DNA of 64,000 nt from Sphingobacteriia bacterium (GTDB lineage Bacteria > Bacteroidota > Bacteroidia > Bacteroidales > UBA7960). The notes under the pieces were generated by a model, which had not been told where the DNA came from, made no database searches, and worked only from the letters and a program-made list of their open reading frames with translations. Positions within the stretch are counted from its first letter, which is position 1, and each line of letters begins with the position of its first letter. Shown here in pieces: positions 1 through 64,000 of this stretch. Location of the stretch: NCBI GenBank assembly GCA_011390785.1, contig JAABRR010000019.1, positions 1 to 64,000 of the forward strand. The letters are read 5' to 3'. Made by a program: the position numbers and the translations under genes.

Positions 1-209
1 GAAGGGGTGTGCGTTTTTCCTGTTTTGTTTACATTTAATTTCACTTTTATGGTATCAAATATAAACGTTTTTTATAAGTATATGATGTTTTTATAAATAT
101 TTCTTTAAAAATTTAACACTTACCCCTTTTAAAACAATGCACAACCGGGTTGTCAGAGTCAACAACTAATTGTAATTCAAAAAATAAATACGTCATCCTG
201 GTGGTAAGG

Positions 210-2276
210 TCAGGGATCGCGTCCGTGTGCTGAGTTCTGGGCCATCATCCTGTCGAATGGGCTCGATACATTGGTTAGGGCATCATTTACAATATGGGTG
301 TAACGCTCGGTGGTTTTTATGCTCTTATGCCCCAACAGTTCCTGAACATAACGTATGTCTTTGCCATCTTCCAGCAAATGTGTGGCAAAGCTGTGCCTGA
401 GCATGTGCAAATTTACCGAACGCTGTATGCCTGCCGCTTTGGCCAACGATTTCAGCACATTGCTCATGGAGGTAAAACTATACTTCTCTCCTTTTTGTGA
501 TCCTTCAAAAAGGTACAATGCAGGCTGGTATTTCTTCATATAATCATTATGCAACTTGTGCAAATGACCCGAAAACAGCGTGTAGCGGTCTTTGTTCCCC
601 TTCGCATCTTTTACCAGCACAAGGTTTCGCTTTATTATTATATCAGGGATTCGCAGATTTTGAGCCTCCTTCCTTCGCAACCCTGCGGTATAGATAAGAG
701 CAATCAAAAATTTATGCTTCAGATTATCTGTAGCCTGCAATATGGCCCATATTTCCTGTTGCGTAAAGTAATCGGGCAGGTAAAAACCCTTGCGCGGACG
801 CACAACATGATTTCCCGAAAGGGTTTGGTTGTGCACTTTCTCAAAGAAAAACTTAAAGGCATTGATCAGGCTATCCTGATGTGAAGCCGATTTCTCGCGA
901 TGTAGCACCAGATAATCACGGATCTCTTCATCAGAAATAAAAACAGGATGCTTGTACCTGTGATACGCCAGAAAATTCATAAACATACCCAGGTAATGTC
1001 TTACCGTTTCGGGGCTATAACCAGCATTGTGTAAGAGCAATTCGTATTGCCGTTTGTAAATCTCTTTTAGCTGATAGCGACCCAGTATGCGCCAGAGTTT
1101 TACCTGCAAGGTTTCAGGGGTATGTTGCTCACCGCTGTTTTCTATCAAAAACCGGCTTTGGTTGTAGCGTTGCTGCGAAATTATTACCTTTTCAGAAAAC
1201 CATTTCAATGAGTCTCCATTATCTCCAGGAATTCGTATGTTGTCCGTGAGCAATTCTCTTCCATCCGCCGAAAGACTGCAAATTGCCTTTAATCCCAGAT
1301 TGCAGTGGTAAACCAGAAACAGGATCAGCTGATCGCCCGGTGAATCAATACTCATAACAATCGGCTTCAATTCGTGAAAGGGCAGGTAAATCAAACTCTT
1401 TTTTACTTTGTAATGATCCCTGATATTGAAATACATCTTTTCGCGGCCCAGTGTTCGCTCATAATAAAACTTGATGGCCGAAATAGCCTGTACCAATTGG
1501 GAAGTGTTTAATCGTTCAGATAGCCCTTTTACATATTGATATAATTGCGACCATGTTAGTTCCGGAATGTTTTCACCTCGTTGATCTTTTAAAAATTGCA
1601 GAAAAAAACCCGTGTAAATCTCTTTGGTTGCAGGGCTCATCCGTTTTAGGGTGAAGGTATGATCATAAAGCTGAAGAATTTGCTTCTCATCTGCCGTTAG
1701 TTCTATTTTAACCAACGATTTTTCCCCTTTTGTAATTGATTCGGAAACAGATTTTTCTTCTGCCTTTCTTACTACCTCGCGCTTTTCCCATTGATAACCC
1801 AGTTGTTCAATCGTTTTAATCACTTCCAGGTAAATCTGGTTGTCGCCCGGAAAAACCCAGTTTTCATAACGTGCTATCCAGAAACCTTTTCCAATCGCTT
1901 GCAGGGTTTCCTGTAATATCTTACTGGGTAGGTACTTTACATAAAAACATCGCTTCTGTTTATCAATAGAGATTAAAACGGGTTGGGCTCTTTCAATTGA
2001 TGTATCTTCTGCCGCAATGGTCTTAGATGATTTTTCCTTTATTGGTTGATCAGGATTTCCGGGAAATTTAATCGAAAGTCCATCAACATTTGAAAACCAT
2101 TGCGAAATATACGGCTGGTAATCATCCCTGTAGGGTATATGCCACATTTTCAGGGTAATACTATACAACCTGCCCGGAAGCTGCCGTATAAGAGCATCTG
2201 CCGGGGTAGCGGAGGTATTGCGCTGATAAAGGGCAATGCGCTTCTCTCCTTTGTGCATTGTTATTTTAACGATCAT
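210..2276 (-). CDS. Tyrosine recombinase with duplicated core-binding region and tandem N-terminal modules
   Basis: Site-specific DNA strand exchange by the XerC/XerD/phage-integrase family. The C-terminal catalytic domain is complete: Arg in TAGLRRKEAQNL, HMLRHSFATHLL (H-x-x-R), LLGHKS (second His) and the nucleophile Tyr in TTERYTHI about 29 residues from the end. Ahead of it lie two core-binding-like helical segments, each of the form 'SPxTxxxYxxxxxxFL': one near residues 220-290, followed by what looks like a degraded partial catalytic domain, and the real one near 430-510. The extreme N-terminus holds two roughly 60-residue beta-rich modules (LPGRLYSITLKMWHIP and GFWIARYENWVFPG) that recall the HARP-like fold. 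At nearly 690 residues it is more than twice a normal XerC/D. An upstream in-frame extension to 2339 exists. The start at 2276 is preferred because the first strand MIVKIT begins there and a TAnnTTTG box lies just upstream. Recombinase identity is firm; its target is unknown. Confidence 0.85.
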   Translation of the reverse strand: MIVKITMHKGEKRIALYQRNTSATPADALIRQLPGRLYSITLKMWHIPYRDDYQPYISQWFSNVDGLSIKFPGNPDQPIKEKSSKTIAAEDTSIERAQPVLISIDKQKRCFYVKYLPSKILQETLQAIGKGFWIARYENWVFPGDNQIYLEVIKTIEQLGYQWEKREVVRKAEEKSVSESITKGEKSLVKIELTADEKQILQLYDHTFTLKRMSPATKEIYTGFFLQFLKDQRGENIPELTWSQLYQYVKGLSERLNTSQLVQAISAIKFYYERTLGREKMYFNIRDHYKVKKSLIYLPFHELKPIVMSIDSPGDQLILFLVYHCNLGLKAICSLSADGRELLTDNIRIPGDNGDSLKWFSEKVIISQQRYNQSRFLIENSGEQHTPETLQVKLWRILGRYQLKEIYKRQYELLLHNAGYSPETVRHYLGMFMNFLAYHRYKHPVFISDEEIRDYLVLHREKSASHQDSLINAFKFFFEKVHNQTLSGNHVVRPRKGFYLPDYFTQQEIWAILQATDNLKHKFLIALIYTAGLRRKEAQNLRIPDIIIKRNLVLVKDAKGNKDRYTLFSGHLHKLHNDYMKKYQPALYLFEGSQKGEKYSFTSMSNVLKSLAKAAGIQRSVNLHMLRHSFATHLLEDGKDIRYVQELLGHKSIKTTERYTHIVNDALTNVSSPFDRMMAQNSAHGRDP

Positions 2277-2288
2277 TTCTCCCATTAC

Positions 2289-2296
2289 CAAATATA
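2289..2296 (-). promoter_or_regulatory. Putative -7 element of the recombinase gene
   Basis: TATATTTG on the minus strand matches the Bacteroidota -7 consensus TAnnTTTG. It ends 12 bases before the preferred ATG at 2276, implying a leader of only a few bases. No convincing -33 TTG is seen. A chance match is possible in AT-rich DNA. Confidence 0.35.
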
Positions 2297-2344
2297 ATAA
2301 AAATATGAATCCACTCATTTCACCCAATACCCCAAACATTCCCT

Positions 2345-2408
2345 ATAACAGTTTGTTATCAAATCAAAAATATACAACTCAGGTTTTGATGGCCAATAAA
2401 TCAAAACC
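2345..2408. repeat. Two adjacent inverted repeats between recombinase and queE-like gene
   Basis: ATAACA-GTT-TGTTAT (2345-2359) is followed by GGTTTTGAT (2382-2390) and its exact complement ATCAAAACC (2400-2408) with a 9-base loop. They lie in the short divergent intergenic region between the recombinase start and the radical-SAM gene. They could be operator or recombination sites. No poly-T follows the second hairpin, so a terminator is unlikely. Confidence 0.45.
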
Positions 2409-2427
2409 ATAATATTCTGGAAATCTA

Positions 2428-3195
2428 ATGCACTTTATCAAAACCATCATCCCTTCCAATCCTGGTTTCACCAAAGAAAAACCACAAAACGAACCTTTTC
2501 TCGAAATAGCTGAATTTTTCTACGATACCATACAGGGCGAAGGAATCCATCTGGGGCATCCCGCTGCATTTCTAAGGGTTCAGCATTGCACGCAGGATTG
2601 CTGGTGGTGCGATACAAAAGCTGTATGGCGGGCAGGTAACCCCTACTCCTTTGCAGAACTGTTTGATCTGATAGATGCTACCCAAATGGTTGCAAAGCTC
2701 AAAGCGGGCCAGCACCTGGTTCTTACCGGTGGAAGTCCGGTGAAACAACAACAAGGCCTTACACTATTTTTACAGGCTTTTGTTAAACGCTACGGTTTTA
2801 AACCCTTTATTGAAATAGAAAATGAATGTACCATAATGCCCACACCTGAGTTTACCCAACTTATAGATGTATGGAACAATAGTCCCAAGCTTTGGCATAG
2901 CGGAAACCCCGAAAAGCTTCGTTACCAACCCAGGATAATTAAATACCTTTCTGGCCTGCCCAATGCCTGGTTTAAATTTGTGATGGTGAAAGAAAAAGAT
3001 TGGGAAGAAATTGAAACAGCATACCTAAAACCCGAACTGATAAAACGAAACCAGATTATTTTGATGCCTCTGGGTGCAAGCCGTGAAGAACTTCACGAAA
3101 ACCGCGAAAAGGTGGTGGAAATGGCCATTAGCCAAGGTGTGCGCTACTGCTCTCGCGAACAGATTGAATTGTGGAACCGCAAAACAGGAGTTTGA
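2428..3195 (+). CDS. queE: QueE-like radical-SAM protein (7-carboxy-7-deazaguanine synthase family)
   Basis: The family converts 6-carboxytetrahydropterin to 7-carboxy-7-deazaguanine on the route to queuosine or 7-deazaguanine DNA modifications. Seen here: the substrate-side motif TIQGEG (residues 34-39), the cluster ligands C54-x3-C58-x2-C61 (HCTQDCWWCDT) and a QueE-like C-terminal end. The usual GGEP motif that helps bind S-adenosylmethionine reads GGSP (residues 101-104), as I recall for some phage-type relatives. Its 255 residues are longer than many QueE proteins. It stands alone: no queC, queD or queF is next to it, and it runs divergently from a tyrosine recombinase. It could serve tRNA modification with partners elsewhere or be a remnant of a mobile-element modification cluster. 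Family assignment is good; exact substrate is inferred. Confidence 0.75.
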   Translation: MHFIKTIIPSNPGFTKEKPQNEPFLEIAEFFYDTIQGEGIHLGHPAAFLRVQHCTQDCWWCDTKAVWRAGNPYSFAELFDLIDATQMVAKLKAGQHLVLTGGSPVKQQQGLTLFLQAFVKRYGFKPFIEIENECTIMPTPEFTQLIDVWNNSPKLWHSGNPEKLRYQPRIIKYLSGLPNAWFKFVMVKEKDWEEIETAYLKPELIKRNQIILMPLGASREELHENREKVVEMAISQGVRYCSREQIELWNRKTGV

Positions 3196-3249
3196 TTTGT
3201 GATGGATGATAAATGATGGGTAAAGCAGCGAATGAAATATTGAACAAAC

Positions 3250-4170
3250 TTAACTCCTGGCTCTTATCTCTCCGGGTAAAATACAGTTATAAATAAAACG
3301 ATTTACGGGTGTGGGAATACCGTATTTCTCACCCAGTTTTACCACGGTTCCGTTCTGGTATTCTATTTCGGAAGGTTTATTCTCCCAAACATCGCGCGTA
3401 AGCGATGATGTGGTGTTATAGGGGAAGGAATCAATAAAGGAAATGGTTTTATCAACAAAATCAGGGGCAATATTGATCTTCATTTTCTGAGAAAGCAAAT
3501 ATACCTCATTGAGCAGATCGGTCATCATCTGCCTGGTTTCAGGAATTTCGCGCATTTCGCCATAGGTAGTATGGGTTACAGCCAATAAGGCACTCACACA
3601 AATGGCAATGTATTTCTTCCATAGTTCAGCATCCATATCCATAGAAATCTCGCTGCTAAACCCTGCTTCATCAAAAAGGGATTTCACCTGGTGTAACCGT
3701 GCTGAATCGGATTTGTCACGTTCACCAAAAATAATGACCGGACTTACACCAAAGTGGTTGATTACCCCGGGAGCTTCAATCTTACTGATGATTCTGCATA
3801 ATCCAGAAACAATCCTTTCCCGGTTTATAACTTCTGCCAGCTCATCAAAGGCCAGTATGCCATTTTGGAGCGGAACTACTATGCTTTCAGAATCGATGAT
3901 CTCTTTCAGCTCCTCCCTGATTTCTTTTACCTGCCAGGCCTTTACTGCCACCAGGATCAGATCAGCTTTTCCAATTTCTGAAATGGTTTCAGCAACGTTT
4001 ACTTGTTTAACATGAAAATCGCCCAAAATACTCTTTACCTGTAAACCGTTCTTTCTCATGGCTTCAGCATGTCTGCCACGTGCCAGAAAAGTAACGTCTA
4101 AACCGGCATGCGCCATCTTACCACCAAAATAGCCCCCTACTCCTCCGGTACCAATAATTGCTGTCTTCAT
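3250..4170 (-). CDS. panE: 2-dehydropantoate 2-reductase (ketopantoate reductase family)
   Basis: The family reduces ketopantoate to pantoate with NADPH in vitamin B5 and CoenzymeA synthesis, in the cytosol. The N-terminal Rossmann motif is AIIGTGGVGGYFGG at residues 4-17, followed by the strand LDVTFLARG whose Arg usually reads the NADP phosphate. The central VPLQNG and the helical C-terminal domain with 'LWKKYIAICVSALLAVT' match the ApbA/PanE fold. A longer frame begins at 4209, but the ATG at 4170 puts the nucleotide-binding strand at the usual distance from the N-terminus. Several paralogues of this family act on other 2-keto acids, so the substrate is not proven. It is co-directional with, and 70 bases downstream of, the hydrolase gene. 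Confidence 0.8.
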   Translation of the reverse strand: MKTAIIGTGGVGGYFGGKMAHAGLDVTFLARGRHAEAMRKNGLQVKSILGDFHVKQVNVAETISEIGKADLILVAVKAWQVKEIREELKEIIDSESIVVPLQNGILAFDELAEVINRERIVSGLCRIISKIEAPGVINHFGVSPVIIFGERDKSDSARLHQVKSLFDEAGFSSEISMDMDAELWKKYIAICVSALLAVTHTTYGEMREIPETRQMMTDLLNEVYLLSQKMKINIAPDFVDKTISFIDSFPYNTTSSLTRDVWENKPSEIEYQNGTVVKLGEKYGIPTPVNRFIYNCILPGEIRARS

Positions 4171-4214
4171 CAGTTTATAATTTTGTTGTTTAAGCATCAC
4201 TTTTTGCAAAGGTG

Positions 4215-4236
4215 GTCCTTACTCCCCCTTTGAAGG
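4215..4236. repeat. Fragment of a dispersed GC-rich intergenic repeat
   Basis: The 16 bases GTCCTTACTCCCCCTT recur in reverse complement at about 13646-13671, inside a larger palindromic element. Here only one arm remains, between panE and the hydrolase gene, so this looks like a decayed copy. Confidence 0.5.
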
Positions 4237-4240
4237 CATC

Positions 4241-5125
4241 TTAAGGCATGGCAACCTGCATCGGACTCAATGTATCTTTCCCCATCCTTATCAGATTCGT
4301 TAATCTCTCCAGAATCAATTCCCGGTATTTTAACTGAAGAAAATGCCCTTCACCCTCAAGCATATGGTATTCAACAAATCGTGAATTCCCGAGCTTACCA
4401 AGGGCAAAATCTACATTTTCGGGCAATATAAGTTTATCATCAGTCCCCTGAAAAAGTACTACCGGAGCGGTTATCTTCTCCCAAAAAGGTAAAATTTCGG
4501 TAAGTGCTTCGTAGTGCGAAAGTTTTTCATCATTGGCTACCATTACAGCTTTGGGCATCAACCAGCGAAAGGGAGGATATTTAATGATATGACTCACAAA
4601 ATAAGTGGTTTCCTTTCCCGGTGCCAGCGATGCCGATACCAGAACCATTCCGTCTACCTTTTCAGGCTTCAGCATGGCCATTTTCGCGGCAACCGTTCCG
4701 CCATAAGATGATCCTATAATGTACAAGGGTGAAGGAAATCCTTCTCTTTCCAGAATTTTCCACATCTTTTGGGCTTGTCTCACCACCGACTTTTCCGATC
4801 TCCCCAAATCCGAAAAACCATATCCGGGCCTATCGGCAGCAATGATATTGGCCCACTGTGCCAGGTCTTCATCTTCGTAATAATCGTTATATACACTCAT
4901 GCTGCTGGGCGAACCGTGCAAAAAGAAAAGCGTGGGGAAAGTATCATTTCTGTGCAGCTGCATATAGCGCAGATTACGCCCCTCGTAGGCAAGGTCTTCA
5001 ATACGGACATCAGGAATTCGCACCTGCAGATCAGAGGAAGTTTCGCGCAATTGAAGGCAAGCGGCAAATATAAAAAGGAAAACGGCAAACAGGCCGGTTA
5101 AAATAAGTTTATTCTTAAAATTCAT
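4241..5125 (-). CDS. Lipoprotein alpha/beta hydrolase
   Basis: Serine hydrolase of the alpha/beta fold. Visible elements in order: an N-terminal hydrophobic signal ending in a lipobox-like FIFAAC (starting from MNFKNK), the oxyanion loop FLHGSPS, the cap region DRPGYGFS, the nucleophile elbow GSSYGG, the acid loop GTDDKL and the catalytic His in GEGHFL. This points to a membrane-anchored periplasmic or surface esterase or peptidase with unknown substrate. The start at 5125 is chosen over 5140 because it gives a clean signal peptide; the earlier ATG adds only MPLIP. It is followed co-directionally by panE. Confidence 0.75.
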   Translation of the reverse strand: MNFKNKLILTGLFAVFLFIFAACLQLRETSSDLQVRIPDVRIEDLAYEGRNLRYMQLHRNDTFPTLFFLHGSPSSMSVYNDYYEDEDLAQWANIIAADRPGYGFSDLGRSEKSVVRQAQKMWKILEREGFPSPLYIIGSSYGGTVAAKMAMLKPEKVDGMVLVSASLAPGKETTYFVSHIIKYPPFRWLMPKAVMVANDEKLSHYEALTEILPFWEKITAPVVLFQGTDDKLILPENVDFALGKLGNSRFVEYHMLEGEGHFLQLKYRELILERLTNLIRMGKDTLSPMQVAMP

Positions 5126-5453
5126 AGGTATTAATGGCATTTTTTAATGATAATTTATTTGAATTCATACTGTTAAAACACAATATTTGGCTCAAAGTTT
5201 ATTTATAATTTATCAAAAAAATATATTGGTCGATTTATAAAAATATCTTAACTTCGCTTAACGATTTTTCATAGAAATAAACCAGTATTTCAACCTGGAA
5301 TCTGCATTCAGGAAAACACATTATCATTTATTTATTATCTCGTTGCGCTGATCAAACCCTTTCATCTGATAAACTGTTGATCAGCACATTTTCAGGTTCA
5401 AAACAAATTTGCTGATTTTCTTTATTACCTGTTAAATACTATATGATGCAGCG
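5126..5453. other. Divergent intergenic region with a 9-bp inverted repeat
   Basis: No gene is seen. GCTGATCAA (5347-5355) pairs exactly with TTGATCAGC (5377-5385), loop 21 bases, about 70 bases before the surface-cassette start. No poly-T follows, so an operator is likelier than a terminator. TAACTTCG near 5250 is a near match to the -7 consensus. Confidence 0.35.
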
Positions 5454-7142
5454 ATGAACCGCAACCCTCACCGGTACCTAATAATGCAGGTTTTCCTAAT
5501 TACCTGCCTGCAGGGTATTGTGTTCGGCCAGCAGCTCGACAACCTTTCCGGTCAGAAACCCTTTCAACTACGAGGCAACTTTTCCACCAACCTTATCGGT
5601 TACGGCGCATCGGGCATCGAAAACCGGCTTACCCCATTTGCTTTTATGGTTTCGGCCAATGCCACCGCTTCCGTGTATGGTATCTCCATGCCTTTTTCAG
5701 TTCGGTATAGCAACCAGCAGGTGAATTACACCCAACCCTTCAATCAGTTCGGCATCAGCCCGTCTTACAAATGGGCCAGGGCACATATTGGCTACCGTAG
5801 CGTAAACTACAGCAATTTTACCATGGCAGGACATAGCTTTCTTGGTGGTGGGCTGGAACTGAATCCGGGCCTTTTCAGGTTTGGATTTGTTTATGGCCGG
5901 TTCAAAAAGAGCGCCGTGGCTTTTGAACAGGCCATCGACACAACCCAAACCCTTACCCGCAAAGGATATGGTGCCAAAATAGGGGTTGGCTCGGAGAAAA
6001 ATTACGTTGATTTGATTTTTCTGCGAATCCGCGACGATAGCACCACTGTTTTGCAACCACAATCCCAATCCTTTAGCCCGGCAGAAGAAAACGCTGTGGC
6101 AGGCATCAATACACGCATTACCTTTTCGCACGCACTATATTTTGAAAGCGAAGTTGCTGCCAGCATTTATACTACCGATATTTCGGCTCCTGGTTTTGAT
6201 GTTGATGATTCCAGTCCTTTGCTGCAGAAAGCTACTAGCGTGATGAATGTCAACCAGTCGTCAGAACTGCTCACCGCCATGCGCGCATCACTCAACTTCC
6301 GGGCAAAGGCTTTTTCCACACGGTTGGAATACCGGCGCATCGATCCGGGTTACCGTTCTATGGGGGCCTATTTTATGAGCAGCGACATTGAAAACTTCAC
6401 CATTGCCCCTTCTTTTTCTCTTTTTAACCGCAAACTCAACCTGCGTGGAAGCATTGGTTTGCAGCGCGACAACCTGCGAAATGCCAAACGGGCCACATCC
6501 TTACGCACCATTTCTTCGGCGCAGGTATCATGGAATCCGGCACCGGTATTCGGCATTGACCTCAGCTACAGCAACTATAGCAGCAACCAGCGGGCCGGCA
6601 GGGTGCCACTGATCGATTCTCTGAAATTTTTTCAAACCAACAGCAACATTACCATAGCACCCCGATTGCTTTTTACCGGGCCACAATTCAATCATATGGT
6701 CATGGCCGTTTTTAGCAGAATGGAACTTTTCGACAAGAACATCAACACCAAAATATTTACAGAAAACCAGGCTACGATGGCCAATATAAACTACAGCCTG
6801 AGCATTCTGGAACACCAGGCAACCCTTTCGGCAGGCTTCAACTACAACAAACTGGAAAATTTTGCCGGCGCCCAAAGTGCAGGAGGATTTACCCTTGGCG
6901 CCCGGAAAAACTTTCTGGATGGCAAACTCAATCTGGGCATCAACAATTCCAGCATCCGTATGGAGTACCCGCAGGGTGTTGGCTGGACTCTCAATACTTC
7001 GGTGAATACAGGTTACCGGATCACCAGAAAACATGCATTAAGATTCAATTTGTATTACATCCGTTCTGATTATCCTGAGGGGATGCTATCCAACGATTTT
7101 AACGAAATAAAAGGAGATATGAGTTATGTGTACACATTCTGA
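5454..7142 (+). CDS. Predicted outer-membrane beta-barrel protein, first gene of the TANFOR-like cassette
   Basis: No named family recognised. The first 26 residues are a signal peptide ending in a likely cleavage site near VFGQQ. The rest is a run of alternating polar/hydrophobic strands such as PSYKWARAHIGYRS and AKIGVGSEKNYVDLIFL, with turns rich in Asn, Gly and Asp. The protein ends in Phe with aromatic alternation (SYVYTF), the form of a BAM-recognised barrel C-terminus. At 562 residues it could form a barrel of 20 or more strands. Its last 17 bases overlap the start of the 2069-residue gene in another frame, which implies translational coupling. I infer an outer-membrane anchor or export pore for the downstream surface protein; this is not proven. 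Confidence 0.7.
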   Translation: MNRNPHRYLIMQVFLITCLQGIVFGQQLDNLSGQKPFQLRGNFSTNLIGYGASGIENRLTPFAFMVSANATASVYGISMPFSVRYSNQQVNYTQPFNQFGISPSYKWARAHIGYRSVNYSNFTMAGHSFLGGGLELNPGLFRFGFVYGRFKKSAVAFEQAIDTTQTLTRKGYGAKIGVGSEKNYVDLIFLRIRDDSTTVLQPQSQSFSPAEENAVAGINTRITFSHALYFESEVAASIYTTDISAPGFDVDDSSPLLQKATSVMNVNQSSELLTAMRASLNFRAKAFSTRLEYRRIDPGYRSMGAYFMSSDIENFTIAPSFSLFNRKLNLRGSIGLQRDNLRNAKRATSLRTISSAQVSWNPAPVFGIDLSYSNYSSNQRAGRVPLIDSLKFFQTNSNITIAPRLLFTGPQFNHMVMAVFSRMELFDKNINTKIFTENQATMANINYSLSILEHQATLSAGFNYNKLENFAGAQSAGGFTLGARKNFLDGKLNLGINNSSIRMEYPQGVGWTLNTSVNTGYRITRKHALRFNLYYIRSDYPEGMLSNDFNEIKGDMSYVYTF

Positions 7143-10100
7143 AAAGGCTCAGCGCAACCAAGCCAGTCGTATAGCCCTGGCCACAACTGCCTTTGTTATG
7201 GCAATGCTTCTCTCATTAGCAGGCATGGCACAATTTGCCCCTGTGCGGGTAAATATTGCTGTAACGCCACCTTACTCCACCAAACTTTCGGACTATACCA
7301 ACAACCCCAACAAAGTGCTGGTTACGCTGCAAAACTTCAGCATGGATGGAACTACACTCAGGGTTTATCTCAGGGGCGAGATAACCGGGGCCAGTGGAAG
7401 CAGAATTTTCACCCACCCCAACCACCGGCCTGCCCAGCCCATCGTTTTACAACCCGGCACCACATTTATGCTTAATATAAACAATATCCAGGATGTTTTT
7501 GATGGAAACTCAGTGGTCTATGAAGGAGTCTCGCAGCAAGATATACTCTATGGCAATGGCCTTCCCGAAGACGATTATATTATTTGCCTTACCGCATACG
7601 ACTATGACACAGATATGGTGTTGTCTGACGAGCCACCTTTTGGTTGTTCGGTTCCTTTTTCCATCACCAACCTGGAAGCCCCGGTGGTTATGCAGCCCTT
7701 TTGTCATGAGCACATTACTCCTTTGGTTCCGCAAAACGTGGTCATTTCATGGACCATGCCGGCCGGCGCACCACCCATGGTACGATATAAAATCAGGATG
7801 GTTGAAGTATCACCGGATGAACACGACATCAATGATGCAATGTTTTCTCAACCTTCCTTTTTTGAAACCGAAGTTACCGGCAATGTTTTCTTATATGGCC
7901 CTGCACAACCTTCACTGGTAGAAGGGAAAACCTATGCCTTTATGATTACTGCGGTTGATCCCATGGGGCAACTGGTATTCCGAAATGGGGGGCGCAGCGA
8001 AGTATGCAGCTTTACCTGGGCTACCTTTGAAAATGTGATTTCGGATGCGATGATTCCTACTCCGGTAGTATCCACACTACCAGATGATTTTGAAATGGCT
8101 CCCACCACCACCATCAGTGGTAAAATGATGGTAAAATACCCCACCAGTCCATACGAACCCATCGACCTGGGAAGCATACCTGATTTCAATACTCCGATTT
8201 CCATGCCTGACCAAACCATTAACATTGACGGAATGATAGGATCGGGTTCTGACAATGACCCTGGTTCGGGTATAGGAAATTTTACTTCGAATCTTATTGT
8301 TAGCTATGACGGCGTCAGCTACATGGGCAACGAAATTTCAGGAAACATAAACAATCATAGCGTTGGCTACCCATTTTTAATTCCCGACCCCGAAGATCAG
8401 GCTGTTCATGGTGATTTATTCGGTATGGGGTGGCCATTACTGGCAAAGATGAACGCCCAAAAATACATCTTCCACGAAAGTGAAAACATGATCTATACCA
8501 AGCCTTTGCCCAATACCCGCGTAAGACTGATAGCACGTTTGGGAATAATCAACAATCCCGATGCATTTGGGATTCAACATGGAGAATATGGCGGGGTGAA
8601 TCCTCTTACAGAAGGAATTGACCTTAAAGGGAAATTTCAGGGTGATGCCAACAAATATGTAAATGTTGTGCTGGATGACACATACACCGATGAAAACGGA
8701 GATTATACCTTTTCTTTCAGCCTTCCATTCTGGACCGGGCCAATTATTACAACAGGTATACAGCATGCTCCTCCGGCCACTGCCGACCAAAATCCGCTGG
8801 GAGATATTTTTGGTGCGGTGGTATTTCCCGGGGTTGATCTTCAAAATGTAACCAGCGCAATGCCTGGCATGCCCATGGGTAGTGTAAATGTTGGCGGGGC
8901 TTTAACAGGTATACCTGGTGGAAATGCCAATGCCGGCGGCCATCAGGTAATGAGTATGAGCGGAGCTATCATTTCCGAATCCGAATTTGGCTATCTGTGC
9001 CTGAAAATTGAAGTGGTGAACCAGAAATTTTGCAGCCCTGATATCGATATATTTGCCATGCCAGGCGATAACCTGCAAATCCCGCCACAAGCGGCAAAAC
9101 TCAAAACCTACAATCTTACTGTGGAAGTAAAATCTGATTCAACGTCCAGTCAGATGAACCCGCCCCTGAGCCCCATGAAAGGGGTTAAAGTGCAGATACT
9201 CAGAAAATGGAACCAGATTCAGAACGAAGTCCCCCTTATCATCGATTATGAAGGGCACCAACTGGGAACCAAAATGGTTTCATCGAATGGTGAGTTCCTG
9301 AATGTTGCCACCGATACAACAGGAACAGCGGGAGTGGTAAGGTTTGAAAACCTGGTAAGGCATGGCTACATCACACCCCAATACCTTATAGATCTGTCGG
9401 TTCGGAATTTTGATGCCGTTGATACCACCTACGACCTGAGTTTTTATAATTACCAGAGCATTTTTGTTGAAGTCCCTACCAGCACAGATAATATTGCCTT
9501 TCAGACCTTTGAAGGCAGGGTGATTTACAACCATCAGTACAGTAGTCCTGCTGAAATTGTTACTCAATATAAGATGAAACCACTTCCGCCGGAAATTAAA
9601 GGCAGGGTGATGGCATCATCAGATCTGGAAAACATTGGCATGCCCGATGTAAATGTTTCCCTGCTGAATCAAACAAACAACACCCGCCTGTATACCTATA
9701 GTGCCTTTCTTAATCAATGCTATTCCAATACAGAGAGTTTTACCAAAACCAATTCTTCGGGGTTTTTCAGATTTACCAACCTTCCGGTTCGCGATAATAA
9801 TGAAAACCCTGTTTACAGAAGAATACTGGTGCGTCCTAAACTTCACCTGCAGGAGATCAGGCCACGGATTGGCCCACCTGACGAGGATGCAAGATTACCC
9901 AGACTCCTGCGGATGGGAGAACTGGTCGAGATGTTTATCAACCTGAGACCCATCTCCATGATGCCCGGCTTTGTTGAAGATGAAGATGGTGAACCGGTGG
10001 CTGCCTACGTTAAATCAGCCCATTCGCCCTATTACAAAACGGAGAAAGTAATTACCACTATCAATCCCATCAATCCGGCCCAAAGTGAGTTTCAGGAACA

Positions 10101-13100
10101 ATTTGCTGTACCCGCCGACCCCCAGGCAGGAGTAACAGTAAGCGTTGAACCCCTTTCAAGCATGTATTTTCCGGCCGATACCAGCTTTTTACCACCAGGC
10201 AACAGGGTAAGAATCAGGGTTTACAAAAGATTGCACCGACCAGCCATACTGGTCAGAAATGAGCTTAATCAGCCCATTGCAGGAGCGGTGGTGAATATTG
10301 GCGGGCACATCGATACAACCGATGCTTCGGGCAGAGTATGGATGAAGTTTGCTGCGGCGGCTGATCAGTTTGTTCTGCGCATTACACCCCCAGCCGGCTA
10401 TGCACCCCTTCAGGAACCCGTTAACATACCCGTTTCTCCCGGCTGGAAACATCTTACCTATGCCCTAAACAGCGGAAAAAGCATAAGGGGAACTGTTACA
10501 GAGCAACAAAGCAATGCCCCGGTTGAGGGAGCACGGGTATTTGCCGAGCTGGTAAGTACTGATGGATTACCACTGTATATTGAAGCCATTACAAACACAC
10601 AAGGTGGATACTTTTTGAACGGCATTCCCCGAAACCTGAACCAGATCAATATCCAGGTGGTGAAAGAAGGTAGCAATCCAAGTTATGTGGGAACTACCCG
10701 CACCATCACCTTTCCGGCACAGATATCTAATCTACCCCCTACCCATAATTTTACCCTGCAACGCATGGACGACTGGGATCTGTCGCAAATATGGGGCTTC
10801 CCCATCGTGGTTACATCGCTCAGCAGCAGATTTTTACCCGGTACAACCACCATGGGCACCTTCCTGAGTGGCTATTTTGTGAACCCACCCACAGCCGGTG
10901 ATTTTACGAACATGCGGGATGATATGAAAATTCCGTTCCGAGGCATCAGAATCAACAAAGGGAGCAACAACAGGCCCGAGCCGGTTGATGAAACCATTTC
11001 TGTTGATGTTCTTGAAATACCTGTTATTGCAAGCCAGCATTATACCGGACACTTGTACAATTATGTGCAACCCCCAGCCGGCAATACCATGATCAATCTA
11101 TTCGGATTTAATAAGAAGAAACTGGAAATGGATAAGATAACCTTCGGAACCGGAGGGGCACGGATACGCGGGCAGGTAAGGCTCGATCTGGCCAGCTTTG
11201 AGATTGTTAATCAGTTCAGCGGTATCCTCTACATTGGCAGCGACACAATTACCGGCAAAGCCACCGTTTTCACATCTTCACTTACCAGCCAGTTTTCTAC
11301 CGGTTATAATGTCTTCAGTCTTAACAACAGCTTACAGCCGGTTCCGGTAAGAAATTACAAGGTATTCAATTTCAACGCATCTGCCGATCTTTCTCATTCT
11401 ACCTTAAATAATGGGACAATCCGTCTGCGTACTATACTGCATACCAACCTGCCTGGCGGTGGTCTCAACAATAACCTCGACCTGAAAATACGGGCCGGCG
11501 ACCTGGTGATCAACAACACAGATATCAGGTTTCAGGATTCTCCCGGTGGCCAACTCAGCTTTGATCTGGACAAGTGGAAAGTAACATCCACCAAACCCTG
11601 GCGTTTCGATATCAACGAAGATGCTATTGTTTTGGAAGAAGTTCTGATCAATACGGGTAGCGGTGTTAATGCCATTGTTAAAAACATGAAAGTAAGACCA
11701 GGCGAGCTCAGAGAAGGACAGATAAGCCTTTCGGGTGGTTTTACCCTGGGTGGCGTAGCCCCTGTTGAGCTGCCACCCGGTGCAGAACCCATTTTTAACT
11801 TTGATGAAGGAACCGGAAACTACAGCATCAGCATCATTGGCAACAATAATTTACCGGCAGGTACGGTTCGCAATCTGCAACATACGAATCCAAATAGTTT
11901 TGTGCTCGAGTCTATCAGTATGCTCAGCAACAATACAGAAGTTATTTCCCTTGATCAACCCATGAAATTCTACAATATTCTGGATATGGAAGTGGGTGAG
12001 TTAATGTCAGGACCGGGATTCTTTGCCCTGAAAGGAGTACCCATCATCAACATTCCGGGCTACGACCCACCCAGTGCCATTGTGCGCTATGAAAGGATAA
12101 ACAACCGCATTATGCCAACAGTGGAACCCCTTATAGGCACTGTGTTTGCCCACGGAAATGTAGAGTTTGAGCTGGCCCAAACCGAAAATCGGCAGAAAAC
12201 AACAGACCAAAAGTTTACTTCCTACGGAAGGATAAAGATCAATCCTGCTGCCGACGATCCTGCAGGCCAACCTGTTTATTTCACCGGTTTTCTTACCAAA
12301 ACCCCTACATCCTGTAATGTTGAGATCATAAAAATCAATAGCAATGATTTTATCGGCAATACCATGCAGCTCATGCCCGCCGGCAGCAACCAGTTGCCTG
12401 TTGAAACTGGATTTATGCATGTGGCCGGCAACAGCTGGAAGCCCTTATCCTATACCTGCCTTACCAACACCGTAGAAGGGATGAATGAGTCAGGAAGCGA
12501 CGAAAACCGACTCGTTTTCACTGTGGATGGAGCTATAACAGCAGTATCTGAAGACGACATCAGTGTAACGGGTATAGACACTCCATTGGGAGATATGAAT
12601 CTGACCTACAATTTCACCCAAGGAAGCCTGGTAGGAAACCTTAATGTAAAGAATCTTTCTTTGGGCTATGCCACCATTTACGAAGGAGGCGCCACACTCC
12701 GAATGGACAAAAAAGGTTTTTACATGCTTCTGGATATGCATGACTATGCTCTGGGCATTGTCAATGGTTTTAAAGGAGGTATGCTTGTTGGATCAACAAA
12801 TGGCGTTGAGAAAAGCGACCTCTATCATGTGCGCTCAAATTTCCGCTACGACTTACCATCCTTTGAAAGCGGCTTTACCGGTATATATATCATCGGAGAA
12901 AAGGAAGTGGCAAAAGAGAACCTCAATCTTATTGTAATGGAATTTAACGCAGACCTGGGCCTGGGAATGAGTGTGAATCTTAATTTTCAAAACCAAACGG
13001 AAATAAAGGTAGCCGGCTATTCCTATTGCGATCTTTTTAACCGCACATCTTACGGAATACCGGTTACCGGCCCCGATTGTGGCATTTGGGTGGATGCTAA

Positions 13101-13335
13101 ACTGTATTCGTTTTTAACTGCTGAATATGTGGGAGGCAACTATGGGTTAAATGCTTGCGGCTCATTAAATTTTGGGTGCGGATTTGATGGTGTTTGCGGT
13201 TATGTGCTGGATGAAATCGGTCTGTCGCATTACATGGACGTAATTACCAACCAGATCAACATGAGAATTGATGCCGGTTACAACAGTGGATCAGGATTTA
13301 GCGTAGGTGTAAAGCCCTTTTTAACCTGCGATTGA
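7126..13335 (+). CDS. Giant TANFOR-domain-like surface protein (2069 aa)
   Basis: A very long exported protein. A signal peptide (hydrophobic run around VMAMLLSLAGMAQ) leads into an N-terminal region of about 250 residues that resembles the Bacteroidota TANFOR domain: PPYSTKLSDY near residue 50, a Cys/Pro-rich middle with LPEDDYIICLTAYDY, then ISWTMP, the ETEVTGNVFLYGPAQPSL stretch and YAFMITAVDP. Three carboxypeptidase-regulatory-like Ig modules follow near residues 820, 1040 and 1115 (for instance IRGTVTEQQSNAPVEGARVF). Residues about 1330-1960 are regular beta-strand sequence. The last 105 residues carry six cysteines. No T9SS C-terminal sorting domain is visible, so the export route is unclear. 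It is coupled to the barrel gene upstream and followed by a fibronectin-III-like protein. The TANFOR call is from recollection of the family pattern and needs a profile search. Confidence 0.7.
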   Translation: MCTHSEKAQRNQASRIALATTAFVMAMLLSLAGMAQFAPVRVNIAVTPPYSTKLSDYTNNPNKVLVTLQNFSMDGTTLRVYLRGEITGASGSRIFTHPNHRPAQPIVLQPGTTFMLNINNIQDVFDGNSVVYEGVSQQDILYGNGLPEDDYIICLTAYDYDTDMVLSDEPPFGCSVPFSITNLEAPVVMQPFCHEHITPLVPQNVVISWTMPAGAPPMVRYKIRMVEVSPDEHDINDAMFSQPSFFETEVTGNVFLYGPAQPSLVEGKTYAFMITAVDPMGQLVFRNGGRSEVCSFTWATFENVISDAMIPTPVVSTLPDDFEMAPTTTISGKMMVKYPTSPYEPIDLGSIPDFNTPISMPDQTINIDGMIGSGSDNDPGSGIGNFTSNLIVSYDGVSYMGNEISGNINNHSVGYPFLIPDPEDQAVHGDLFGMGWPLLAKMNAQKYIFHESENMIYTKPLPNTRVRLIARLGIINNPDAFGIQHGEYGGVNPLTEGIDLKGKFQGDANKYVNVVLDDTYTDENGDYTFSFSLPFWTGPIITTGIQHAPPATADQNPLGDIFGAVVFPGVDLQNVTSAMPGMPMGSVNVGGALTGIPGGNANAGGHQVMSMSGAIISESEFGYLCLKIEVVNQKFCSPDIDIFAMPGDNLQIPPQAAKLKTYNLTVEVKSDSTSSQMNPPLSPMKGVKVQILRKWNQIQNEVPLIIDYEGHQLGTKMVSSNGEFLNVATDTTGTAGVVRFENLVRHGYITPQYLIDLSVRNFDAVDTTYDLSFYNYQSIFVEVPTSTDNIAFQTFEGRVIYNHQYSSPAEIVTQYKMKPLPPEIKGRVMASSDLENIGMPDVNVSLLNQTNNTRLYTYSAFLNQCYSNTESFTKTNSSGFFRFTNLPVRDNNENPVYRRILVRPKLHLQEIRPRIGPPDEDARLPRLLRMGELVEMFINLRPISMMPGFVEDEDGEPVAAYVKSAHSPYYKTEKVITTINPINPAQSEFQEQFAVPADPQAGVTVSVEPLSSMYFPADTSFLPPGNRVRIRVYKRLHRPAILVRNELNQPIAGAVVNIGGHIDTTDASGRVWMKFAAAADQFVLRITPPAGYAPLQEPVNIPVSPGWKHLTYALNSGKSIRGTVTEQQSNAPVEGARVFAELVSTDGLPLYIEAITNTQGGYFLNGIPRNLNQINIQVVKEGSNPSYVGTTRTITFPAQISNLPPTHNFTLQRMDDWDLSQIWGFPIVVTSLSSRFLPGTTTMGTFLSGYFVNPPTAGDFTNMRDDMKIPFRGIRINKGSNNRPEPVDETISVDVLEIPVIASQHYTGHLYNYVQPPAGNTMINLFGFNKKKLEMDKITFGTGGARIRGQVRLDLASFEIVNQFSGILYIGSDTITGKATVFTSSLTSQFSTGYNVFSLNNSLQPVPVRNYKVFNFNASADLSHSTLNNGTIRLRTILHTNLPGGGLNNNLDLKIRAGDLVINNTDIRFQDSPGGQLSFDLDKWKVTSTKPWRFDINEDAIVLEEVLINTGSGVNAIVKNMKVRPGELREGQISLSGGFTLGGVAPVELPPGAEPIFNFDEGTGNYSISIIGNNNLPAGTVRNLQHTNPNSFVLESISMLSNNTEVISLDQPMKFYNILDMEVGELMSGPGFFALKGVPIINIPGYDPPSAIVRYERINNRIMPTVEPLIGTVFAHGNVEFELAQTENRQKTTDQKFTSYGRIKINPAADDPAGQPVYFTGFLTKTPTSCNVEIIKINSNDFIGNTMQLMPAGSNQLPVETGFMHVAGNSWKPLSYTCLTNTVEGMNESGSDENRLVFTVDGAITAVSEDDISVTGIDTPLGDMNLTYNFTQGSLVGNLNVKNLSLGYATIYEGGATLRMDKKGFYMLLDMHDYALGIVNGFKGGMLVGSTNGVEKSDLYHVRSNFRYDLPSFESGFTGIYIIGEKEVAKENLNLIVMEFNADLGLGMSVNLNFQNQTEIKVAGYSYCDLFNRTSYGIPVTGPDCGIWVDAKLYSFLTAEYVGGNYGLNACGSLNFGCGFDGVCGYVLDEIGLSHYMDVITNQINMRIDAGYNSGSGFSVGVKPFLTCD

Positions 13336-13740
13336 GAAAAATGAAGTCCGAAGTCCGAAGCCAGAAGACCGAAGCCAGAAGATGTGCCTTGCACCCCGTG
13401 ACTGTTCATTAATCAAAGAACCATTATGAGTATATGCAATTGAACTGTAAAAAAAGCCGAGTCACGGGGCGACTATTAATAAAAAAGTTGATTTGAATAA
13501 AAAAAGTAAAATGTATTGTTCTTTGCCGAAATATTAGCAGTTACCGATTCCCCCTTTTGAAGGGGGCTAGGGCGATGTTTTAGATTGTACGGATCGTAGA
13601 AGACATCCCCCCTGCCCCGTTGGCTTCGCCGAACCCTAAAGGGTTTCGAAGGGGGAGTAAGGACTCCCTTTAAAAAAAGTAATTCTTAAATAACAAACTT
13701 GTACAGCATTGAATAATAACAAAATAAAAACCATAACCCA
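13336..13740. repeat. Gene-free 405-bp spacer made of several repeat types
   Basis: Directly after the stop is a run of 7-8-base degenerate units of the type GAAGTCC/GAAGCCA (13341-13382). CCCCGTGACT (13394-13403) is complementary to AGTCACGGGG (13460-13469). Then a GC-rich palindromic element (about 13549-13671) has arms containing CCCCCTTTTGAAGGGGG and TTTCGAAGGGGGAGTAAGGA. One arm of this element recurs near 4215. It resembles the short intergenic repeats common in Bacteroidota genomes. No gene or clear promoter was seen. Confidence 0.6.
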
Positions 13741-15246
13741 ATGAAAACGCAACTACTAATCATCGCACTTGCACTCACACCATTGCTTTCACAGGCCCAG
13801 CAGATCAAAGGCTACCAAAGCAGCAGCGAAAGCAATATGCCATCAGTAACCTGGATGGCCACGGAATTAACCGATACACTAGCATACGAAGTGCTCAGGG
13901 CACCCCATGGTTCCGAAAGATTTGAACCCATTGCCACACTTACCAATCGATACTATACTGGTGATACGCTGTTTTTCATCATGACAGATACCACACTCAC
14001 CGAAAAAGGAATCTGGCAATACCTCATCAGAATCAATACCCCGGAGGGAAGAACCCTGAATTCGGAACTGATGATGGCCCACAACCTGGGCTATATTCCC
14101 CCGCCACGGATTGTGAATTTCAGAACATCGCCCGCACCCGGCCAAAAAGCCATTTCCCTTAACTGGGAACTCCGCAACCCCGAAACAGTAGTTAACCTGG
14201 CCATATATAAAAGCTACCGGTTTGATGATGGTTATGAATTGGTAACCACTTTGCCTTCAACAGCCCGGGATTACACCGACCCGGTTGCGCGCGCCAACGA
14301 ACCCTGGTTTTACTTTATTCTGATCCAGGATTATTTCGGATACCAGCCCCCCAGTGTCAGGGTACATGGAGTTACCGATTATGCCGGGCAACCCATTCCA
14401 CCCCAGAACTTTTCAGCAACAAGAACCGATAATTATATCAGCTTTACGTGGAGAAAAGTAGGCGATGATATATTCAATTACCGGTTGTACCGCCGAACCA
14501 ACCAGACAGGCAGGTTCTTCCCTGTAGGAGATCCCTTTTTTATCCCTGGAAGACACATCAGTTTCAGGGACTCTCTGGAAATAACAGACAATATTACCCA
14601 TCTCGAGTACTATGCCACATCTTTGAGCGACGGTTACGTAGAAAGCAATCCGGGTGATACCGTGCTGTTATTCTTTCCTGAAAATGAAGCAGTACCACCA
14701 CCATCAGTATTGGATCATATTGCCGATGCTTCCGGAAACATTACTTTGCTATGGACTGCCATAGAAAGCGGGGCGGTATCAGGGTACAATATTTACCGCA
14801 AAACAGAAGATAGCCCTTTCGAAAAGTTAAACCAGGAACTTCTGCCCGTAAACACCTACCGGGACAATACCCTTACAACATCCGGAAATATAGTATATCA
14901 GGTAGAAACTGTTAACCGTGGCGGAAAACCCTCGCACCTGCGCACTGAAACTACTGTTGTGTTTCAACCGCAGCAGATAAAACTGGTGGTTTCTTGCATA
15001 CAAACAAGAAACGGGCTTCAGCTTCAGTGGGTTCCTTTAGAAACCGCCGGTATTGAAAAGCTGCAAATTTACCGGCAAAAAAATGAAGAAGACCCCATTC
15101 TGTTAACCACCGTTGAAAATAGCAGAGGAACTTACACAGATACCCAAACCGAAAACGAAACTTCATACATATACACCTTTATGGCAGCCATGAAAGATGG
15201 ACGCACAGTAATGGTAAATGACGGCGTAATAATAAATAAAAATTAA
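13741..15246 (+). CDS. Secreted protein with fibronectin type III-like repeats, third gene of the TANFOR-like cassette
   Basis: The N-terminal MKTQLLIIALALTPLLSQAQ is a clear signal peptide. The mature part divides into about five modules of 90-100 residues that look like fibronectin III domains. Recurring cues are 'W-[+]-x(n)-Y-x-[IL]-Y-[RK]' strands: VNLAIYKSYR, FNYRLYRRTN, SGYNIYRKTE and IEKLQIYRQK, followed by 'Y-x-D' turns (TARDYTD, NTYRDN, GTYTDTQ). Modules start near residues 25, 122, 220, 325 and 415. There is no T9SS sorting domain at the end. It lies 405 bases after the giant gene, behind a repeat-filled spacer, so it may have its own promoter. A scaffold or adhesive partner of the giant protein is an inference from position only. 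Confidence 0.7.
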   Translation: MKTQLLIIALALTPLLSQAQQIKGYQSSSESNMPSVTWMATELTDTLAYEVLRAPHGSERFEPIATLTNRYYTGDTLFFIMTDTTLTEKGIWQYLIRINTPEGRTLNSELMMAHNLGYIPPPRIVNFRTSPAPGQKAISLNWELRNPETVVNLAIYKSYRFDDGYELVTTLPSTARDYTDPVARANEPWFYFILIQDYFGYQPPSVRVHGVTDYAGQPIPPQNFSATRTDNYISFTWRKVGDDIFNYRLYRRTNQTGRFFPVGDPFFIPGRHISFRDSLEITDNITHLEYYATSLSDGYVESNPGDTVLLFFPENEAVPPPSVLDHIADASGNITLLWTAIESGAVSGYNIYRKTEDSPFEKLNQELLPVNTYRDNTLTTSGNIVYQVETVNRGGKPSHLRTETTVVFQPQQIKLVVSCIQTRNGLQLQWVPLETAGIEKLQIYRQKNEEDPILLTTVENSRGTYTDTQTENETSYIYTFMAAMKDGRTVMVNDGVIINKN

Positions 15247-15439
15247 TTGATGAGTCCACTCTGAAAAGCACAACAACCCCAGTCCTACTCATGCGGGATG
15301 CTCGCAACCAATTGAATTTATGTGAATTGTAAAATTATATTTTATTTAAACCATCACAAAGTATTCTTTGTGTTGGGGGGCTCAACTCCTTAAATTCAAA
15401 TTTATTGAAAAACCCTATCGCCTGTAAGAAATTCCTTTT

Positions 15440-15447
15440 TACTTTTG
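15440..15447 (+). promoter_or_regulatory. Putative metA -7 element
   Basis: TACTTTTG fits TAnnTTTG and lies 32 bases before the metA ATG. The implied leader of about 25 bases leaves no room for a riboswitch. No good -33 TTG is seen. Confidence 0.4.
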
Positions 15448-15479
15448 CACCTTTGTCAATTGTTTAAAGCTACTGATCC

Positions 15480-16388
15480 ATGCCATTAAATATACCGGAT
15501 AACCTTCCCGCAATAGATATTCTTAGAGAAGAGAACATTTTTATAATGGAACAAGAAAGGGCTAAGATGCAGGATATAAGACCCCTGCGCATTGCCTTAT
15601 GCAATCTGATGCCCTTAAAAATTGTTACCGAGACAGATTTTGTTCGTCTGCTCTCCAACAGCCCGCTTCAGATCGAACTGGATTTCTTTTACATGGACAA
15701 ACACGATTCTAAAAACACATCGAAAGAACATCTCAATATTTTTTACAAAACTTTTGAGCACATCAAAGAAAAAAGATACGATGGTCTGATCATCACCGGG
15801 GCTCCCGTTGAGCATCTTCCCTTTGAAAGTGTTGACTACTGGGAAGATCTTTGCAAAGTAATGAATTGGAGTAAAACAAACGTTACCAATACGTTACACA
15901 TCTGCTGGGGTGCACAGGCAGGTTTGTATCATCATTATGGAATAGAAAAATACCCCTTGCCACAAAAACTGTTTGGCGTTTTTGAACACACCGTTTCCGA
16001 TAACAAAATGCCTTTATTTCGCGGATTTGATGATATATTTTATGTCCCACACTCCCGCTATACCGAAACCCGTGCCGAAGACATCAAAAACCATCCATCA
16101 TTGAATCTGGTGGGCTACTCAGAAAAAGCCGGTGCCTGTATTATTACTTCTGCAGATCATAGCCAGGTATTCGTTACCGGCCATTTCGAATACAACCCCG
16201 AAACGTTAAAAGCCGAATATCTCCGCGATAAGAGTCGTGGTCTAAACACCGCCATTCCTGAAAACTACTTCCCCGAAAACAACCCCCAGTTGCAACCCCG
16301 CGTAAGCTGGCGCGCCAATGCCAATTTGTTTTACATGAACTGGCTTAATTATTACGTGTACCAGGAAACGCCTTATGAGTGGTTGTGA
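15480..16388 (+). CDS. metA: Homoserine O-acetyltransferase (MetA type)
   Basis: Acylates L-homoserine in the first committed step of methionine synthesis, in the cytosol. All catalytic positions sit at the reference numbering of the MetA family: Cys142 in HICWGAQAGLY, His235 and Glu237 in GHFEYNP. Residue 111 is Glu (ITGAPVEHLPF). In characterised MetA proteins Glu at 111 goes with acetyl-CoA and Gly with succinyl-CoA, so acetyl transfer is predicted despite the 'succinyltransferase' name often applied. Length (302) is normal. The first ATG follows a TAnnTTTG box closely. No other methionine genes are adjacent. Confidence 0.93.
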   Translation: MPLNIPDNLPAIDILREENIFIMEQERAKMQDIRPLRIALCNLMPLKIVTETDFVRLLSNSPLQIELDFFYMDKHDSKNTSKEHLNIFYKTFEHIKEKRYDGLIITGAPVEHLPFESVDYWEDLCKVMNWSKTNVTNTLHICWGAQAGLYHHYGIEKYPLPQKLFGVFEHTVSDNKMPLFRGFDDIFYVPHSRYTETRAEDIKNHPSLNLVGYSEKAGACIITSADHSQVFVTGHFEYNPETLKAEYLRDKSRGLNTAIPENYFPENNPQLQPRVSWRANANLFYMNWLNYYVYQETPYEWL

Positions 16389-16404
16389 ATAGACAGGGGT
16401 GGGG

Positions 16405-16509
16405 TAATTTTCTCAGTTCATTAATTTGATTTTGGGTCAATCCAGTTAATTCAATAATATCTTTAGTATCGTAGCCTTTTTTAATCATATTTTTGGCAAA
16501 CTGAAGTTT
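16405..16509 (-). pseudogene. C-terminal remnant of an Rpn/PD-(D/E)XK-type transposase-nuclease
   Basis: Read on the minus strand this gives a helical tail containing AKNMIKKGYDTKDII and ELTGLTQNQINELRKL. This is the pattern with which Rpn-family (recombination-promoting nuclease/putative transposase) proteins end. Nothing of the catalytic domain remains, and the frame begins right after the methyltransferase stop. It is too short to be a gene. The family call rests on the 'G-x-[ST]-x-x-[IV]-x-x-[IL]-TGL' tail alone. Confidence 0.45.
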
Positions 16510-17301
16510 TTAATTTTTTGTTGCTTTGATAGAATACATATAAGGTATCTTATCTCCATATTTTTCAGACACCCACTTTCCGGTTTCAATTTCAGTCAGG
16601 TTAGGAAAACAATTATAAACCTGATATGGAAATTCGTTAAAAAACTCTATTTTCAATCCATTTGTGATTAAGCTATTTAAAACTTCACTCAAACTATGAT
16701 GCCATTCAATATGTATTAAATTTTTATTAGAAACATCAGATTTGTCAGTATAAGAATTCTCAACAATTGTCTCGATTGATTTTGACTTGAAATAACTTTC
16801 AGTAATTTCAGAATTGTCATTTAGTGTGTAAATAAATGGATGAAATTCAACCATGTAAAACATTCCATTTGGGTTCAAGTAGCGTTTTATAATTTTCGCC
16901 CATTTGTCAAGGTCATTTAACCAGTTTATCGCACCATAAGATGTGTAAACAATGTCAAAAGTCTCATCTAAAACATTCTCAATATCGTAAACATTTGATC
17001 GAACAAACCTTGCTGGAACTTCCAATTCATTAGATAATTCAATGGCTTTCTGTATCGAAGTGTCTGAAATGTCAACTCCAAATACTTCTGCTCCCTTTCT
17101 TGCAAGTGATATAGTGTCCATTCCAAAATGACACTGAAGGTGAAGAAGTTTCTTTCCCTTAATATCTCCTAATTCTTTTATTTCAATATGATTTAATGAA
17201 GTTTTACCTTTTTTAAAACTTTCAATATTGTAAAAATCAGATTCTGCGTGTAAAGTTGTCAATTCATTCCAACTTTGTCTATTGTATTCGAAGTTATCCA
17301 T
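16510..17301 (-). CDS. Stand-alone class I SAM-dependent methyltransferase
   Basis: Small-molecule or macromolecule methylation using S-adenosylmethionine; substrate unknown. The Rossmann core is visible: motif I LLHLQCHFGMDTISLA near residue 55, the acidic strand-2 end VFGVDIS, motif post-II VYDIENV and the strand-4 segment FDIVYTSYGAINWL. The C-terminal half (ESYFKSKSIE, IEWHHSL) is typical of the SAM-methyltransferase-11/25 type enzymes. The gene is richer in A+T and uses more ATT/AAA/TTT codons than metA and dnaN on either side. It is boxed in by a nuclease remnant and an intron relic, so recent acquisition is likely. No operon partner. Confidence 0.75.
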   Translation of the reverse strand: MDNFEYNRQSWNELTTLHAESDFYNIESFKKGKTSLNHIEIKELGDIKGKKLLHLQCHFGMDTISLARKGAEVFGVDISDTSIQKAIELSNELEVPARFVRSNVYDIENVLDETFDIVYTSYGAINWLNDLDKWAKIIKRYLNPNGMFYMVEFHPFIYTLNDNSEITESYFKSKSIETIVENSYTDKSDVSNKNLIHIEWHHSLSEVLNSLITNGLKIEFFNEFPYQVYNCFPNLTEIETGKWVSEKYGDKIPYMYSIKATKN

Positions 17302-17405
17302 TTGTCTTTCTCTATTGTTTGTTTCATAATTGTGCCATTCTCCGAATTTGCGTTTGTTTTCGGTAATATGTCGTTTTTTATTTTTTTGCTGTTTAATAAT
17401 AAAGT

Positions 17406-17413
17406 CAAATATA
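17406..17413 (-). promoter_or_regulatory. Putative methyltransferase -7 element
   Basis: TATATTTG on the minus strand, about 105 bases before the methyltransferase ATG. It matches TAnnTTTG, but the distance is long and the region is AT-rich. Confidence 0.3.
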
Positions 17414-17475
17414 AAGTATTTTCTCTGTTACACATGTGTTTTTTGTTAATTGATTTTTAATAACCAACAATATAA

Positions 17476-17757
17476 ATCGAGTAGGAGGAAAATAAAGTAG
17501 TTTTCCTCCTACTTTATTTTCCGACCTCTCACACCACCTTAGCTAAGGTTCTCGTATACGGTGGTTCCTTAATTTACAATCCTGACTTTTCATTAGTAAT
17601 CCGATAGAAAAATGTAACCTGCTTTTCTTGGCCTGTCGTTGGTGATGACTGTGGATAGAATATAGCTGCCAGCAACACGCCAGTAACTCTTTCTGGTATT
17701 AGCCCATTCTCATGCAGTGGACTTCCACAACCAAATTATGGGTCATGCACGGCGCAC
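17476..17757 (-). mobile_element. Internally deleted, ORF-less group II intron relic
   Basis: On the minus strand the element opens with GTGCGCC (17757-17751), a typical group II 5' end, and domain I-like sequence follows. It jumps to a domain V-like hairpin (17565-17530 region, AACCACCGTATACGAG and AAGGTGGTGTGAGAGG). A domain VI hairpin comes next: 14-bp stem 17487-17500/17509-17522, basal pairing GAGAGG with CCT-A-CTC leaving a bulged A at 17482, seven bases from the end CTCGAT. Domains I-IV and the reverse transcriptase are mostly missing. The domain V strands no longer pair properly, so it should be inactive. It sits immediately after the dnaN terminator, as IIC-type introns often do. Confidence 0.6.
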
Positions 17758-17758
17758 T

Positions 17759-17795
17759 AAAAAAGCCCGTCAATTAAAATAATTGCGGGCTTTTT
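17759..17795 (-). terminator. Rho-independent terminator of dnaN
   Basis: AAAAAAGCCCG pairs with CGGGCTTTTT, extended by an inner CAATT/AATTG stem with one bulged base. Read leftward it ends in a T-run, 20 bases past the dnaN stop. The intron relic begins right after it. Confidence 0.85.
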
Positions 17796-17814
17796 AAATC
17801 TTATTGATTATGTT

Positions 17815-18939
17815 TTAGCTGTTGAGCATAACTGGCATCACCAGCATAAGAATATCTTCGTCTTTATTTTCATCGTCGAGAGGTAAAATCAAACCAGCTC
17901 TGTTTGGCTCGGAAAGTTCCATTACCACCTGGTCTGTTTCAAGATTATTAAGCATTTCTACCATAAACTTACTGTTAAAGCCAATCTCCATATCGTTACC
18001 TTCATAGTGGCAGTTGAGTCTTTCGCGGGCTTCGTTGCTGTAGTCGAGGTCTTCTGCAGTAAGATGTAACTCAGTGCCGGCAATTTTAAATTTCACCTGG
18101 TAGGTAGCCTGATTTGAAAACAGAGAAACCCTTCTGATGGCATTAAGGAATGGCGAACGATCCAATGTAAGTTTATTGGGATTTTCGAGAGGAATAACTG
18201 CCGAGTAATTAGGGTATTTCCCATCGATAAGCCGGCAGGTCATTGTTACATTTTTGAACGAAAATCTTGCATTCTTTTCGTTGAATTCAACATCTACGGT
18301 GCCTTCGGTGGTGGCAAGAATTCCTTTGAGTTGGTTTAGCGGCTTTTTGGGAAGTATAAAAGATGCGCTCTCTTCCGCTTTTATATCATGCCTGCGGTAC
18401 CTAACCAATTTATGGGCATCGGTGGCAACGAAAGTAATGTTTTCGTCGGTAAGTTCACAATATATACCACTCATGGCCGGTCTCAATTCATCATTGCTTG
18501 CTGCAAAGATGGTTTTACTAATAGCATTGTGCAGTATATCTGATTCAATTTTTATGGATGCCGCACCGTCTAAGCGGGCTGCACGCGGATATTCGCCGCC
18601 ATCCTGGCCGGCAAGGCGATATTTTCCTTCCCCGGCAATAATGCCTACTCCGAAATTTTCTTTATCCACTTCAATGGTAACGGGAATATTCGAAAAAGTT
18701 TTAAGCGTATCCAGCAGAAGTCGGGCTGGTATGGCAATATTTCCTTCATCTTCAGCCATATCTACGGTAAGTGTGGCAGACATGGTAGTTTCCAGGTCTG
18801 ATGCAGATAACTTCAATTCATTTTCGTTAAGTTCAAAAAGAAAATTATCCAGAATGGGTAGGGTATTATTGGTGCTCAGGACACCACTTATCGATTGTAA
18901 CTGCTTCAATAGCAGATTGCTTGATACTATAAACTTCAT
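17815..18939 (-). CDS. dnaN: DNA polymerase III beta subunit (sliding clamp)
   Basis: Forms the dimeric ring that tethers DNA polymerase III to the template. The N-terminus MKFIVSSNLLLKQLQSISGV, SDLETTM near residue 62, the central LPKKPLNQLKG and the C-terminal end in which LVMPVML lies are hallmark DnaN segments. All three clamp domains fit in 374 residues, the normal length. Here the gene is not beside dnaA; it lies downstream of gldF-gldG-DUF4340 on the same strand, an arrangement I recall from other Bacteroidota. A TAnnTTTG box directly upstream suggests that dnaN also has its own promoter. Confidence 0.97.
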   Translation of the reverse strand: MKFIVSSNLLLKQLQSISGVLSTNNTLPILDNFLFELNENELKLSASDLETTMSATLTVDMAEDEGNIAIPARLLLDTLKTFSNIPVTIEVDKENFGVGIIAGEGKYRLAGQDGGEYPRAARLDGAASIKIESDILHNAISKTIFAASNDELRPAMSGIYCELTDENITFVATDAHKLVRYRRHDIKAEESASFILPKKPLNQLKGILATTEGTVDVEFNEKNARFSFKNVTMTCRLIDGKYPNYSAVIPLENPNKLTLDRSPFLNAIRRVSLFSNQATYQVKFKIAGTELHLTAEDLDYSNEARERLNCHYEGNDMEIGFNSKFMVEMLNNLETDQVVMELSEPNRAGLILPLDDENKDEDILMLVMPVMLNS

Positions 18940-18964
18940 TTTTACCTGTTTAATGATACGTTTG

Positions 18965-18972
18965 CAAAGTTA
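18965..18972 (-). promoter_or_regulatory. Putative dnaN -7 element
   Basis: TAACTTTG on the minus strand, 26 bases before the dnaN ATG, an exact TAnnTTTG match. It would make dnaN transcription independent of the gliding genes upstream. Confidence 0.45.
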
Positions 18973-19000
18973 ATTTATTAATTCAATCTGTTGATGTTGC

Positions 19001-20065
19001 TTATGGTTTATTTTGGAAAAACGATAAGGGCCTCATGATGCGGTTAAAAACAAAATATTGTGCCAAAGCATAATCTTTCTCATTTATCTGAAGATAAAAC
19101 CTGTTTGGGTCCTTATATAAATCGGCAGAAAGCATTGGAACACCTTCAGGGCTTTTTCTTGGATAAAATAAAAGAGAAGTTTCACTCCCTGCTTTTGATT
19201 CTATGGTTATTTTCATTTCGGGTAGCTCAAACATAAGCTCCTTTCGCAATTTTTCATCGTCTGTATCCAGTAACCTTTCAAAATATAGATTTTGAAATGA
19301 AGCCAGAAATCTTGAAACACTTGTAGAATCAACAATCTCATTGCTCAGTGTATTCAATTTATCTGACTGGAAAAACTGAATGTCTCCCCCGGGATTAATT
19401 TTTAAAAAATACGAGTTTTTTTCGTCAGAGAACACCGTTACATTAATCGATGTAATTTCATCAGCAGCCAGGTCGACAACAACGGGGTCCATCCATGACA
19501 ATGAACTTGCTGAAAAAAGAGAAGACACCCCCGATTCAAACCGGGGTCTGTAAACAACAAAAGCGATGTCAGAATAAGGTTTTCTCATAAAAGTACTTTC
19601 TCCGTCGGGTGTATCATCACCCACAAGAAAATGTTGATATTTTTGCTGGTAAGGGAAAAGTTTCAAAGTTCCCAGGTTTATTCTGTAAGCGTTTATATAA
19701 ACACTTACTTCCACACCTTTTTCATCAAGGGATTGATTTATGGTTTTGCCCTGGCCAACACTTACCGGCTGTCTTACCCTCAACCGGGACAAAGCTCTTG
19801 CAAGATCTTTTACTGCAGCTTCATTGGCATAAAAGTCATCATTGAGCATCCATCGGCCCGTTTCTTTGCGCTCAAGAATCAGAGTATCGTTGTCGGCTCT
19901 GCTTATCATTTCTATTTTCGAAATATCATGTTTTGCAGCTACGGAAAAATCAGATTCCGAAGCCAAAAAACTCTGGTTGGAATCAGAAAAACGATAAACT
20001 AAAATTCCGATTGTCAGCAATACGAGAGCAAGAAGAAAATACAGACTTGATTTACTATTTAGCAT
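19001..20065 (-). CDS. DUF4340-like membrane-anchored protein of the gldFG locus
   Basis: One N-terminal transmembrane helix (SSLYFLLALVLLTIGILVYR) followed by a soluble region of about 320 residues, predicted outside the cytoplasm. The sequence has the DUF4340 look: ISKIEMISRADNDTLILERKE, then GRWMLNDDFYANEAAVKDL near residue 70, then repeated beta segments. DUF4340 proteins are known next to GldG-type ABC transporter auxiliary proteins, and the neighbour gldG is consistent with that. It lies 80 bases after gldG and 61 bases before dnaN. An accessory role in the GldFG machine is inferred from linkage; biochemical function unknown. Confidence 0.7.
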   Translation of the reverse strand: MLNSKSSLYFLLALVLLTIGILVYRFSDSNQSFLASESDFSVAAKHDISKIEMISRADNDTLILERKETGRWMLNDDFYANEAAVKDLARALSRLRVRQPVSVGQGKTINQSLDEKGVEVSVYINAYRINLGTLKLFPYQQKYQHFLVGDDTPDGESTFMRKPYSDIAFVVYRPRFESGVSSLFSASSLSWMDPVVVDLAADEITSINVTVFSDEKNSYFLKINPGGDIQFFQSDKLNTLSNEIVDSTSVSRFLASFQNLYFERLLDTDDEKLRKELMFELPEMKITIESKAGSETSLLFYPRKSPEGVPMLSADLYKDPNRFYLQINEKDYALAQYFVFNRIMRPLSFFQNKP

Positions 20066-20145
20066 AGATATTTGTAAATTATTATTCTAACCGAATATAT
20101 AGCATGAACAACCCACTATTCCAACCAGACAAAACAGGTTGAAGA

Positions 20146-21858
20146 TCACTGACTGGCATTTCTCGCTCTTGTGTATTTTCTTTTTCTCAGAAAAAATCTT
20201 AGAAATCCGAATAAAAAAAGAAATATCACAGGCAACGACACATTAACAAGCTTAATTACAAATTTATGATCATTTATTCTGTTTTTATCAAGCAACCGAA
20301 GCCTCACTTCGCGGGTTCGGGCTTCCATAATTCCGCTATCATCATTCAGGTAATTTATTGCATTGAGAACAAAATCGGCATTTCCGAAAGTCTCATCAAG
20401 AAACCTGTCGTAACCGAGTGGTAATGGTTGGCCCCGGTTATCAAACTGATTGCGGATTATATCGCCATCTGCCACAACGATCATTGCAGTAGGATTGCTG
20501 TCATCTTTTCTTTGAAAATCAGTCGGAAAAGAATCTACCGGACTTCTTCTGTTGGTAAATACTGACTGGAAAGTTCCTTCGAGCAAAACGGCCATTGGCT
20601 GGGGGCCCTGACGATAAAGGTTCTCATCTGCAGGCTTTTCAAGTATATCAAAGGAAATTCTAACCGGACTTTGCACCAGCCTGGAATAAGGGGATGTTTG
20701 CAGAAGTATTGTTTTTTGAACTCCTTCTGCTTCAATGGTATCAATACTACTAATAAATTCAGTACGAACAGCATTCAGATTTTTTACTATCGGATGATCA
20801 GATGCAGGCATAACCAGCGGGAAGTAAAACCACGGAAGCATATTGATCTGCGGCCTGTCGCCCATATATCCGGTTGTAATTGGAATAGGTGTTGCCTGCA
20901 TATCCATAATTAAATTAGTATTCAACCTTACGCCATAGCGAAAAAGCATATCATCAAGATTTAGCGGCCAGGCCAAACCCAGCGTTTCCGGTGCCACCTG
21001 AAGACTATCCATTGACGCAAAAACCGGATCAACGAGCCACAAAACCGACCCGCCATGCATTACAAACTGATCTAAAACAAACTTGTCCTGCTCTTTAAAT
21101 TCCAGTAATGGCTGTGCCACAACAAGGGTATTAACCCCTTTAAGAGATGCTAAATCGCCATTTAGCGAAACTCTTCCCACATCATAAAATTCCTGCAATC
21201 GGGTAATAATGTCGGCCATATCAATAGATTCGAGCTCCTGGTTTCCTTCGAGAAAAGCAACAACGGGTTTGCTATCAAGGGTTAGTTTATGAATCGTTGA
21301 AGCGAGATTATACTCCAATGCCATAGTAGAAATGTTAATTACATTCTCTGATGACATACCCATCTGATCCTGAAGCAGGGAAAGGGAATATTCTTTGTCC
21401 TTGTAGCTGGCAATAGCGCCTGGAAAAACAACCTGCTGCGAACTGGCATCTTCTGTTTGAACCTGAACCTGAGTAGGCTGCAATCCACTATTAACCAACA
21501 TTGTATAATTTTCTTCGGTTCTCTCCATGTCTCCTGTTATGGTAGGATTGATAAACTCGTAGGTAATGAAGGATGATTGTGCTCTGAATTCATCAAGCAT
21601 TTCGCGGGTCTGGTTTCTCAACCGCTTAAACCCTGCAGGAAAATCACCTTCCAGATAAACTTTAAAATGTACAAAATCATCTAGTTCCTGCAGCAGATTG
21701 CGCGTGGCAGGCGTTAAGGTAAACCGCTTTTCTGAAGTAAGATCAAATCGTATAAAATAATTTGAACCCAACAGGTTTATTGCAATGATAATTATTAAAC
21801 CAATGAATAAACTCTTCAGGTTTTCGTTCCGTATATTTATTTTTTCAGGCTTCTTCAT
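20146..21858 (-). CDS. gldG: Gliding motility ABC transporter auxiliary protein GldG
   Basis: GldG is the substrate-binding-like or auxiliary protein of the GldA-GldF-GldG ABC complex needed for gliding in Flavobacterium. Here: an N-terminal helix (SLFIGLIIIIAINLLGSNYF), the extracytoplasmic ABC-type-uncharacterised-transporter domain with RFDLTSEKRFTLTPATRN, KVYLEGDFPAGFKRL and VAFLEGNQELE, and a second transmembrane helix near the C-terminus (FVIKLVNVSLPVIFLFLFGF) followed by basic residues (RKRKYTRARN). Its 570 residues are typical. It is transcribed between gldF and the DUF4340 gene. The ATPase GldA is not encoded in this window. Confidence 0.92.
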   Translation of the reverse strand: MKKPEKINIRNENLKSLFIGLIIIIAINLLGSNYFIRFDLTSEKRFTLTPATRNLLQELDDFVHFKVYLEGDFPAGFKRLRNQTREMLDEFRAQSSFITYEFINPTITGDMERTEENYTMLVNSGLQPTQVQVQTEDASSQQVVFPGAIASYKDKEYSLSLLQDQMGMSSENVINISTMALEYNLASTIHKLTLDSKPVVAFLEGNQELESIDMADIITRLQEFYDVGRVSLNGDLASLKGVNTLVVAQPLLEFKEQDKFVLDQFVMHGGSVLWLVDPVFASMDSLQVAPETLGLAWPLNLDDMLFRYGVRLNTNLIMDMQATPIPITTGYMGDRPQINMLPWFYFPLVMPASDHPIVKNLNAVRTEFISSIDTIEAEGVQKTILLQTSPYSRLVQSPVRISFDILEKPADENLYRQGPQPMAVLLEGTFQSVFTNRRSPVDSFPTDFQRKDDSNPTAMIVVADGDIIRNQFDNRGQPLPLGYDRFLDETFGNADFVLNAINYLNDDSGIMEARTREVRLRLLDKNRINDHKFVIKLVNVSLPVIFLFLFGFLRFFLRKRKYTRARNASQ

Positions 21859-21933
21859 TTTTGATTGTTAACAGTAATAAACTGTTATCTTAAAAGTGAT
21901 AATATAATAAACACATTACCAAAGACAATTCAA

Positions 21934-22668
21934 TTATTGCCATTTTCGGCTTTCCAGTTTTATTTTGGTCAATAATAAAAAGAAAACGATTAAACTTATA
22001 AAATAGATCAAATCACGGGTGTCTACCACTCCCCTGCTCACAGATGTGTAATGAGAAAAGATCCCCATATTTCGAATAAATAGATCCATTTTCCCAAAAA
22101 GATTAAGGGTATAAATAAATTCGAAGCCAATGTAAATAAATCCGCAAAGGAAAATAGATACTACAAAAGAAATAATTTGATTATCGGTAAGCGATGAAGC
22201 AAACAGTCCTATTGCCACAAAGGCAGCACCCAGTAACAACAAGCCAATATAGGAGCCCCATGCAGCCCCCATATCCATATTGCCGGGAGGCAAGCCAAAT
22301 CTGTAAACCGTAATCATATAAATAAGCGTGGGAAGCAATGAAAATATAACCAGCGTAAAAGCAGCAAAATATTTAGCCAAAACAATTTGCAAATCGGTTA
22401 AAGGTTTGGTGAGAAGAAATTCAATTGTGCCACTTTTTATTTCGTCAGCAAAAAAACGCATAGTAATAGCTGGTATAAGAAAAAGAAAAACGTATGGCGC
22501 CATGGAAAACAGACCTTCAATATTGGCATAACCCGATTGCAGAATATTGGTTTCTAATGGAAAAACCCACAAAAATAAACTATTAATCACAAGAAAAACC
22601 CCTATCGAAATGTATCCGATAAGGTTATTGAAAAAATTATTGATTTCACGAAAAAACAAAGTAATCAT
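21934..22668 (-). CDS. gldF: Gliding motility ABC transporter permease GldF
   Basis: Inner-membrane permease partner of GldG and GldA. Six or more transmembrane segments are seen, with the ABC-2-type hallmark ADEIKSGTIEFLLTKPLTDLQIVLAKYFA between helices 2 and 3. The frame can be read from a TTG at 22695. The ATG at 22668 (MITLFFREINNFF) fits GldF proteins better and leaves a normal leader; a CAACTTTG sequence at 22722-22729 is a near match to the -7 consensus. It heads the leftward run gldF-gldG-DUF4340-dnaN. Confidence 0.9.
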   Translation of the reverse strand: MITLFFREINNFFNNLIGYISIGVFLVINSLFLWVFPLETNILQSGYANIEGLFSMAPYVFLFLIPAITMRFFADEIKSGTIEFLLTKPLTDLQIVLAKYFAAFTLVIFSLLPTLIYMITVYRFGLPPGNMDMGAAWGSYIGLLLLGAAFVAIGLFASSLTDNQIISFVVSIFLCGFIYIGFEFIYTLNLFGKMDLFIRNMGIFSHYTSVSRGVVDTRDLIYFISLIVFFLLLTKIKLESRKWQ

Positions 22669-22760
22669 ACTTTCCCTGGATTTGGTTTCATTCAATGCCT
22701 GCTTTACTGATTATACTTCCGCAAAGTTGCAAAGAATTTCCAAAAGGACAAATAATAAAA

Positions 22761-22780
22761 AACCGGCTTGAACACCGGTT
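22761..22780 (-). terminator. Terminator isolating gldF from the RHS relic
   Basis: AACCGG/CCGGTT stem with an 8-base loop. On the minus strand it is followed by TTTTTTATTATTTG. It would stop leftward transcription before the gldF promoter. Confidence 0.6.
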
Positions 22781-22941
22781 AAAATAAGTTTAGAGAAATA
22801 TGTTCTGTTCTCTGGCTTTTCGTCCACCTGCTGTATAATAAATAGTATAACCCATTTGGGTTACTATCCATATGTGGCATTCAAACCACTAACAGGCATC
22901 CTATTCGCTGCATATGCATTCTAACTATGAAAGGAGTAAAC

Positions 22942-23253
22942 TTACGCCAATGGATCCACCGCATGAAATCTCCCAATCTGCGCATCATAAAACCGTGCCC
23001 CGTAATCATACCAATTTAACCCAAAATCATCATTAAACGTTCCCGCTTGTGCGTGATTTACGCTTCGCTCCAATTTGCCGTTGTACAAAAACGCATTGCT
23101 GCGCTCGGTGCCCAGGTTTATGGGTTGGTTGGAGAGGTGGCTGATGCGCATGCCGTAGGGGTAGTAATGGGTTTCCTGTACTTTGTTGATGGTGGTGCCT
23201 TCGTGGATGTAGTCGAAGTGGGTGTTGCCGGTATAAGTAGAATTAATTTTCAT
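22942..23253 (-). pseudogene. Orphan RHS-repeat core fragment
   Basis: The reading frame holds the conserved RHS-associated core: THYYPYGMRI, LYNGKLE, FGLNWYDYGARFYDAQIGRF and HAVDPLA. It then stops exactly at the point where intact RHS proteins pass into the variable C-terminal tip. Upstream the frame is closed by a stop, and no YD repeats precede it. It is 103 codons, against more than a thousand in full RHS proteins. Either a broken RHS gene or an orphan tip left by recombination. Not expected to be functional. A terminator lies on each side (22761-22780 and 23487-23524). Confidence 0.75.
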
Positions 23254-23486
23254 ATGACCAAGGATTCATCGTATCAAATATAGGGAAAATATATTCAGTT
23301 GGGAGCAATTGATTGGAAGCATTTTTAACCAGCGTCTGCTCTCTGCAACCGCCGCATGGCAAACAGTGAACCCCCTGTGATTTAAAGGGATTAATTGAAG
23401 GCCTACAAGGTGGTAGGAACTTACCACAATAAACAAATCTACAACCATGAAAAATTCCCCTTCATACAACTTTTGTTTTTATAAAA

Positions 23487-23524
23487 AACCTTGATAATCT
23501 TCTTAAAGAAAGACCATCAAGGTT
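23487..23524. terminator. Bidirectional terminator-like hairpin
   Basis: AACCTTGAT (23487-23495) pairs with ATCAAGGTT (23516-23524). T-rich tracts follow in both directions. It lies between the RHS relic and the V-ATPase operon end. Confidence 0.6.
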
Positions 23525-23658
23525 CTTTTTTCATGAAATCGAAAATAATTACCTTAAAGCGCCCCGCTGATAAGGGATGTAGCATAATGAAAATGATAGC
23601 ATTAAGCCAGCATATAATACATCGGAGCAACGAATTCTCATGTATTTTGCGAAAAAAC

Positions 23659-23692
23659 AAAAACCGTTTCCGCATCAGCGAAAGTGGTTTTT
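23659..23692 (-). terminator. Terminator of the V-type ATPase operon
   Basis: A 15-position stem with a 4-base loop (AAAAACCGTTTCCGC against GCGAAAGTGGTTTTT, with two G-T pairs and one mismatch) sits 24 bases past the atpK stop. On the minus strand a T-run follows (TTTTTGTTTTTT). Confidence 0.8.
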
Positions 23693-23715
23693 GCTAAAAA
23701 TGATAATTCGGTTGA

Positions 23716-24183
<468 letters not shown>

Positions 24184-24200
24184 TTATTTAAGTAAAACAA

Positions 24201-26000
24201 TTAAATTAATTTTCTAAAAGGTTGATATTTTTTTCCACCACCAGTAAAACCGGCGTTTTTATAAAACTCTACAAAGGTCAGACGAATTGGGTGTACAAAA
24301 GCTCCCAGTGCTGCCATAAAAAGTGTAATTCCATGTCCAAATATAAGAATCAGTACCATTACAATGGGTCCAAAAATAATATTGTCGGGTGCCATACTTA
24401 CAGCCATACTGTTGAAAACCATTCCCAAAATAGCACTTGAAACACCAAGGGCAAATAACCGCAGGTAAGAAAGCAGGTCACCAAGCAAGCCAGTAAGCAT
24501 TCCGTAGGTATCCCAAATGCCCAATCCGAAATTCATGAAAACGTTACGTTTGGGGTGATTGAAAATGAATATCAACAGCCCCGATATAGCCAAAATGCTG
24601 TAAAGGCCATAGGTATACACAGTTTCTGCAATTATACCCTCACTATTTAGGAAATAAAGTACGCCACCACCAATTAAAAGAATCAGCCATCCAACAGTAG
24701 CAAGAGCATACCTGAAACCAAGCACACGGGTTACATTTGCCACTTTTACCATCATCCCGAAAAGAATCTGCACAACACCTAAAATAAGAGCCAGGTTGAA
24801 CAGCTGGGATTCGTCAATCATAAATTGCTGAAAGGCAGTAAGCCAGGCAGCTTCAGATTCCAGGAGATTAATTCCAAAGAAAGTACCGGTAAGCATACCA
24901 AAAATAACCGTTGCACCCCCAAGAAACTGGGCCAGTGTAAGGATTGATTTATACTCGGTAAACTTTCGCTTGGCAAATGCTGCGGCAAGTATGATTAATA
25001 AACCATAGCCTGCATCTCCTAAACTGAATCCGAAGAACATCATATAAAAGGGAGCAAAGAAGGGAACCAGATCAAGCTCTTTATGATTTGGCAATTCATA
25101 AAAATCACCAATAGGTTCAAATAACCGGGAAAATTTATTATTGACAAGCTGGATAGGAACTTTATCTTCTTTGGTAGCCTTCTCCCATACGTAAAGCTTC
25201 TGATTTTCATCAAGAAAAGCATTAAGTTCAGGGGCCTTTTTCTCAGGTACCCAGCCTTCGAGCAACATAACTTTGTCTTCTGCTTCGGGAAGAGTATGCA
25301 TTATGGCGGTATCGAAATCGACCGATTCCTTCATTTGTCTCAGGTATCGATCAATAGCATTTTGGCTCTCAGATGCCTGCTTATCAAACAAAAATTGAAG
25401 TCCTTCAATTTCCTTTTCTGTTTTTTCAACTTCTGCAAAAAGAGCAGAGATGGGCTTGTCTGGGGGTCTGATTTCATCGGCAGGAACATCCCAGGTTATG
25501 AAACCCCGCTCAAGACTCACAAAATAAATTTGCCCGGCATGCTGCGAAATAATCTCTATAGGGTATTCCTGAAGCCATTTCTCCTCAAATTTTTTGATGG
25601 GTGAAGTATAAAACTTAAACTTGATTCGCTCATCAGCCAGTTTTTCGAACATTTCAAGAGAGAAATCGCCCCACGGTTCTACCATGGCAATCTCTTTCTT
25701 AACGGCATTGAGGTGTTGTTGCTTTTGCTCAAGATCAGCCATAGCATTCTTCACTATATCAAATGCTTCAGAGCCCGAAACGGAACAATCACCGTCCTTT
25801 CTTTCTACCTCTCTTTTAGCCAAAAACTTTGATACACTCTCAATATCTTTAATGTGCTCATACTTATCTCTGATTTCAGCAGTTATTTCTTTTTCTTTTT
25901 CGAGAATATGCAACACACCCAGGCGACGCAAATCGATCAGGAATTTCCGGTAATCCTTATGAAATACCAGGAACGAATATTTTAACATGGGCTGTATCAT
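24201..26000 (-). CDS. atpI: V-type ATP synthase subunit I (membrane stator)
   Basis: Equivalent of the a-subunit: an N-terminal soluble arm of about 330 residues with coiled-coil stretches, then seven to eight transmembrane helices beginning near FFAPFYMMFFGFSLGDAGYG. The LLSYLRLFALGVSSAI segment carries the conserved Arg that works against the ring carboxylate. Its start overlaps the atpD stop by four bases, so translation is probably coupled. Its 599 residues are on the short side for this family but complete. Confidence 0.93.
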   Translation of the reverse strand: MIQPMLKYSFLVFHKDYRKFLIDLRRLGVLHILEKEKEITAEIRDKYEHIKDIESVSKFLAKREVERKDGDCSVSGSEAFDIVKNAMADLEQKQQHLNAVKKEIAMVEPWGDFSLEMFEKLADERIKFKFYTSPIKKFEEKWLQEYPIEIISQHAGQIYFVSLERGFITWDVPADEIRPPDKPISALFAEVEKTEKEIEGLQFLFDKQASESQNAIDRYLRQMKESVDFDTAIMHTLPEAEDKVMLLEGWVPEKKAPELNAFLDENQKLYVWEKATKEDKVPIQLVNNKFSRLFEPIGDFYELPNHKELDLVPFFAPFYMMFFGFSLGDAGYGLLIILAAAFAKRKFTEYKSILTLAQFLGGATVIFGMLTGTFFGINLLESEAAWLTAFQQFMIDESQLFNLALILGVVQILFGMMVKVANVTRVLGFRYALATVGWLILLIGGGVLYFLNSEGIIAETVYTYGLYSILAISGLLIFIFNHPKRNVFMNFGLGIWDTYGMLTGLLGDLLSYLRLFALGVSSAILGMVFNSMAVSMAPDNIIFGPIVMVLILIFGHGITLFMAALGAFVHPIRLTFVEFYKNAGFTGGGKKYQPFRKLI

Positions 26001-26599
26001 AAGCTTTCCTCCATTTCCTGAATTCTGGATTTCACAATTTTTTGAGCTGCTTTGGAAAGATTTTCTTCATCTTCCATAAATCGTTTTATTTTTCTGATAG
26101 CATCCTGAAACCCGGGTATCTGAACTTTTTCGTAAAGATTTACCTTTTGTGTTGTTTTCCGGCGGGCATGATCGAGCAATTGCATTTTCTGGTTAAATAC
26201 TTCGCTTTCAATGGCTATCTGCGCCAATTCTTTCACAATGGCCACACCATCAAGAAACCATGACGGACGGTTAAAAACACTAAATTCCTTTACCAAAAAA
26301 TCAATACCTTCTAAAACAGGGGTTTTTACGCCGGCAATCTTTTTTACCGAAAGATCAACATTTTCAATTGAAACCAGGCTATTGTCAAACTCATCCCAAA
26401 GTTCTACTGCATTGTTATAGGCCTTGAGTTTCTGTTTGAGTTTCTTCTCTAAGGTATCGGCTTCGGTTTTTGCCCTCTTCACTTCAACCCTCAAAGCTGC
26501 TTCCTTATTTTTAAGGGTAGGCAGGGCTTTAACCCTTACCTTCAGCTGCTTTTCAAGTTGCTGTAACGAAGTTTTATTATATTGAAACTTTATCGCCAT
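25997..26599 (-). CDS. atpD: V-type ATP synthase subunit D (central shaft)
   Basis: Central rotor stalk protein that passes rotation between the A/B head and the ring. The N-terminal IKFQYNKTSLQQLEKQLKVR and the long basic/acidic helices up to residue 75, then a helical C-terminal arm, give the antiparallel coiled coil of the family (VLEGIDFLVKEF marks the middle). Its 200 residues are near normal. It overlaps atpI by four bases. It is separated from atpB by 115 bases of microrepeat-bearing spacer. Confidence 0.88.
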   Translation of the reverse strand: MAIKFQYNKTSLQQLEKQLKVRVKALPTLKNKEAALRVEVKRAKTEADTLEKKLKQKLKAYNNAVELWDEFDNSLVSIENVDLSVKKIAGVKTPVLEGIDFLVKEFSVFNRPSWFLDGVAIVKELAQIAIESEVFNQKMQLLDHARRKTTQKVNLYEKVQIPGFQDAIRKIKRFMEDEENLSKAAQKIVKSRIQEMEESL

Positions 26600-26657
26600 T
26601 AGTTTTTCTCATTTATTTGTTTCGGATGATCGGTGATCGTTAATGTGTAATCGGAAT

Positions 26658-26701
26658 CTTCACTCTTCACTCTTCATTCATCATTCTTAATTCCTAATTC
26701 A
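26658..26701. repeat. Microrepeat tract inside the V-ATPase operon
   Basis: A run of degenerate 7-base units of the type CTTCACT/CTTCATT (then CATCATTC, TAATTC) in the atpB-atpD spacer. Similar short-unit tracts occur at 3200-3225 and 13341-13382, always between genes. Confidence 0.5.
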
Positions 26702-26714
26702 CCTCTCTTTAACC

Positions 26715-28043
26715 CTATTCATCTTTCTTCCAGTACTGATCAACAAACTCTTTTTTCAGGCCTACTTCAACGGGTGAGAAGTTTTTAGAAAATAGTTCGT
26801 AAGCTGTCTCAAGCATTTGATCTACTTCAATATTCACATCTATAGCGAGAAGTTTTTCTGAATAAGCTTTGGCAAATTCGAGTGTTCTTTCATCGTAGTC
26901 AGTAAGGTCGAAACCATTTTCGAGTTTTGTTTTGGCATTGGCAGCATCAGCATAAAGCCTTACTGCAGCATTCATCACCTGCGGATGGTCTTCGCGTGTT
27001 TTCTTTCCAATAACCAGCTGCTTCAAACGCGACAACGAGCGGAAGGGATCAACGATAACTTTACCAATGTCTGAATCTTTACGCAGGAACAACTGACCCT
27101 CTGTAATATACCCGGTATTATCCGGAATAGCGTGAGTAATATCTCCACTGGAAAGGGATGTTACAGCAATAATGGTAATGGATCCACCATCAGGAAACTG
27201 CACCGCTTTCTCATACAAACGGGCAAGGTCGGAGTAAAGTGATCCGGGCATACTGTCTTTTGATGGGATCTGGTCCATACGGTTCGACACGATACTCAAT
27301 GCATCGGCATATAGCGTAAGGTCTGTAAGGAGTACCAGTACTTTCTGGTTCTTTTCAGCAGCATAATATTCAGCGGCTGCCAGGGCCATATCAGGCACCA
27401 GCAATCGTTCTACCGGTGGGTTTTCAGTAGTATTGATAAAACCTACAATACGGTCGAGAGCACCTGCATCATCAAAAACCTGCTTAAAATAAAGATAATC
27501 GTCGTTGGTAAGTCCTACCCCACCAAGTATAATTTTATCAGCTTCTGCCCTAAGCGCCACCATGGCCATAACCTGGTTGTAAGGCTGATCGGGATCGGCA
27601 AAGAAGGGAATTTTCTGCCCGGTAACAAGAGCATTGTTAAGGTCGATACCCGCAATTCCGGTAGCAATAAATTCGGAAGGTTGTTTTCTTCTTACGGGGT
27701 TAACACTGGGGCCACCAATTTCTCTTTCCTCGCCCATAATCTGGCCGCCATCAATAGGTTCGCCGTAGGCATTGAAAAATCTTCCGGCAAGGTCTTCACC
27801 TACCTTGAGAGTGGGGGCTTTGCCTGTAAAAATAACTTCTGCATCGGTTGCGATACCTTCTGTACCGGCAAAAACCTGCAGGGTAACAATATCACCCATA
27901 ATTTTTACCACCTGTGCCAAACGTCCATCTACAATGGCAAGTTCTTCATTACCAATACCTGATGCTTTCAAAGATACGGTAGCTTTGGTGAGCTGAAACA
28001 GTTTTGTATATACGCGCTGAAATGCTTTTGTGTCCTTTTCCAT
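26715..28043 (-). CDS. atpB: V-type ATP synthase subunit B (non-catalytic)
   Basis: Non-catalytic nucleotide-binding-fold subunit that alternates with A in the head. There is no Walker A glycine loop: the equivalent region reads VTGQKIPFFADPDQPYNQ. The late sequence DSMPGSLYSDLARLYEKA and the SLSRLKQLVIGKKTREDHPQV stretch are typical. Its 442 residues match the family. Start and atpA stop share one base, so the two are translated together. The C-terminal helical domain is intact. Confidence 0.95.
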   Translation of the reverse strand: MEKDTKAFQRVYTKLFQLTKATVSLKASGIGNEELAIVDGRLAQVVKIMGDIVTLQVFAGTEGIATDAEVIFTGKAPTLKVGEDLAGRFFNAYGEPIDGGQIMGEEREIGGPSVNPVRRKQPSEFIATGIAGIDLNNALVTGQKIPFFADPDQPYNQVMAMVALRAEADKIILGGVGLTNDDYLYFKQVFDDAGALDRIVGFINTTENPPVERLLVPDMALAAAEYYAAEKNQKVLVLLTDLTLYADALSIVSNRMDQIPSKDSMPGSLYSDLARLYEKAVQFPDGGSITIIAVTSLSSGDITHAIPDNTGYITEGQLFLRKDSDIGKVIVDPFRSLSRLKQLVIGKKTREDHPQVMNAAVRLYADAANAKTKLENGFDLTDYDERTLEFAKAYSEKLLAIDVNIEVDQMLETAYELFSKNFSPVEVGLKKEFVDQYWKKDE

Positions 28044-29800
28044 TAAGCTACCTTTCTTTCTTTGATTATTACTTCGAGTTCTTTTTCATTATTCTTGAAC
28101 TTATCGCTGTCAAATTCAGAGTAGTTCATTTGTTTAAACTGGTTGATCAACTTTTTAAAGTACGGGTTTACCTCTTCAAAAGAGTTGAATTTAAAATCAG
28201 CTTTCAACACATCTATTATTTTTTCAAGCATATATCGCTGTCTTTTAAAATCTGTACTACTATCAATTTTATCGAAAGCATCCTGTTGAGAAATAGCAAA
28301 ATCAACTACTTCACCCTTCCAGAAGGTAATATGGTATTCGAGAGGAACACCATCATCACCCAAAATATTGATCTGTTCATACGATTCTTTAGACCGGAGC
28401 AATACATCCTTTACATAAAGTACATTGGAAACCCAGTTTTCGCCGTTATTTTTATTGAGATATTCAATAATTTCAGGATATTCAAGGTATTTGGAGTAGC
28501 TTTCTATAGGGTCGATGGCAGGATATCTTTTGCTATCAGCTCTTTGCTGTGAAAGTGCGTAAAAGCATCGTGCTGCCTTCTTGGTTGATTCGGTAACGGG
28601 CTCTTTCAGGTTACCCCCTGCCGGAGAAACTGTTCCGATGAAGGTAATAGAACCGGTTTCGCCATTATTAAGATAAACATAACCGGCTCTGGAGTAAAAG
28701 TTGGAAATGATAGCGGGAAGGTCCATCGGGAAACCATCGGGCCCGGGAAGTTCTTCCATACGGTTCGACATTTCGCGCAGTGCCTGTGCCCAACGTGATG
28801 TGGAATCGGCCAGCAGCAGAACTTTAAGCCCCATTGTGCGGTAATATTCGGCCAGTGTCATGGCTGTATAAACCGATGCTTCGCGGGCTGCTACAGGCAT
28901 GTTGGATGTGTTGGCAATAATGGTGGTACGCTCCATTAAGGCACGGCCTGTGCGCGGGTCTTCCAATTCGGGGAATTCGGTAAAAATTTCCACAACTTCA
29001 TTGGCTCTTTCACCGCAGGCAGCAATAATTACCAGGTCGGCTTCGGCCTGCTTTGAGAGAGCATGCTGCAATACCGTTTTACCAGAACCAAAAGGTCCGG
29101 GAATAAACCCTGTACCACCTTCTGCAATCGGGTTAAGGGTATCAAAAACCCTTACGCCGGTTTCCAATACTTTAAAGGGCCGTGGTTTTTCTTTAAAAGC
29201 TCTGACAGGAACTTTTACAGGCCATTTTTGCACCATGGTTACTTTATGCTCCTTACCATCTTTATCAGTAAGAACAGCCATGGTATCGTGTATTTTGTAG
29301 GTTCCTTCCTTTGTAATGCTTTTTACAGTATATTCATCTTTAAAAACAAAGGGAACCATAATTTTGTGACCGATCCAGTTTTCCTTTACTTCACCCAACC
29401 AGTCACCAGCAATAACGCTACCACCTTCTTTAACTATGGGTGTAAATTCGAACTCCTTGTCTTTATCGAGTGGCTCGGTATATTCTCCCCTTTTCAGGAA
29501 AACACCTTCCATCTTATCAAGGTCGTTTTGCAGACCGTCAAAGTTTTTTGATAATAATCCGGGCCCGAGGGTTACCTCAAGCATATGACCGGCAAATTCT
29601 ACTTCTGAACCAACCTTAAGACCCCGTGTACTTTCAAAAACCTGAACATACACCTTTTGGCCCATGATTTTAATAACCTCTGCCATCAAACGGGTATTGT
29701 CGTGTTTTATAAAGCAGATCTCATTTTGTGCAACCCTATCATCGGTTTCCACAATTACCAGGTTGGCAATAATTCCTGTTACCTTACCAATTGAGCTCAT
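28043..29800 (-). CDS. atpA: V-type ATP synthase subunit A (catalytic)
   Basis: Catalytic ATPase head subunit. Walker A is GPFGSGKT near residue 240. The family-specific non-homologous insert (residues about 110-200, with ENWIGHKIMVPF) precedes it. GERANE, LADSTSRWAQALRE and the SPAGGN segment follow. At 585 residues it is full length. Transcribed after the DUF2764 gene (9-base gap) and joined to atpB by a one-base overlap. Confidence 0.96.
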   Translation of the reverse strand: MSSIGKVTGIIANLVIVETDDRVAQNEICFIKHDNTRLMAEVIKIMGQKVYVQVFESTRGLKVGSEVEFAGHMLEVTLGPGLLSKNFDGLQNDLDKMEGVFLKRGEYTEPLDKDKEFEFTPIVKEGGSVIAGDWLGEVKENWIGHKIMVPFVFKDEYTVKSITKEGTYKIHDTMAVLTDKDGKEHKVTMVQKWPVKVPVRAFKEKPRPFKVLETGVRVFDTLNPIAEGGTGFIPGPFGSGKTVLQHALSKQAEADLVIIAACGERANEVVEIFTEFPELEDPRTGRALMERTTIIANTSNMPVAAREASVYTAMTLAEYYRTMGLKVLLLADSTSRWAQALREMSNRMEELPGPDGFPMDLPAIISNFYSRAGYVYLNNGETGSITFIGTVSPAGGNLKEPVTESTKKAARCFYALSQQRADSKRYPAIDPIESYSKYLEYPEIIEYLNKNNGENWVSNVLYVKDVLLRSKESYEQINILGDDGVPLEYHITFWKGEVVDFAISQQDAFDKIDSSTDFKRQRYMLEKIIDVLKADFKFNSFEEVNPYFKKLINQFKQMNYSEFDSDKFKNNEKELEVIIKERKVA

Positions 29801-29809
29801 ATTATATAT

Positions 29810-30640
29810 TTATTTTTCAGTAAATGATTCGGGTAATTTATAGCTTGATTTGAGTTCCTGCAACAAGTCCATGAACAGATCGTTGCCATGCTCTTTGTCT
29901 ATAGACAACCATCTTTCAACCATTTCTATTTTTAGCAGGAAGGCAAGTACTTTATCGATGGTAAAATACTCGAAAAACGTTACGTCATCCAGGTAATTCC
30001 ATCTGAGTTGATCAATTGCTTTCTCCTTCTCCTGTACATCGTCATTTTTAGCAATGTTCATCAAATCATCCATTATGGAGATTTCGGCAGAAAGGCCAAA
30101 ATCACGAGCTGGTGATTTCCTTATTGCTTCAGAAGTTTCATCTGCTCCTATAATCTGATTATCGTAGGGTATGTCGTATTTACGGCATACCAAAGCGGTG
30201 AGAATATTATTTATATCACGGTTAAAACGGAACCAGTCTTTCAAAAACCCATCGGGAAGATTTTGCGTAAAGCCATAGAAAAGAGCCGTAAGCTGATTTT
30301 CTTTGCTCATTCCGGAGATAATTTCTTCATCATTTTTAACGGCATCAATAAATCGGACCATATAACCGGGCAAAATACCTGACGGTTCCTTTATGCTTTC
30401 TTCCATCTCTTCCCGACTAAAAACACCTCCGGAAAGAAACTCCTTATCATTTTTTGCTAACAGATTAACTAAATTGTCGTTATCGATGCGATAAACCAAT
30501 ATCTCGGCTTTTGCATAATCGTCAGGATGCAACTCATTCTTTAGTTCATCAATAAACTCAGACCGGGAAAGGGAAAGTTTATGAATATCCAGTGTAATAT
30601 CTTGAAGACCAGCTACCAGGTAATAATAATTTCGCTTCAC
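29810..30640 (-). CDS. DUF2764 family protein of the V-ATPase operon
   Basis: Largely helical soluble protein of 276 residues opening with NYYYLVAGLQDITLD, the DUF2764 signature start. This family is known almost only from bacterial V-type ATPase operons. Here it sits where a subunit C gene would be expected, between atpE and atpA, and no recognisable C or F gene is present in the window. The fold looks like tandem helical bundles, as in subunit C (IMDDLMNIAKNDD, FEYFTIDKVLAFLLKIE). I infer that it substitutes for the ring-to-stalk adaptor; direct evidence is lacking. Confidence 0.75.
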   Translation of the reverse strand: MKRNYYYLVAGLQDITLDIHKLSLSRSEFIDELKNELHPDDYAKAEILVYRIDNDNLVNLLAKNDKEFLSGGVFSREEMEESIKEPSGILPGYMVRFIDAVKNDEEIISGMSKENQLTALFYGFTQNLPDGFLKDWFRFNRDINNILTALVCRKYDIPYDNQIIGADETSEAIRKSPARDFGLSAEISIMDDLMNIAKNDDVQEKEKAIDQLRWNYLDDVTFFEYFTIDKVLAFLLKIEMVERWLSIDKEHGNDLFMDLLQELKSSYKLPESFTEK

Positions 30641-30777
30641 TTGCTATTTTCTTTTATGATTAAATATCTCTCAATTCTTAAAAGGAATAACGGATTGGGA
30701 TTAAAAAAGGGAAAGAGAAATACCTTATTAAAATCAGTAATAGAGCAGTTCATATCTCCGTGATTGAATTGAGGAAT

Positions 30778-31395
30778 TTATTCTGTTTTAAAAAGCAATT
30801 CTACCAAACGAGGCCTCAGATAACTTCTGAATAGATTATCAAAATCATCATCAGTAAAGCTAATAAGATAACCACCCTCTTTCGGGCCAATTTTAAAACC
30901 ACCCTTAAATTTTTCGCTGAATGAAATATCTACCTCTTTACCAAGCTGATCAGCTACTTTACCTTTAAAGAATTCTTCTACTTTCTTTTGTTTCTCAGCA
31001 GGAAGTAAAACACTTATATTTACTGTATCATCCCCTTTTGGATTCCAGTTGGCTACAAGAGTTTTAATAACATCGCGGGTAAATTCAAGATCATCAACAG
31101 ATGATTTAACATTGGGTTTGATTACCTTAGATTCAATAAGATTAATTACTTTTTGGCGGGCATCAGAAAAAAGTTGACGGGCAGAAAGCTGAAGTTCGTT
31201 CATAGAATTCTTGTGCAATTCATCAGCCTTTTTTTGTGCATCTTCTAAAAGCAAATCGGCTTTCTTTTTGGCAGTAGAAACAATGGTACCAGCTTCCTTT
31301 TCAGCATCAGCAAGAATTTTGTCTGCTTCTTCTTTGGCTTTGATAACTCCCTCCTGATAAATCTTTTCTGTTAATTCCTGAAGTTTTGTTTGCAT
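30778..31395 (-). CDS. atpE: V-type ATP synthase subunit E (peripheral stalk)
   Basis: Peripheral stalk protein. The first 100 residues are a charged Ala/Lys/Glu-rich helix (IKAKEEADKILADAEKEAG, KKADLLLEDAQKKADEL) of the sort that pairs with a G/H subunit. The C-terminal part is a globular alpha/beta head (YLISFTDDDFDNLF). It is the first gene of the leftward V-ATPase run. A gene for the partner helix G/H was not found and may be elsewhere or too short to recognise. Confidence 0.85.
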   Translation of the reverse strand: MQTKLQELTEKIYQEGVIKAKEEADKILADAEKEAGTIVSTAKKKADLLLEDAQKKADELHKNSMNELQLSARQLFSDARQKVINLIESKVIKPNVKSSVDDLEFTRDVIKTLVANWNPKGDDTVNISVLLPAEKQKKVEEFFKGKVADQLGKEVDISFSEKFKGGFKIGPKEGGYLISFTDDDFDNLFRSYLRPRLVELLFKTE

Positions 31396-31956
31396 AACAA
31401 TAAGGTTTATAAAACTCTTTAGATATATAATGGTATAAACAATCGGTTTGCTTTCGTATAATTAAAGGTTGAAATAAACTGCCCAAAATATTCTGGCTAA
31501 AAAAGTTGCCAGCACTCAAAACAGACGATTTTAAACCAGCTACGAAATTAAAAAAAAAAACTCAATGAGCATATTTAAAGACCAATTTAACAGACCTGAA
31601 AATACCCTTTTATTTGGCAGTGCAAAGATAGAAAAAATAACCAATGTTAAAAGGTTAACAACTTCAAAATTTCAAAAATTGAAAGAAGTAGTTTTAGATT
31701 CGAAACTTAGAAATGCATTAGGATTAAATAATAAAAGACACTTTTCCCGATCTGAAAGTATATTCTGGCAATCCACTATTAATTTAATTTTTCCCCTTTC
31801 TAAACCAATATTGAAATATTCTGTTTAGAATTTTAGTTTAAAGAAATTCAGTATGTATGGTTAATGATTAAGAATTTTACATTTCCAAATAATCTCTTAG
31901 CATAACCAAGATCGTAATAAAAATTCAATTATGATAATACAACCTATAAGCAACCT
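31396..31956. other. Long spacer upstream of the V-ATPase operon and yceI-like gene
   Basis: 561 bases without a supported gene. It holds a candidate V-ATPase promoter (31623-31630) and a small hairpin CTGGC/GCCAG near 31494-31514 in the predicted leader. An 87-codon frame on the plus strand (31565-31828) has no recognisable domain and is not called. Confidence 0.5.
31623..31630 (-). promoter_or_regulatory. Putative V-ATPase operon -7 element
   Basis: TATCTTTG on the minus strand is an exact TAnnTTTG match. It would give a leader of about 220 bases before atpE, unusually long, so the real start could be closer. Confidence 0.35.
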
Positions 31957-32496
31957 ATGAAACATATACTTATTCTTTTCACAATTATTTTTCTATCTGT
32001 ATTTTCAACAAACGCACAACAAATCGACACTGAAAAATCAGGAATCAGTTTTGATATCGGGAATATGCGGATTAATACGGTATCGGGTTCTTTTTCAGGA
32101 ATGAGTGGAACGGTGGATTTCGATCCGGCCAATCTATCTGAATCAAACTTCAATGTATGTATTGATGTATCAACAGTGCAAACAGGCAACAATAAAAGAG
32201 ATCAACACCTTAAACAAGATGATTTTTTTGATTTGGAGAATCATCCCAAAATTTGCTATCAGTCTGGCGAAATTATAAAAACGGCAACCGGATACAAAAC
32301 AACAGGAAAGCTAACCATTAAAGGGATAACGCGTATTGTAACCATACCCTTTACTTACCAGGACAATACGCTGAAAGGCACTTTTACCGTTAACCGGCGT
32401 GATTATAATGTAGGAGAAAATACAGGAACTTTTATGGTTTCAGACCCTGTGAAAGTTACCATCAACTGTATGCTGCATAATACTGATAAACTTTAA
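31957..32496 (+). CDS. YceI-like periplasmic lipocalin-type protein
   Basis: A signal peptide (MKHILILFTIIFLSVFSTNAQ) precedes a YceI domain of about 155 residues: SGISFDIGNMRINTVSGSF, then the conserved RDQHLKQDDFFDLENHP segment at residues 72-89 and the late GKLTIKGITRIVTIPF. YceI proteins are small extended-barrel carriers thought to bind isoprenoid-type lipids such as polyprenols. The ligand here is unknown. It is convergent with the DoxX gene, with a five-base gap and no visible terminator between them. Full length for the family. Confidence 0.88.
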   Translation: MKHILILFTIIFLSVFSTNAQQIDTEKSGISFDIGNMRINTVSGSFSGMSGTVDFDPANLSESNFNVCIDVSTVQTGNNKRDQHLKQDDFFDLENHPKICYQSGEIIKTATGYKTTGKLTIKGITRIVTIPFTYQDNTLKGTFTVNRRDYNVGENTGTFMVSDPVKVTINCMLHNTDKL

Positions 32497-32501
32497 ACAA
32501 G

Positions 32502-32954
32502 CTAATCAGGTCTCTGCCATTTCTTAAAAATTAAAATATCAAATGAAAGGGATCCTCCACCTCTGGCCATGAGAAAAAAACTACCCAAAAGCATAGACCA
32601 GTCGGTACGGGCAGCATGAAACATTTCCCAAATTCCTTTTTGCAACAAAATATCAATTTTTGTAGTGGATATGGCAACCAGCATAATAACCAGAGTAGGA
32701 ATGACGGCGAACCGGGTAGCCAATCCCAGTAAAATGAGCACCCCACTCACAATTTCAATTGCTCCCACAAAACTGCCAAGAAATTCCGGATTAGGCAATC
32801 CTATTTCTTCAAACCTACCAGCACCTCTTAGGGCAGGAAAAAGAAATTTTTGAATCCCTTCAGATAAAAAAACCATCCCCACCATCAACCGAATGATCAT
32901 TGTTGTTTGAGCATTATCGGTAATAAATAATTTTCGTAACACCTTGTTTTTCAT
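32502..32954 (-). CDS. DoxX family membrane protein
   Basis: Four predicted transmembrane helices with the DoxX pattern: IIRLMVGMVFLSEGIQKF in helix 1, the loop GLPNPEFLGSFVGAIEIVSG into helix 2, LATRFAVIPTLVIMLVAIST in helix 3 and DWSMLLGSFFLMARGGG in helix 4. Length (150) is normal. DoxX proteins act in membrane redox steps or thiol stress in some bacteria, but this subgroup has no assigned reaction. Convergent with the YceI gene; no operon partner upstream. Confidence 0.8.
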   Translation of the reverse strand: MKNKVLRKLFITDNAQTTMIIRLMVGMVFLSEGIQKFLFPALRGAGRFEEIGLPNPEFLGSFVGAIEIVSGVLILLGLATRFAVIPTLVIMLVAISTTKIDILLQKGIWEMFHAARTDWSMLLGSFFLMARGGGSLSFDILIFKKWQRPD

Positions 32955-33269
32955 TAAGAAAAGATTTTAGCCTATATGATTAACACTATTGAAAAAATCA
33001 AATTGGACCAAAGTCACATATCAAATTGATAAATAACTTATCCTTAACCACAAAAAAGTCAGTTTAAAGGTAATGTTTTTTAAACGAAACAAAGATTAGA
33101 ATCTAATAATTTTTATTCGAAAACTTTTAACTTAATTCAATACGATACTGCAAGGGATAAACTAATACAAATTCCTGAAATCAAAACTTTTCAAAAGGCA
33201 TTGAGTAAAAAACAATGAGTACCTTTAGTCCCAGAAAACATTGTAGTATTTAACATTTTTAACACACCA
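32955..33269. other. Spacer upstream of the nucleotide kinase gene
   Basis: No gene. TACCTTTA at 33220-33227 is a seven-of-eight match to TAnnTTTG, with TTG 16 bases upstream at 33201-33203, making a plausible promoter for the kinase-deaminase pair. Confidence 0.4.
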
Positions 33270-33827
33270 ATGCTGATTATTGGAATTACAGGCACACTAG
33301 GGGCTGGCAAGGGCACGGTTGTAGACTATTTGGTAAAAGAAAAACATTTTATCCATTTCTCTGTGCGAGGATACCTAACCGAAGTAATCCTGAAAAAAGG
33401 TGAAATCGTTAATCGCGACAGCCTTACGCATACGGCGAACAAACTCCGTGAAGAAAACAACCCTGCATTTATTATTGAAGAGTTATATAAAAAAGCTTTT
33501 CAAACACAACAGAATTGCATTATAGAAAGTATTCGCACCCCGGGAGAAATTGATTCTCTAAGACAAAACCCAGGTTTTGTTTTGCTGGCTGTTGATGCGG
33601 ATATAAAGCAACGCTATGAAAGAATTGTGTTAAGAAACTCAGAAACGGACAACATCAGTTTCGAAACATTTCAAAGCAATGAAATACGTGAGATGCATTC
33701 TGACGACCCCAACAAACAAAATCTTTCAGCTTGTATTAATCAGGCTGAATATATTGTTTCCAACAACGGATCGATAAAAGAATTGGAAAAAAAGATTGAT
33801 AAAATTCTTACCAGGATACAAAATTAA
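33270..33827 (+). CDS. P-loop nucleotide kinase-like protein paired with dCMP deaminase
   Basis: A small P-loop NTPase of the dephospho-CoA kinase or nucleoside-monophosphate kinase kind. Walker A is GTLGAGKGT (residues 8-16). A lid-like NRDSLTHTANKLREENNPAF, the strand CIIESIRTPGEID and VDADIKQRYERIVLR follow. Its 185 residues are complete. It stands 18 bases before a dCMP deaminase gene in the same direction. In budding yeast the dCMP deaminase protein carries a related N-terminal P-loop segment, which makes a joint role in dNMP metabolism plausible. The phosphate acceptor is not known; dephospho-CoA kinase is an alternative that I rate lower. Confidence 0.65.
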   Translation: MLIIGITGTLGAGKGTVVDYLVKEKHFIHFSVRGYLTEVILKKGEIVNRDSLTHTANKLREENNPAFIIEELYKKAFQTQQNCIIESIRTPGEIDSLRQNPGFVLLAVDADIKQRYERIVLRNSETDNISFETFQSNEIREMHSDDPNKQNLSACINQAEYIVSNNGSIKELEKKIDKILTRIQN

Positions 33828-33845
33828 ATATAAACCACACATACT

Positions 33846-34370
33846 ATGAGCGAATTAACCAATATCCCCCTTGAAAATTTACCCGAAAAAAATTACATAC
33901 GCCCTTCCTGGGATGAATATTTCATGGAACTGGCTCATACGGTAAGTAAGAGGGCTACCTGTGACCGCGGCAGAAGTGGTTGTGTAATTGTTCGCGATCG
34001 TCAGATATTGGTAACCGGCTACGTTGGTTCACCCAGGAACTTACCTCACTGCGATGATGTGGGTCATCAAATGAAAAAAGTGCTCCACGAAGATGGGCAC
34101 ACCACCATGCATTGCGTTAGGACAGTTCATGCCGAACAAAACGCTATCTGTCAGGCTGCAAGATTAGGCATTAGTATTGATGGGGCAACATTATACTGCC
34201 GCATGACTCCCTGCCGGGTATGTGCCATGTTGATTATCAATTGTGGGATAAAGAGAGTGGTATGTGAGAAAAAATACCACGCAGGAGGAGAATCAGAAAT
34301 CATGTTCAAAGATGCAGGTGTTGAACTGGAATATTTCAGCGAAGATTATATGAAATACGACAATCAGTAA
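33846..34370 (+). CDS. dCMP deaminase (cytidine/deoxycytidylate deaminase family)
   Basis: Deaminates dCMP to dUMP, supplying thymidylate synthase. Zinc-site residues are in place: His95 and Glu97 in HAEQNA, Cys123 and Cys126 in PCRVC. RGRSGCVIVRD and GYVGSPRNLPHCDD are family landmarks, and the second is typical of dCMP rather than cytidine deaminases. The distal part of the protein has an extra Cys/His-bearing loop (HEDGHTTMHC) that often binds a second metal. It follows the kinase gene closely and probably shares its transcript. Confidence 0.9.
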   Translation: MSELTNIPLENLPEKNYIRPSWDEYFMELAHTVSKRATCDRGRSGCVIVRDRQILVTGYVGSPRNLPHCDDVGHQMKKVLHEDGHTTMHCVRTVHAEQNAICQAARLGISIDGATLYCRMTPCRVCAMLIINCGIKRVVCEKKYHAGGESEIMFKDAGVELEYFSEDYMKYDNQ

Positions 34371-34444
34371 TTAGTGCTTGATAAGAAAACGCCAAATGAT
34401 GAGTTATCTTGCTGCCAATAATTACAAGAATCAGCCCTTGACAA

Positions 34445-35473
34445 CTATTCTTCACGAAATATCCAGGCACCTTTTTCGCCACTGGAGTTAATATATCCCC
34501 GAAACATTGCCGTGGTATTAAATACCATAACTACATTTCCATCTTTATCAATAGCAATGATACCTCCATTGGCATTTTGTTCTTTTAGTTTTCCGTTAAT
34601 TACTTCATTGGCGGCTTCTTCGAGCGTTTGTCCCTTATAAAGAACCCGTGCTGCAATATCATAAGCAACCATATTACGGATAAAGAATTCGCCATGTCCT
34701 GTAGCCGATACCCCGCACGACAAGTTACTTGCATAGTTTCCTGCGCCAATAAGAGGGCTGTCTCCTACCCTGCCCGGGTACTTACCTGTCATACCACCAG
34801 TGGATGTAGCAGCAGCAATATTTCCTTCCAAATCGAGAGCAACAGCTCCTACGGTTCCCATCTTAAGATCATCATCAGCTGGAATACTTTGCCCTCTGTC
34901 GCGATTGAAAGTATTGCGCACATATTCGCGGTATTGATCCCAGCGTATCTGATCAAAAAAATATCCGGGATCAACCATTTCCAGACCGTGCTCATAAGCA
35001 AATGCATCGGCACTTTTCCCGGTAAGCATTACATGAGGTGATTCTTCCATTACCTTTCGTGCAGCGGAAACAGGATTTTTAATGGTTGACAAACCTGCTA
35101 CCGAGCCGGCATTGTGGGTTGCACCGCACATTATGGAAGCATCGAGTTCATTTTTCCCATCAATATTAAATACTGCCCCTTTCCCGGCATTAAAAAGGGG
35201 AGAATCTTCCATTATTTTAACTACCGTTTCAACTACATCAAGGCTTGCAGCTCCATTTTTCAGCATCTCTTCTCCAACTTTTAAGGCTTCGGCCATTTTC
35301 CCAAGGTACGCTTCTTTTCTTTCTTCAGAAACTGATTGGGGGTCGATATTACCAGAACCGCCGTGAATAACAAGAGCATAAGGTTGGGCCGCAATGGTCA
35401 TCCCTACAGTTAAATAACCAAAAATAATAATCGGAAATAATAATCGACGGATAAATAATCTAATTAGTTGCAT
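34445..35473 (-). CDS. Secreted isoaspartyl peptidase / plant-type L-asparaginase
   Basis: Ntn-hydrolase that self-cleaves before a catalytic Thr and removes isoaspartyl residues or hydrolyses asparagine. The autocleavage site is in MGTVGAVALDLEG. GNIAAATSTGGMTGKYPGRVGDSPLIGAG is complete, as is the N-terminal VIHGGSGN. The ATG at 35473 gives a signal-anchor (LLFPIIIFGYLTVGMTIAAQ), so the enzyme should act in the periplasm. The frame is open further up to 35563, but that would run deep into the upstream OmpH-like gene; with the chosen start the overlap is 14 bases. Confidence 0.88.
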   Translation of the reverse strand: MQLIRLFIRRLLFPIIIFGYLTVGMTIAAQPYALVIHGGSGNIDPQSVSEERKEAYLGKMAEALKVGEEMLKNGAASLDVVETVVKIMEDSPLFNAGKGAVFNIDGKNELDASIMCGATHNAGSVAGLSTIKNPVSAARKVMEESPHVMLTGKSADAFAYEHGLEMVDPGYFFDQIRWDQYREYVRNTFNRDRGQSIPADDDLKMGTVGAVALDLEGNIAAATSTGGMTGKYPGRVGDSPLIGAGNYASNLSCGVSATGHGEFFIRNMVAYDIAARVLYKGQTLEEAANEVINGKLKEQNANGGIIAIDKDGNVVMVFNTTAMFRGYINSSGEKGAWIFREE

Positions 35474-36146
35474 CCTGCTCTGCGTTAAGTCTTGAAATAA
35501 TTTGTTCAGTAATGTTATGTTTCTTGTTAGCGTAAAGAATTCCACCACCGGGAGTAAATCCAAGGATATAATCGTAATTCATCTCCTGGTTATAGCGCTC
35601 CAGAATATCGGTAATATTACCATAGAGTTCTCTGTTCATTTCCAGTTCGCGCCTCATAAGACTGTTTGTATATGAATCGTTAAGCTGAATGAGTTCCTGC
35701 TGTCTTTGCATAAGTTCCTGTTCCTTTACCTGTCCGTTCTCAGCAGTGATCATGCCCAACTGTATCTGTCGCTGAAAACTCTCTACATCTTCCTGAAAAC
35801 TAAGCTGCTTTCTTTGCAGATCATTCTCAAGTCGGCGCTGCTCGGCTTCCAGTTCTTCGCGAAGCTTCGATGCCAGAGTATATCGGGCCATAAGCGTATC
35901 AGAATCAACATAAGCAATATTAAAAGATCCATCATTAATAATCTGTGAAAGTTCAGTAAGCTCTTCTTTAACAGGGGTCTCTGTATCTTTGCCTGATGGT
36001 GGCCAGAAATTAAAAACATACAAGACAATCAGTCCTAAAAACAATACAACATTTATGATAATACCATTAGAAATTTTTGAGCGTGCCGGTATATTATCAT
36101 TTACAGTTTGATTAGTTTCTTCCCTGGGGGTATTTTCGATAGACAT
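35460..36146 (-). CDS. OmpH/Skp-like coiled-coil protein with N-terminal anchor
   Basis: After a polar N-terminus of about 25 residues comes one transmembrane helix (IIINVVLFLGLIVLYVFNFW). A periplasmic part follows, starting with SFNIAYVDSDTLMARY, the OmpH/Skp opening strand, then a long charged coiled coil (KLREELEAEQRRLENDLQRK) and a C-terminal strand ILYANKKHNITEQII. Skp holds unfolded outer-membrane proteins; this version stays membrane bound. It is 228 residues, overlaps the peptidase gene by 14 bases and follows recQ by 40 bases, so the three may be one transcript. Confidence 0.78.
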   Translation of the reverse strand: MSIENTPREETNQTVNDNIPARSKISNGIIINVVLFLGLIVLYVFNFWPPSGKDTETPVKEELTELSQIINDGSFNIAYVDSDTLMARYTLASKLREELEAEQRRLENDLQRKQLSFQEDVESFQRQIQLGMITAENGQVKEQELMQRQQELIQLNDSYTNSLMRRELEMNRELYGNITDILERYNQEMNYDYILGFTPGGGILYANKKHNITEQIISRLNAEQDATN

Positions 36147-36186
36147 TAGTTGGGTTATTAAATTATAAAAATTAGAATTCTTACTT

Positions 36187-38382
36187 CTAGTTGCCCATTT
36201 CAGACATAAACTTAATGCGCATTAGCCTTATTTCTTCCTCGGTATAATCATCTTCGCCCAATTCATCGAGGGCACTGGAATAAGAATCTGTTTCAGCGGT
36301 TTTAAAGTAATCAAATATTTCTTCCTGCCGGTCATCGTCCAATACATCATTTATATAATAATTGATATCTATTTTGGTACCAGCAGCAACAATACTTTCA
36401 ATTTCTGTAAGCAACTCATCAAATTCCAATCCTTTGGCAAAAGCAATATCTTCCAAAGGCTTTTTACGGTCTATATTTTGAATAATATAAACTTTTATTC
36501 CTGACTTGTTGACTACCGATTTTACGACCATATCCATTGGCCGTTCGATTTCGTTTTCATCAACATAGCTTTTTATCATTTCTACAAAAGGTTTTCCAAA
36601 TCTCTCAGCTTTACCGGAACCCACCCCTGAAATTTGTTTAAGTTCTTCCAGCTTAACAGGATATTGAATGGCCATATCTTCCAACGATGGATCCTGGAAG
36701 ATAACAAATGGGGGAAGATTGTTTTTCTTGGCAATTTCCTTTCTAAGATCTTTAAGCATGGCAAACAACACCTTATCGGTAGCGCTTGTTTTTGCTGTTC
36801 CTCCCCTGATCTCTCCGTCAGGACCATCGCCTGGTTTTCTGTCTTTGCTAACCTTTACAGATCTTGGATTGTCAAGAAATTCTTTTCCTTTCTTGGTTAC
36901 TTTCAAAGTGCCATAATTCTCAATATCCTTTTCCAACAGATGGTCTACCAGACTTTGTCTTACTATATTCTGCCAGAATTTTTCATCATTTTCAGCGCCT
37001 TTTCCAAAAATGTCCAACTGATGATGTTTACAAGATTTTATCGTTCCTGTAGCTTTTCCCATGAGTACGTTAATTACATGTTTTATTTTAAAAATTTGCT
37101 TTACTGCTAAAACAGTTTCTAACAAAAGGCAAATATATTCTTTTCCTTCAAATTTTTCGCGTGGTTGTAAACAATTATCGCAAGATCCGCAATTTTCTTC
37201 ATGATATTCTTCTCCAAAATAGTTAAGAAGCATTTTCCTTCGACAAATAGAAGATTCAGCATAAGAAACAGTTTCCATTAGCAACTGCTTACCAATTTCC
37301 TGCTCAGAAAGGCTTTTACCTTTGAGAAATTTCTCCAGTTTTTGTATATCATCGTAAGAATAAAAAGCAATGCAGTTTCCTTCTCCCTCATCGCGACCTG
37401 CTCTTCCGGTTTCCTGGTAATATGATTCAAGACTTTTAGGAATATCATAATGTATTACAAACCTTACATCAGGCTTATCAATCCCCATCCCAAAGGCTAT
37501 AGTTGCAACAATTACGTCTATCTCCTCTCTGAGAAATTTATCCTGGGTAGCAACTCTCAGGCCATTTTCAAGACCAGCATGATATGCCAGGGCGTTGATT
37601 CCGTTTACCCGTAAGGTCTCAGCCATTTCCTCAACTTTCTTTCTGCTAAGGCAATAAATTATACCTGATTTTCCTTTATGTTTATTTATGTAACGGATAA
37701 TTTCTTTGTAAACATCTGGAGTTTTATCTCGCAATTCGTAATACAGATTAGCTCTGTTGAAAGATGATTTGAACAACCTGGCATGAGTCATATTCAGGTT
37801 TTTCATAATATCCTGCTGCACTTTAGGGGTGGCTGTTGCTGTAAGTGCTATTATCGGTATTTGGGTTTTAAAAGCATCAATAATAGACCTTATACGGCGG
37901 TACTCAGGCCTGAAATCGTGCCCCCATTCAGAAATACAATGAGCTTCATCAATGGCAACAAATGATATATCGATAGTTTTAAAAAACTCTATATTCTCTT
38001 CCTTGGTAAGAGATTCAGGGGCAACATAAAGCAATTTTGTAAGTCCGTTTATAAGGTCCCTTTTAACCTGAATTACTTCAGGTTTGCTTAAAGAAGAATT
38101 TAGTACATGCGCTATACTATCATAAGTAGCAAAATTCCTGATAGCATCAACCTGGTTTTTCATAAGAGCAATCAATGGAGAAACAATAATTGCTGTGCCA
38201 CGGCTAATAAGAGCTGGTAATTGATAACACATTGATTTACCACCACCGGTAGGCATAATAACAAATGAATCATTTCCAGCCAACAAATTATGGATTATTG
38301 CTTCCTGATCCCCCTTAAATTTATCGTAACCAAAAATTTGTTTTAACAACCCTTTTAGGGAAATATCACTTTGGACATCCAT
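36187..38382 (-). CDS. recQ: ATP-dependent DNA helicase RecQ
   Basis: 3'-5' helicase for recombination and replication-fork repair. Walker A is TGGGKS (residues 45-50). The DEAH box is in IDEAHCISEWGHDF. Motif V/VI QETGRAGRDEG is complete. A four-Cys zinc site follows (SICRRKMLLNYFG through NCGSCDNC), then a winged-helix RQC domain and an HRDC domain beginning near DKVLFAMLKDLRKEIAK. A further 100 acidic residues at the C-terminus (DDRQEEIFDYFKTAE) extend it to 731 residues, longer than E. coli RecQ. All helicase motifs look active. Confidence 0.95.
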   Translation of the reverse strand: MDVQSDISLKGLLKQIFGYDKFKGDQEAIIHNLLAGNDSFVIMPTGGGKSMCYQLPALISRGTAIIVSPLIALMKNQVDAIRNFATYDSIAHVLNSSLSKPEVIQVKRDLINGLTKLLYVAPESLTKEENIEFFKTIDISFVAIDEAHCISEWGHDFRPEYRRIRSIIDAFKTQIPIIALTATATPKVQQDIMKNLNMTHARLFKSSFNRANLYYELRDKTPDVYKEIIRYINKHKGKSGIIYCLSRKKVEEMAETLRVNGINALAYHAGLENGLRVATQDKFLREEIDVIVATIAFGMGIDKPDVRFVIHYDIPKSLESYYQETGRAGRDEGEGNCIAFYSYDDIQKLEKFLKGKSLSEQEIGKQLLMETVSYAESSICRRKMLLNYFGEEYHEENCGSCDNCLQPREKFEGKEYICLLLETVLAVKQIFKIKHVINVLMGKATGTIKSCKHHQLDIFGKGAENDEKFWQNIVRQSLVDHLLEKDIENYGTLKVTKKGKEFLDNPRSVKVSKDRKPGDGPDGEIRGGTAKTSATDKVLFAMLKDLRKEIAKKNNLPPFVIFQDPSLEDMAIQYPVKLEELKQISGVGSGKAERFGKPFVEMIKSYVDENEIERPMDMVVKSVVNKSGIKVYIIQNIDRKKPLEDIAFAKGLEFDELLTEIESIVAAGTKIDINYYINDVLDDDRQEEIFDYFKTAETDSYSSALDELGEDDYTEEEIRLMRIKFMSEMGN

Positions 38383-38525
38383 GAACTAAATTAAATTTTT
38401 CTTTAAGAAACTCATCATTTGTCTTGAAATTGTTTTACATTAAAAAAAAAATTTTTAAGAAAAACCCATAGAAAGTTATGGAAAACTATTCTGTTTTTTT
38501 CCAAAACCCGCAAGCAAAAAATAAG

Positions 38526-38533
38526 TAGGTTTG
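38526..38533 (+). promoter_or_regulatory. Putative kdsD -7 element
   Basis: TAGGTTTG fits TAnnTTTG, 63 bases before the kdsD ATG, in the divergent spacer with recQ. Confidence 0.4.
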
Positions 38534-38595
38534 TAAGGTAAATTTACAATTTAATAATATCCAAGCAAAAAATATTTTATCATTATACTATAAAA

Positions 38596-39564
38596 ATGCT
38601 GAAAACGAAAAATGAGATAAAGAAAATGGCACTGGAAACAATCCAGATTGAGTCTGAAGCCATAGAGAATCTAAAGAATTATATTAATGATGATTTTGCT
38701 CTTGTGATTGAAAAAATTATCACCAGTAATGGAAGGGTTGTAGTAACAGGAATTGGGAAAAGTGCCATTATAGCATCAAAAATAGTTGCAACGTTAAATT
38801 CTACCGGCACCCCGGCTATTTTTATGCATGCTGCTGATGCCATACACGGCGATCTGGGCATCCTTCAGAAAGAAGACATTACCATATGCCTTAGCAATAG
38901 CGGCAGTTCGCCGGAGATTAAAGTTTTAACACCCATGCTAAAAGCTTTGGGCAATTGTTTGATCGCTATGGTTGGCAATACAAATTCATACCTTGCTTCA
39001 CAGGCTGATTATATTATAAACACAACTGTAGAAAAAGAAGCCAGTCCGGGAAATCCCGCACCCACCAGTTCAACCACAGCACAATTGGTTATGGGAGATG
39101 CTATGGCCATCACACTTTTACAGTGCAGGGGTTTCTCTACGCAGGATTTTGCAAAATATCATCCCGGCGGAGCATTGGGAAAGCAACTTTACCTTAAAGT
39201 CGAAGACCTTTACAAACAAAACGAAGTACCTTCTGTTTCTGTTACAGCAAATTTGAGAGAAGTAATTCTTGAAATCAGCAGTAAAAGATTGGGAGCTACG
39301 GCAGTTTTAAATAATGAAAAACTAGCGGGTATCATTACTGATGGTGACCTTAGACGAATGCTTCAAAACCAGGAAAACTATGAAAACCTTACAGCAGAAA
39401 AAATAATGAGTCCCACACCTAAAACAATCCAGAAAGATACCCTCGCTGTTGATGCATTACAAATTATGAGAAGCAACAGCATTACCCAACTATTGGTTTT
39501 GGATGGAGAAAAGTATAAAGGAATAATTCATTTACACGATATTTTAAAAGAAGGGATAATATAA
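38596..39564 (+). CDS. kdsD: Arabinose-5-phosphate isomerase (KdsD/KpsF/GutQ family)
   Basis: Converts ribulose-5-phosphate to arabinose-5-phosphate, the first step to the Kdo sugar of LPS. An SIS domain (residues about 35-190) has GIGKSAIIASKIVATLNSTG, the phosphate-binding SNSGSSPEI and the active-site HPGGALGKQL. Two CBS domains follow (GVT-less tail from LREVILEISSKRLG to the end). Its 322 residues are the standard length. Its stop shares one base with the AhpD-like gene, and lptB follows, so Kdo synthesis and LPS export are side by side. Confidence 0.93.
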   Translation: MLKTKNEIKKMALETIQIESEAIENLKNYINDDFALVIEKIITSNGRVVVTGIGKSAIIASKIVATLNSTGTPAIFMHAADAIHGDLGILQKEDITICLSNSGSSPEIKVLTPMLKALGNCLIAMVGNTNSYLASQADYIINTTVEKEASPGNPAPTSSTTAQLVMGDAMAITLLQCRGFSTQDFAKYHPGGALGKQLYLKVEDLYKQNEVPSVSVTANLREVILEISSKRLGATAVLNNEKLAGIITDGDLRRMLQNQENYENLTAEKIMSPTPKTIQKDTLAVDALQIMRSNSITQLLVLDGEKYKGIIHLHDILKEGII

Positions 39565-39914
39565 TGAGCAATGCTAAAAACAAATTTGATGAATACAGGC
39601 AGAAAATGAACGAAAAAATCATGGATGCCGATAATCTGGTCATAAAAAGGCTTTTTAATCTTGACACAAAAACTTACACAGATGGTGCACTCAATGCTAA
39701 AGTAAAGGAAATGATAGGTCTTTCGGCATCTATGGTTTTAAGATGCGACGATTGTGTTAAATACCATTTGGGGAAATGCTTTGAATTAGGTGTAACCAAA
39801 GATGAAGTGTTTGAAGTATTTGCTATTTCCAATATTGTTGGTGGTACTATTGTAATTCCCCATTTAAGAAGAGCTGTAGAATATTGGGATGAACTCCAAA
39901 ATAATACCAAATAA
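39564..39914 (+). CDS. Carboxymuconolactone decarboxylase / AhpD-like protein
   Basis: A small all-helical protein (116 residues). The segment ASMVLRCDDCVKYHLGKCFELGVTKDEVFE contains the CxxC of AhpD-type peroxidase partners (Cys-Asp-Asp-Cys) with the nearby His (written in pieces: RCDDCVKYH, GKCFELGV). The proper role could be a thiol-disulfide or alkylhydroperoxidase step. Its start overlaps the kdsD stop by one base, so translation is coupled. The reason for co-transcription with an LPS gene is unclear. Confidence 0.8.
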   Translation: MSNAKNKFDEYRQKMNEKIMDADNLVIKRLFNLDTKTYTDGALNAKVKEMIGLSASMVLRCDDCVKYHLGKCFELGVTKDEVFEVFAISNIVGGTIVIPHLRRAVEYWDELQNNTK

Positions 39915-39936
39915 ACTGAGTTATCCTTTTAATGTA

Positions 39937-39944
39937 TAATTTTG
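39937..39944 (+). promoter_or_regulatory. Putative lptB -7 element
   Basis: TAATTTTG, an exact TAnnTTTG match, lies 48 bases before the ATG at 39993. A transcript starting just after it excludes the frame's earliest ATG at 39942. Confidence 0.4.
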
Positions 39945-39992
39945 TCGTTCTGGTTTTCAAGAAATCAACTAATGACTAAAAAAGATGAGTGC

Positions 39993-40718
39993 ATGAGGCT
40001 GTACACAGAAAATCTTGTGAAGAAATATAAAAAAAGAACGGTTGTAGACAGAGTCTCTGTTGAAGTAAGCCAGGGCGAAATTGTGGGTTTACTAGGTCCC
40101 AACGGCGCAGGAAAAACGACTACCTTTTATATGATTGTAGGATTGATAAAACCCAATGTAGGAAGGATATTTCTTGATAAGGAAGAAATAACCGGAGAAC
40201 CCATGTTTAAAAGAGCTCAAAAGGGAATTGGATATCTGGCACAGGAAGCCAGTGTATTCAGAACATTAAGCGTTGAAGATAATATTAAGGCTGTTTTAGA
40301 ATTTACAAAAAAAACAAAAGAGCAACAACAGGAAAAACTGGAAACACTTCTGGATGAATTTGGACTTCAACACATCAGAAAAAGTAAGGGTGTCACATTG
40401 TCGGGAGGTGAAAGAAGAAGAACTGAGATTGCCAGATCATTGGCTGTTGACCCTAATTTTATTTTGCTCGATGAACCTTTTGCAGGGGTTGATCCCATTG
40501 CCGTTGAGGATATTCAAACAATTGTAAGTAAATTAAAGGAAAAAAACATTGGTGTACTGATTACTGACCACAATGTACACGAAACACTAAATATAACAGA
40601 CAGAGCCTATCTATTATTTGAAGGGGGTATATTGAAGGCAGGATCAGCAGAAGATCTCGCAAATGATGAACAGGTGAGAAAAGTTTATTTAGGAGAGAAC
40701 TTCGAACTCAGAAGGTAG
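39993..40718 (+). CDS. lptB: LPS export ABC transporter ATP-binding protein LptB
   Basis: Cytoplasmic ATPase of the LptBFG complex that pulls LPS out of the inner membrane. Seen: [14 protein letters not shown] at the start, Walker [10 protein letters not shown], the Q-loop YLAQEASVF (typical of LptB), signature [13 protein letters not shown], Walker [14 protein letters not shown] and the H-loop LITDHNV. Start choice: MRLYTEN at 39993 fits LptB alignments; ATGs at 39942 and 39972 are in frame but add a Ser/Phe-rich tail not usual for the family. 242 residues. A terminator follows. Confidence 0.95.
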
Positions 40719-40737
40719 TTTAAGATAAAACTTTTAT

Positions 40738-40757
40738 CGATTTTACCCTGAAAATCG
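40738..40757 (+). terminator. Terminator downstream of lptB
   Basis: CGATTTT pairs with AAAATCG (6-base loop), then TTTTAT. It lies 20 bases past the lptB stop, in the spacer convergent with ispF. Confidence 0.65.
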
Positions 40758-40842
40758 TTTTATGTTAATTGGCTTTACCTGGCTTCAGTTCGGGCTTTGC
40801 TAATAATTTATGGCGTAAATACCTGTATCTCGTATAATCTTA

Positions 40843-41325
40843 TCATATCTCTTTATAAAGTAAAACAACGGCGTAAGCAGAAACTCCCTGCCCGGTTCCT
40901 ACAAATCCAAGTTTCTCAGTAGTAGTAGCCTTTATGGTAATATCTGTTACTGAAGTTCCGGCAATTTCAGCTAATAATGAGCGCATTTGATCAATATAGC
41001 CTCCAATCTTTGGTTTTTGAAGTGCCACCGTGGCATCAATATTGCCCAATTCATAACCGTGCTCTTTTATGAGATTAAATGATTTCTTCAATAATATTTT
41101 ACTGTCAATTCCTTTTAAACCGGGGTCTGTGTCAGGAAAATGAAACCCGATATCTCTCAGACCAGCAGCACCCAGAAGAGCATCTATTATTGCATGAATT
41201 AAAACATCACCATCAGAGTGGCCGACGCTCCCTTTATCAAAGGGAATATCCACACCCCCAATCATAAGTTTGTAACCAGTATCTAATTGATGAACATCGT
41301 AACCGAATCCAACCTTTACCTTCAT
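40843..41325 (-). CDS. ispF: 2-C-methyl-D-erythritol 2,4-cyclodiphosphate synthase
   Basis: Closes the cyclic diphosphate in the non-mevalonate isoprenoid pathway. The metal site is given by GYDVHQL (Asp and His at residues 8 and 10) and by the His in GHSDGDVLIHAI. LLGAAGLRDIGFHFPDTD and the C-terminal TTTEKLGFVGTGQGVSAYAV match the trimeric enzyme. At 160 residues it is full length. It is a single gene convergent with lptB, with porV upstream on the same strand, 74 bases away. Confidence 0.95.
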   Translation of the reverse strand: MKVKVGFGYDVHQLDTGYKLMIGGVDIPFDKGSVGHSDGDVLIHAIIDALLGAAGLRDIGFHFPDTDPGLKGIDSKILLKKSFNLIKEHGYELGNIDATVALQKPKIGGYIDQMRSLLAEIAGTSVTDITIKATTTEKLGFVGTGQGVSAYAVVLLYKEI

Positions 41326-41399
41326 TTATAAAAAGTATTACCAACCAGACACCCAAAAAGGGGTTTCAAATAAACAAAATTATTGAAGAGAAAGTGGTT

Positions 41400-42617
41400 T
41401 TATTGTGCTGCAAGGGCGTCAAAATCGAATGTCAGGGAAAACCGAAGAACATTTTCAAGCGGACTTCTTTGCATTACGGGAATTATATAGGAAAAATCTA
41501 GCCCAAATACATTGTACTTCAACCCTAAACCGAGGGTAAAAAACTTACGATTACCTTTGGTTTGATGTTCATGAAAATACCCGCCCCTAATGGCAAACTG
41601 ATTATCGTACCAATATTCAATACCGGTTGATAAGGTAAATTCGTTAAGTTCTTCACTAAATCCATTGGGAGCATCAGAGAATGATCCAAAAATACCAGCA
41701 ACTACGGGCCTGTTAGGATCTTTCCCACTCAAAATGCGATAATTACCGTCATCATCAATAAGTGGGGCATTGCTTATAGAGTCTCTTGCATAAATTGGAG
41801 GAGTAGGTACAAGTAATTTATTTACATCAATACTGAACGCCATTGTATTATATTCGTCAAGTTGCAGGGTAAGAGTAGGGCCAAAACGAAGATTAATAGG
41901 AATAAAATTTGAATTGATATCGTCGGAGTAAGAAATCTTTCCACCAATATTAGAAATATTGAACCCTGCAGCAAATGAAGCAGGAGTTCTTCTCCAGTCC
42001 AATTCCCTTTCATAGTAGGCTGAAACATCTGCGGCAAGGGTCCTTCCAGGCCGGGTAGGAGTTGTACCCACATTTTGTCCCTGGGTAAGGTTTGAATTGA
42101 TATATCGTATGGCAATACCCCCTGAAATATTTTCGCCAAGTTTTCTGGCATATGCCACATCTAAAGCAAATTCACTGGGTCTGTAAGTACCCTGCGACGT
42201 ACCTGCTTCATCAGTAAACTGGATTTCGCCGAGAGAGAAAAAAACCAAAGATGCAGCCACAGTTTGCATTTCATCAATTCTTTTAAAACCACTCAAATAG
42301 GAAAGATTAATATCATTAACCAAAGTTCTCAACCATGGTGTATAGTTAAGAGCCATACCCATATCTTTGTCTATAAAAGCAAATTTAGCCGGATTCCAGT
42401 GAAGCGAATTTGCATCTGGAGAAGTTGATACTCCAATATCACCCATTGCACCCGAACGGGCATCAGGAGCTATCATAAGAAAAGGTACTGCCGTAGTTAT
42501 TGTATTTACCTGCTGGCCCAATACATCACCATAGTCCTGTGAATAAACCTTTACATTTAAAAGCATAACTACTGTGAGAGACAATCCTGCCAAACTCTTT
42601 AAAATCAATTTTATCAT
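41400..42617 (-). CDS. porV: Type IX secretion system outer-membrane protein PorV (LptO)
   Basis: Outer-membrane shuttle that collects T9SS cargo and delivers it to the PorU sortase. It has a signal peptide (LAGLSLTVVMLLNVKVYSQ). Then comes VPFLMIAPDARSGAMGDIGV and SPDANSLHWNPAKFAF, the conserved opening of PorV in the FadL-like barrel group, and many short barrel strands to the end (YNVFGLDFSYIIPV, VLRFSLTFDF). 405 residues is usual. It is transcribed after, and 386 bases from, porU in the same direction. Confidence 0.93.
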   Translation of the reverse strand: MIKLILKSLAGLSLTVVMLLNVKVYSQDYGDVLGQQVNTITTAVPFLMIAPDARSGAMGDIGVSTSPDANSLHWNPAKFAFIDKDMGMALNYTPWLRTLVNDINLSYLSGFKRIDEMQTVAASLVFFSLGEIQFTDEAGTSQGTYRPSEFALDVAYARKLGENISGGIAIRYINSNLTQGQNVGTTPTRPGRTLAADVSAYYERELDWRRTPASFAAGFNISNIGGKISYSDDINSNFIPINLRFGPTLTLQLDEYNTMAFSIDVNKLLVPTPPIYARDSISNAPLIDDDGNYRILSGKDPNRPVVAGIFGSFSDAPNGFSEELNEFTLSTGIEYWYDNQFAIRGGYFHEHQTKGNRKFFTLGLGLKYNVFGLDFSYIIPVMQRSPLENVLRFSLTFDFDALAAQ

Positions 42618-43003
42618 TGTTATTTGAAGTTTTATAATCTGTTCTATAAGAAACTGTCGGATTTTTTAAGTTTTAATTTATACCCACCTGATTTTGAACC
42701 GCAAACCTACAGCTTTTTTTACAATTACGATCAAAAAAAATTAAGCAGATCAGATTTTTAAATCCTTTAAAACATTGTTTACAATTAGATTAAGCTTTTT
42801 GTTTAAACATTTTTATTAACAAATAAAATACCCAAAGCCGTTTAAAAAACTTTTATCGAAAGCTGGTAATATTCCTAAACGCTCTTTTAACAGGGTTATT
42901 GCATCAACAGCATTCTTGCCATTTTATAGAGTTATTAATAATGTAACAAGAAATATTATACTCAATTACTACAATAAAACAGGCAAAATCCCGGATATTC
43001 AAT
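42618..43003. other. porU-porV spacer with a porV promoter candidate
   Basis: 386 AT-rich bases without a gene. On the minus strand TAGGTTTG (42709-42702) fits the -7 consensus, with TTTG 22 bases further upstream, so porV may be transcribed separately from porU. Nothing else is seen. Confidence 0.45.
42702..42709 (-). promoter_or_regulatory. Putative porV -7 element
   Basis: TAGGTTTG on the minus strand, about 85 bases before the porV ATG; exact TAnnTTTG match. Confidence 0.4.
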
Positions 43004-46000
43004 TTATCTTAATATAAGTAGTTTTTCTGTTTTCTGAACCTGCTCACCATCTGCTGTGCTCACTCTTGCTCTAAACATGTAGATCCCATTATCAAGCAAT
43101 GTTCCTCCATCATCTCTACCATCCCATTCAATTGGTGGCACGTTAAAACCTGAAGCATAAACATTTTCATCAATTGATTTAACCAGCTGTCCATTCATAC
43201 TATAAATCTCTATGGCAATGCGCAATTCGGTTGCCGGCTTATTATGCCCTATTGAAAACCGGGTATATTCAGCAAATGGATTGGGAACATTGAGCAATTC
43301 GGTAAGCTCTAATCCAATTCCGGACGTTACAACAAATTCTATATTTTCGCTATTAACGTTATTATGAACATCCCAGGCCCTTAAAGTAAGATTATAAACT
43401 CCCTTTTCTAAATTAAAAAAGGGAAACACAACCCTTCCTGACTGATAAGAATCAATGTCAGACTGATAATAATTATTTACTAAAAATGGATTAGAAAGAT
43501 CATTATTAAGAAAAACGACAATATCATGCCCTATCTGGCCTGTTGTATTTATACCAGATTCATCAGCAAGAAAAGCAAGTAAAACCGGACTGGGTCCGGT
43601 TTTATCACCTGAGATAAAATCGTGGTTATCCATAAAGAGTGATATATTCGGGCCAGAAGAATCCGGAGAATACTCAGAAGATGTACCCGTAACAACTATA
43701 TTATCGTAATACCCACAACCATCGTGCAAATGCCCATCATCAAAATAATAACTAATCTTGGCATTTCCCGAGTTATAGCTAATATCCCGTGGAACAATAA
43801 ATGAAAACTCAAAAACGCCATTTTCAACCGACGCAGCTCCGCGGTAAATAATGCGGTTCTGCATACTAAACTCTTGTTGTGAACTTCTCGAATCATTGGC
43901 AAGGGTTGAAAAAACTGTCTTTTTATCATAAACAGTAGGATAAATCACACCATTATAATCTGCTGCAAATAATCCTTCGGGTGTATATATTTCACCTTTA
44001 ATTGTAACATGTTCAAGGGCTTTTATAGTATCGGGAACACTGGTAGTTACTGCATTATATTTAGGATAAGCCATTTGCATGGAAGGGTCTCCCAAAAGGA
44101 CAAAATTTTTAAGGGTGGTAGCTGAACTACTTTCTACCTTAGATATCCTGATCAAATCACCCAGTCGGGGCATTTCTCCATTTTCCATGGGTTTAAATGC
44201 ATTTTGCATAAATGCATCGTTAAGCGTGAAATTACTATGTGAATAGGCAAGGCGTGTAGTTGTAAATAATGCCGCTGCTCCTCCATCGGGTTTAAGAAAT
44301 ATTCTTACCCCTGCAGATAACTCGTTGGCATCGGGTTGATCAAAACTACTAAATTCGCATGTAGCAGTCATAAATACCGGAAGATTGTAATAATTTCCCC
44401 AGGACAGAATGTCGTCAAAAGTGAGAATTCTTTCATGCGCCAAACCGAGAGTACCACCATGGCCAATGTAATTAATCAGCAAGGCTCCCTGATTTACTTT
44501 ATTATTAATAGCTGTATTAACATCAGGATATCTTGATCCGCCTGCAAGAATGGTTTGTTCATAAGCATCAAGGTATATTTTTTCCACATTAAAAACAGGA
44601 TGTTCGTTGGCCATAAGAGAGGCTATCTGCTCAGACTGATTAAAATGAACATTTGAGTCTTCATCATCTGCTATAAGGGTAATAATATTTCTCCAATCAG
44701 CATAATTAGGAATAACCCCAGCAAAACGGGGATCATCACTTCCTGGCACCAAACCATCAATCCGCTGGTTGTATCGCAACAATTTATCAACCACAAACCT
44801 GGCTTCGTCAACTGACCTTACTGGTAAACGACCAATCCCAAGATCAATGGCTCCCTGAACATCCAACCCCTCACTATGGTCGAGTAACCCAAAAAAGTCA
44901 TCAGAGATATAACTGGATGCCGGACTCAATGATTGCTGAGTTTGGAAGGTAGGAATCAGATTTCCTCCATAACCTAATAAATCTTTATTATCATAAGTTC
45001 CGTTACCAAACAACAATAGATATTTGGGATAATCGCCTGTTTCAGATGCCTGATCGTAAAACATTTTCATAAAATTTCTGATAGCTGCAATATCAGGAGT
45101 CCCGGAAGAAAATTCATTATATATCTGTTGCGGAGAGACCAGGCTCACACTTAAATTATCAAAATTACGTCTGAATTCAGCCAATCGTTCTGCTTGTGCT
45201 TTAAAAATATCCGGTACTACAATGATTAGATCATGAACTGACATTCCATGCAAATTCTGATTTGGGACACTGCCGGCAAGACGCGGTTTAAGGAAATCAG
45301 CATTCGTGAAAACAACAAATTCTCTATGTTTATCTGTAGCAACAATAAAGGAACCACTGGCCCCGTTGGTTTGAAATTGTTGAATAGTAACATTCTCAGG
45401 CACAGTAACATCCCAAACAATATGATTTGAGCTTATTCCATCCAAGTCAAACTTTGTTTTATGATTTGTTCCGGTTACAGATGGATTCCGGAAAAACATC
45501 TGATTACCAGTCATTATTAGATTTCTTCGGGCATTTACAGTAATAAAATTTAACCACCCCTGAGCTCCTGAGGCAGTTCGGTTGTAGGATAAAGCTACCT
45601 GAATATTTTCACCCTGAGGCAAAACTGTTATTGACCCAACGGTATGTCGGGCAAATATCCCTGTTGAATTGGCAATATTGACCCCGGCAATGGTAAGATT
45701 ATTAGATTGTTCTAAAGCCTGCAAATTAAAAGAACTGGTAACAGAAGATCTAGATGCAACATAAGCATTGATATGAACAGGTTCCTGCCTGATATTCGCG
45801 AAGGAGAACTCAAAACTCCTGTTTAGAGTTACATCAAACAATTCTCCAAACCATGTTTTTCCGCTACCCAATAAATTAACCAGGTCCCTTTCATGATGCT
45901 GATAATCATAAAAAGAACCAACAGTATGTGTGGGATTTTCAGTCAGGCTGTTTCTCATTTCAATGCGGACACCGGGCTCTCTGCCGTAAGTTAGAAAGTA

Positions 46001-46855
46001 ACATTTCTCAGCAGAATATAAATGTTGTGAGTATTCGTACAAATCTTTTTCGGAGTTGTAATCCCATCTGTTGGGCGATTGTCCGTAGAAAAGAATATAA
46101 TCATCATTCCCAAAAACACCGTTATTATTTCCACTTACAAAAATAGCGTGTTCATACAAGTCTGTTTGCCCTGTTTCAGAATTTAACTCAGGCAACATTC
46201 CGGCCTTATTTCCGAAAAGCTGCAGGGTTGACTTTTGTATCTGCGATATATTAATCCCCATAGATTCCAGATCCTGCCTGTTTATCCGGTAGACCCCTTC
46301 TTTATCAACACAAATTCGAAACCAGTTGCCAGAAGATAGAACTGAGTTTTCAGGGTAAAACTTCGACTCTTCCTGTTTTAATGAAGAATTAAAAGTAAGA
46401 CCCGGTTTCAAAGAAAATGAAACAAGCTTCTCATAAATTCCATCCCTTTTTCTAACAGGTACAATCTCATAGCGAGCAAACTTTTCTGCTTTGGAAGTTT
46501 CAAAAGTATTATAAACCACAAAATCTTCTGCATGAAACCCGGATTTACTCAAAATATCTGCTTCGACTGGCGAGCACACCTCAACTTTGGTTTCTAACAG
46601 TTGAAACTGATAAGAGAAATGAGGCACAGTAAGTTTTTTGCGATATACGAATTTTGGAACCTGCGGCATGCTATCAGGAAATACTGCTCCTTTAAAATAC
46701 AAAGATGGAAGAAATAGGCTCTGGGAATCACTTTCCAAAACAGGAACTTCCCAATGCAAATTAAATGAAAGGGGGGGGTCTTCTATGCCATAAGATGTTT
46801 TTAAAACACCCAAATAGATGATAAGAATAAAAATACCACTATAATAACGCTTCAT
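43004..46855 (-). CDS. porU: Type IX secretion system sortase PorU
   Basis: Surface-exposed cysteine peptidase of the gingipain (C25) family that removes T9SS C-terminal signals and attaches cargo to A-LPS. A signal sequence comes first, then a long beta-rich region. The C25 domain has LLINYIGHGGTLG (catalytic His near residue 799) and PVFMTATCEFSSFDQP (catalytic Cys near 832). The last 95 residues form a T9SS-type sorting domain themselves: VPNPFAEYTRFSI, IEIYSMNGQLVKSI, then WDGRDDGGTLLDNGIYMFRA and EKLLILR at the end. Its 1283 residues are typical. The next gene in transcription order is porV. Confidence 0.95.
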   Translation of the reverse strand: MKRYYSGIFILIIYLGVLKTSYGIEDPPLSFNLHWEVPVLESDSQSLFLPSLYFKGAVFPDSMPQVPKFVYRKKLTVPHFSYQFQLLETKVEVCSPVEADILSKSGFHAEDFVVYNTFETSKAEKFARYEIVPVRKRDGIYEKLVSFSLKPGLTFNSSLKQEESKFYPENSVLSSGNWFRICVDKEGVYRINRQDLESMGINISQIQKSTLQLFGNKAGMLPELNSETGQTDLYEHAIFVSGNNNGVFGNDDYILFYGQSPNRWDYNSEKDLYEYSQHLYSAEKCYFLTYGREPGVRIEMRNSLTENPTHTVGSFYDYQHHERDLVNLLGSGKTWFGELFDVTLNRSFEFSFANIRQEPVHINAYVASRSSVTSSFNLQALEQSNNLTIAGVNIANSTGIFARHTVGSITVLPQGENIQVALSYNRTASGAQGWLNFITVNARRNLIMTGNQMFFRNPSVTGTNHKTKFDLDGISSNHIVWDVTVPENVTIQQFQTNGASGSFIVATDKHREFVVFTNADFLKPRLAGSVPNQNLHGMSVHDLIIVVPDIFKAQAERLAEFRRNFDNLSVSLVSPQQIYNEFSSGTPDIAAIRNFMKMFYDQASETGDYPKYLLLFGNGTYDNKDLLGYGGNLIPTFQTQQSLSPASSYISDDFFGLLDHSEGLDVQGAIDLGIGRLPVRSVDEARFVVDKLLRYNQRIDGLVPGSDDPRFAGVIPNYADWRNIITLIADDEDSNVHFNQSEQIASLMANEHPVFNVEKIYLDAYEQTILAGGSRYPDVNTAINNKVNQGALLINYIGHGGTLGLAHERILTFDDILSWGNYYNLPVFMTATCEFSSFDQPDANELSAGVRIFLKPDGGAAALFTTTRLAYSHSNFTLNDAFMQNAFKPMENGEMPRLGDLIRISKVESSSATTLKNFVLLGDPSMQMAYPKYNAVTTSVPDTIKALEHVTIKGEIYTPEGLFAADYNGVIYPTVYDKKTVFSTLANDSRSSQQEFSMQNRIIYRGAASVENGVFEFSFIVPRDISYNSGNAKISYYFDDGHLHDGCGYYDNIVVTGTSSEYSPDSSGPNISLFMDNHDFISGDKTGPSPVLLAFLADESGINTTGQIGHDIVVFLNNDLSNPFLVNNYYQSDIDSYQSGRVVFPFFNLEKGVYNLTLRAWDVHNNVNSENIEFVVTSGIGLELTELLNVPNPFAEYTRFSIGHNKPATELRIAIEIYSMNGQLVKSIDENVYASGFNVPPIEWDGRDDGGTLLDNGIYMFRARVSTADGEQVQKTEKLLILR

Positions 46856-47270
46856 TCTTTATCAATTAAAAATTTATATTTGAAACAACATCAATAGACG
46901 TTTTAAAATTGTAATCCTTACACTTTATGTGGTTTTTTCATAACTGTTTATGAAATAAAAAGAACACATTATTAATAACGAATTACAATAAACAATATTT
47001 CAACATCTATGTCTTAAAATATCAACCATGCCAAAAGGTAATTTTTGGCGATCACTTTAAATTAGCATACCAAAACTCTGAGGATCTTTTAGAAAACTGC
47101 ATGATAAAAGCCTAAAAGAAGCAAAACTTTTCAAAGATATTTAGTTGTTTATTTTCTAAACAAAATTAATCACCCACTTTATCGTTTAGGTAAATATCAA
47201 AAATGATAGTTGAACCCAACAATCCTAAATCTAAAACAATTTTGGTATCATATCAAAATCAATAATTAAA
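46856..47270. other. Divergent spacer between porU and the porP/sprF-like gene
   Basis: 415 AT-rich bases with no supported gene. TATATTTG (46875-46882, plus strand) and TAATTTTG on the minus strand near 47159 are exact -7 matches but at poor distances. CAATTTTG at 47237-47244 is one base off and 27 bases before the ATG at 47271. Confidence 0.35.
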
Positions 47271-48299
47271 ATGGTGAAACCTGTTCTCAATATAGACGTA
47301 AAATCATTAAACTCATTTTGTGTCATGTTGTTTACATTCACCCTACTTATATTTGTTGTTTTAATTTCAGCCCGGAAGGTTTCTGCCCAAGATGCAATAT
47401 TTTCGCAACATTTTGCCAATCCACTTTATCTAAATCCTGCATTTACAGGCACAAATAATTGCAACCGTTTAATTTTCAACTACAGAAACCAACCATTCCC
47501 ACAATTTGGAAGTTTTTCTACTTATAGTTTTTCTGCTGATTATCATTCCGATTTTTTATCTGGAGGAATAGGATTAAATCTGTTACACGACACACAGGGT
47601 GGACTTATCGATCAAAGCCAGGTGGGTGCTTTCTATGCATGGCAAAGCCGGTTGTCTGACACATGGAATATAAGCCTTGGAATTCAGGTATCGTATATTA
47701 ATACCCGGCTTAACAGGCAAAATCTTATTTTCCCGGATCAAAATCCACAAAACAATAATACAATAAGCACCACGGGTGAAACGTTTAACCAACCAACCGG
47801 TAGCCATATAGCCGATTTTTCAACAGGATTGTTAATCTACAGTAACCGGTTTTACGCCGGTTTAGCATTAAATCATATTTCACAGCCGGAAGTAGAATTA
47901 TTTGAGAACAGTTTATTAGAAAGAAAGTATAGCCTAATGATAGGATATAACCTAATACCTGCTGAAAGAAATCATAGAAATTCAGAGAATATAAGTGTTT
48001 CACCTAATATCATAATACAGTCTCAATCAAGCTATTTACGCTTTAATTACGGATTATCGGCAGGTATAAATAGCATCATAGGCGGTGTATGGTTTCGCCA
48101 CAGTTATCAACACCCAAATACACTGATTTTTATGCTTGGGTTAAAACAGGTAAATTACACCATAGGGTATAGCTATGACTATTCATTATCAGGGTTTTCA
48201 GGAGTTGGTGGAGGCGCTCACGAGATAGGTGTTTTACTGAATTTTGCCTGCAGGGAGCCTGAGAGCAGGTATCGCATACTAAATTGTCCAACATTTTAA
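47271..48299 (+). CDS. PorP/SprF family T9SS membrane protein
   Basis: The N-terminal region holds a hydrophobic stretch (LFTFTLLIFVVLISARKVSAQ) with cleavage near SAQD. A PorP/SprF domain follows: DAIFSQHFANPLYLNPAFTG at residues 42-61, the LIFNYRNQPFPQFGSFSTYS stretch, HSDFLSGGIGLNLLHDTQGG, and strands to a C-terminal Phe (NCPTF). This is typical of integral outer-membrane barrels that hold SprB-like adhesins or help T9SS assembly. A second start at 47325 would shorten the N-terminus by 18 residues. It sits between porU and gldJ, where Flavobacterium johnsoniae has no such gene. Confidence 0.85.
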   Translation: MVKPVLNIDVKSLNSFCVMLFTFTLLIFVVLISARKVSAQDAIFSQHFANPLYLNPAFTGTNNCNRLIFNYRNQPFPQFGSFSTYSFSADYHSDFLSGGIGLNLLHDTQGGLIDQSQVGAFYAWQSRLSDTWNISLGIQVSYINTRLNRQNLIFPDQNPQNNNTISTTGETFNQPTGSHIADFSTGLLIYSNRFYAGLALNHISQPEVELFENSLLERKYSLMIGYNLIPAERNHRNSENISVSPNIIIQSQSSYLRFNYGLSAGINSIIGGVWFRHSYQHPNTLIFMLGLKQVNYTIGYSYDYSLSGFSGVGGGAHEIGVLLNFACREPESRYRILNCPTF

Positions 48300-48300
48300 T

Positions 48301-48308
48301 TATTTTTG
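48301..48308 (+). promoter_or_regulatory. Putative gldJ -7 element
   Basis: TATTTTTG, an exact TAnnTTTG match directly after the porP/sprF stop and 23 bases before the gldJ ATG. Confidence 0.4.
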
Positions 48309-48331
48309 TACAAATTTCAAATGAATAAATT

Positions 48332-49816
48332 ATGACAAGGAATCCCGGAAATTTGACCATTGTTGCAGTATTATTAATATCTGCAGCCATTTTTTCATCC
48401 TGTAGCAAAGAATCGTCCAGCACTACAGGTTGGACCTATAACGATTCACGCACAGGAGGTTTTGAAGTTAAGCCTTATCTGGAACAGGAAACCGGCCCCG
48501 GCCTGGTATTTATCGAAGGTGGTACTTTCGTAATGGGCCGAAGCGAACAGGACGTAATGTTCGACTGGAATAATATTCCAAGGCGAGTAACTGTATCATC
48601 ATTTTATATTGATGAAACAGAGGTAAGAAACATAGACTATGTTGAATACCTTTACTGGCTTGGAAGAGTTTTTGGAGAAACTTACCCTGAAGTTGTTCGT
48701 AATGCTCTGCCTGATACTTTGGTTTGGCGCGAAAGACTTGCCTACAATGAGCCATATGTTTATAATTATCTTAGGCATCCTTCTTACCGTGACTATCCGG
48801 TTGTAGGTGTTAGCTGGGTTCAGGCAAATGAATATGCTGCATGGAGAACAGACAGGGTAAATGAAATGATTCTTATCAGAGAAGAAGTACTTGATTGGGA
48901 TCCAGATCAACTTAATGAAAGAAATTTTAATACAGAGGCTTATCTGGCTGGTCAGTATGAAGGATTGGTAAAAGAAAACATGCAGGACCTCGACCCAAGG
49001 GGTACAGGTGAAAGAAGTGTTAAGATAGAAGATGGTATGCTTCTTCCTGCTTACAGACTACCTACAGAAGCAGAATGGGAATTTGCAGCTCTCGGACTTA
49101 TTGGTAATACTGTTTATGAAAGAGTTGTTGAAAGAAGACTTTATCCATGGAATGGTCATATTGTAAGAAGTAGTGAGAAAAGAACCAGAGGAACCATTAT
49201 GGCAAATATCCAAAGAGGAAGAGGTGATCTTATGGGTGTTGCAGGTAACCTCAATGATGCCGGTGAAATTACCGTTCCGGTTTATGCCTATTGGCCCAAC
49301 GACTATGGCCTCTATAATATGGCAGGTAATGTTAATGAATGGGTTGCTGATGTTTTCAGACCACTTTCTCATGAAGCTGTTTCAGATTTCAGACCTTTTC
49401 GCGGTAATGTTTTTCAAACTCCCTTGCGCGATGAAGATGGATTACTAGTTCCAAAAGACTCTCTTGGACGAATTGTTTATCAGAATGTTGATCCTGAAAG
49501 TGATCCACGTCTGCCATCAAGAAGAAATTACAGATCAGCTGACAATATTGGCTATGGCGATGGTGATTATGCATCAAGCCGTTTCTACGGAGATCCTGAA
49601 TCAGTTGAAAGAATTGGCCAGGAAAAACTTATGTATGACTATGGCACTAGTTCTCTTATTAACGACGATGCCAGAGTTTTTAAAGGAGGAGGTTGGAAAG
49701 ACAGACCCTATTGGGCAGTTCCGGGAAACAGAAGATTTCTTGATCAAAATGAAGCTACCAACGACATTGGTTTCCGTTGCGCAATGACACGCGTTGGAAG
49801 TCCGGTTGGATACTAA
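48332..49816 (+). CDS. gldJ: Gliding motility lipoprotein GldJ
   Basis: Lipoprotein of the T9SS/gliding apparatus, related to GldK/PorK. A signal peptide ends in the lipobox IFSSC with Cys24 as lipid site. The rest is a formylglycine-generating-enzyme-like (SUMF1) domain: GLVFIEGGTFVMGRS, then YDEV-type ETEVRNIDYVEYLYW, PVVGVSWVQANEYAAW, LPTEAEWEFAAL, YNMAGNVNEWVADVF and GFRCAMTR. Insertions between these motifs lengthen it to 494 residues as in other GldJ proteins. No catalytic Cys pair is obvious, so a structural role is likely. A strong terminator separates it from murF. Confidence 0.93.
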   Translation: MTRNPGNLTIVAVLLISAAIFSSCSKESSSTTGWTYNDSRTGGFEVKPYLEQETGPGLVFIEGGTFVMGRSEQDVMFDWNNIPRRVTVSSFYIDETEVRNIDYVEYLYWLGRVFGETYPEVVRNALPDTLVWRERLAYNEPYVYNYLRHPSYRDYPVVGVSWVQANEYAAWRTDRVNEMILIREEVLDWDPDQLNERNFNTEAYLAGQYEGLVKENMQDLDPRGTGERSVKIEDGMLLPAYRLPTEAEWEFAALGLIGNTVYERVVERRLYPWNGHIVRSSEKRTRGTIMANIQRGRGDLMGVAGNLNDAGEITVPVYAYWPNDYGLYNMAGNVNEWVADVFRPLSHEAVSDFRPFRGNVFQTPLRDEDGLLVPKDSLGRIVYQNVDPESDPRLPSRRNYRSADNIGYGDGDYASSRFYGDPESVERIGQEKLMYDYGTSSLINDDARVFKGGGWKDRPYWAVPGNRRFLDQNEATNDIGFRCAMTRVGSPVGY

Positions 49817-49836
49817 TAATTGTTAGGATTCTTTTT

Positions 49837-49873
49837 GTAAAACCCCATCTCTTTTTAATAGGTGGGGTTTTAC
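49837..49873 (+). terminator. Terminator downstream of gldJ
   Basis: A 14-bp stem GTAAAACCCCATCT/AGGTGGGGTTTTAC with a 9-base loop, followed by TTTTAT. It lies 20 bases past the gldJ stop and 35 before murF. Confidence 0.9.
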
Positions 49874-49908
49874 TTTTATAAATCATCAGAATAAAATCAT
49901 ATGGAATA

Positions 49909-51225
49909 ATGATGAATCCAAAAAATAAGCTTATACACAAATTTATAACTGATGGTGCTAATATTTGCACCGATACAAGACAAATAAAAGAAGGAGATAT
50001 TTTTTTCGCCCTAAAAGGGGAAAACTATGATGCAAATGACTTTGCCCAAAAAGCTCTTGAAAAGGGAGCACAACTCGCTATTGTGGAAAGAACAATCTCT
50101 CAATCCAGTAAATACGTAGTTGTTGAAGATGTATTAAAAACACTACAGGAAATTGCCACCTACCACCGTAGTATTTTCCAGATTCCGGTGATAGGAATTA
50201 CAGGATCTAACGGAAAAACTACAACAAAAGAGCTTATTAATAGCGTTTTATCTCAAAAATACAATACACTTTACACCCAGGGAAACTATAATAATCATAT
50301 CGGAGTACCATTAACCTTACTTCGACTTACAAAAAAACATGAAGTAGCTATAATAGAAATGGGTGCAAATCATGTTGGTGAAATTGAGTTTCTTTCTTCT
50401 TTAACAAACCCAACACATGGATTAATTACAAATATTGGCAAAGCGCATATTGAAGGATTTGGGTCTTTTGAAAATATCATTAAGGGTAAAACCGAACTAT
50501 ACAGAAATCTTAAAAATTCCGGGGGTATTATTTTTATTAACGCCAATAACCCATACCTTATTAACCACGTTAACATCAATATTTGTATAACATATGGTAA
50601 AGACGAACAGTTTCAATACACAGGAGAAATAAAAGAGCTGAATCCCTTTTTAACTTTAAATTACAAAACCAATATGGGCCACCCCACAGCTGACGAAAAC
50701 AGAACTATTAAAACCAACATTATGGGGGCTTATAACTTTGAAAATGTAATGGCAGCCATTGCCATAGGGCATCATTTTGGTGTTGGAGTGGAAAAAATTA
50801 AAAAGGGGATTGAGAACTACTTACCATCCAATAACCGGTCTGAACTTAAAATCACTTCCCGAAACAAAATCATCAAAGATGCTTATAATGCAAACCCAAC
50901 AAGCATGATAGCTGCACTGGAAAATATTGTTTCTCTTGAGTCAGATAGCCCAAAAGCACTAATATTGGGTGATATGCTCGAACTGGGGGATACATCTTTA
51001 GATGAGCACCAAAAAATTGTGGATTTTATTGATGAAAAAAACTTCCGGTGGGTTCTCTACATTGGTAAATATTTCACCAAAACTACCCATAAAAAAGAAC
51101 ATAGAAGTTTTGCAAATATGGGCGAAGCAGAAAAATGGTTGCAAAATAACCTCCCTGAAGGATATATAATTTTGATGAAAGGCTCAAGAGGGATAAAAGT
51201 TGAACAGTTAGAAAAATATCTTTAG
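49909..51225 (+). CDS. murF: UDP-N-acetylmuramoyl-tripeptide--D-alanyl-D-alanine ligase
   Basis: Adds D-Ala-D-Ala to the cytosolic muropeptide precursor. The ATP loop is GITGSNGKTTTKELI near residue 100. VAIIEMGANHVGEIEFLS is the second signature, with GAYNFENVMAAIAIG and KDAYNANPTSM in the C-terminal domains. Its 438 residues match the family. Two ATGs stand at the start. In Flavobacterium murF likewise lies next to gldJ, so the order is conserved. Confidence 0.95.
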   Translation: MMNPKNKLIHKFITDGANICTDTRQIKEGDIFFALKGENYDANDFAQKALEKGAQLAIVERTISQSSKYVVVEDVLKTLQEIATYHRSIFQIPVIGITGSNGKTTTKELINSVLSQKYNTLYTQGNYNNHIGVPLTLLRLTKKHEVAIIEMGANHVGEIEFLSSLTNPTHGLITNIGKAHIEGFGSFENIIKGKTELYRNLKNSGGIIFINANNPYLINHVNINICITYGKDEQFQYTGEIKELNPFLTLNYKTNMGHPTADENRTIKTNIMGAYNFENVMAAIAIGHHFGVGVEKIKKGIENYLPSNNRSELKITSRNKIIKDAYNANPTSMIAALENIVSLESDSPKALILGDMLELGDTSLDEHQKIVDFIDEKNFRWVLYIGKYFTKTTHKKEHRSFANMGEAEKWLQNNLPEGYIILMKGSRGIKVEQLEKYL

Positions 51226-51247
51226 TAATTTGTCAATACTTTTGTCA

Positions 51248-51358
51248 AGGATTAGTTAGTGAGATTTTTTAGCCAACATTAAGAAAAAGCATGAAATGAA
51301 AATCAACTGATTCATTTTTGTATTTTTGTAGGATAGATAATCAATAATAACTAATCCT
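51248..51358. repeat. 11-bp perfect inverted repeats flanking the phosphohexomutase promoter
   Basis: AGGATTAGTTA (51248-51258) is exactly complementary to TAACTAATCCT (51348-51358); the spacer is 89 bases and contains the candidate promoter at 51321-51328. The arrangement resembles the invertible promoters of Bacteroides. A second -7-like box (TACTTTTG near 51236) lies outside. Confidence 0.5.
51321..51328 (+). promoter_or_regulatory. Putative phosphohexomutase -7 element
   Basis: TATTTTTG, an exact TAnnTTTG match, 46 bases before the ATG, inside the inverted repeats at 51248-51358. Confidence 0.35.
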
Positions 51359-51374
51359 AATCACCAAAAATCCA

Positions 51375-53108
51375 ATGAAAATAGATCATAATATTCTTGA
51401 AAGAGCCAAAAAATGGACTGGAAGTAGTTTCGATGAAGAAACAAGAAATATGGTAGAAGAACTGGTTCAGAATAACCCTAAAGAACTTACTGAATCCTTT
51501 TACACAGACCTGGAATTTGGAACAGGCGGATTAAGAGGCATTATGGGTGTGGGTACCAACCGAATGAACAAATATACTGTTGGAATGGCAACCCAGGGTC
51601 TGGCTAATTACGTAAAAAAAAGCTTCCCTGGTGAAAACCTTAAAGCAGCCATTGCATATGATTGCCGAAACAACAGCGATCTTTTTGCCCGCATATCTGC
51701 AGAAATATTATCGGCTAATGGCATAGAAGTATATTTATTTGACAGTTTACGACCAACACCAGAGTTATCGTTTGCCATCAGGCACTATAAATGCCACACA
51801 GGCATTGTTATCACTGCATCTCATAACCCAAAAGAATATAATGGTTATAAAGTTTACTGGAACGATGGCGGGCAGCTGGTAGCACCACACGATTCTAATG
51901 TTATTGAAGAGGTAAGAAAAATAACAGATGTTGATAAGATCAATTTTACAGCAAAACCAAATCTCATAAAAATCATAGGCCAGGAAACCGATGATATTTA
52001 TATTCAGAAGCTCACAACCCTATCCCTAAGTCCTGATATTATTAAAAAACATAAAGACTTAAAAATAGTCTTTACCCCCATTCATGGCACATCAGTAAAA
52101 GTTGTTCCTGATGCCTTAAAAGCTTTTGGATTCGAAAATATATATAATGTGCCGGAACAAGACATTACTGATGGCAACTTCCCAACTGTATACTCTCCCA
52201 ACCCGGAAGAACCAGCTGCACTAAAGATGGCTTTAGAAAAAGCCACAGAAGTTGATGCCGAACTGGTAATGGCTACCGACCCCGATGGAGACAGAGTAGG
52301 TGTGGCAATAAAAAATAATAAGAATGAATTCGTACTCATTAATGGCAATCAGGCAGCTTCAATTATTATTTACTACCTGCTAAACCTTTGGAAAGAAAAA
52401 GGGAAATTAAAAGGACAAGAATTTATTGTAAAAACCATTGTAACCACCGAACTTCTTAAACAAATTGCAAACGATTTTAATACCGAATGTTATGACGTGC
52501 TTACAGGCTTTAAATTTATTGCGGATATAATCGGCAAACTGGAAGGTAAAAAGCAATTTATAGGGGGTGGTGAAGAAAGCTACGGATATCTTATTGGCGA
52601 TTTGGTGCGAGATAAGGATGCTGTAATTGCATGTTGTATTATTGCAGAAGCAACAACATGGGCCAAAGAAAATGGAAAAACTCTGAACGATCTTCTTACT
52701 GAAATATATCTTAAATACGGATTTTATAAAGAAAAACTTATCTCTATTACTAAAAAGGGAATAGAAGGTATGAAAGAGATTCGCTCAATGATGGAAGAGT
52801 TTCGCAATGCTCCGCCAACATCAATTAATAATATAAAACTTTCTACAGTAAAAGATTACCAAAAAAGCATAGAATTGGATGTAGAATCAGGCTTGCAAAA
52901 ACCTATTTCATTGCCTAAGTCAAATGTTTTACAATTTTTTCTTGAAGACGGCAGCATCATTACCATGCGCCCCAGTGGAACAGAACCCAAAATCAAGTTT
53001 TATTTTAGTGTAAGTGGTAAACTGGAAAAAAGAAAAGATTTCGAGCTTGTTAACAAACAATTAGAAAACAAATTGACAGGCCTTGCAGAAAGTATCCAGG
53101 CAAAATAA
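51375..53108 (+). CDS. Phosphoglucomutase/phosphomannomutase (alpha-D-phosphohexomutase)
   Basis: Moves phosphate between C1 and C6 of a hexose phosphate. The active-site phosphoserine loop is ITASHNPKEYNGYK (near residue 155), metal loop TDPDGDRVG, sugar loop GGGEESYGYL and phosphate-binding loop RPSGTEPKIKF near the C-terminus. GTGGLRGIMGVGTNRMN and 577 residues put it with the phosphoglucomutase-2/PgcA-like group rather than the shorter GlmM or ManB types. Substrate preference (glucose or mannose) cannot be read from sequence. It is a stand-alone gene with its own promoter candidate. Confidence 0.92.
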   Translation: MKIDHNILERAKKWTGSSFDEETRNMVEELVQNNPKELTESFYTDLEFGTGGLRGIMGVGTNRMNKYTVGMATQGLANYVKKSFPGENLKAAIAYDCRNNSDLFARISAEILSANGIEVYLFDSLRPTPELSFAIRHYKCHTGIVITASHNPKEYNGYKVYWNDGGQLVAPHDSNVIEEVRKITDVDKINFTAKPNLIKIIGQETDDIYIQKLTTLSLSPDIIKKHKDLKIVFTPIHGTSVKVVPDALKAFGFENIYNVPEQDITDGNFPTVYSPNPEEPAALKMALEKATEVDAELVMATDPDGDRVGVAIKNNKNEFVLINGNQAASIIIYYLLNLWKEKGKLKGQEFIVKTIVTTELLKQIANDFNTECYDVLTGFKFIADIIGKLEGKKQFIGGGEESYGYLIGDLVRDKDAVIACCIIAEATTWAKENGKTLNDLLTEIYLKYGFYKEKLISITKKGIEGMKEIRSMMEEFRNAPPTSINNIKLSTVKDYQKSIELDVESGLQKPISLPKSNVLQFFLEDGSIITMRPSGTEPKIKFYFSVSGKLEKRKDFELVNKQLENKLTGLAESIQAK

Positions 53109-53145
53109 AATAATTCGCTTAACAATACATAATAATAAACCTTGC

Positions 53146-53153
53146 TACCTTTG
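53146..53153 (+). promoter_or_regulatory. Putative -7 element before the DUF486 relic
   Basis: TACCTTTG, an exact TAnnTTTG match, 39 bases before the ATG at 53193. It remains although the gene behind it is broken. Confidence 0.4.
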
Positions 53154-53192
53154 CAGGCTTCAAAATCTGGTAGTAAGGTTTTTTATGGTTTT

Positions 53193-53519
53193 ATGCGCAC
53201 CATTTTACTTCTCATTATTTCCAATGTGTTCATGACATTTGCATGGTATGGTCATCTTAAATTCAAACATGTGGCGCTATGGAAAGTAATTCTTATTGCC
53301 TGGTTTATTGCCCTGTTTGAATATATCTTCCAGGTGCTTGCCAACAGAATTGGCCATGGTTAGTTTTTTGCAGCTCAGCTGAAAACGATTCAGGAAATAA
53401 TAACACTGATAGTATTCGCAGTATTCTCTATATTTTATCTTCGGGAAGATTTTTGAGTGGGACTATTTGGTAGGATTTCTTTGTATATACTTGCAGCTTT
53501 TTTTATTTTCAAAAAATGA
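53193..53519 (+). pseudogene. Decayed DUF486 (DMT-family) membrane protein gene
   Basis: The first part, MRTILLLIISNVFMTFAWYG to FQVLANRIGHG, is a clear DUF486 N-terminus. A TAG stop at 53361-53363 interrupts it, yet the same frame goes on with FFAAQLKTIQEIITLIVFAV and FSIFYLREDF. A second stop (TGA 53454) follows in a T-run: moving one base gives EWDYLVGF, the expected next segment. The last piece LAAFFIFKK returns to the original frame and ends at 53519. The intact protein would be about 110 residues with four helices. One nonsense and two frame changes make this a pseudogene, unless the run is a sequencing error. Confidence 0.85.
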
Positions 53520-53543
53520 TGAATAAGGCAATTTGTAGAAGCA

Positions 53544-54134
53544 CTATCTAAAAGCGCTTCTTTCTTCTTTTAGCTTATTTTGAACTTCCGTATTACCAGG
53601 ATCATTAAGATAATTATTATAAGCTTCAATAAAAGCAGGATGATCTGCATAAAGTTTATTTAACAAAAATCCTTCCGGCGCTCTCCACAAAGCAAAAAAC
53701 AGCGCTCCAAGCAATATTGATCGCCAAAAAAATTGTCTTATGAAAATTGAATGTTCTTTTTGTTTTAAAAAGATAATTAAACTAAACACTACCAAAAGAA
53801 AATTAAATATAAGAGCCAATAAAATAAGTCTGTTCATTCCCGGATAAAAACTTATAATAAAGAGTATGGCAATAAAACTGAGGGAATAAATGAGTCCGGC
53901 CAACAAACTTGTTGATACTGTTATTTTCGACACCCTTATTTTCTTATCCTTCTTAAACAAGTCGGTAATCCCAATATTGTTAAAAAGAAAAAAGCTGAAC
54001 CATAAATAAAATATAGAAATTAGTGTTAGGGTAATACTAAGTAGAACCTGCAACCCGAGGCCAAAAAATACTCTGTATAAAACCAAAGCTATTACCATAA
54101 ATAATCCAATCAATTCAATTTTCTTCATTAACAA
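53544..54134 (-). CDS. Uncharacterised multi-pass membrane protein
   Basis: No family recognised. About five hydrophobic helices are seen: IELIGLFMVIALVLYRVFF, VLLSITLTLISIFYLWFSFF, SLLAGLIYSLSFIAILFIIS, LILLALIFNFLLVVFSLIIF and SILLGALFFALWRAP. A soluble acidic/Asn-rich tail follows (NYLNDPGNTEVQNKL). The basic loop FKKDKKIRVSKI after helix 2 suggests that side is cytoplasmic. 196 residues. It lies downstream of murB on the same strand with a 123-base gap. The gene is probably real, given its consistent helix pattern and length. Confidence 0.6.
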   Translation of the reverse strand: MLMKKIELIGLFMVIALVLYRVFFGLGLQVLLSITLTLISIFYLWFSFFLFNNIGITDLFKKDKKIRVSKITVSTSLLAGLIYSLSFIAILFIISFYPGMNRLILLALIFNFLLVVFSLIIFLKQKEHSIFIRQFFWRSILLGALFFALWRAPEGFLLNKLYADHPAFIEAYNNYLNDPGNTEVQNKLKEERSAFR

Positions 54135-54257
54135 AATTGCTTTTAATCTCTTTTATAATATCTGTTACAAAAACTTAAACAAAAGTGCGTTATTTTCTTA
54201 AATCACCCAAATTATAAATCATATTTCAACCAACCGCGTTTGAATTTCTCACCACTA

Positions 54258-55280
54258 TTAAATCAGATTTACCTCTGGTTCAAGCAAAATACCAAATTTT
54301 TGAAAAACTGAATCTTGTATTTTTTTTGCAAGCGCCAATAATTGGGCCCCGGTTGCATTGCCATAATTAACAATTACCAGGGCCTGGTTTTTATGAACAC
54401 CGACATCTCCATCTCTGAAACCTTTCCAACCAGCCCTTTCAATAAGCCAACCTGCTGCAGTTTTTATAATCCCGACAGAAATCGGATAGACCGGCAATTC
54501 GGGCCATTGCTTGAATAAAATTTGGTAATCTTCTGTTTTTAAAACAGGATTTTTAAAAAAACTACCTGCATTGCCAATTTTAGCCGGATCAGGAAGTTTT
54601 CTCAGCCTTATGCTATTGATTGCATCCATTACTTCGCTTATTCCTACCTTTGAAATACGCTTAAGTGTTAGTTCCTCGTTTACTGTACCATAGCTGGTAT
54701 TAATAAAATGATTCTTAGATGTAAGCTTAAAGGTGACTGAAACAATGATAAATCTACCTTTCCCTTCTTGTTTAAAGTAACTATCGCGGTATCCAAAAGC
54801 GCAATCATCATAAAAAAAAGTGTGAGTTTTTCCTGTCGATATCTCCCATGCTTCAAGGCAAATGAATGAATCTTTTAATTCAACACCATAAGCTCCAATA
54901 TTCTGCATCGGACTTGTACCTACATTACCCGGAATCATAGTTAAATTTTCTATCCCACCCCAGTTATTTGATACACAGTAATATACAAAATCACTCCAGT
55001 CTTCGCCAGCCATCGCCTTTACCAAAACGTAATCGTCTGATTCTTTTATCACTGATATTCCCCGTAAATTGTTTTTAACTACATATCCGCGAATTCGGTT
55101 ATGGGTAAAAAGTATATTACTACCTCCGCCCAACACAAGAATAGGGCCTTTCCCTCCGGCAAGAATGGAAAATAACTGCGTAAATTGATTTACATCAGAA
55201 AGCTCAACAAAATTATCTGTAAATGTATCAACACCAAAAGTATTGTACTTCTTTAAAGATACATTTCTTTTTACAACCAT
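54258..55280 (-). CDS. murB: UDP-N-acetylenolpyruvoylglucosamine reductase
   Basis: Flavoenzyme that makes UDP-N-acetylmuramate for peptidoglycan. FAD-binding region: LVLGGGSNILFT and IPGNVGTSPMQNIGAYG. The catalytic Ser is in GNAGSFFKNP and the late Glu in LEPEVNLI. VHKNQALVIVNYGNATG marks the C-terminal domain of the longer type I enzyme (340 residues). A TTG at 55289 extends the frame by three codons, but ATG 55280 is preferred: a TAnnTTTG box (55287-55294) overlaps the TTG and puts the transcript start almost on the ATG. Confidence 0.95.
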   Translation of the reverse strand: MVVKRNVSLKKYNTFGVDTFTDNFVELSDVNQFTQLFSILAGGKGPILVLGGGSNILFTHNRIRGYVVKNNLRGISVIKESDDYVLVKAMAGEDWSDFVYYCVSNNWGGIENLTMIPGNVGTSPMQNIGAYGVELKDSFICLEAWEISTGKTHTFFYDDCAFGYRDSYFKQEGKGRFIIVSVTFKLTSKNHFINTSYGTVNEELTLKRISKVGISEVMDAINSIRLRKLPDPAKIGNAGSFFKNPVLKTEDYQILFKQWPELPVYPISVGIIKTAAGWLIERAGWKGFRDGDVGVHKNQALVIVNYGNATGAQLLALAKKIQDSVFQKFGILLEPEVNLI

Positions 55281-55286
55281 AATCTG

Positions 55287-55294
55287 CAAAGATA
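55287..55294 (-). promoter_or_regulatory. Putative murB -7 element, implying a leaderless transcript
   Basis: TATCTTTG on the minus strand ends six bases before the ATG codon at 55280. If used, transcription begins at or within two or three bases of the start codon. Confidence 0.4.
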
Positions 55295-55358
55295 ACCTGA
55301 AATAACCATTTAGAATCCTGTCAGATATTCTTTATTAAGCAAAAAATATCGTCAGAAA

Positions 55359-55943
55359 CTAACGAGTTAAAATCACAGATTTTTCATCAACAAGTTTCCT
55401 GAGATTGATTAATGCATACCGCATTCTTCCCAAGGCAGTATTTATACTTACATTGGTTTGATCCGCGATCTCTTTAAAACTCATGTCAGCATAATGCCGC
55501 ATTTTCAATACCTGCTTTTGTTCTTCAGGTAAATACTCGATAAGCATCTTCACATCACTATGAATCTGATCAATGATTATTCTATCTTCAATAGTATGAT
55601 CAAAAATTTTCAGTGTTTCAAAAATGTCATATTCTTCACTGTTTTCTATTGTAGGCATACGTTTTGATTTTCTGAAATAATCAATAACCAGATTATGAGC
55701 AATACGCATAACCCAGGGCAGAAATTTCCCCTCTTCGTTATAAGACCCAGCCTTTAAGGTATTGATAACCTTAATGAAAGTATCCTGAAAGATATCTTCA
55801 GCAAGATGCCTGTCTTTGACAATAAGCATGATGTAGGAAAAAATTTTACTTTGATGTTTCTTTATCAAAGTTTCTAAAGAAGAGTGATCACCTTCTATGT
55901 ATTGGCGAACTAGCTCTTGATCGCTAATAAAATGGTCATTCAT
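55359..55943 (-). CDS. RNA polymerase sigma factor, ECF-like sigma-70 family
   Basis: Region 2 (residues about 20-90): LETLIKKHQSKIFSYI, DRHLAEDIFQDTFIKVI and FLPWVMRIAHNLVIDYFRK. Region 4 (about 130-185): LPEEQKQVLKMRHYADMSFKEIADQ and NTALGRMRYALINLRK. Regions 1 and 3 are absent, as in extracytoplasmic-function sigmas. No anti-sigma gene is adjacent; similar stand-alone versions exist in many Bacteroidota and may act as general regulators. The start at 55943 (MNDHFISDQELV) is preferred; an ATG five codons earlier at 55958 is possible. Confidence 0.9.
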   Translation of the reverse strand: MNDHFISDQELVRQYIEGDHSSLETLIKKHQSKIFSYIMLIVKDRHLAEDIFQDTFIKVINTLKAGSYNEEGKFLPWVMRIAHNLVIDYFRKSKRMPTIENSEEYDIFETLKIFDHTIEDRIIIDQIHSDVKMLIEYLPEEQKQVLKMRHYADMSFKEIADQTNVSINTALGRMRYALINLRKLVDEKSVILTR

Positions 55944-56048
55944 GACAATGGCCTCCATGTTTTGGTTTAAATCAAGAGTAAAGTTCTGTCTATAGTTCGC
56001 CTCCTATTTTAAGTTTAAACTAGAATGTATTATATCAATTTGTATTGG

Positions 56049-56056
56049 CAAATATA
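56049..56056 (-). promoter_or_regulatory. Putative sigma-factor -7 element in the divergent spacer with uvrA
   Basis: TATATTTG on the minus strand with TTTG 24 bases further upstream. The spacer 55944-56370 has no gene and no other feature that I can support. Confidence 0.35.
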
Positions 56057-56370
56057 GTTCTTTTTTTATTTAATCGACTGCAAACAATAATTTTAAAAGT
56101 ATATTATTCAGACTTAGTAGCCCAAATAATAAAAAATACAACCAATCAAAAAATATATACACACTAAACTTCTCAACGTATTATTAACATATAACATTCA
56201 AGGGTGAACATGACCAAATATCATTCCAAAGCAACTATTTTTCTGTAACATTGTTTTATATATTCGATACTGGCGACCCTGAAATTATTGTTCATAAGTG
56301 CACGCCAACATTGGTAAAATTTATCCGTTAATATGTGGTAAATTTACTGCCTAAAAATTGCCTGCAAAAA

Positions 56371-59211
56371 ATGATATCAGAAAAACAATTAGAAAATCTA
56401 AGTCCTGAAGACCATATCTTAATAAAAGGAGCGCGTGTACATAATCTAAAGTCTGTAAATGTAGCCATCGAACGAAAAAAACTTGTTGTGATTACGGGTT
56501 TATCCGGTTCAGGAAAATCATCGCTGGCTTTTGATACCCTCTATTCTGAAGGTCAACGCAGGTATGTAGAAAGTCTGAGTTCCTATGCCCGCCAGTTTTT
56601 GGGTCGAATGAATAAACCTGAAGTTGATTATATTAAGGGAATATCGCCAGCTATTGCCATAGAACAAAAGGTAAACACCCGTAACCCAAGATCAACGGTT
56701 GGCACAACCACCGAAGTTTACGACTATTTAAAACTCTTGTATGCCCGAATAGGAGAAACAATCTCTCCGGTTTCAGGAAAACCCGTAAAAAGACACTCGG
56801 TAACGGATGTTGTTGACTTTATTGAAAATCTTGCTTCAGGCAGTAAAGTACTGATTTTTGCGCCAATTGATATTGTAAAGGACAGAACTTTAAAACAACA
56901 TCTTACTGTACTTATGCAGCAGGGGTTTACCCGGGTACTTATAAACCATGATATTGTTCGTATTGATGATGTAATTTCTACAATTGAAAAAACTAAAATT
57001 AAAGTTAAACCTGCCATTGTTATTGATCGTTTCTCGGTAGATCAGAATGATGAAGACCTGAAAGCTCGTATTGCTGACTCTGTGCAAACAGCATTTTACG
57101 AAGGAAAGGGAGAATGCTGGCTTGAATTTGAAACCGTTGATGGAAGTAAAAAGGAATATTTTTCTAATAAATTTGAGCTCGACGGTATTACTTTTGAAGA
57201 ACCTTCAGTAAACCTGTTTTCCTTCAACAACCCATTTGGAGCATGTAAAAAATGTGAAGGATTCGGCAGTATTATTGGCATTGATGAAGATCTCGTTATT
57301 CCCAATAAAAGCCTTTCTGTTTATGATGATGCAATTGTTTGCTGGAAAGGGGAGAAAATGAGCGAATGGCGCGACCAATTGGTTAATGTGGCTTATAAAT
57401 TCGAGTTCCCTATTCATAAACCAATCTATCAACTTACAGAAGATCAAAAACAATTACTCTGGAATGGCAATGAGTATTTTGAAGGGTTAAATGCTTTTTT
57501 CAAAATGATAGAAGAGAATACCTATAAAATACAATATAGGGTTATGCTTTCCAGGTATCGGGGTAAAACCGTTTGTCCTGATTGCAATGGCACCAGACTA
57601 AGAAAAGATGCCAACTATGTTAAAATTGCCAATAAAGGAATTTCTGAATTGGTTTTAATGCCATTACAAGATCTTTACCAGTTTTTTAATAATATCCGGT
57701 TAAGTGATCATGACAGGGCCGTTGCCAAAAGATTATTAATTGAAATAAGTAACCGCCTTGAATACCTTAATGATGTGGGATTGGGGTATCTTACACTCAA
57801 CAGGCTTTCGTCTACACTTTCGGGAGGAGAATCTCAACGCATTAACCTGGCTACATCGCTTGGCAGCAGTCTGGTAGGATCTCTTTATATACTAGACGAG
57901 CCAAGCATTGGATTACACCAACGCGATACACAACGCCTGATTAAAGTTCTGAAAAGACTAAGAGATTTTGGAAATACCGTTATTGTTGTAGAACACGATG
58001 AAGATATCATGCGTATGGCCGATCAGATAATCGATATAGGGCCTTTGGCTGGCTCACTGGGTGGGAATGTAGTTTTTCAGGGAAATTTCGATGAGTTACT
58101 CGAAAGTAAAAACAGTTATACCGCAGATTATCTAACAGGTAGAAGATCTATCATTGTTCCCCAAAAAAGAAGAAAATGGAAAGAATTTATTGAGTTGGAA
58201 GGAGTAAGACAGCATAATTTAAAGAACTTTCATGTAAAAATCCCTTTACATATAATGACTGTAGTTACAGGTGTTAGTGGTTCAGGAAAATCAACACTGG
58301 TAAAGACCATTCTTTATCCTGCTCTCAAAAAAATGTTTGGTGGATATAGTGAAAAAACCGGTAGGTTCGATTTTATCAGAGGAGATACACAGGCCATAAA
58401 AGATATTGAATTTATTGATCAGAATCCCATTGGAAGATCATCCAGATCAAATCCGGCGACGTATATTAAGGCCTATGATGAAATCAGAAGCCTTTGGGCA
58501 CAAAATTCTCTCTCAAAAGCAAGGGGTTACACTCCTGGATATTTTAGCTTTAACATTGATGGTGGCCGCTGCCCCGAATGCGAAGGCGAAGGGAAGGTAA
58601 AAATCGAAATGCAGTTTATGGCCGACATTAGCCTCACTTGCGAAAGTTGCAACGGAACCCGGTTTAAAGAAGAAATTTTAGACATAAAATACCAGGGAAG
58701 AGCAATACATGAGGTATTGGATATGACTGTGGATGAAGCGATAAAATTCTTTATAGAATCTACCGAGAAACCTGCAGCAGGAAAAAGAATTGCCGAAAAA
58801 CTTAAACCATTGCAGGATGTAGGATTGGGATACATTAAACTCGGCCAGTCATCCAGCACCCTGTCGGGGGGCGAAGCCCAAAGGATTAAACTGGCTTCAT
58901 TTTTAAGTAAGGGAAGTTCCCAAAACCGTACTTTGTTTATTTTTGACGAACCTACCACAGGTCTCCACTTTCATGATATTCACGTTTTATTAAAAGCCTT
59001 TGAAGCTTTGCTGGAAAATGGACATAGCCTGCTTGTTATTGAGCACAACCCTGAGATTATCAAATCAGCAGACTGGATCGTTGACCTCGGACCAGAAGGG
59101 GGTGAAAAAGGAGGATATCTTCTTTTTGAAGGAACTCCGGAAGACCTGGTAAAATGCGAAGAATCTTATACAGGCCAGTTTCTTAAGGAAAAGCTTATTA
59201 TTCAGCAATAG
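56371..59211 (+). CDS. uvrA: Excinuclease ABC subunit A
   Basis: DNA-damage recognition ATPase of nucleotide excision repair. Two ABC modules: Walker A loops [13 protein letters not shown] and [13 protein letters not shown], signatures [16 protein letters not shown] and [16 protein letters not shown]. Zn fingers: CKKCEGFGS near residue 290 with CPDCNGTR, and [10 protein letters not shown] with CESCNGTR. A start at 56335 is in frame, but ATG 56371 ([10 protein letters not shown]) gives the usual distance to the first strand [11 protein letters not shown]. 946 residues, complete. Confidence 0.97.
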
Positions 59212-59276
59212 AAATTACCACAGAAGCATTTCCTGTCATTTATTTAAAAAACCCATTTACCAAAACGGCACTATAT

Positions 59277-60476
59277 TCAAAGTATTCTTCCCGGGTACTG
59301 CTCCAATGCCTTTTGAAGACAAAGAATTGAGTTCTGCAGATCTGTAACATTAAGAACATAAGATATCCTTACTTCATTTTTCCCTGCCCCGGGTGTAGAA
59401 TAAAAGCCGGTTGCAGGAGCCAACATAACGGTTTGATTATCATAGTTGAAGTCTTCGAGTAACCATTGGCAGAATTTATCTGAATCATCAATTGGTAATC
59501 GTGCAGTAACATAAAATGCCCCTTTGGGGTTTGGACAGAGCACTCCATCTATCTTATTCATCATTGTAACCACAGTATCTCTTCGTTTTTTATATTCCTG
59601 AATCACTTCAACGAAATAGCTTGCCGGAGTTGCCATGGCTGCCTCAGCAGCTATTTGTCCTAACGATGGTGGACTAAGCCTGGCCTGAGCAAATTTCATG
59701 GCTGTTGCCATTACCTCCCTGTTTCGAGAAATCAGGGCTCCTACCCTAACGCCACAGGCAGAATAACGTTTTGAAACAGAATCAAATAATACAACATTTT
59801 CTTCGATACCGGCAAGATTCATTACCGAATGATGTACATTTCCATCATAACAAAATTCGCGATAAACTTCATCTGCAAATAGAAAAAGGTCATACTTAAT
59901 AACAATTTGCCGCAAAACTTCAAGCTCCTCTTCAGAGTAAAGATACCCTGTAGGATTATTGGGATTGCACACCATAATTGCCTTGGTTTTGGGCCCGATT
60001 GCTTTCTCAAATTCAGATATGGGAGGCAAGGCAAAACTACTTTCTATATTAGAAATAATGGGCTTTACCACTACACCTGCACTAATGGTAAATCCATTAT
60101 AATTTGCATAAAATGGTTCAGGAATTATAATTTCATCACCAGGATTAAGGCAACTCTGCACAGCAAATAAAATTGCTTCGGATGCTCCGGCAGTAACTAT
60201 GATATCTTCTGGCGAAACATCAATATTATGGCTTTTGTAATAAAGGCACATACTTTCGCGATACGAATGTATTCCGGCAGAATGGCTGTACTCTATCACT
60301 TTTATATCAAGATTATGCATGGCATCAATCATGGATGCTGGAGTTGCAATATCCGGTTGTCCTATATTCAAATGGTAAACCTTCCTACCAGCCTTTTTAG
60401 CTCTTTCTGAAAATGGTACAAGTTTCCTTATAGGGCTTTCGGGCATCATGAGCCCTTTATCTGAGATCTTTGGCAT
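59277..60476 (-). CDS. Class I/II aminotransferase (aspartate aminotransferase-like)
   Basis: PLP-dependent transaminase. The cofactor Lys is in DSVSKRYSACGVRVG near residue 235. NPNNPTGY, the ADEVYREF loop and the late VRISYV hold the other PLP and carboxylate contacts. The N-terminal HLNIGQPDIATP is typical of subgroup I-gamma enzymes. Substrate is not settled: aspartate, aromatic or branched-chain amino acids are all possible. Length 399, complete. It faces uvrA convergently with no visible terminator. A DUF1573-like gene follows upstream at 97 bases. Confidence 0.88.
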   Translation of the reverse strand: MPKISDKGLMMPESPIRKLVPFSERAKKAGRKVYHLNIGQPDIATPASMIDAMHNLDIKVIEYSHSAGIHSYRESMCLYYKSHNIDVSPEDIIVTAGASEAILFAVQSCLNPGDEIIIPEPFYANYNGFTISAGVVVKPIISNIESSFALPPISEFEKAIGPKTKAIMVCNPNNPTGYLYSEEELEVLRQIVIKYDLFLFADEVYREFCYDGNVHHSVMNLAGIEENVVLFDSVSKRYSACGVRVGALISRNREVMATAMKFAQARLSPPSLGQIAAEAAMATPASYFVEVIQEYKKRRDTVVTMMNKIDGVLCPNPKGAFYVTARLPIDDSDKFCQWLLEDFNYDNQTVMLAPATGFYSTPGAGKNEVRISYVLNVTDLQNSILCLQKALEQYPGRIL

Positions 60477-60572
60477 TTCAAATTTTATTATGTTTTGACT
60501 TATACAAAGGTTGTCATTATTTTCAGATTTACCTAGCTGAAGATTGATTAAAATATACTCCCCAAAAACATC

Positions 60573-60998
60573 TCAGGGACCCTGAAGTACACGTCCAGCA
60601 AGCTTTAAAACTGTTGATCCGGTATAGGTATTCGCCTGGATTGTAAGATTACGATTAATATCTCCAATTCTTTGGCTATCATAACGTATTTGAATTGTAG
60701 CCGATTCACCAGGATAAATTTCAGTTCTGGGCCAGACGGGAACAGACAAACCACAACTTCCCCTTACATTGGTTATCCACAAATTAACATCAGACTGATT
60801 CGAGACAACAAGACTATAAGTGCAGGAAGAACCAGAAAAGCAATTACCAAAAAAAATAGTGTCTTCACCATTTTCCAATACCAGTTCTCTTCCATCAAAA
60901 AAAATACTTCCAGACTTTTCTTCAAAATTATCCCCACTTAATGAATAAGTCAAAATAGAATGAAATAGAATCACAAATGTTAAAAAAACAATTTTCAT
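60573..60998 (-). CDS. Secreted DUF1573-like Ig-fold protein
   Basis: A signal peptide (VFLTFVILFHSILTYSLSG) is followed by one Ig-like domain of about 105 residues. SSCTYSLVVSNQSDVNLWITNVRGSCG aligns with the DUF1573 pattern in which an N-x-G strand pair leads to 'SCGCT'; here it reads SCGLS, so one Cys is lost. The closing segment IYPGESATIQIRYDSQ and ITVQ-like NLTIQANTYTGSTVLKLAG is the standard DUF1573 end (written in pieces: YPGESATIQI, LTIQANTYTG). Function unknown. 141 residues. A TAnnTTTG box lies upstream. Confidence 0.7.
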   Translation of the reverse strand: MKIVFLTFVILFHSILTYSLSGDNFEEKSGSIFFDGRELVLENGEDTIFFGNCFSGSSCTYSLVVSNQSDVNLWITNVRGSCGLSVPVWPRTEIYPGESATIQIRYDSQRIGDINRNLTIQANTYTGSTVLKLAGRVLQGP

Positions 60999-61055
60999 TT
61001 TTTAAGTAATAAGCAAATAAAATCAATTTATCAATATTATTAAGTATTTCGTTTA

Positions 61056-61063
61056 CAAAAATA
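61056..61063 (-). promoter_or_regulatory. Putative DUF1573-like gene -7 element
   Basis: TATTTTTG on the minus strand, about 58 bases before the ATG at 60998; exact TAnnTTTG match in AT-rich DNA. Confidence 0.35.
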
Positions 61064-61128
61064 TGTTCCCGCCTTTTTCAAAGTTTCAAGAATGCTAACA
61101 CAAAAGATATTTATAAACAAAAAAACAT

Positions 61129-61136
61129 TATGTTTG
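61129..61136 (+). promoter_or_regulatory. Putative histidine-kinase -7 element
   Basis: TATGTTTG, exact TAnnTTTG match, about 130 bases before the kinase ATG. Confidence 0.35.
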
Positions 61137-61267
61137 TAGCAAGAACAAAATTAGAAAAAACAAGATAATAAGGATTTTATTTTTTGAATTTGGAGGGGAT
61201 GAAAAAGAAATATACTTTTTCTTTTTAGAGATAGCAATTCTTTTTAAAAATTATTTTCTTACCACGT

Positions 61268-63385
61268 ATGGAATACAAATTGAGAAAAGAAGCCGAAAGT
61301 CTTCTGGAAAAGAAATTTAATTCAAAAGACCTTCAAAATAAATCACTCGAAGAGCTTATTCATGAATTGAAAGTTCATCAAATCGAATTAGAATTACAAA
61401 ATGAAGAACTCCTAAAAACACAGGGAAAACTTCTTTCATCTCAGCAAAAATATTTTGAATTATTTGATCTGGCTCCTGTTGCCTACCTTATAGTTGATAA
61501 CAACACCGTTATTCACGATGTAAATCTAACAGCTACCAACCTTTTAAATCGAGACAGAAACTTAATAATCAATAAAAAATTTGAAAGTTTTATTCATCCC
61601 GATTATCAGGATCAATTCTACTTTTTCTTTAATGGACTTAAAAAAAACACCCTGGAAACCAAGCATGAAAGTTGCTTAAAAATCAACGATGAAGATACTT
61701 TTGTCCGAATAGCATGTAACATTGAAAAACCAGATTCAAACCCTGAGGAAAAACTCATCAGATTTACAATTATTGATAATACTGCTGAAAAATTAGCAGT
61801 TAAAGAACTAAAAACCGTTAAAGAACGTCTTGAATTATCTTTATTAGCCGGAAATGTGGCCTGGTGGGTGTGGGATTATCCAACCCAAACCGTTTTCTAT
61901 GATCGTAAAAAAGCAGAAATGCTAGGGTATGAAGATGGGGTAATGACTCAGAACATTTATGAGATAACAGCAATGATTCATCCTGATGATTACAAAGCCA
62001 CCATGGAAAATATGCGGGCACATCTGGAAGGACGAATCCCTCAGTATCAGTTGGAGTATCGGCTAAAAACCAAGCAAGGCTCTTATAAATGGTTTTTTGA
62101 TCAGGGCAGTGTAACAAAACGCGACAAGGATGGTAAACCTCTAAAAATTTGCGGAGTAGTAATTGATATTACAGAGAAAAAGAATGCAGAGCTACAGCAT
62201 ATGGCCAGCGAAAAAAGATTCCGGCAGTTTGCCGCATTGCTACCCCAGGTAGTTTGCGAATTAGACGGAGATTTTAACATCTTATACATTAATGAATTTG
62301 GGAAAAGTCTTTTTGGTCTTAAAAATTTAACTTCCTACAATTTCTTCGATTTTCTGGATCAGGAAAATAAACGCAATGTTCAGAAATCTTTTAGTGATCT
62401 TGTGAATCAAACAAGCACCAAAGATCCGGGACTACAGATTAAACTTAAAAATACTGAAGGAAAAGATATTACAATTTTTGCCTATGCCACTTTTGAGATA
62501 GAAAACCAGAAGCTTAAAACTATCCGCGCTATAGGAATTGATTTGGCAGAGAGACTAAAACTTGAAAACCATTTAAGTACTCTCAATGAAGAACTTAATA
62601 TGCAGAAAATTCAACTGGAAAATTTTAATAAGGCACTGGAAGGCAGAGTTGCTGAAGAAGTTGAAAAGAACCGTGTGAAAGACCATTTAATGTCATTACA
62701 GGCAAGGCATGCAGCCATGGGTGAAATGGTAGGCCATATTGCCCATCAGTGGAAACAACCTCTAAATACACTTAATCTTTTGGTTCTGGACATTCAGGAT
62801 GCTTACAATTATGGAGAACTAAACGAAGAATATATTAACAAATCTGTTCGCACATCAAAAAAAGTTATTGATCATATGTCGCAAACAATAGACGACTTCA
62901 GAAACTTTTTTAAACCTCTTAAAGCAAAAAAAACTTTTAATGTTAAACATCAGGTCGACAAAGCTCTTTCATTTATCCGGGCAACCATTGAAACATCAGG
63001 TATTAAGCTCGAAAATAATATAATGGAAGACTTTTTCACCCTGGGGTTTCCCAATGAGTTTTCTCAGGTTGTTATCAATTTAGTAAACAATGCAAGAGAA
63101 GCAATTATAGAAAATGAAGATATCAAGGATCCTTTAATTCGTATCGACAGTAAAAAAGATGAAAAAAGTGGTTCCATCTTTTTTTATAATAACGGAGGCC
63201 CCATTCCGGAAAATGTAATACCACATATATTCGAACCCTATTTTACTACCAAAGAAAGCAATAAAGGAACTGGTATTGGTTTGTATTTAGTAAAAACGAT
63301 TATTAAACAAAACATGAACGGCAAGATCGCTTTAAAAAACCATGCAAAAGGCGTCGAATTTGAAATTGTATTACCTTTGTCTTAA
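61268..63385 (+). CDS. Multi-PAS sensor histidine kinase (orphan)
   Basis: A soluble kinase: no transmembrane helix is visible. It starts with a coiled coil (HELKVHQIELELQNEELLKT), then three PAS domains near residues 60-170, 185-305 and 315-430 (the second with VAWWVWDYPTQTVFYDRKKAEMLGY as its opening, and RLKTKQGSYKWFFDQG at its end). A second coiled coil precedes the phosphorylated His in VGHIAHQWKQPLNTL near residue 490. The HATPase domain has NLVNNAREAI, GTGIGLYLVK. The H-x-W-[KR]-Q-P-L H-box is a recognised subtype. No receiver gene is adjacent, so its partner must be elsewhere. Confidence 0.9.
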   Translation: MEYKLRKEAESLLEKKFNSKDLQNKSLEELIHELKVHQIELELQNEELLKTQGKLLSSQQKYFELFDLAPVAYLIVDNNTVIHDVNLTATNLLNRDRNLIINKKFESFIHPDYQDQFYFFFNGLKKNTLETKHESCLKINDEDTFVRIACNIEKPDSNPEEKLIRFTIIDNTAEKLAVKELKTVKERLELSLLAGNVAWWVWDYPTQTVFYDRKKAEMLGYEDGVMTQNIYEITAMIHPDDYKATMENMRAHLEGRIPQYQLEYRLKTKQGSYKWFFDQGSVTKRDKDGKPLKICGVVIDITEKKNAELQHMASEKRFRQFAALLPQVVCELDGDFNILYINEFGKSLFGLKNLTSYNFFDFLDQENKRNVQKSFSDLVNQTSTKDPGLQIKLKNTEGKDITIFAYATFEIENQKLKTIRAIGIDLAERLKLENHLSTLNEELNMQKIQLENFNKALEGRVAEEVEKNRVKDHLMSLQARHAAMGEMVGHIAHQWKQPLNTLNLLVLDIQDAYNYGELNEEYINKSVRTSKKVIDHMSQTIDDFRNFFKPLKAKKTFNVKHQVDKALSFIRATIETSGIKLENNIMEDFFTLGFPNEFSQVVINLVNNAREAIIENEDIKDPLIRIDSKKDEKSGSIFFYNNGGPIPENVIPHIFEPYFTTKESNKGTGIGLYLVKTIIKQNMNGKIALKNHAKGVEFEIVLPLS

Positions 63386-63632
63386 TTAATTCTTTACAAT
63401 ATTTAAGAAAAATCTCTCAAAGTAATTATTTATTTACATCATTAAAACTTATCATCATACCTATTTCCTAAACCTGTAGTATGAGCACTGTTATATTGCA
63501 AAAAAATATATTTAAAGCAATAGTTACCAGCAAACTTACATGGTTTCTTGTAATCATTTGGACAGTGATTATACAGTCACAGATTTAACGGAATTGCTTT
63601 AATACTTTTAACAAATTTCGCATAAATAATAT

Positions 63633-63654
63633 ACTATACCTTATAAGGTATAGT
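63633..63654. promoter_or_regulatory. Operator 1, perfect 22-bp palindrome
   Basis: ACTATACCTTA followed by its exact complement TAAGGTATAGT. The core TATACC-N6-GGTATA has the spacing logic of HipB operators. It lies 42 bases before the hipB ATG, just downstream of the candidate -7 box. Confidence 0.7.
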
Positions 63655-63674
63655 TTTCGCAATAACATCTTTTT

Positions 63675-63692
63675 TATACTCGATAGGGTATA
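63675..63692. promoter_or_regulatory. Operator 2, imperfect palindrome
   Basis: TATACTCGATAGGGTATA pairs at seven of nine positions and shares the GGTATA half-site with operator 1. The two centres are 40 bases apart, close to four helical turns, so both would face the same side of the helix. It ends four bases before the hipB ATG. Confidence 0.6.
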
Positions 63693-63695
63693 GTT

Positions 63696-63932
63696 ATGGA
63701 AAATTCAATGAAGTCACTTCAGGTTTTCGTTAAGGAAAGAAGGCGGAAACTCAAAATAACACAAGGACAGCTTGCTGTAAAATCGGGTGTGGGACTCAGG
63801 TTTATACGCGAAATGGAGCAGGGGAAAACGACCCTGCGAATGGACAAAGTAAACCAGGTTTTGCAGATGTTTGGTTACGAACTTGGTCCGGTGCCAATGG
63901 ACCGCAATACCTTGGTCAATGAGAAAAGCTAA
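63696..63932 (+). CDS. hipB: HipB-like XRE-family antitoxin/repressor
   Basis: A single helix-turn-helix protein of 78 residues: QVFVKERRRKLKITQGQLA, SGVGLRFIREMEQGKTTL, then MDKVNQVLQMFGYELGPV, which is the HipB/y4mF type. The first HTH residues lie in the second helix of ITQGQLAVKSGV. The N-terminal MENSMK offers a second Met at residue 5. It is preceded by two matching palindromes and overlaps the next gene by 14 bases, the layout of an autoregulated antitoxin-first operon. It could also be a chromosomal regulator without a toxin, but the downstream frame argues for a hipBA-like pair. Confidence 0.88.
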   Translation: MENSMKSLQVFVKERRRKLKITQGQLAVKSGVGLRFIREMEQGKTTLRMDKVNQVLQMFGYELGPVPMDRNTLVNEKS

Positions 63933-64000
63933 AGTGTATTACCATGATATGCTGGCAGGTATTTTGTCGGAAACCGATGATGGATGCGTTTTTCAGTACA
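63919..64000 (+). CDS. HipA N-terminal-domain protein, partial (runs off the window)
   Basis: An ATG at 63919 within the hipB end opens a frame reading MRKAKVYYHDMLAGILSETD and on to VFQY at the window edge. This resembles the HipA N-terminal subdomain (short strands 'V-Y-x-x-x-x-x-A-G-x-L-x-E'). Only 27 codons are visible. Whether a full HipA kinase or the split HipN-type short protein follows cannot be seen. Confidence 0.7.
   Translation, partial: MRKAKVYYHDMLAGILSETDDGCVFQY

What the first reader, a model, noticed from the sequence alone, without database searches (positions are those of the whole stretch)
5454..15246. Three-gene giant surface cassette: barrel, 2069-residue TANFOR-like protein, fibronectin-III-like protein
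A predicted outer-membrane barrel ending in the aromatic BAM-type C-terminus overlaps a 2069-codon exported protein by 17 bases; a secreted fibronectin-III-like protein follows. The giant protein lacks a T9SS sorting domain although the genome has a T9SS, so the coupled barrel may be its export or anchoring partner. The three-part arrangement looks like a functional module without an assigned role and is the best candidate in this window for an undescribed system.
Basis: partly seen in the sequence, partly recalled or inferred. Interest (0 to 1): 0.65.

Follow-up and report, generated by a model that had tools for sequence, protein, structure and literature searches.

The report
Barrel-linked TANFOR surface-protein cassette
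Three neighbouring genes for an unusually wide outer-membrane pore, a giant exported protein and a fibronectin-like protein form a set that travels together through many Bacteroidota-type bacteria, in some of which the same pore sits beside toxin genes, which makes the pore a testable candidate for holding or exporting such proteins.

Summary
In a sample of 346 genomes of the class, 51 of 67 strong barrel matches lie within 10 kb of a TANFOR gene (49 upstream on the same strand), and 55 of 56 strong-barrel genomes hold a TANFOR gene. The window's genome has a second, distant cassette in the same order. The barrel is modelled with about 26 strands, most like MtrB, without plug, POTRA or PorP/SprF match. 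TANFOR proteins come in two forms: core-bearing giants, like the window's, with no known domain in the last 400 residues (0 of 71), and core-less ones, some with toxin ends (at most 6 of 44); in several genomes of the latter the core is a separate gene between barrel and Fn3 gene. Best reading: barrel and Fn3 protein are an outer-membrane platform that anchors or exports TANFOR proteins; the window carries the toxin-less form. The module is shown; anchoring or export is inferred. TANFOR toxins are published (PMC7073777); its main text never uses the words barrel or porin. All 56 strong-barrel genomes also have T9SS SprA, so a T9SS route stays open.

The parts
5454..7142 (+). Outer-membrane barrel (BAR), 562 aa; modelled as about 26 strands, no plug or POTRA domain
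   Evidence: ORF; AlphaFold2 pLDDT 88.3, pTM 0.79; best fold match MtrB 6r2q_B, Z 20.4, rmsd 4.8, 447 aligned; no curated family over cut-off
7126..7142 (+). 17-base overlap of barrel stop and giant start
   Evidence: same -17 overlap in L075, L076, L178, L234, L294, L299
7126..13335 (+). Giant TANFOR-domain protein, 2069 aa
7246..7665 (+). TANFOR domain (residues 41-180)
   Evidence: TIGR02542 E 1.2e-11, 44.8 bits, cut-off 67; profile A2 matches 7177-8163, E 1.4e-101 (this row is itself in the alignment)
10480..10689 (+). CarboxypepD_reg domain (residues 1119-1188, best of two stretches)
   Evidence: PF13620 E 6.6e-14 for the whole protein
10003..13332 (+). P-type core (residues 960-2069 as taken for the profile); homologues in other genomes align up to or near its end; no known domain at its end
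   Evidence: last 400 residues: 0 Pfam, 0 NCBIfam families at E 0.001
12586..12972 (+). Stretch of the P-type core (about residues 1821-1949) that aligns with the c2 core of other TANFOR giants
   Evidence: hhalign P 4.8e-6, probability 86%; reversed P 2.6e-5, 75%
13336..13740 (.). Spacer with dispersed repeat; perhaps an insertion between the giant and the Fn3 gene
   Evidence: 24 further matches in the own genome, some overlapping
13741..15246 (+). Fn3-family exported protein, 501 aa
   Evidence: two of three scanned homologues with PF00041; homologue beside barrel and TANFOR in G030, G051 and others

Best explanation
The cassette is one unit of a widespread outer-membrane platform that serves TANFOR proteins. 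All three proteins probably leave the cytoplasm by Sec (inferred from N-termini). The wide, plug-less barrel inserts in the outer membrane; the N-terminal TANFOR region of the giant docks to it from the periplasm, and the rest of the giant is passed through, or held by, the barrel so that its beta-rich core lies outside (inferred). The Fn3 protein is the third recurring part and may cap or bridge barrel and giant (inferred). In some related genomes the core is a separate gene in the same slot, and the TANFOR protein is a separate product, in some cases with a toxin end and a small gene behind it; so the TANFOR region may be the adaptor to a common platform. The window carries the toxin-less, fused form, so its product is more likely a surface structure than a weapon by itself. 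Shown: the module, its recurrence, fused and split states, no known toxin domain in the core-bearing state. Inferred: docking, passage, topology.
For: 51 of 67 strong barrels within 10 kb of a TANFOR gene, 50 on the same strand, 49 barrel first, 41 with under 250 bases between profile matches. 55 of 56 strong-barrel genomes have a TANFOR gene; of 16 long TANFORs without a barrel within 10 kb, 13 are in genomes with a barrel elsewhere, in at least two of them beside another TANFOR (p 1.8e-8 against 56 of 346, several genomes of one genus). Order permutes (barrel-TANFOR-Fn3, TANFOR-barrel-Fn3, TANFOR-Fn3-barrel) while the three stay together. The c2 core is fused to TANFOR in some loci and a separate gene between barrel and Fn3 in others. 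Last 400 residues at E 0.001: 0 of 71 core-bearing TANFORs match any Pfam family; 44 core-less ones give TNT (2), ART, ADPrib_exo_Tox, Endonuclea_NS_2 and AHH (1 each). Barrel tree: P or c2 core type needs 2 changes, shuffles mean 15.5, 0 of 500 as low; the own genome's two barrels fall with their core types. About 26-strand modelled barrel without plug.
Against: No interaction, export or surface location was tested; adjacency does not show contact. 56 of 56 strong-barrel genomes also have SprA, so T9SS could do the export. Four genomes have a long TANFOR without a strong barrel and four a strong barrel without a long TANFOR. 16 of 67 strong barrels have no TANFOR within 10 kb. The window's core is only weakly linked to c2. 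Most core-less ends have no known domain. The barrel profile was built partly from loci fetched around TANFOR or Fn3 hits, and sampled genomes are related.
Confidence: 0.5

Rival explanations
1. The giant is a T9SS substrate with an unrecognised signal, and the barrel only anchors it at the surface, as PorP/SprF barrels are proposed to do for type B substrates.
For: 56 of 56 strong-barrel genomes have SprA over cut-off; T9SS genes lie in the window; proteins with a T9SS type A CTD neighbour the platform in some relatives (five scanned: L192, L206, L297, L304, L290); PMC7073777 proposed TANFORs as T9SS substrates (sections read); PorP/SprF precedent in PMC10202324 (passages).
Against: No type A or B CTD in the window's giant at E 1 nor in the last 400 residues of 71 core-bearing TANFORs at E 0.001; barrel does not match TIGR03519 at E 1 while the window's own PorP does at 204.3 bits; about 26 strands, where PorP/SprF are PorV-like.
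Confidence: 0.3
2. The cassette builds a plain surface scaffold or adhesin; the toxin link belongs only to other branches and the barrel is a structural foot.
For: Window giant has no known toxin end, homologues share its C-terminal region, CarboxypepD_reg domain.
Against: The same barrel and Fn3 families lie beside core-less TANFORs, one with an AHH nuclease end, so one mechanism is more economical.
Confidence: 0.15
3. The barrel is a porin or nutrient/electron channel that is merely a genomic neighbour.
For: Fold resembles large barrels, best MtrB, then porins and TonB receptors; weak sub-threshold matches to TorF-type porin TIGR02001 (E 0.0065) and OMP_b-brl_2 (E 0.011).
Against: Tight co-occurrence and adjacency; no CxxCH haem motif in the three proteins; no TonB-type plug in the model; no porin family over cut-off.
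Confidence: 0.05

Closest known systems
TANFOR polymorphic toxins (Jana, Salomon, Bosis 2020, PMC7073777)
   Same: N-terminal TANFOR domain, probably exported, Fn3 neighbour, T9SS genome
   Different: Window protein has no known toxin end and no candidate immunity gene directly behind it; the words barrel and porin are absent from the paper's main text; I did not see its supplements, so whether barrel or cores are listed there is unknown
PorP/SprF barrels with type B CTD substrates of T9SS (PMC10202324, passages)
   Same: Outer-membrane barrel encoded beside a giant surface protein
   Different: No TIGR03519 match, about 26 strands, giant lacks a CTD
MtrB of the MtrCAB complex (PDB 6r2q, PMC7198977, passages)
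   Same: 26-strand barrel, best structural match; MtrB sheathes a partner inside
   Different: Barrel profile has no sequence match to PDB chains at E 1; no CxxCH motif in the cassette
Type Vb two-partner secretion (recalled)
   Same: Logic of barrel plus large exported partner with an N-terminal recognition region
   Different: No POTRA domains (36 residues before strand 1) and no Pfam match of that kind in barrel or giant at E 1

Membership tests
TANFOR polymorphic toxins | N-terminal TANFOR domain | tested here: met
   TIGR02542 E 1.2e-11, residues 41-180, but 44.8 bits against a curated 67; other TANFORs also score under it, among them AHH-bearing L297 at 39.7 and L312 at 31.6 bits
TANFOR polymorphic toxins | C-terminal toxin domain | tested here: not met
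   0 Pfam and 0 NCBIfam families in the last 400 residues at E 0.001; an unknown toxin is not excluded
TANFOR polymorphic toxins | Immunity gene directly downstream | tested here: not met
   Next genes are the Fn3-family protein and MetA
T9SS substrates | Type A or B C-terminal sorting domain | tested here: not met
T9SS substrates | Secretion depends on SprA/PorV | not testable with these tools
   needs mutants
PorP/SprF family | TIGR03519 sequence match | tested here: not met
   No match at E 1; window's own PorP matches at 204.3 bits
MtrB family | 26-strand barrel | tested here: met
   26 strands by my count of DSSP elements, one of them interrupted and one short; Z 20.4 to 6r2q_B, a model, not a structure
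MtrB family | Multihaem partner (CxxCH) | tested here: not met
   0 CxxCH in the three window proteins; rest of the genome not searched
Type Vb two-partner secretion | POTRA domains before the barrel | tested here: not met
   First strand begins at residue 37; no such Pfam match at E 1

The most novel reading that the evidence does not exclude
A dedicated outer-membrane secretion and display machine, separate from T9SS in its final step: a wide plug-less barrel, an Fn3 protein and a giant beta core, which recognises cargo by an N-terminal TANFOR adaptor and delivers either surface structures (fused form, as here) or antibacterial toxins (split form).
Probability: 0.3. Interest if true: 0.88.

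Novelty: new variant of a known kind. Interest (0 to 1): 0.66.

Why it matters
How TANFOR toxins of Bacteroidota cross the outer membrane was left open by the 2020 paper, which could only propose T9SS; my searches listed no later paper on it. A barrel family whose genomes nearly coincide with those of long TANFORs, and a core found both fused to and separate from the TANFOR domain, name the genes to delete and the contact to test. The barrel profile matched no PDB sequence at E 1; the one c2 core scanned matched nothing in Pfam or NCBIfam and the c2 profile no PDB sequence, so these look like large undescribed protein families as well.

Tried and rejected
Rejected: barrel as PorP/SprF (no TIGR03519 match), as TonB receptor (no plug), as haem conduit (no CxxCH in the cassette); giant as T9SS-CTD substrate by sequence; P0002 as a toxin with a known domain.

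Led nowhere: Foldseek and VIA searches with the c2 model (pLDDT 84.6, pTM 0.55) gave only rows with TM 0.18 or less, or Z up to 14.3 at rmsd near 15, which I do not interpret. HMM profiles did not find c2 in the window's giant, and hhalign was weak until the P-type set was enlarged. PDB sequence searches with barrel and c2 profiles: 0 matches; with TANFOR only weak rows, best E 0.026. A first filter for c2 stretches returned 0 because of a wrong threshold; repeated without it. Paper searches beyond PMC7073777 listed no account of a TANFOR barrel (listings of the best 20 at most). No tool predicts a complex, so the barrel-TANFOR interface was not modelled.

Rows dropped before counts: for I took over by hand 110 barrel rows (down to about E 1e-9; weaker rows and second fragments left out) and 132 TANFOR rows (second fragments and most weak rows left out; the tool itself did not list all). 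'Long TANFOR' means an open frame of 450 aa or more and E under 1e-30. The 32 fused proteins are those complete at the 3' end with over 300 residues behind the core. The 44 core-less TANFORs are those of 700 aa or more with a 3' end and no match to either core profile at E 1e-6; two of them, L199 and L211, did match a smaller c2 profile in part. The tree holds 79 barrels with a core gene nearby; 45 of 128 without one and 4 repeats were left out; its forks are partly unsupported and some branches long.
Full report
What is in the window. The giant's residues 41-180 match the TANFOR domain TIGR02542 (E 1.2e-11, but 44.8 bits against a curated 67) and residues 1119-1188 CarboxypepD_reg. It has no T9SS sorting domain match, although the genome has SprA and the window holds PorV, PorU, a PorP/SprF protein and GldJ. 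The barrel has no family over cut-off in Pfam or NCBIfam, only weak sub-threshold barrel-type matches. The third protein has no Pfam hit itself; two of three scanned homologues have an fn3 domain.

Is it more than a chance neighbourhood? Yes. Among 79 genomes (own included), the giant query hit 14, the barrel 20 and the Fn3 protein 20, and fetched loci showed the three side by side in a number of them. The window's genome carries a second cassette in the same order on another contig (L094: barrel 567, TANFOR 1596, Fn3 703 aa). I then searched 346 genomes of the class with profiles of barrel and TANFOR region (111 and 105 genomes with a match at E 0.001). Of 67 barrel matches with E under 1e-60, 51 have a TANFOR match within 10 kb: 50 on the same strand, 49 with the barrel first, 41 with under 250 bases between the profile matches; 16 have none within 10 kb. 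These barrels lie in 56 genomes; 55 have a TANFOR gene of some kind and 52 a long one; long TANFORs also occur in 56 genomes (Fisher p 5e-52, which treats related genomes as independent). Of 16 long TANFORs without a near barrel, 13 are in genomes with a barrel elsewhere, some of which pair with another TANFOR. Exceptions: four genomes each with only one of the two. The barrel alignment came partly from loci fetched around TANFOR or Fn3 hits, a mild bias. Over all loci fetched, which were chosen by hits to one of the parts and include repeats, 94 of 139 barrel ORFs have TANFOR as the next gene on the strand, and 54 of these are followed by an Fn3-family gene (five named loci repeat unnamed ones).

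Two forms of TANFOR protein. Clustering of neighbours gave a family, c2, that is a separate gene between barrel and Fn3 in some loci (L186, L188, L231, L232) and part of long TANFOR proteins in others. A scan of one genome for each of 84,980 species, with two peptide patterns from four c2 sequences, confirmed 228 stretches and kept 80, titled mostly Bacteroidota, Ignavibacteria, Kapabacteria and Chlorobiota, one Armatimonadetes. In these named loci separate c2 genes are mostly 1,450-1,560 aa; 32 of 32 fused proteins with over 300 residues behind the core carry the same C-terminal extension (profile comparison aligns 2-561 of 584 positions), so little room is left for a toxin end. In Tenacibaculum, Aquimarina, Marivirga, Parachryseolinea and Ohtaekwangia loci the order is barrel, TANFOR, usually small gene(s), c2, Fn3, further large gene; in Parachryseolinea the TANFOR ends in an AHH nuclease domain and the last gene has SprB repeats and a T9SS type A sorting domain. 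The window's giant belongs to a second type, here P-type, with homologues in 9 of the other 373 order genomes searched, two of them weak or partial, and in TANFORs of further barrel loci; seven P-type loci with data show an Fn3-family gene behind the giant, and three with enough flank show the barrel's end before it. At E 1e-10 no ORF matched both core profiles; TANFOR ORFs, fragments and repeats included, split into 64 c2, 18 P-type and 69 neither. The two cores may be distantly related: hhalign aligns a stretch near the C-terminus with P 4.8e-6 (probability 86%; reversed 2.6e-5, 75%). I regard this as likely, not shown.

Toxins follow the core-less form. In the last 400 residues at E 0.001, 44 core-less TANFORs gave toxin-type Pfam matches in at most six (TNT in 2; ART, ADPrib_exo_Tox, Endonuclea_NS_2, AHH in 1 each, two of which may be the same protein), while 71 core-bearing ones, the window's included, gave no family at all. 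Most core-less ends have no known domain, so the true toxin share is unknown.

Structure. The barrel model is good (pLDDT 88.3, pTM 0.79). I count 26 strands from its DSSP list, with only 36 residues before the first: no plug, no POTRA. The best solved match is MtrB (6r2q_B: Foldseek E 3e-12; Z 20.4, rmsd 4.8, 447 residues); the next row has Z 18.8 over 277 residues. MtrB sheathes a partner protein (passages of PMC7198977). A shared fold shows no function, and large barrels resemble each other; but a wide barrel without its own plug makes a partner plausible. The c2 model is all beta with no interpretable match.

Evolution as a unit. On a tree of 79 barrels with a core gene nearby, the type of core (P or c2) needs two changes, against a shuffled mean of 15.5; all three states need four (quick method, 15 forks open). 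The window's barrel groups with two other P-type barrels (support 96), while its genome's second barrel lies with c2-type ones. So barrel and giant appear to have been inherited together.

How it most likely works. I propose that barrel and Fn3 protein form a platform in the outer membrane and that the TANFOR region is the adaptor by which a protein is held by or passed through the barrel. In the split form the cargo can be a toxin; in the fused form, as in this window, TANFOR is joined to the core and the product is a surface structure. The parts, their linkage and the fused/split states are shown; docking, passage, topology and the role of the Fn3 protein are inferred. The main rival is T9SS export with the barrel as anchor, in the manner of PorP/SprF: all 56 strong-barrel genomes have SprA. 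Against it stand the missing sorting domain and the absence of a PorP/SprF match, for which the window's own PorP serves as positive control.

What is known. TANFOR proteins were described in 2020 as polymorphic toxins, with Fn3 domains, SprB repeats and T9SS sorting domains enriched nearby and T9SS export proposed (PMC7073777: outline, passages and two result sections read). The words barrel and porin do not occur in its main text; its supplements were not seen. Of the paper searches, two for TANFOR terms listed only this paper and none listed a paper on a TANFOR barrel. The library lacks many journals and all preprints, so absence there is weak evidence.

Verdict. Real, recurrent and partly new: a known toxin class gains a linked barrel family, an Fn3-family partner and two apparently undescribed cores, and an open export question becomes testable. 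No function has been shown.

Noticed in passing
Class scan of 346 genomes, e.g. G165:C15, G297:C30, G161:C10: A second, distant pairing: TANFOR-like proteins of about 375-390 aa beside weak barrel matches in frames mostly of 700-900 aa (35 of 43 weak barrels, some of them fragments, lie within 10 kb of a TANFOR-like match). Possibly a parallel system; the stretches could not be fetched.
   Followed up: no
window 13336-13740: Spacer between giant and Fn3 gene has 24 further matches to parts of it in the genome, some overlapping, one at window 4176-4234.
   Followed up: partly
L075, L176, L184, L189, L190, L191, L202, L211, L216, L221: A gene of cluster c1 (response-regulator-like by eye, not scanned) lies upstream of the barrel on the same strand in these ten loci, next to it in nine and three genes before it in L075; the window has none there.
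   Followed up: partly
window 210-2339 (-): 709-aa protein with a tyrosine-recombinase match at residues 431-691 and a second stretch; unusually long for an integrase.
   Followed up: no
L297, L301, L288, L304, L290: A gene of about 304-324 aa precedes c2 or the barrel in several islands; only weak HEAT-like matches in the one scanned, L297.
   Followed up: no
window 41400-49816: T9SS and gliding genes: PorV, PorU, a PorP/SprF protein and GldJ.
   Followed up: yes
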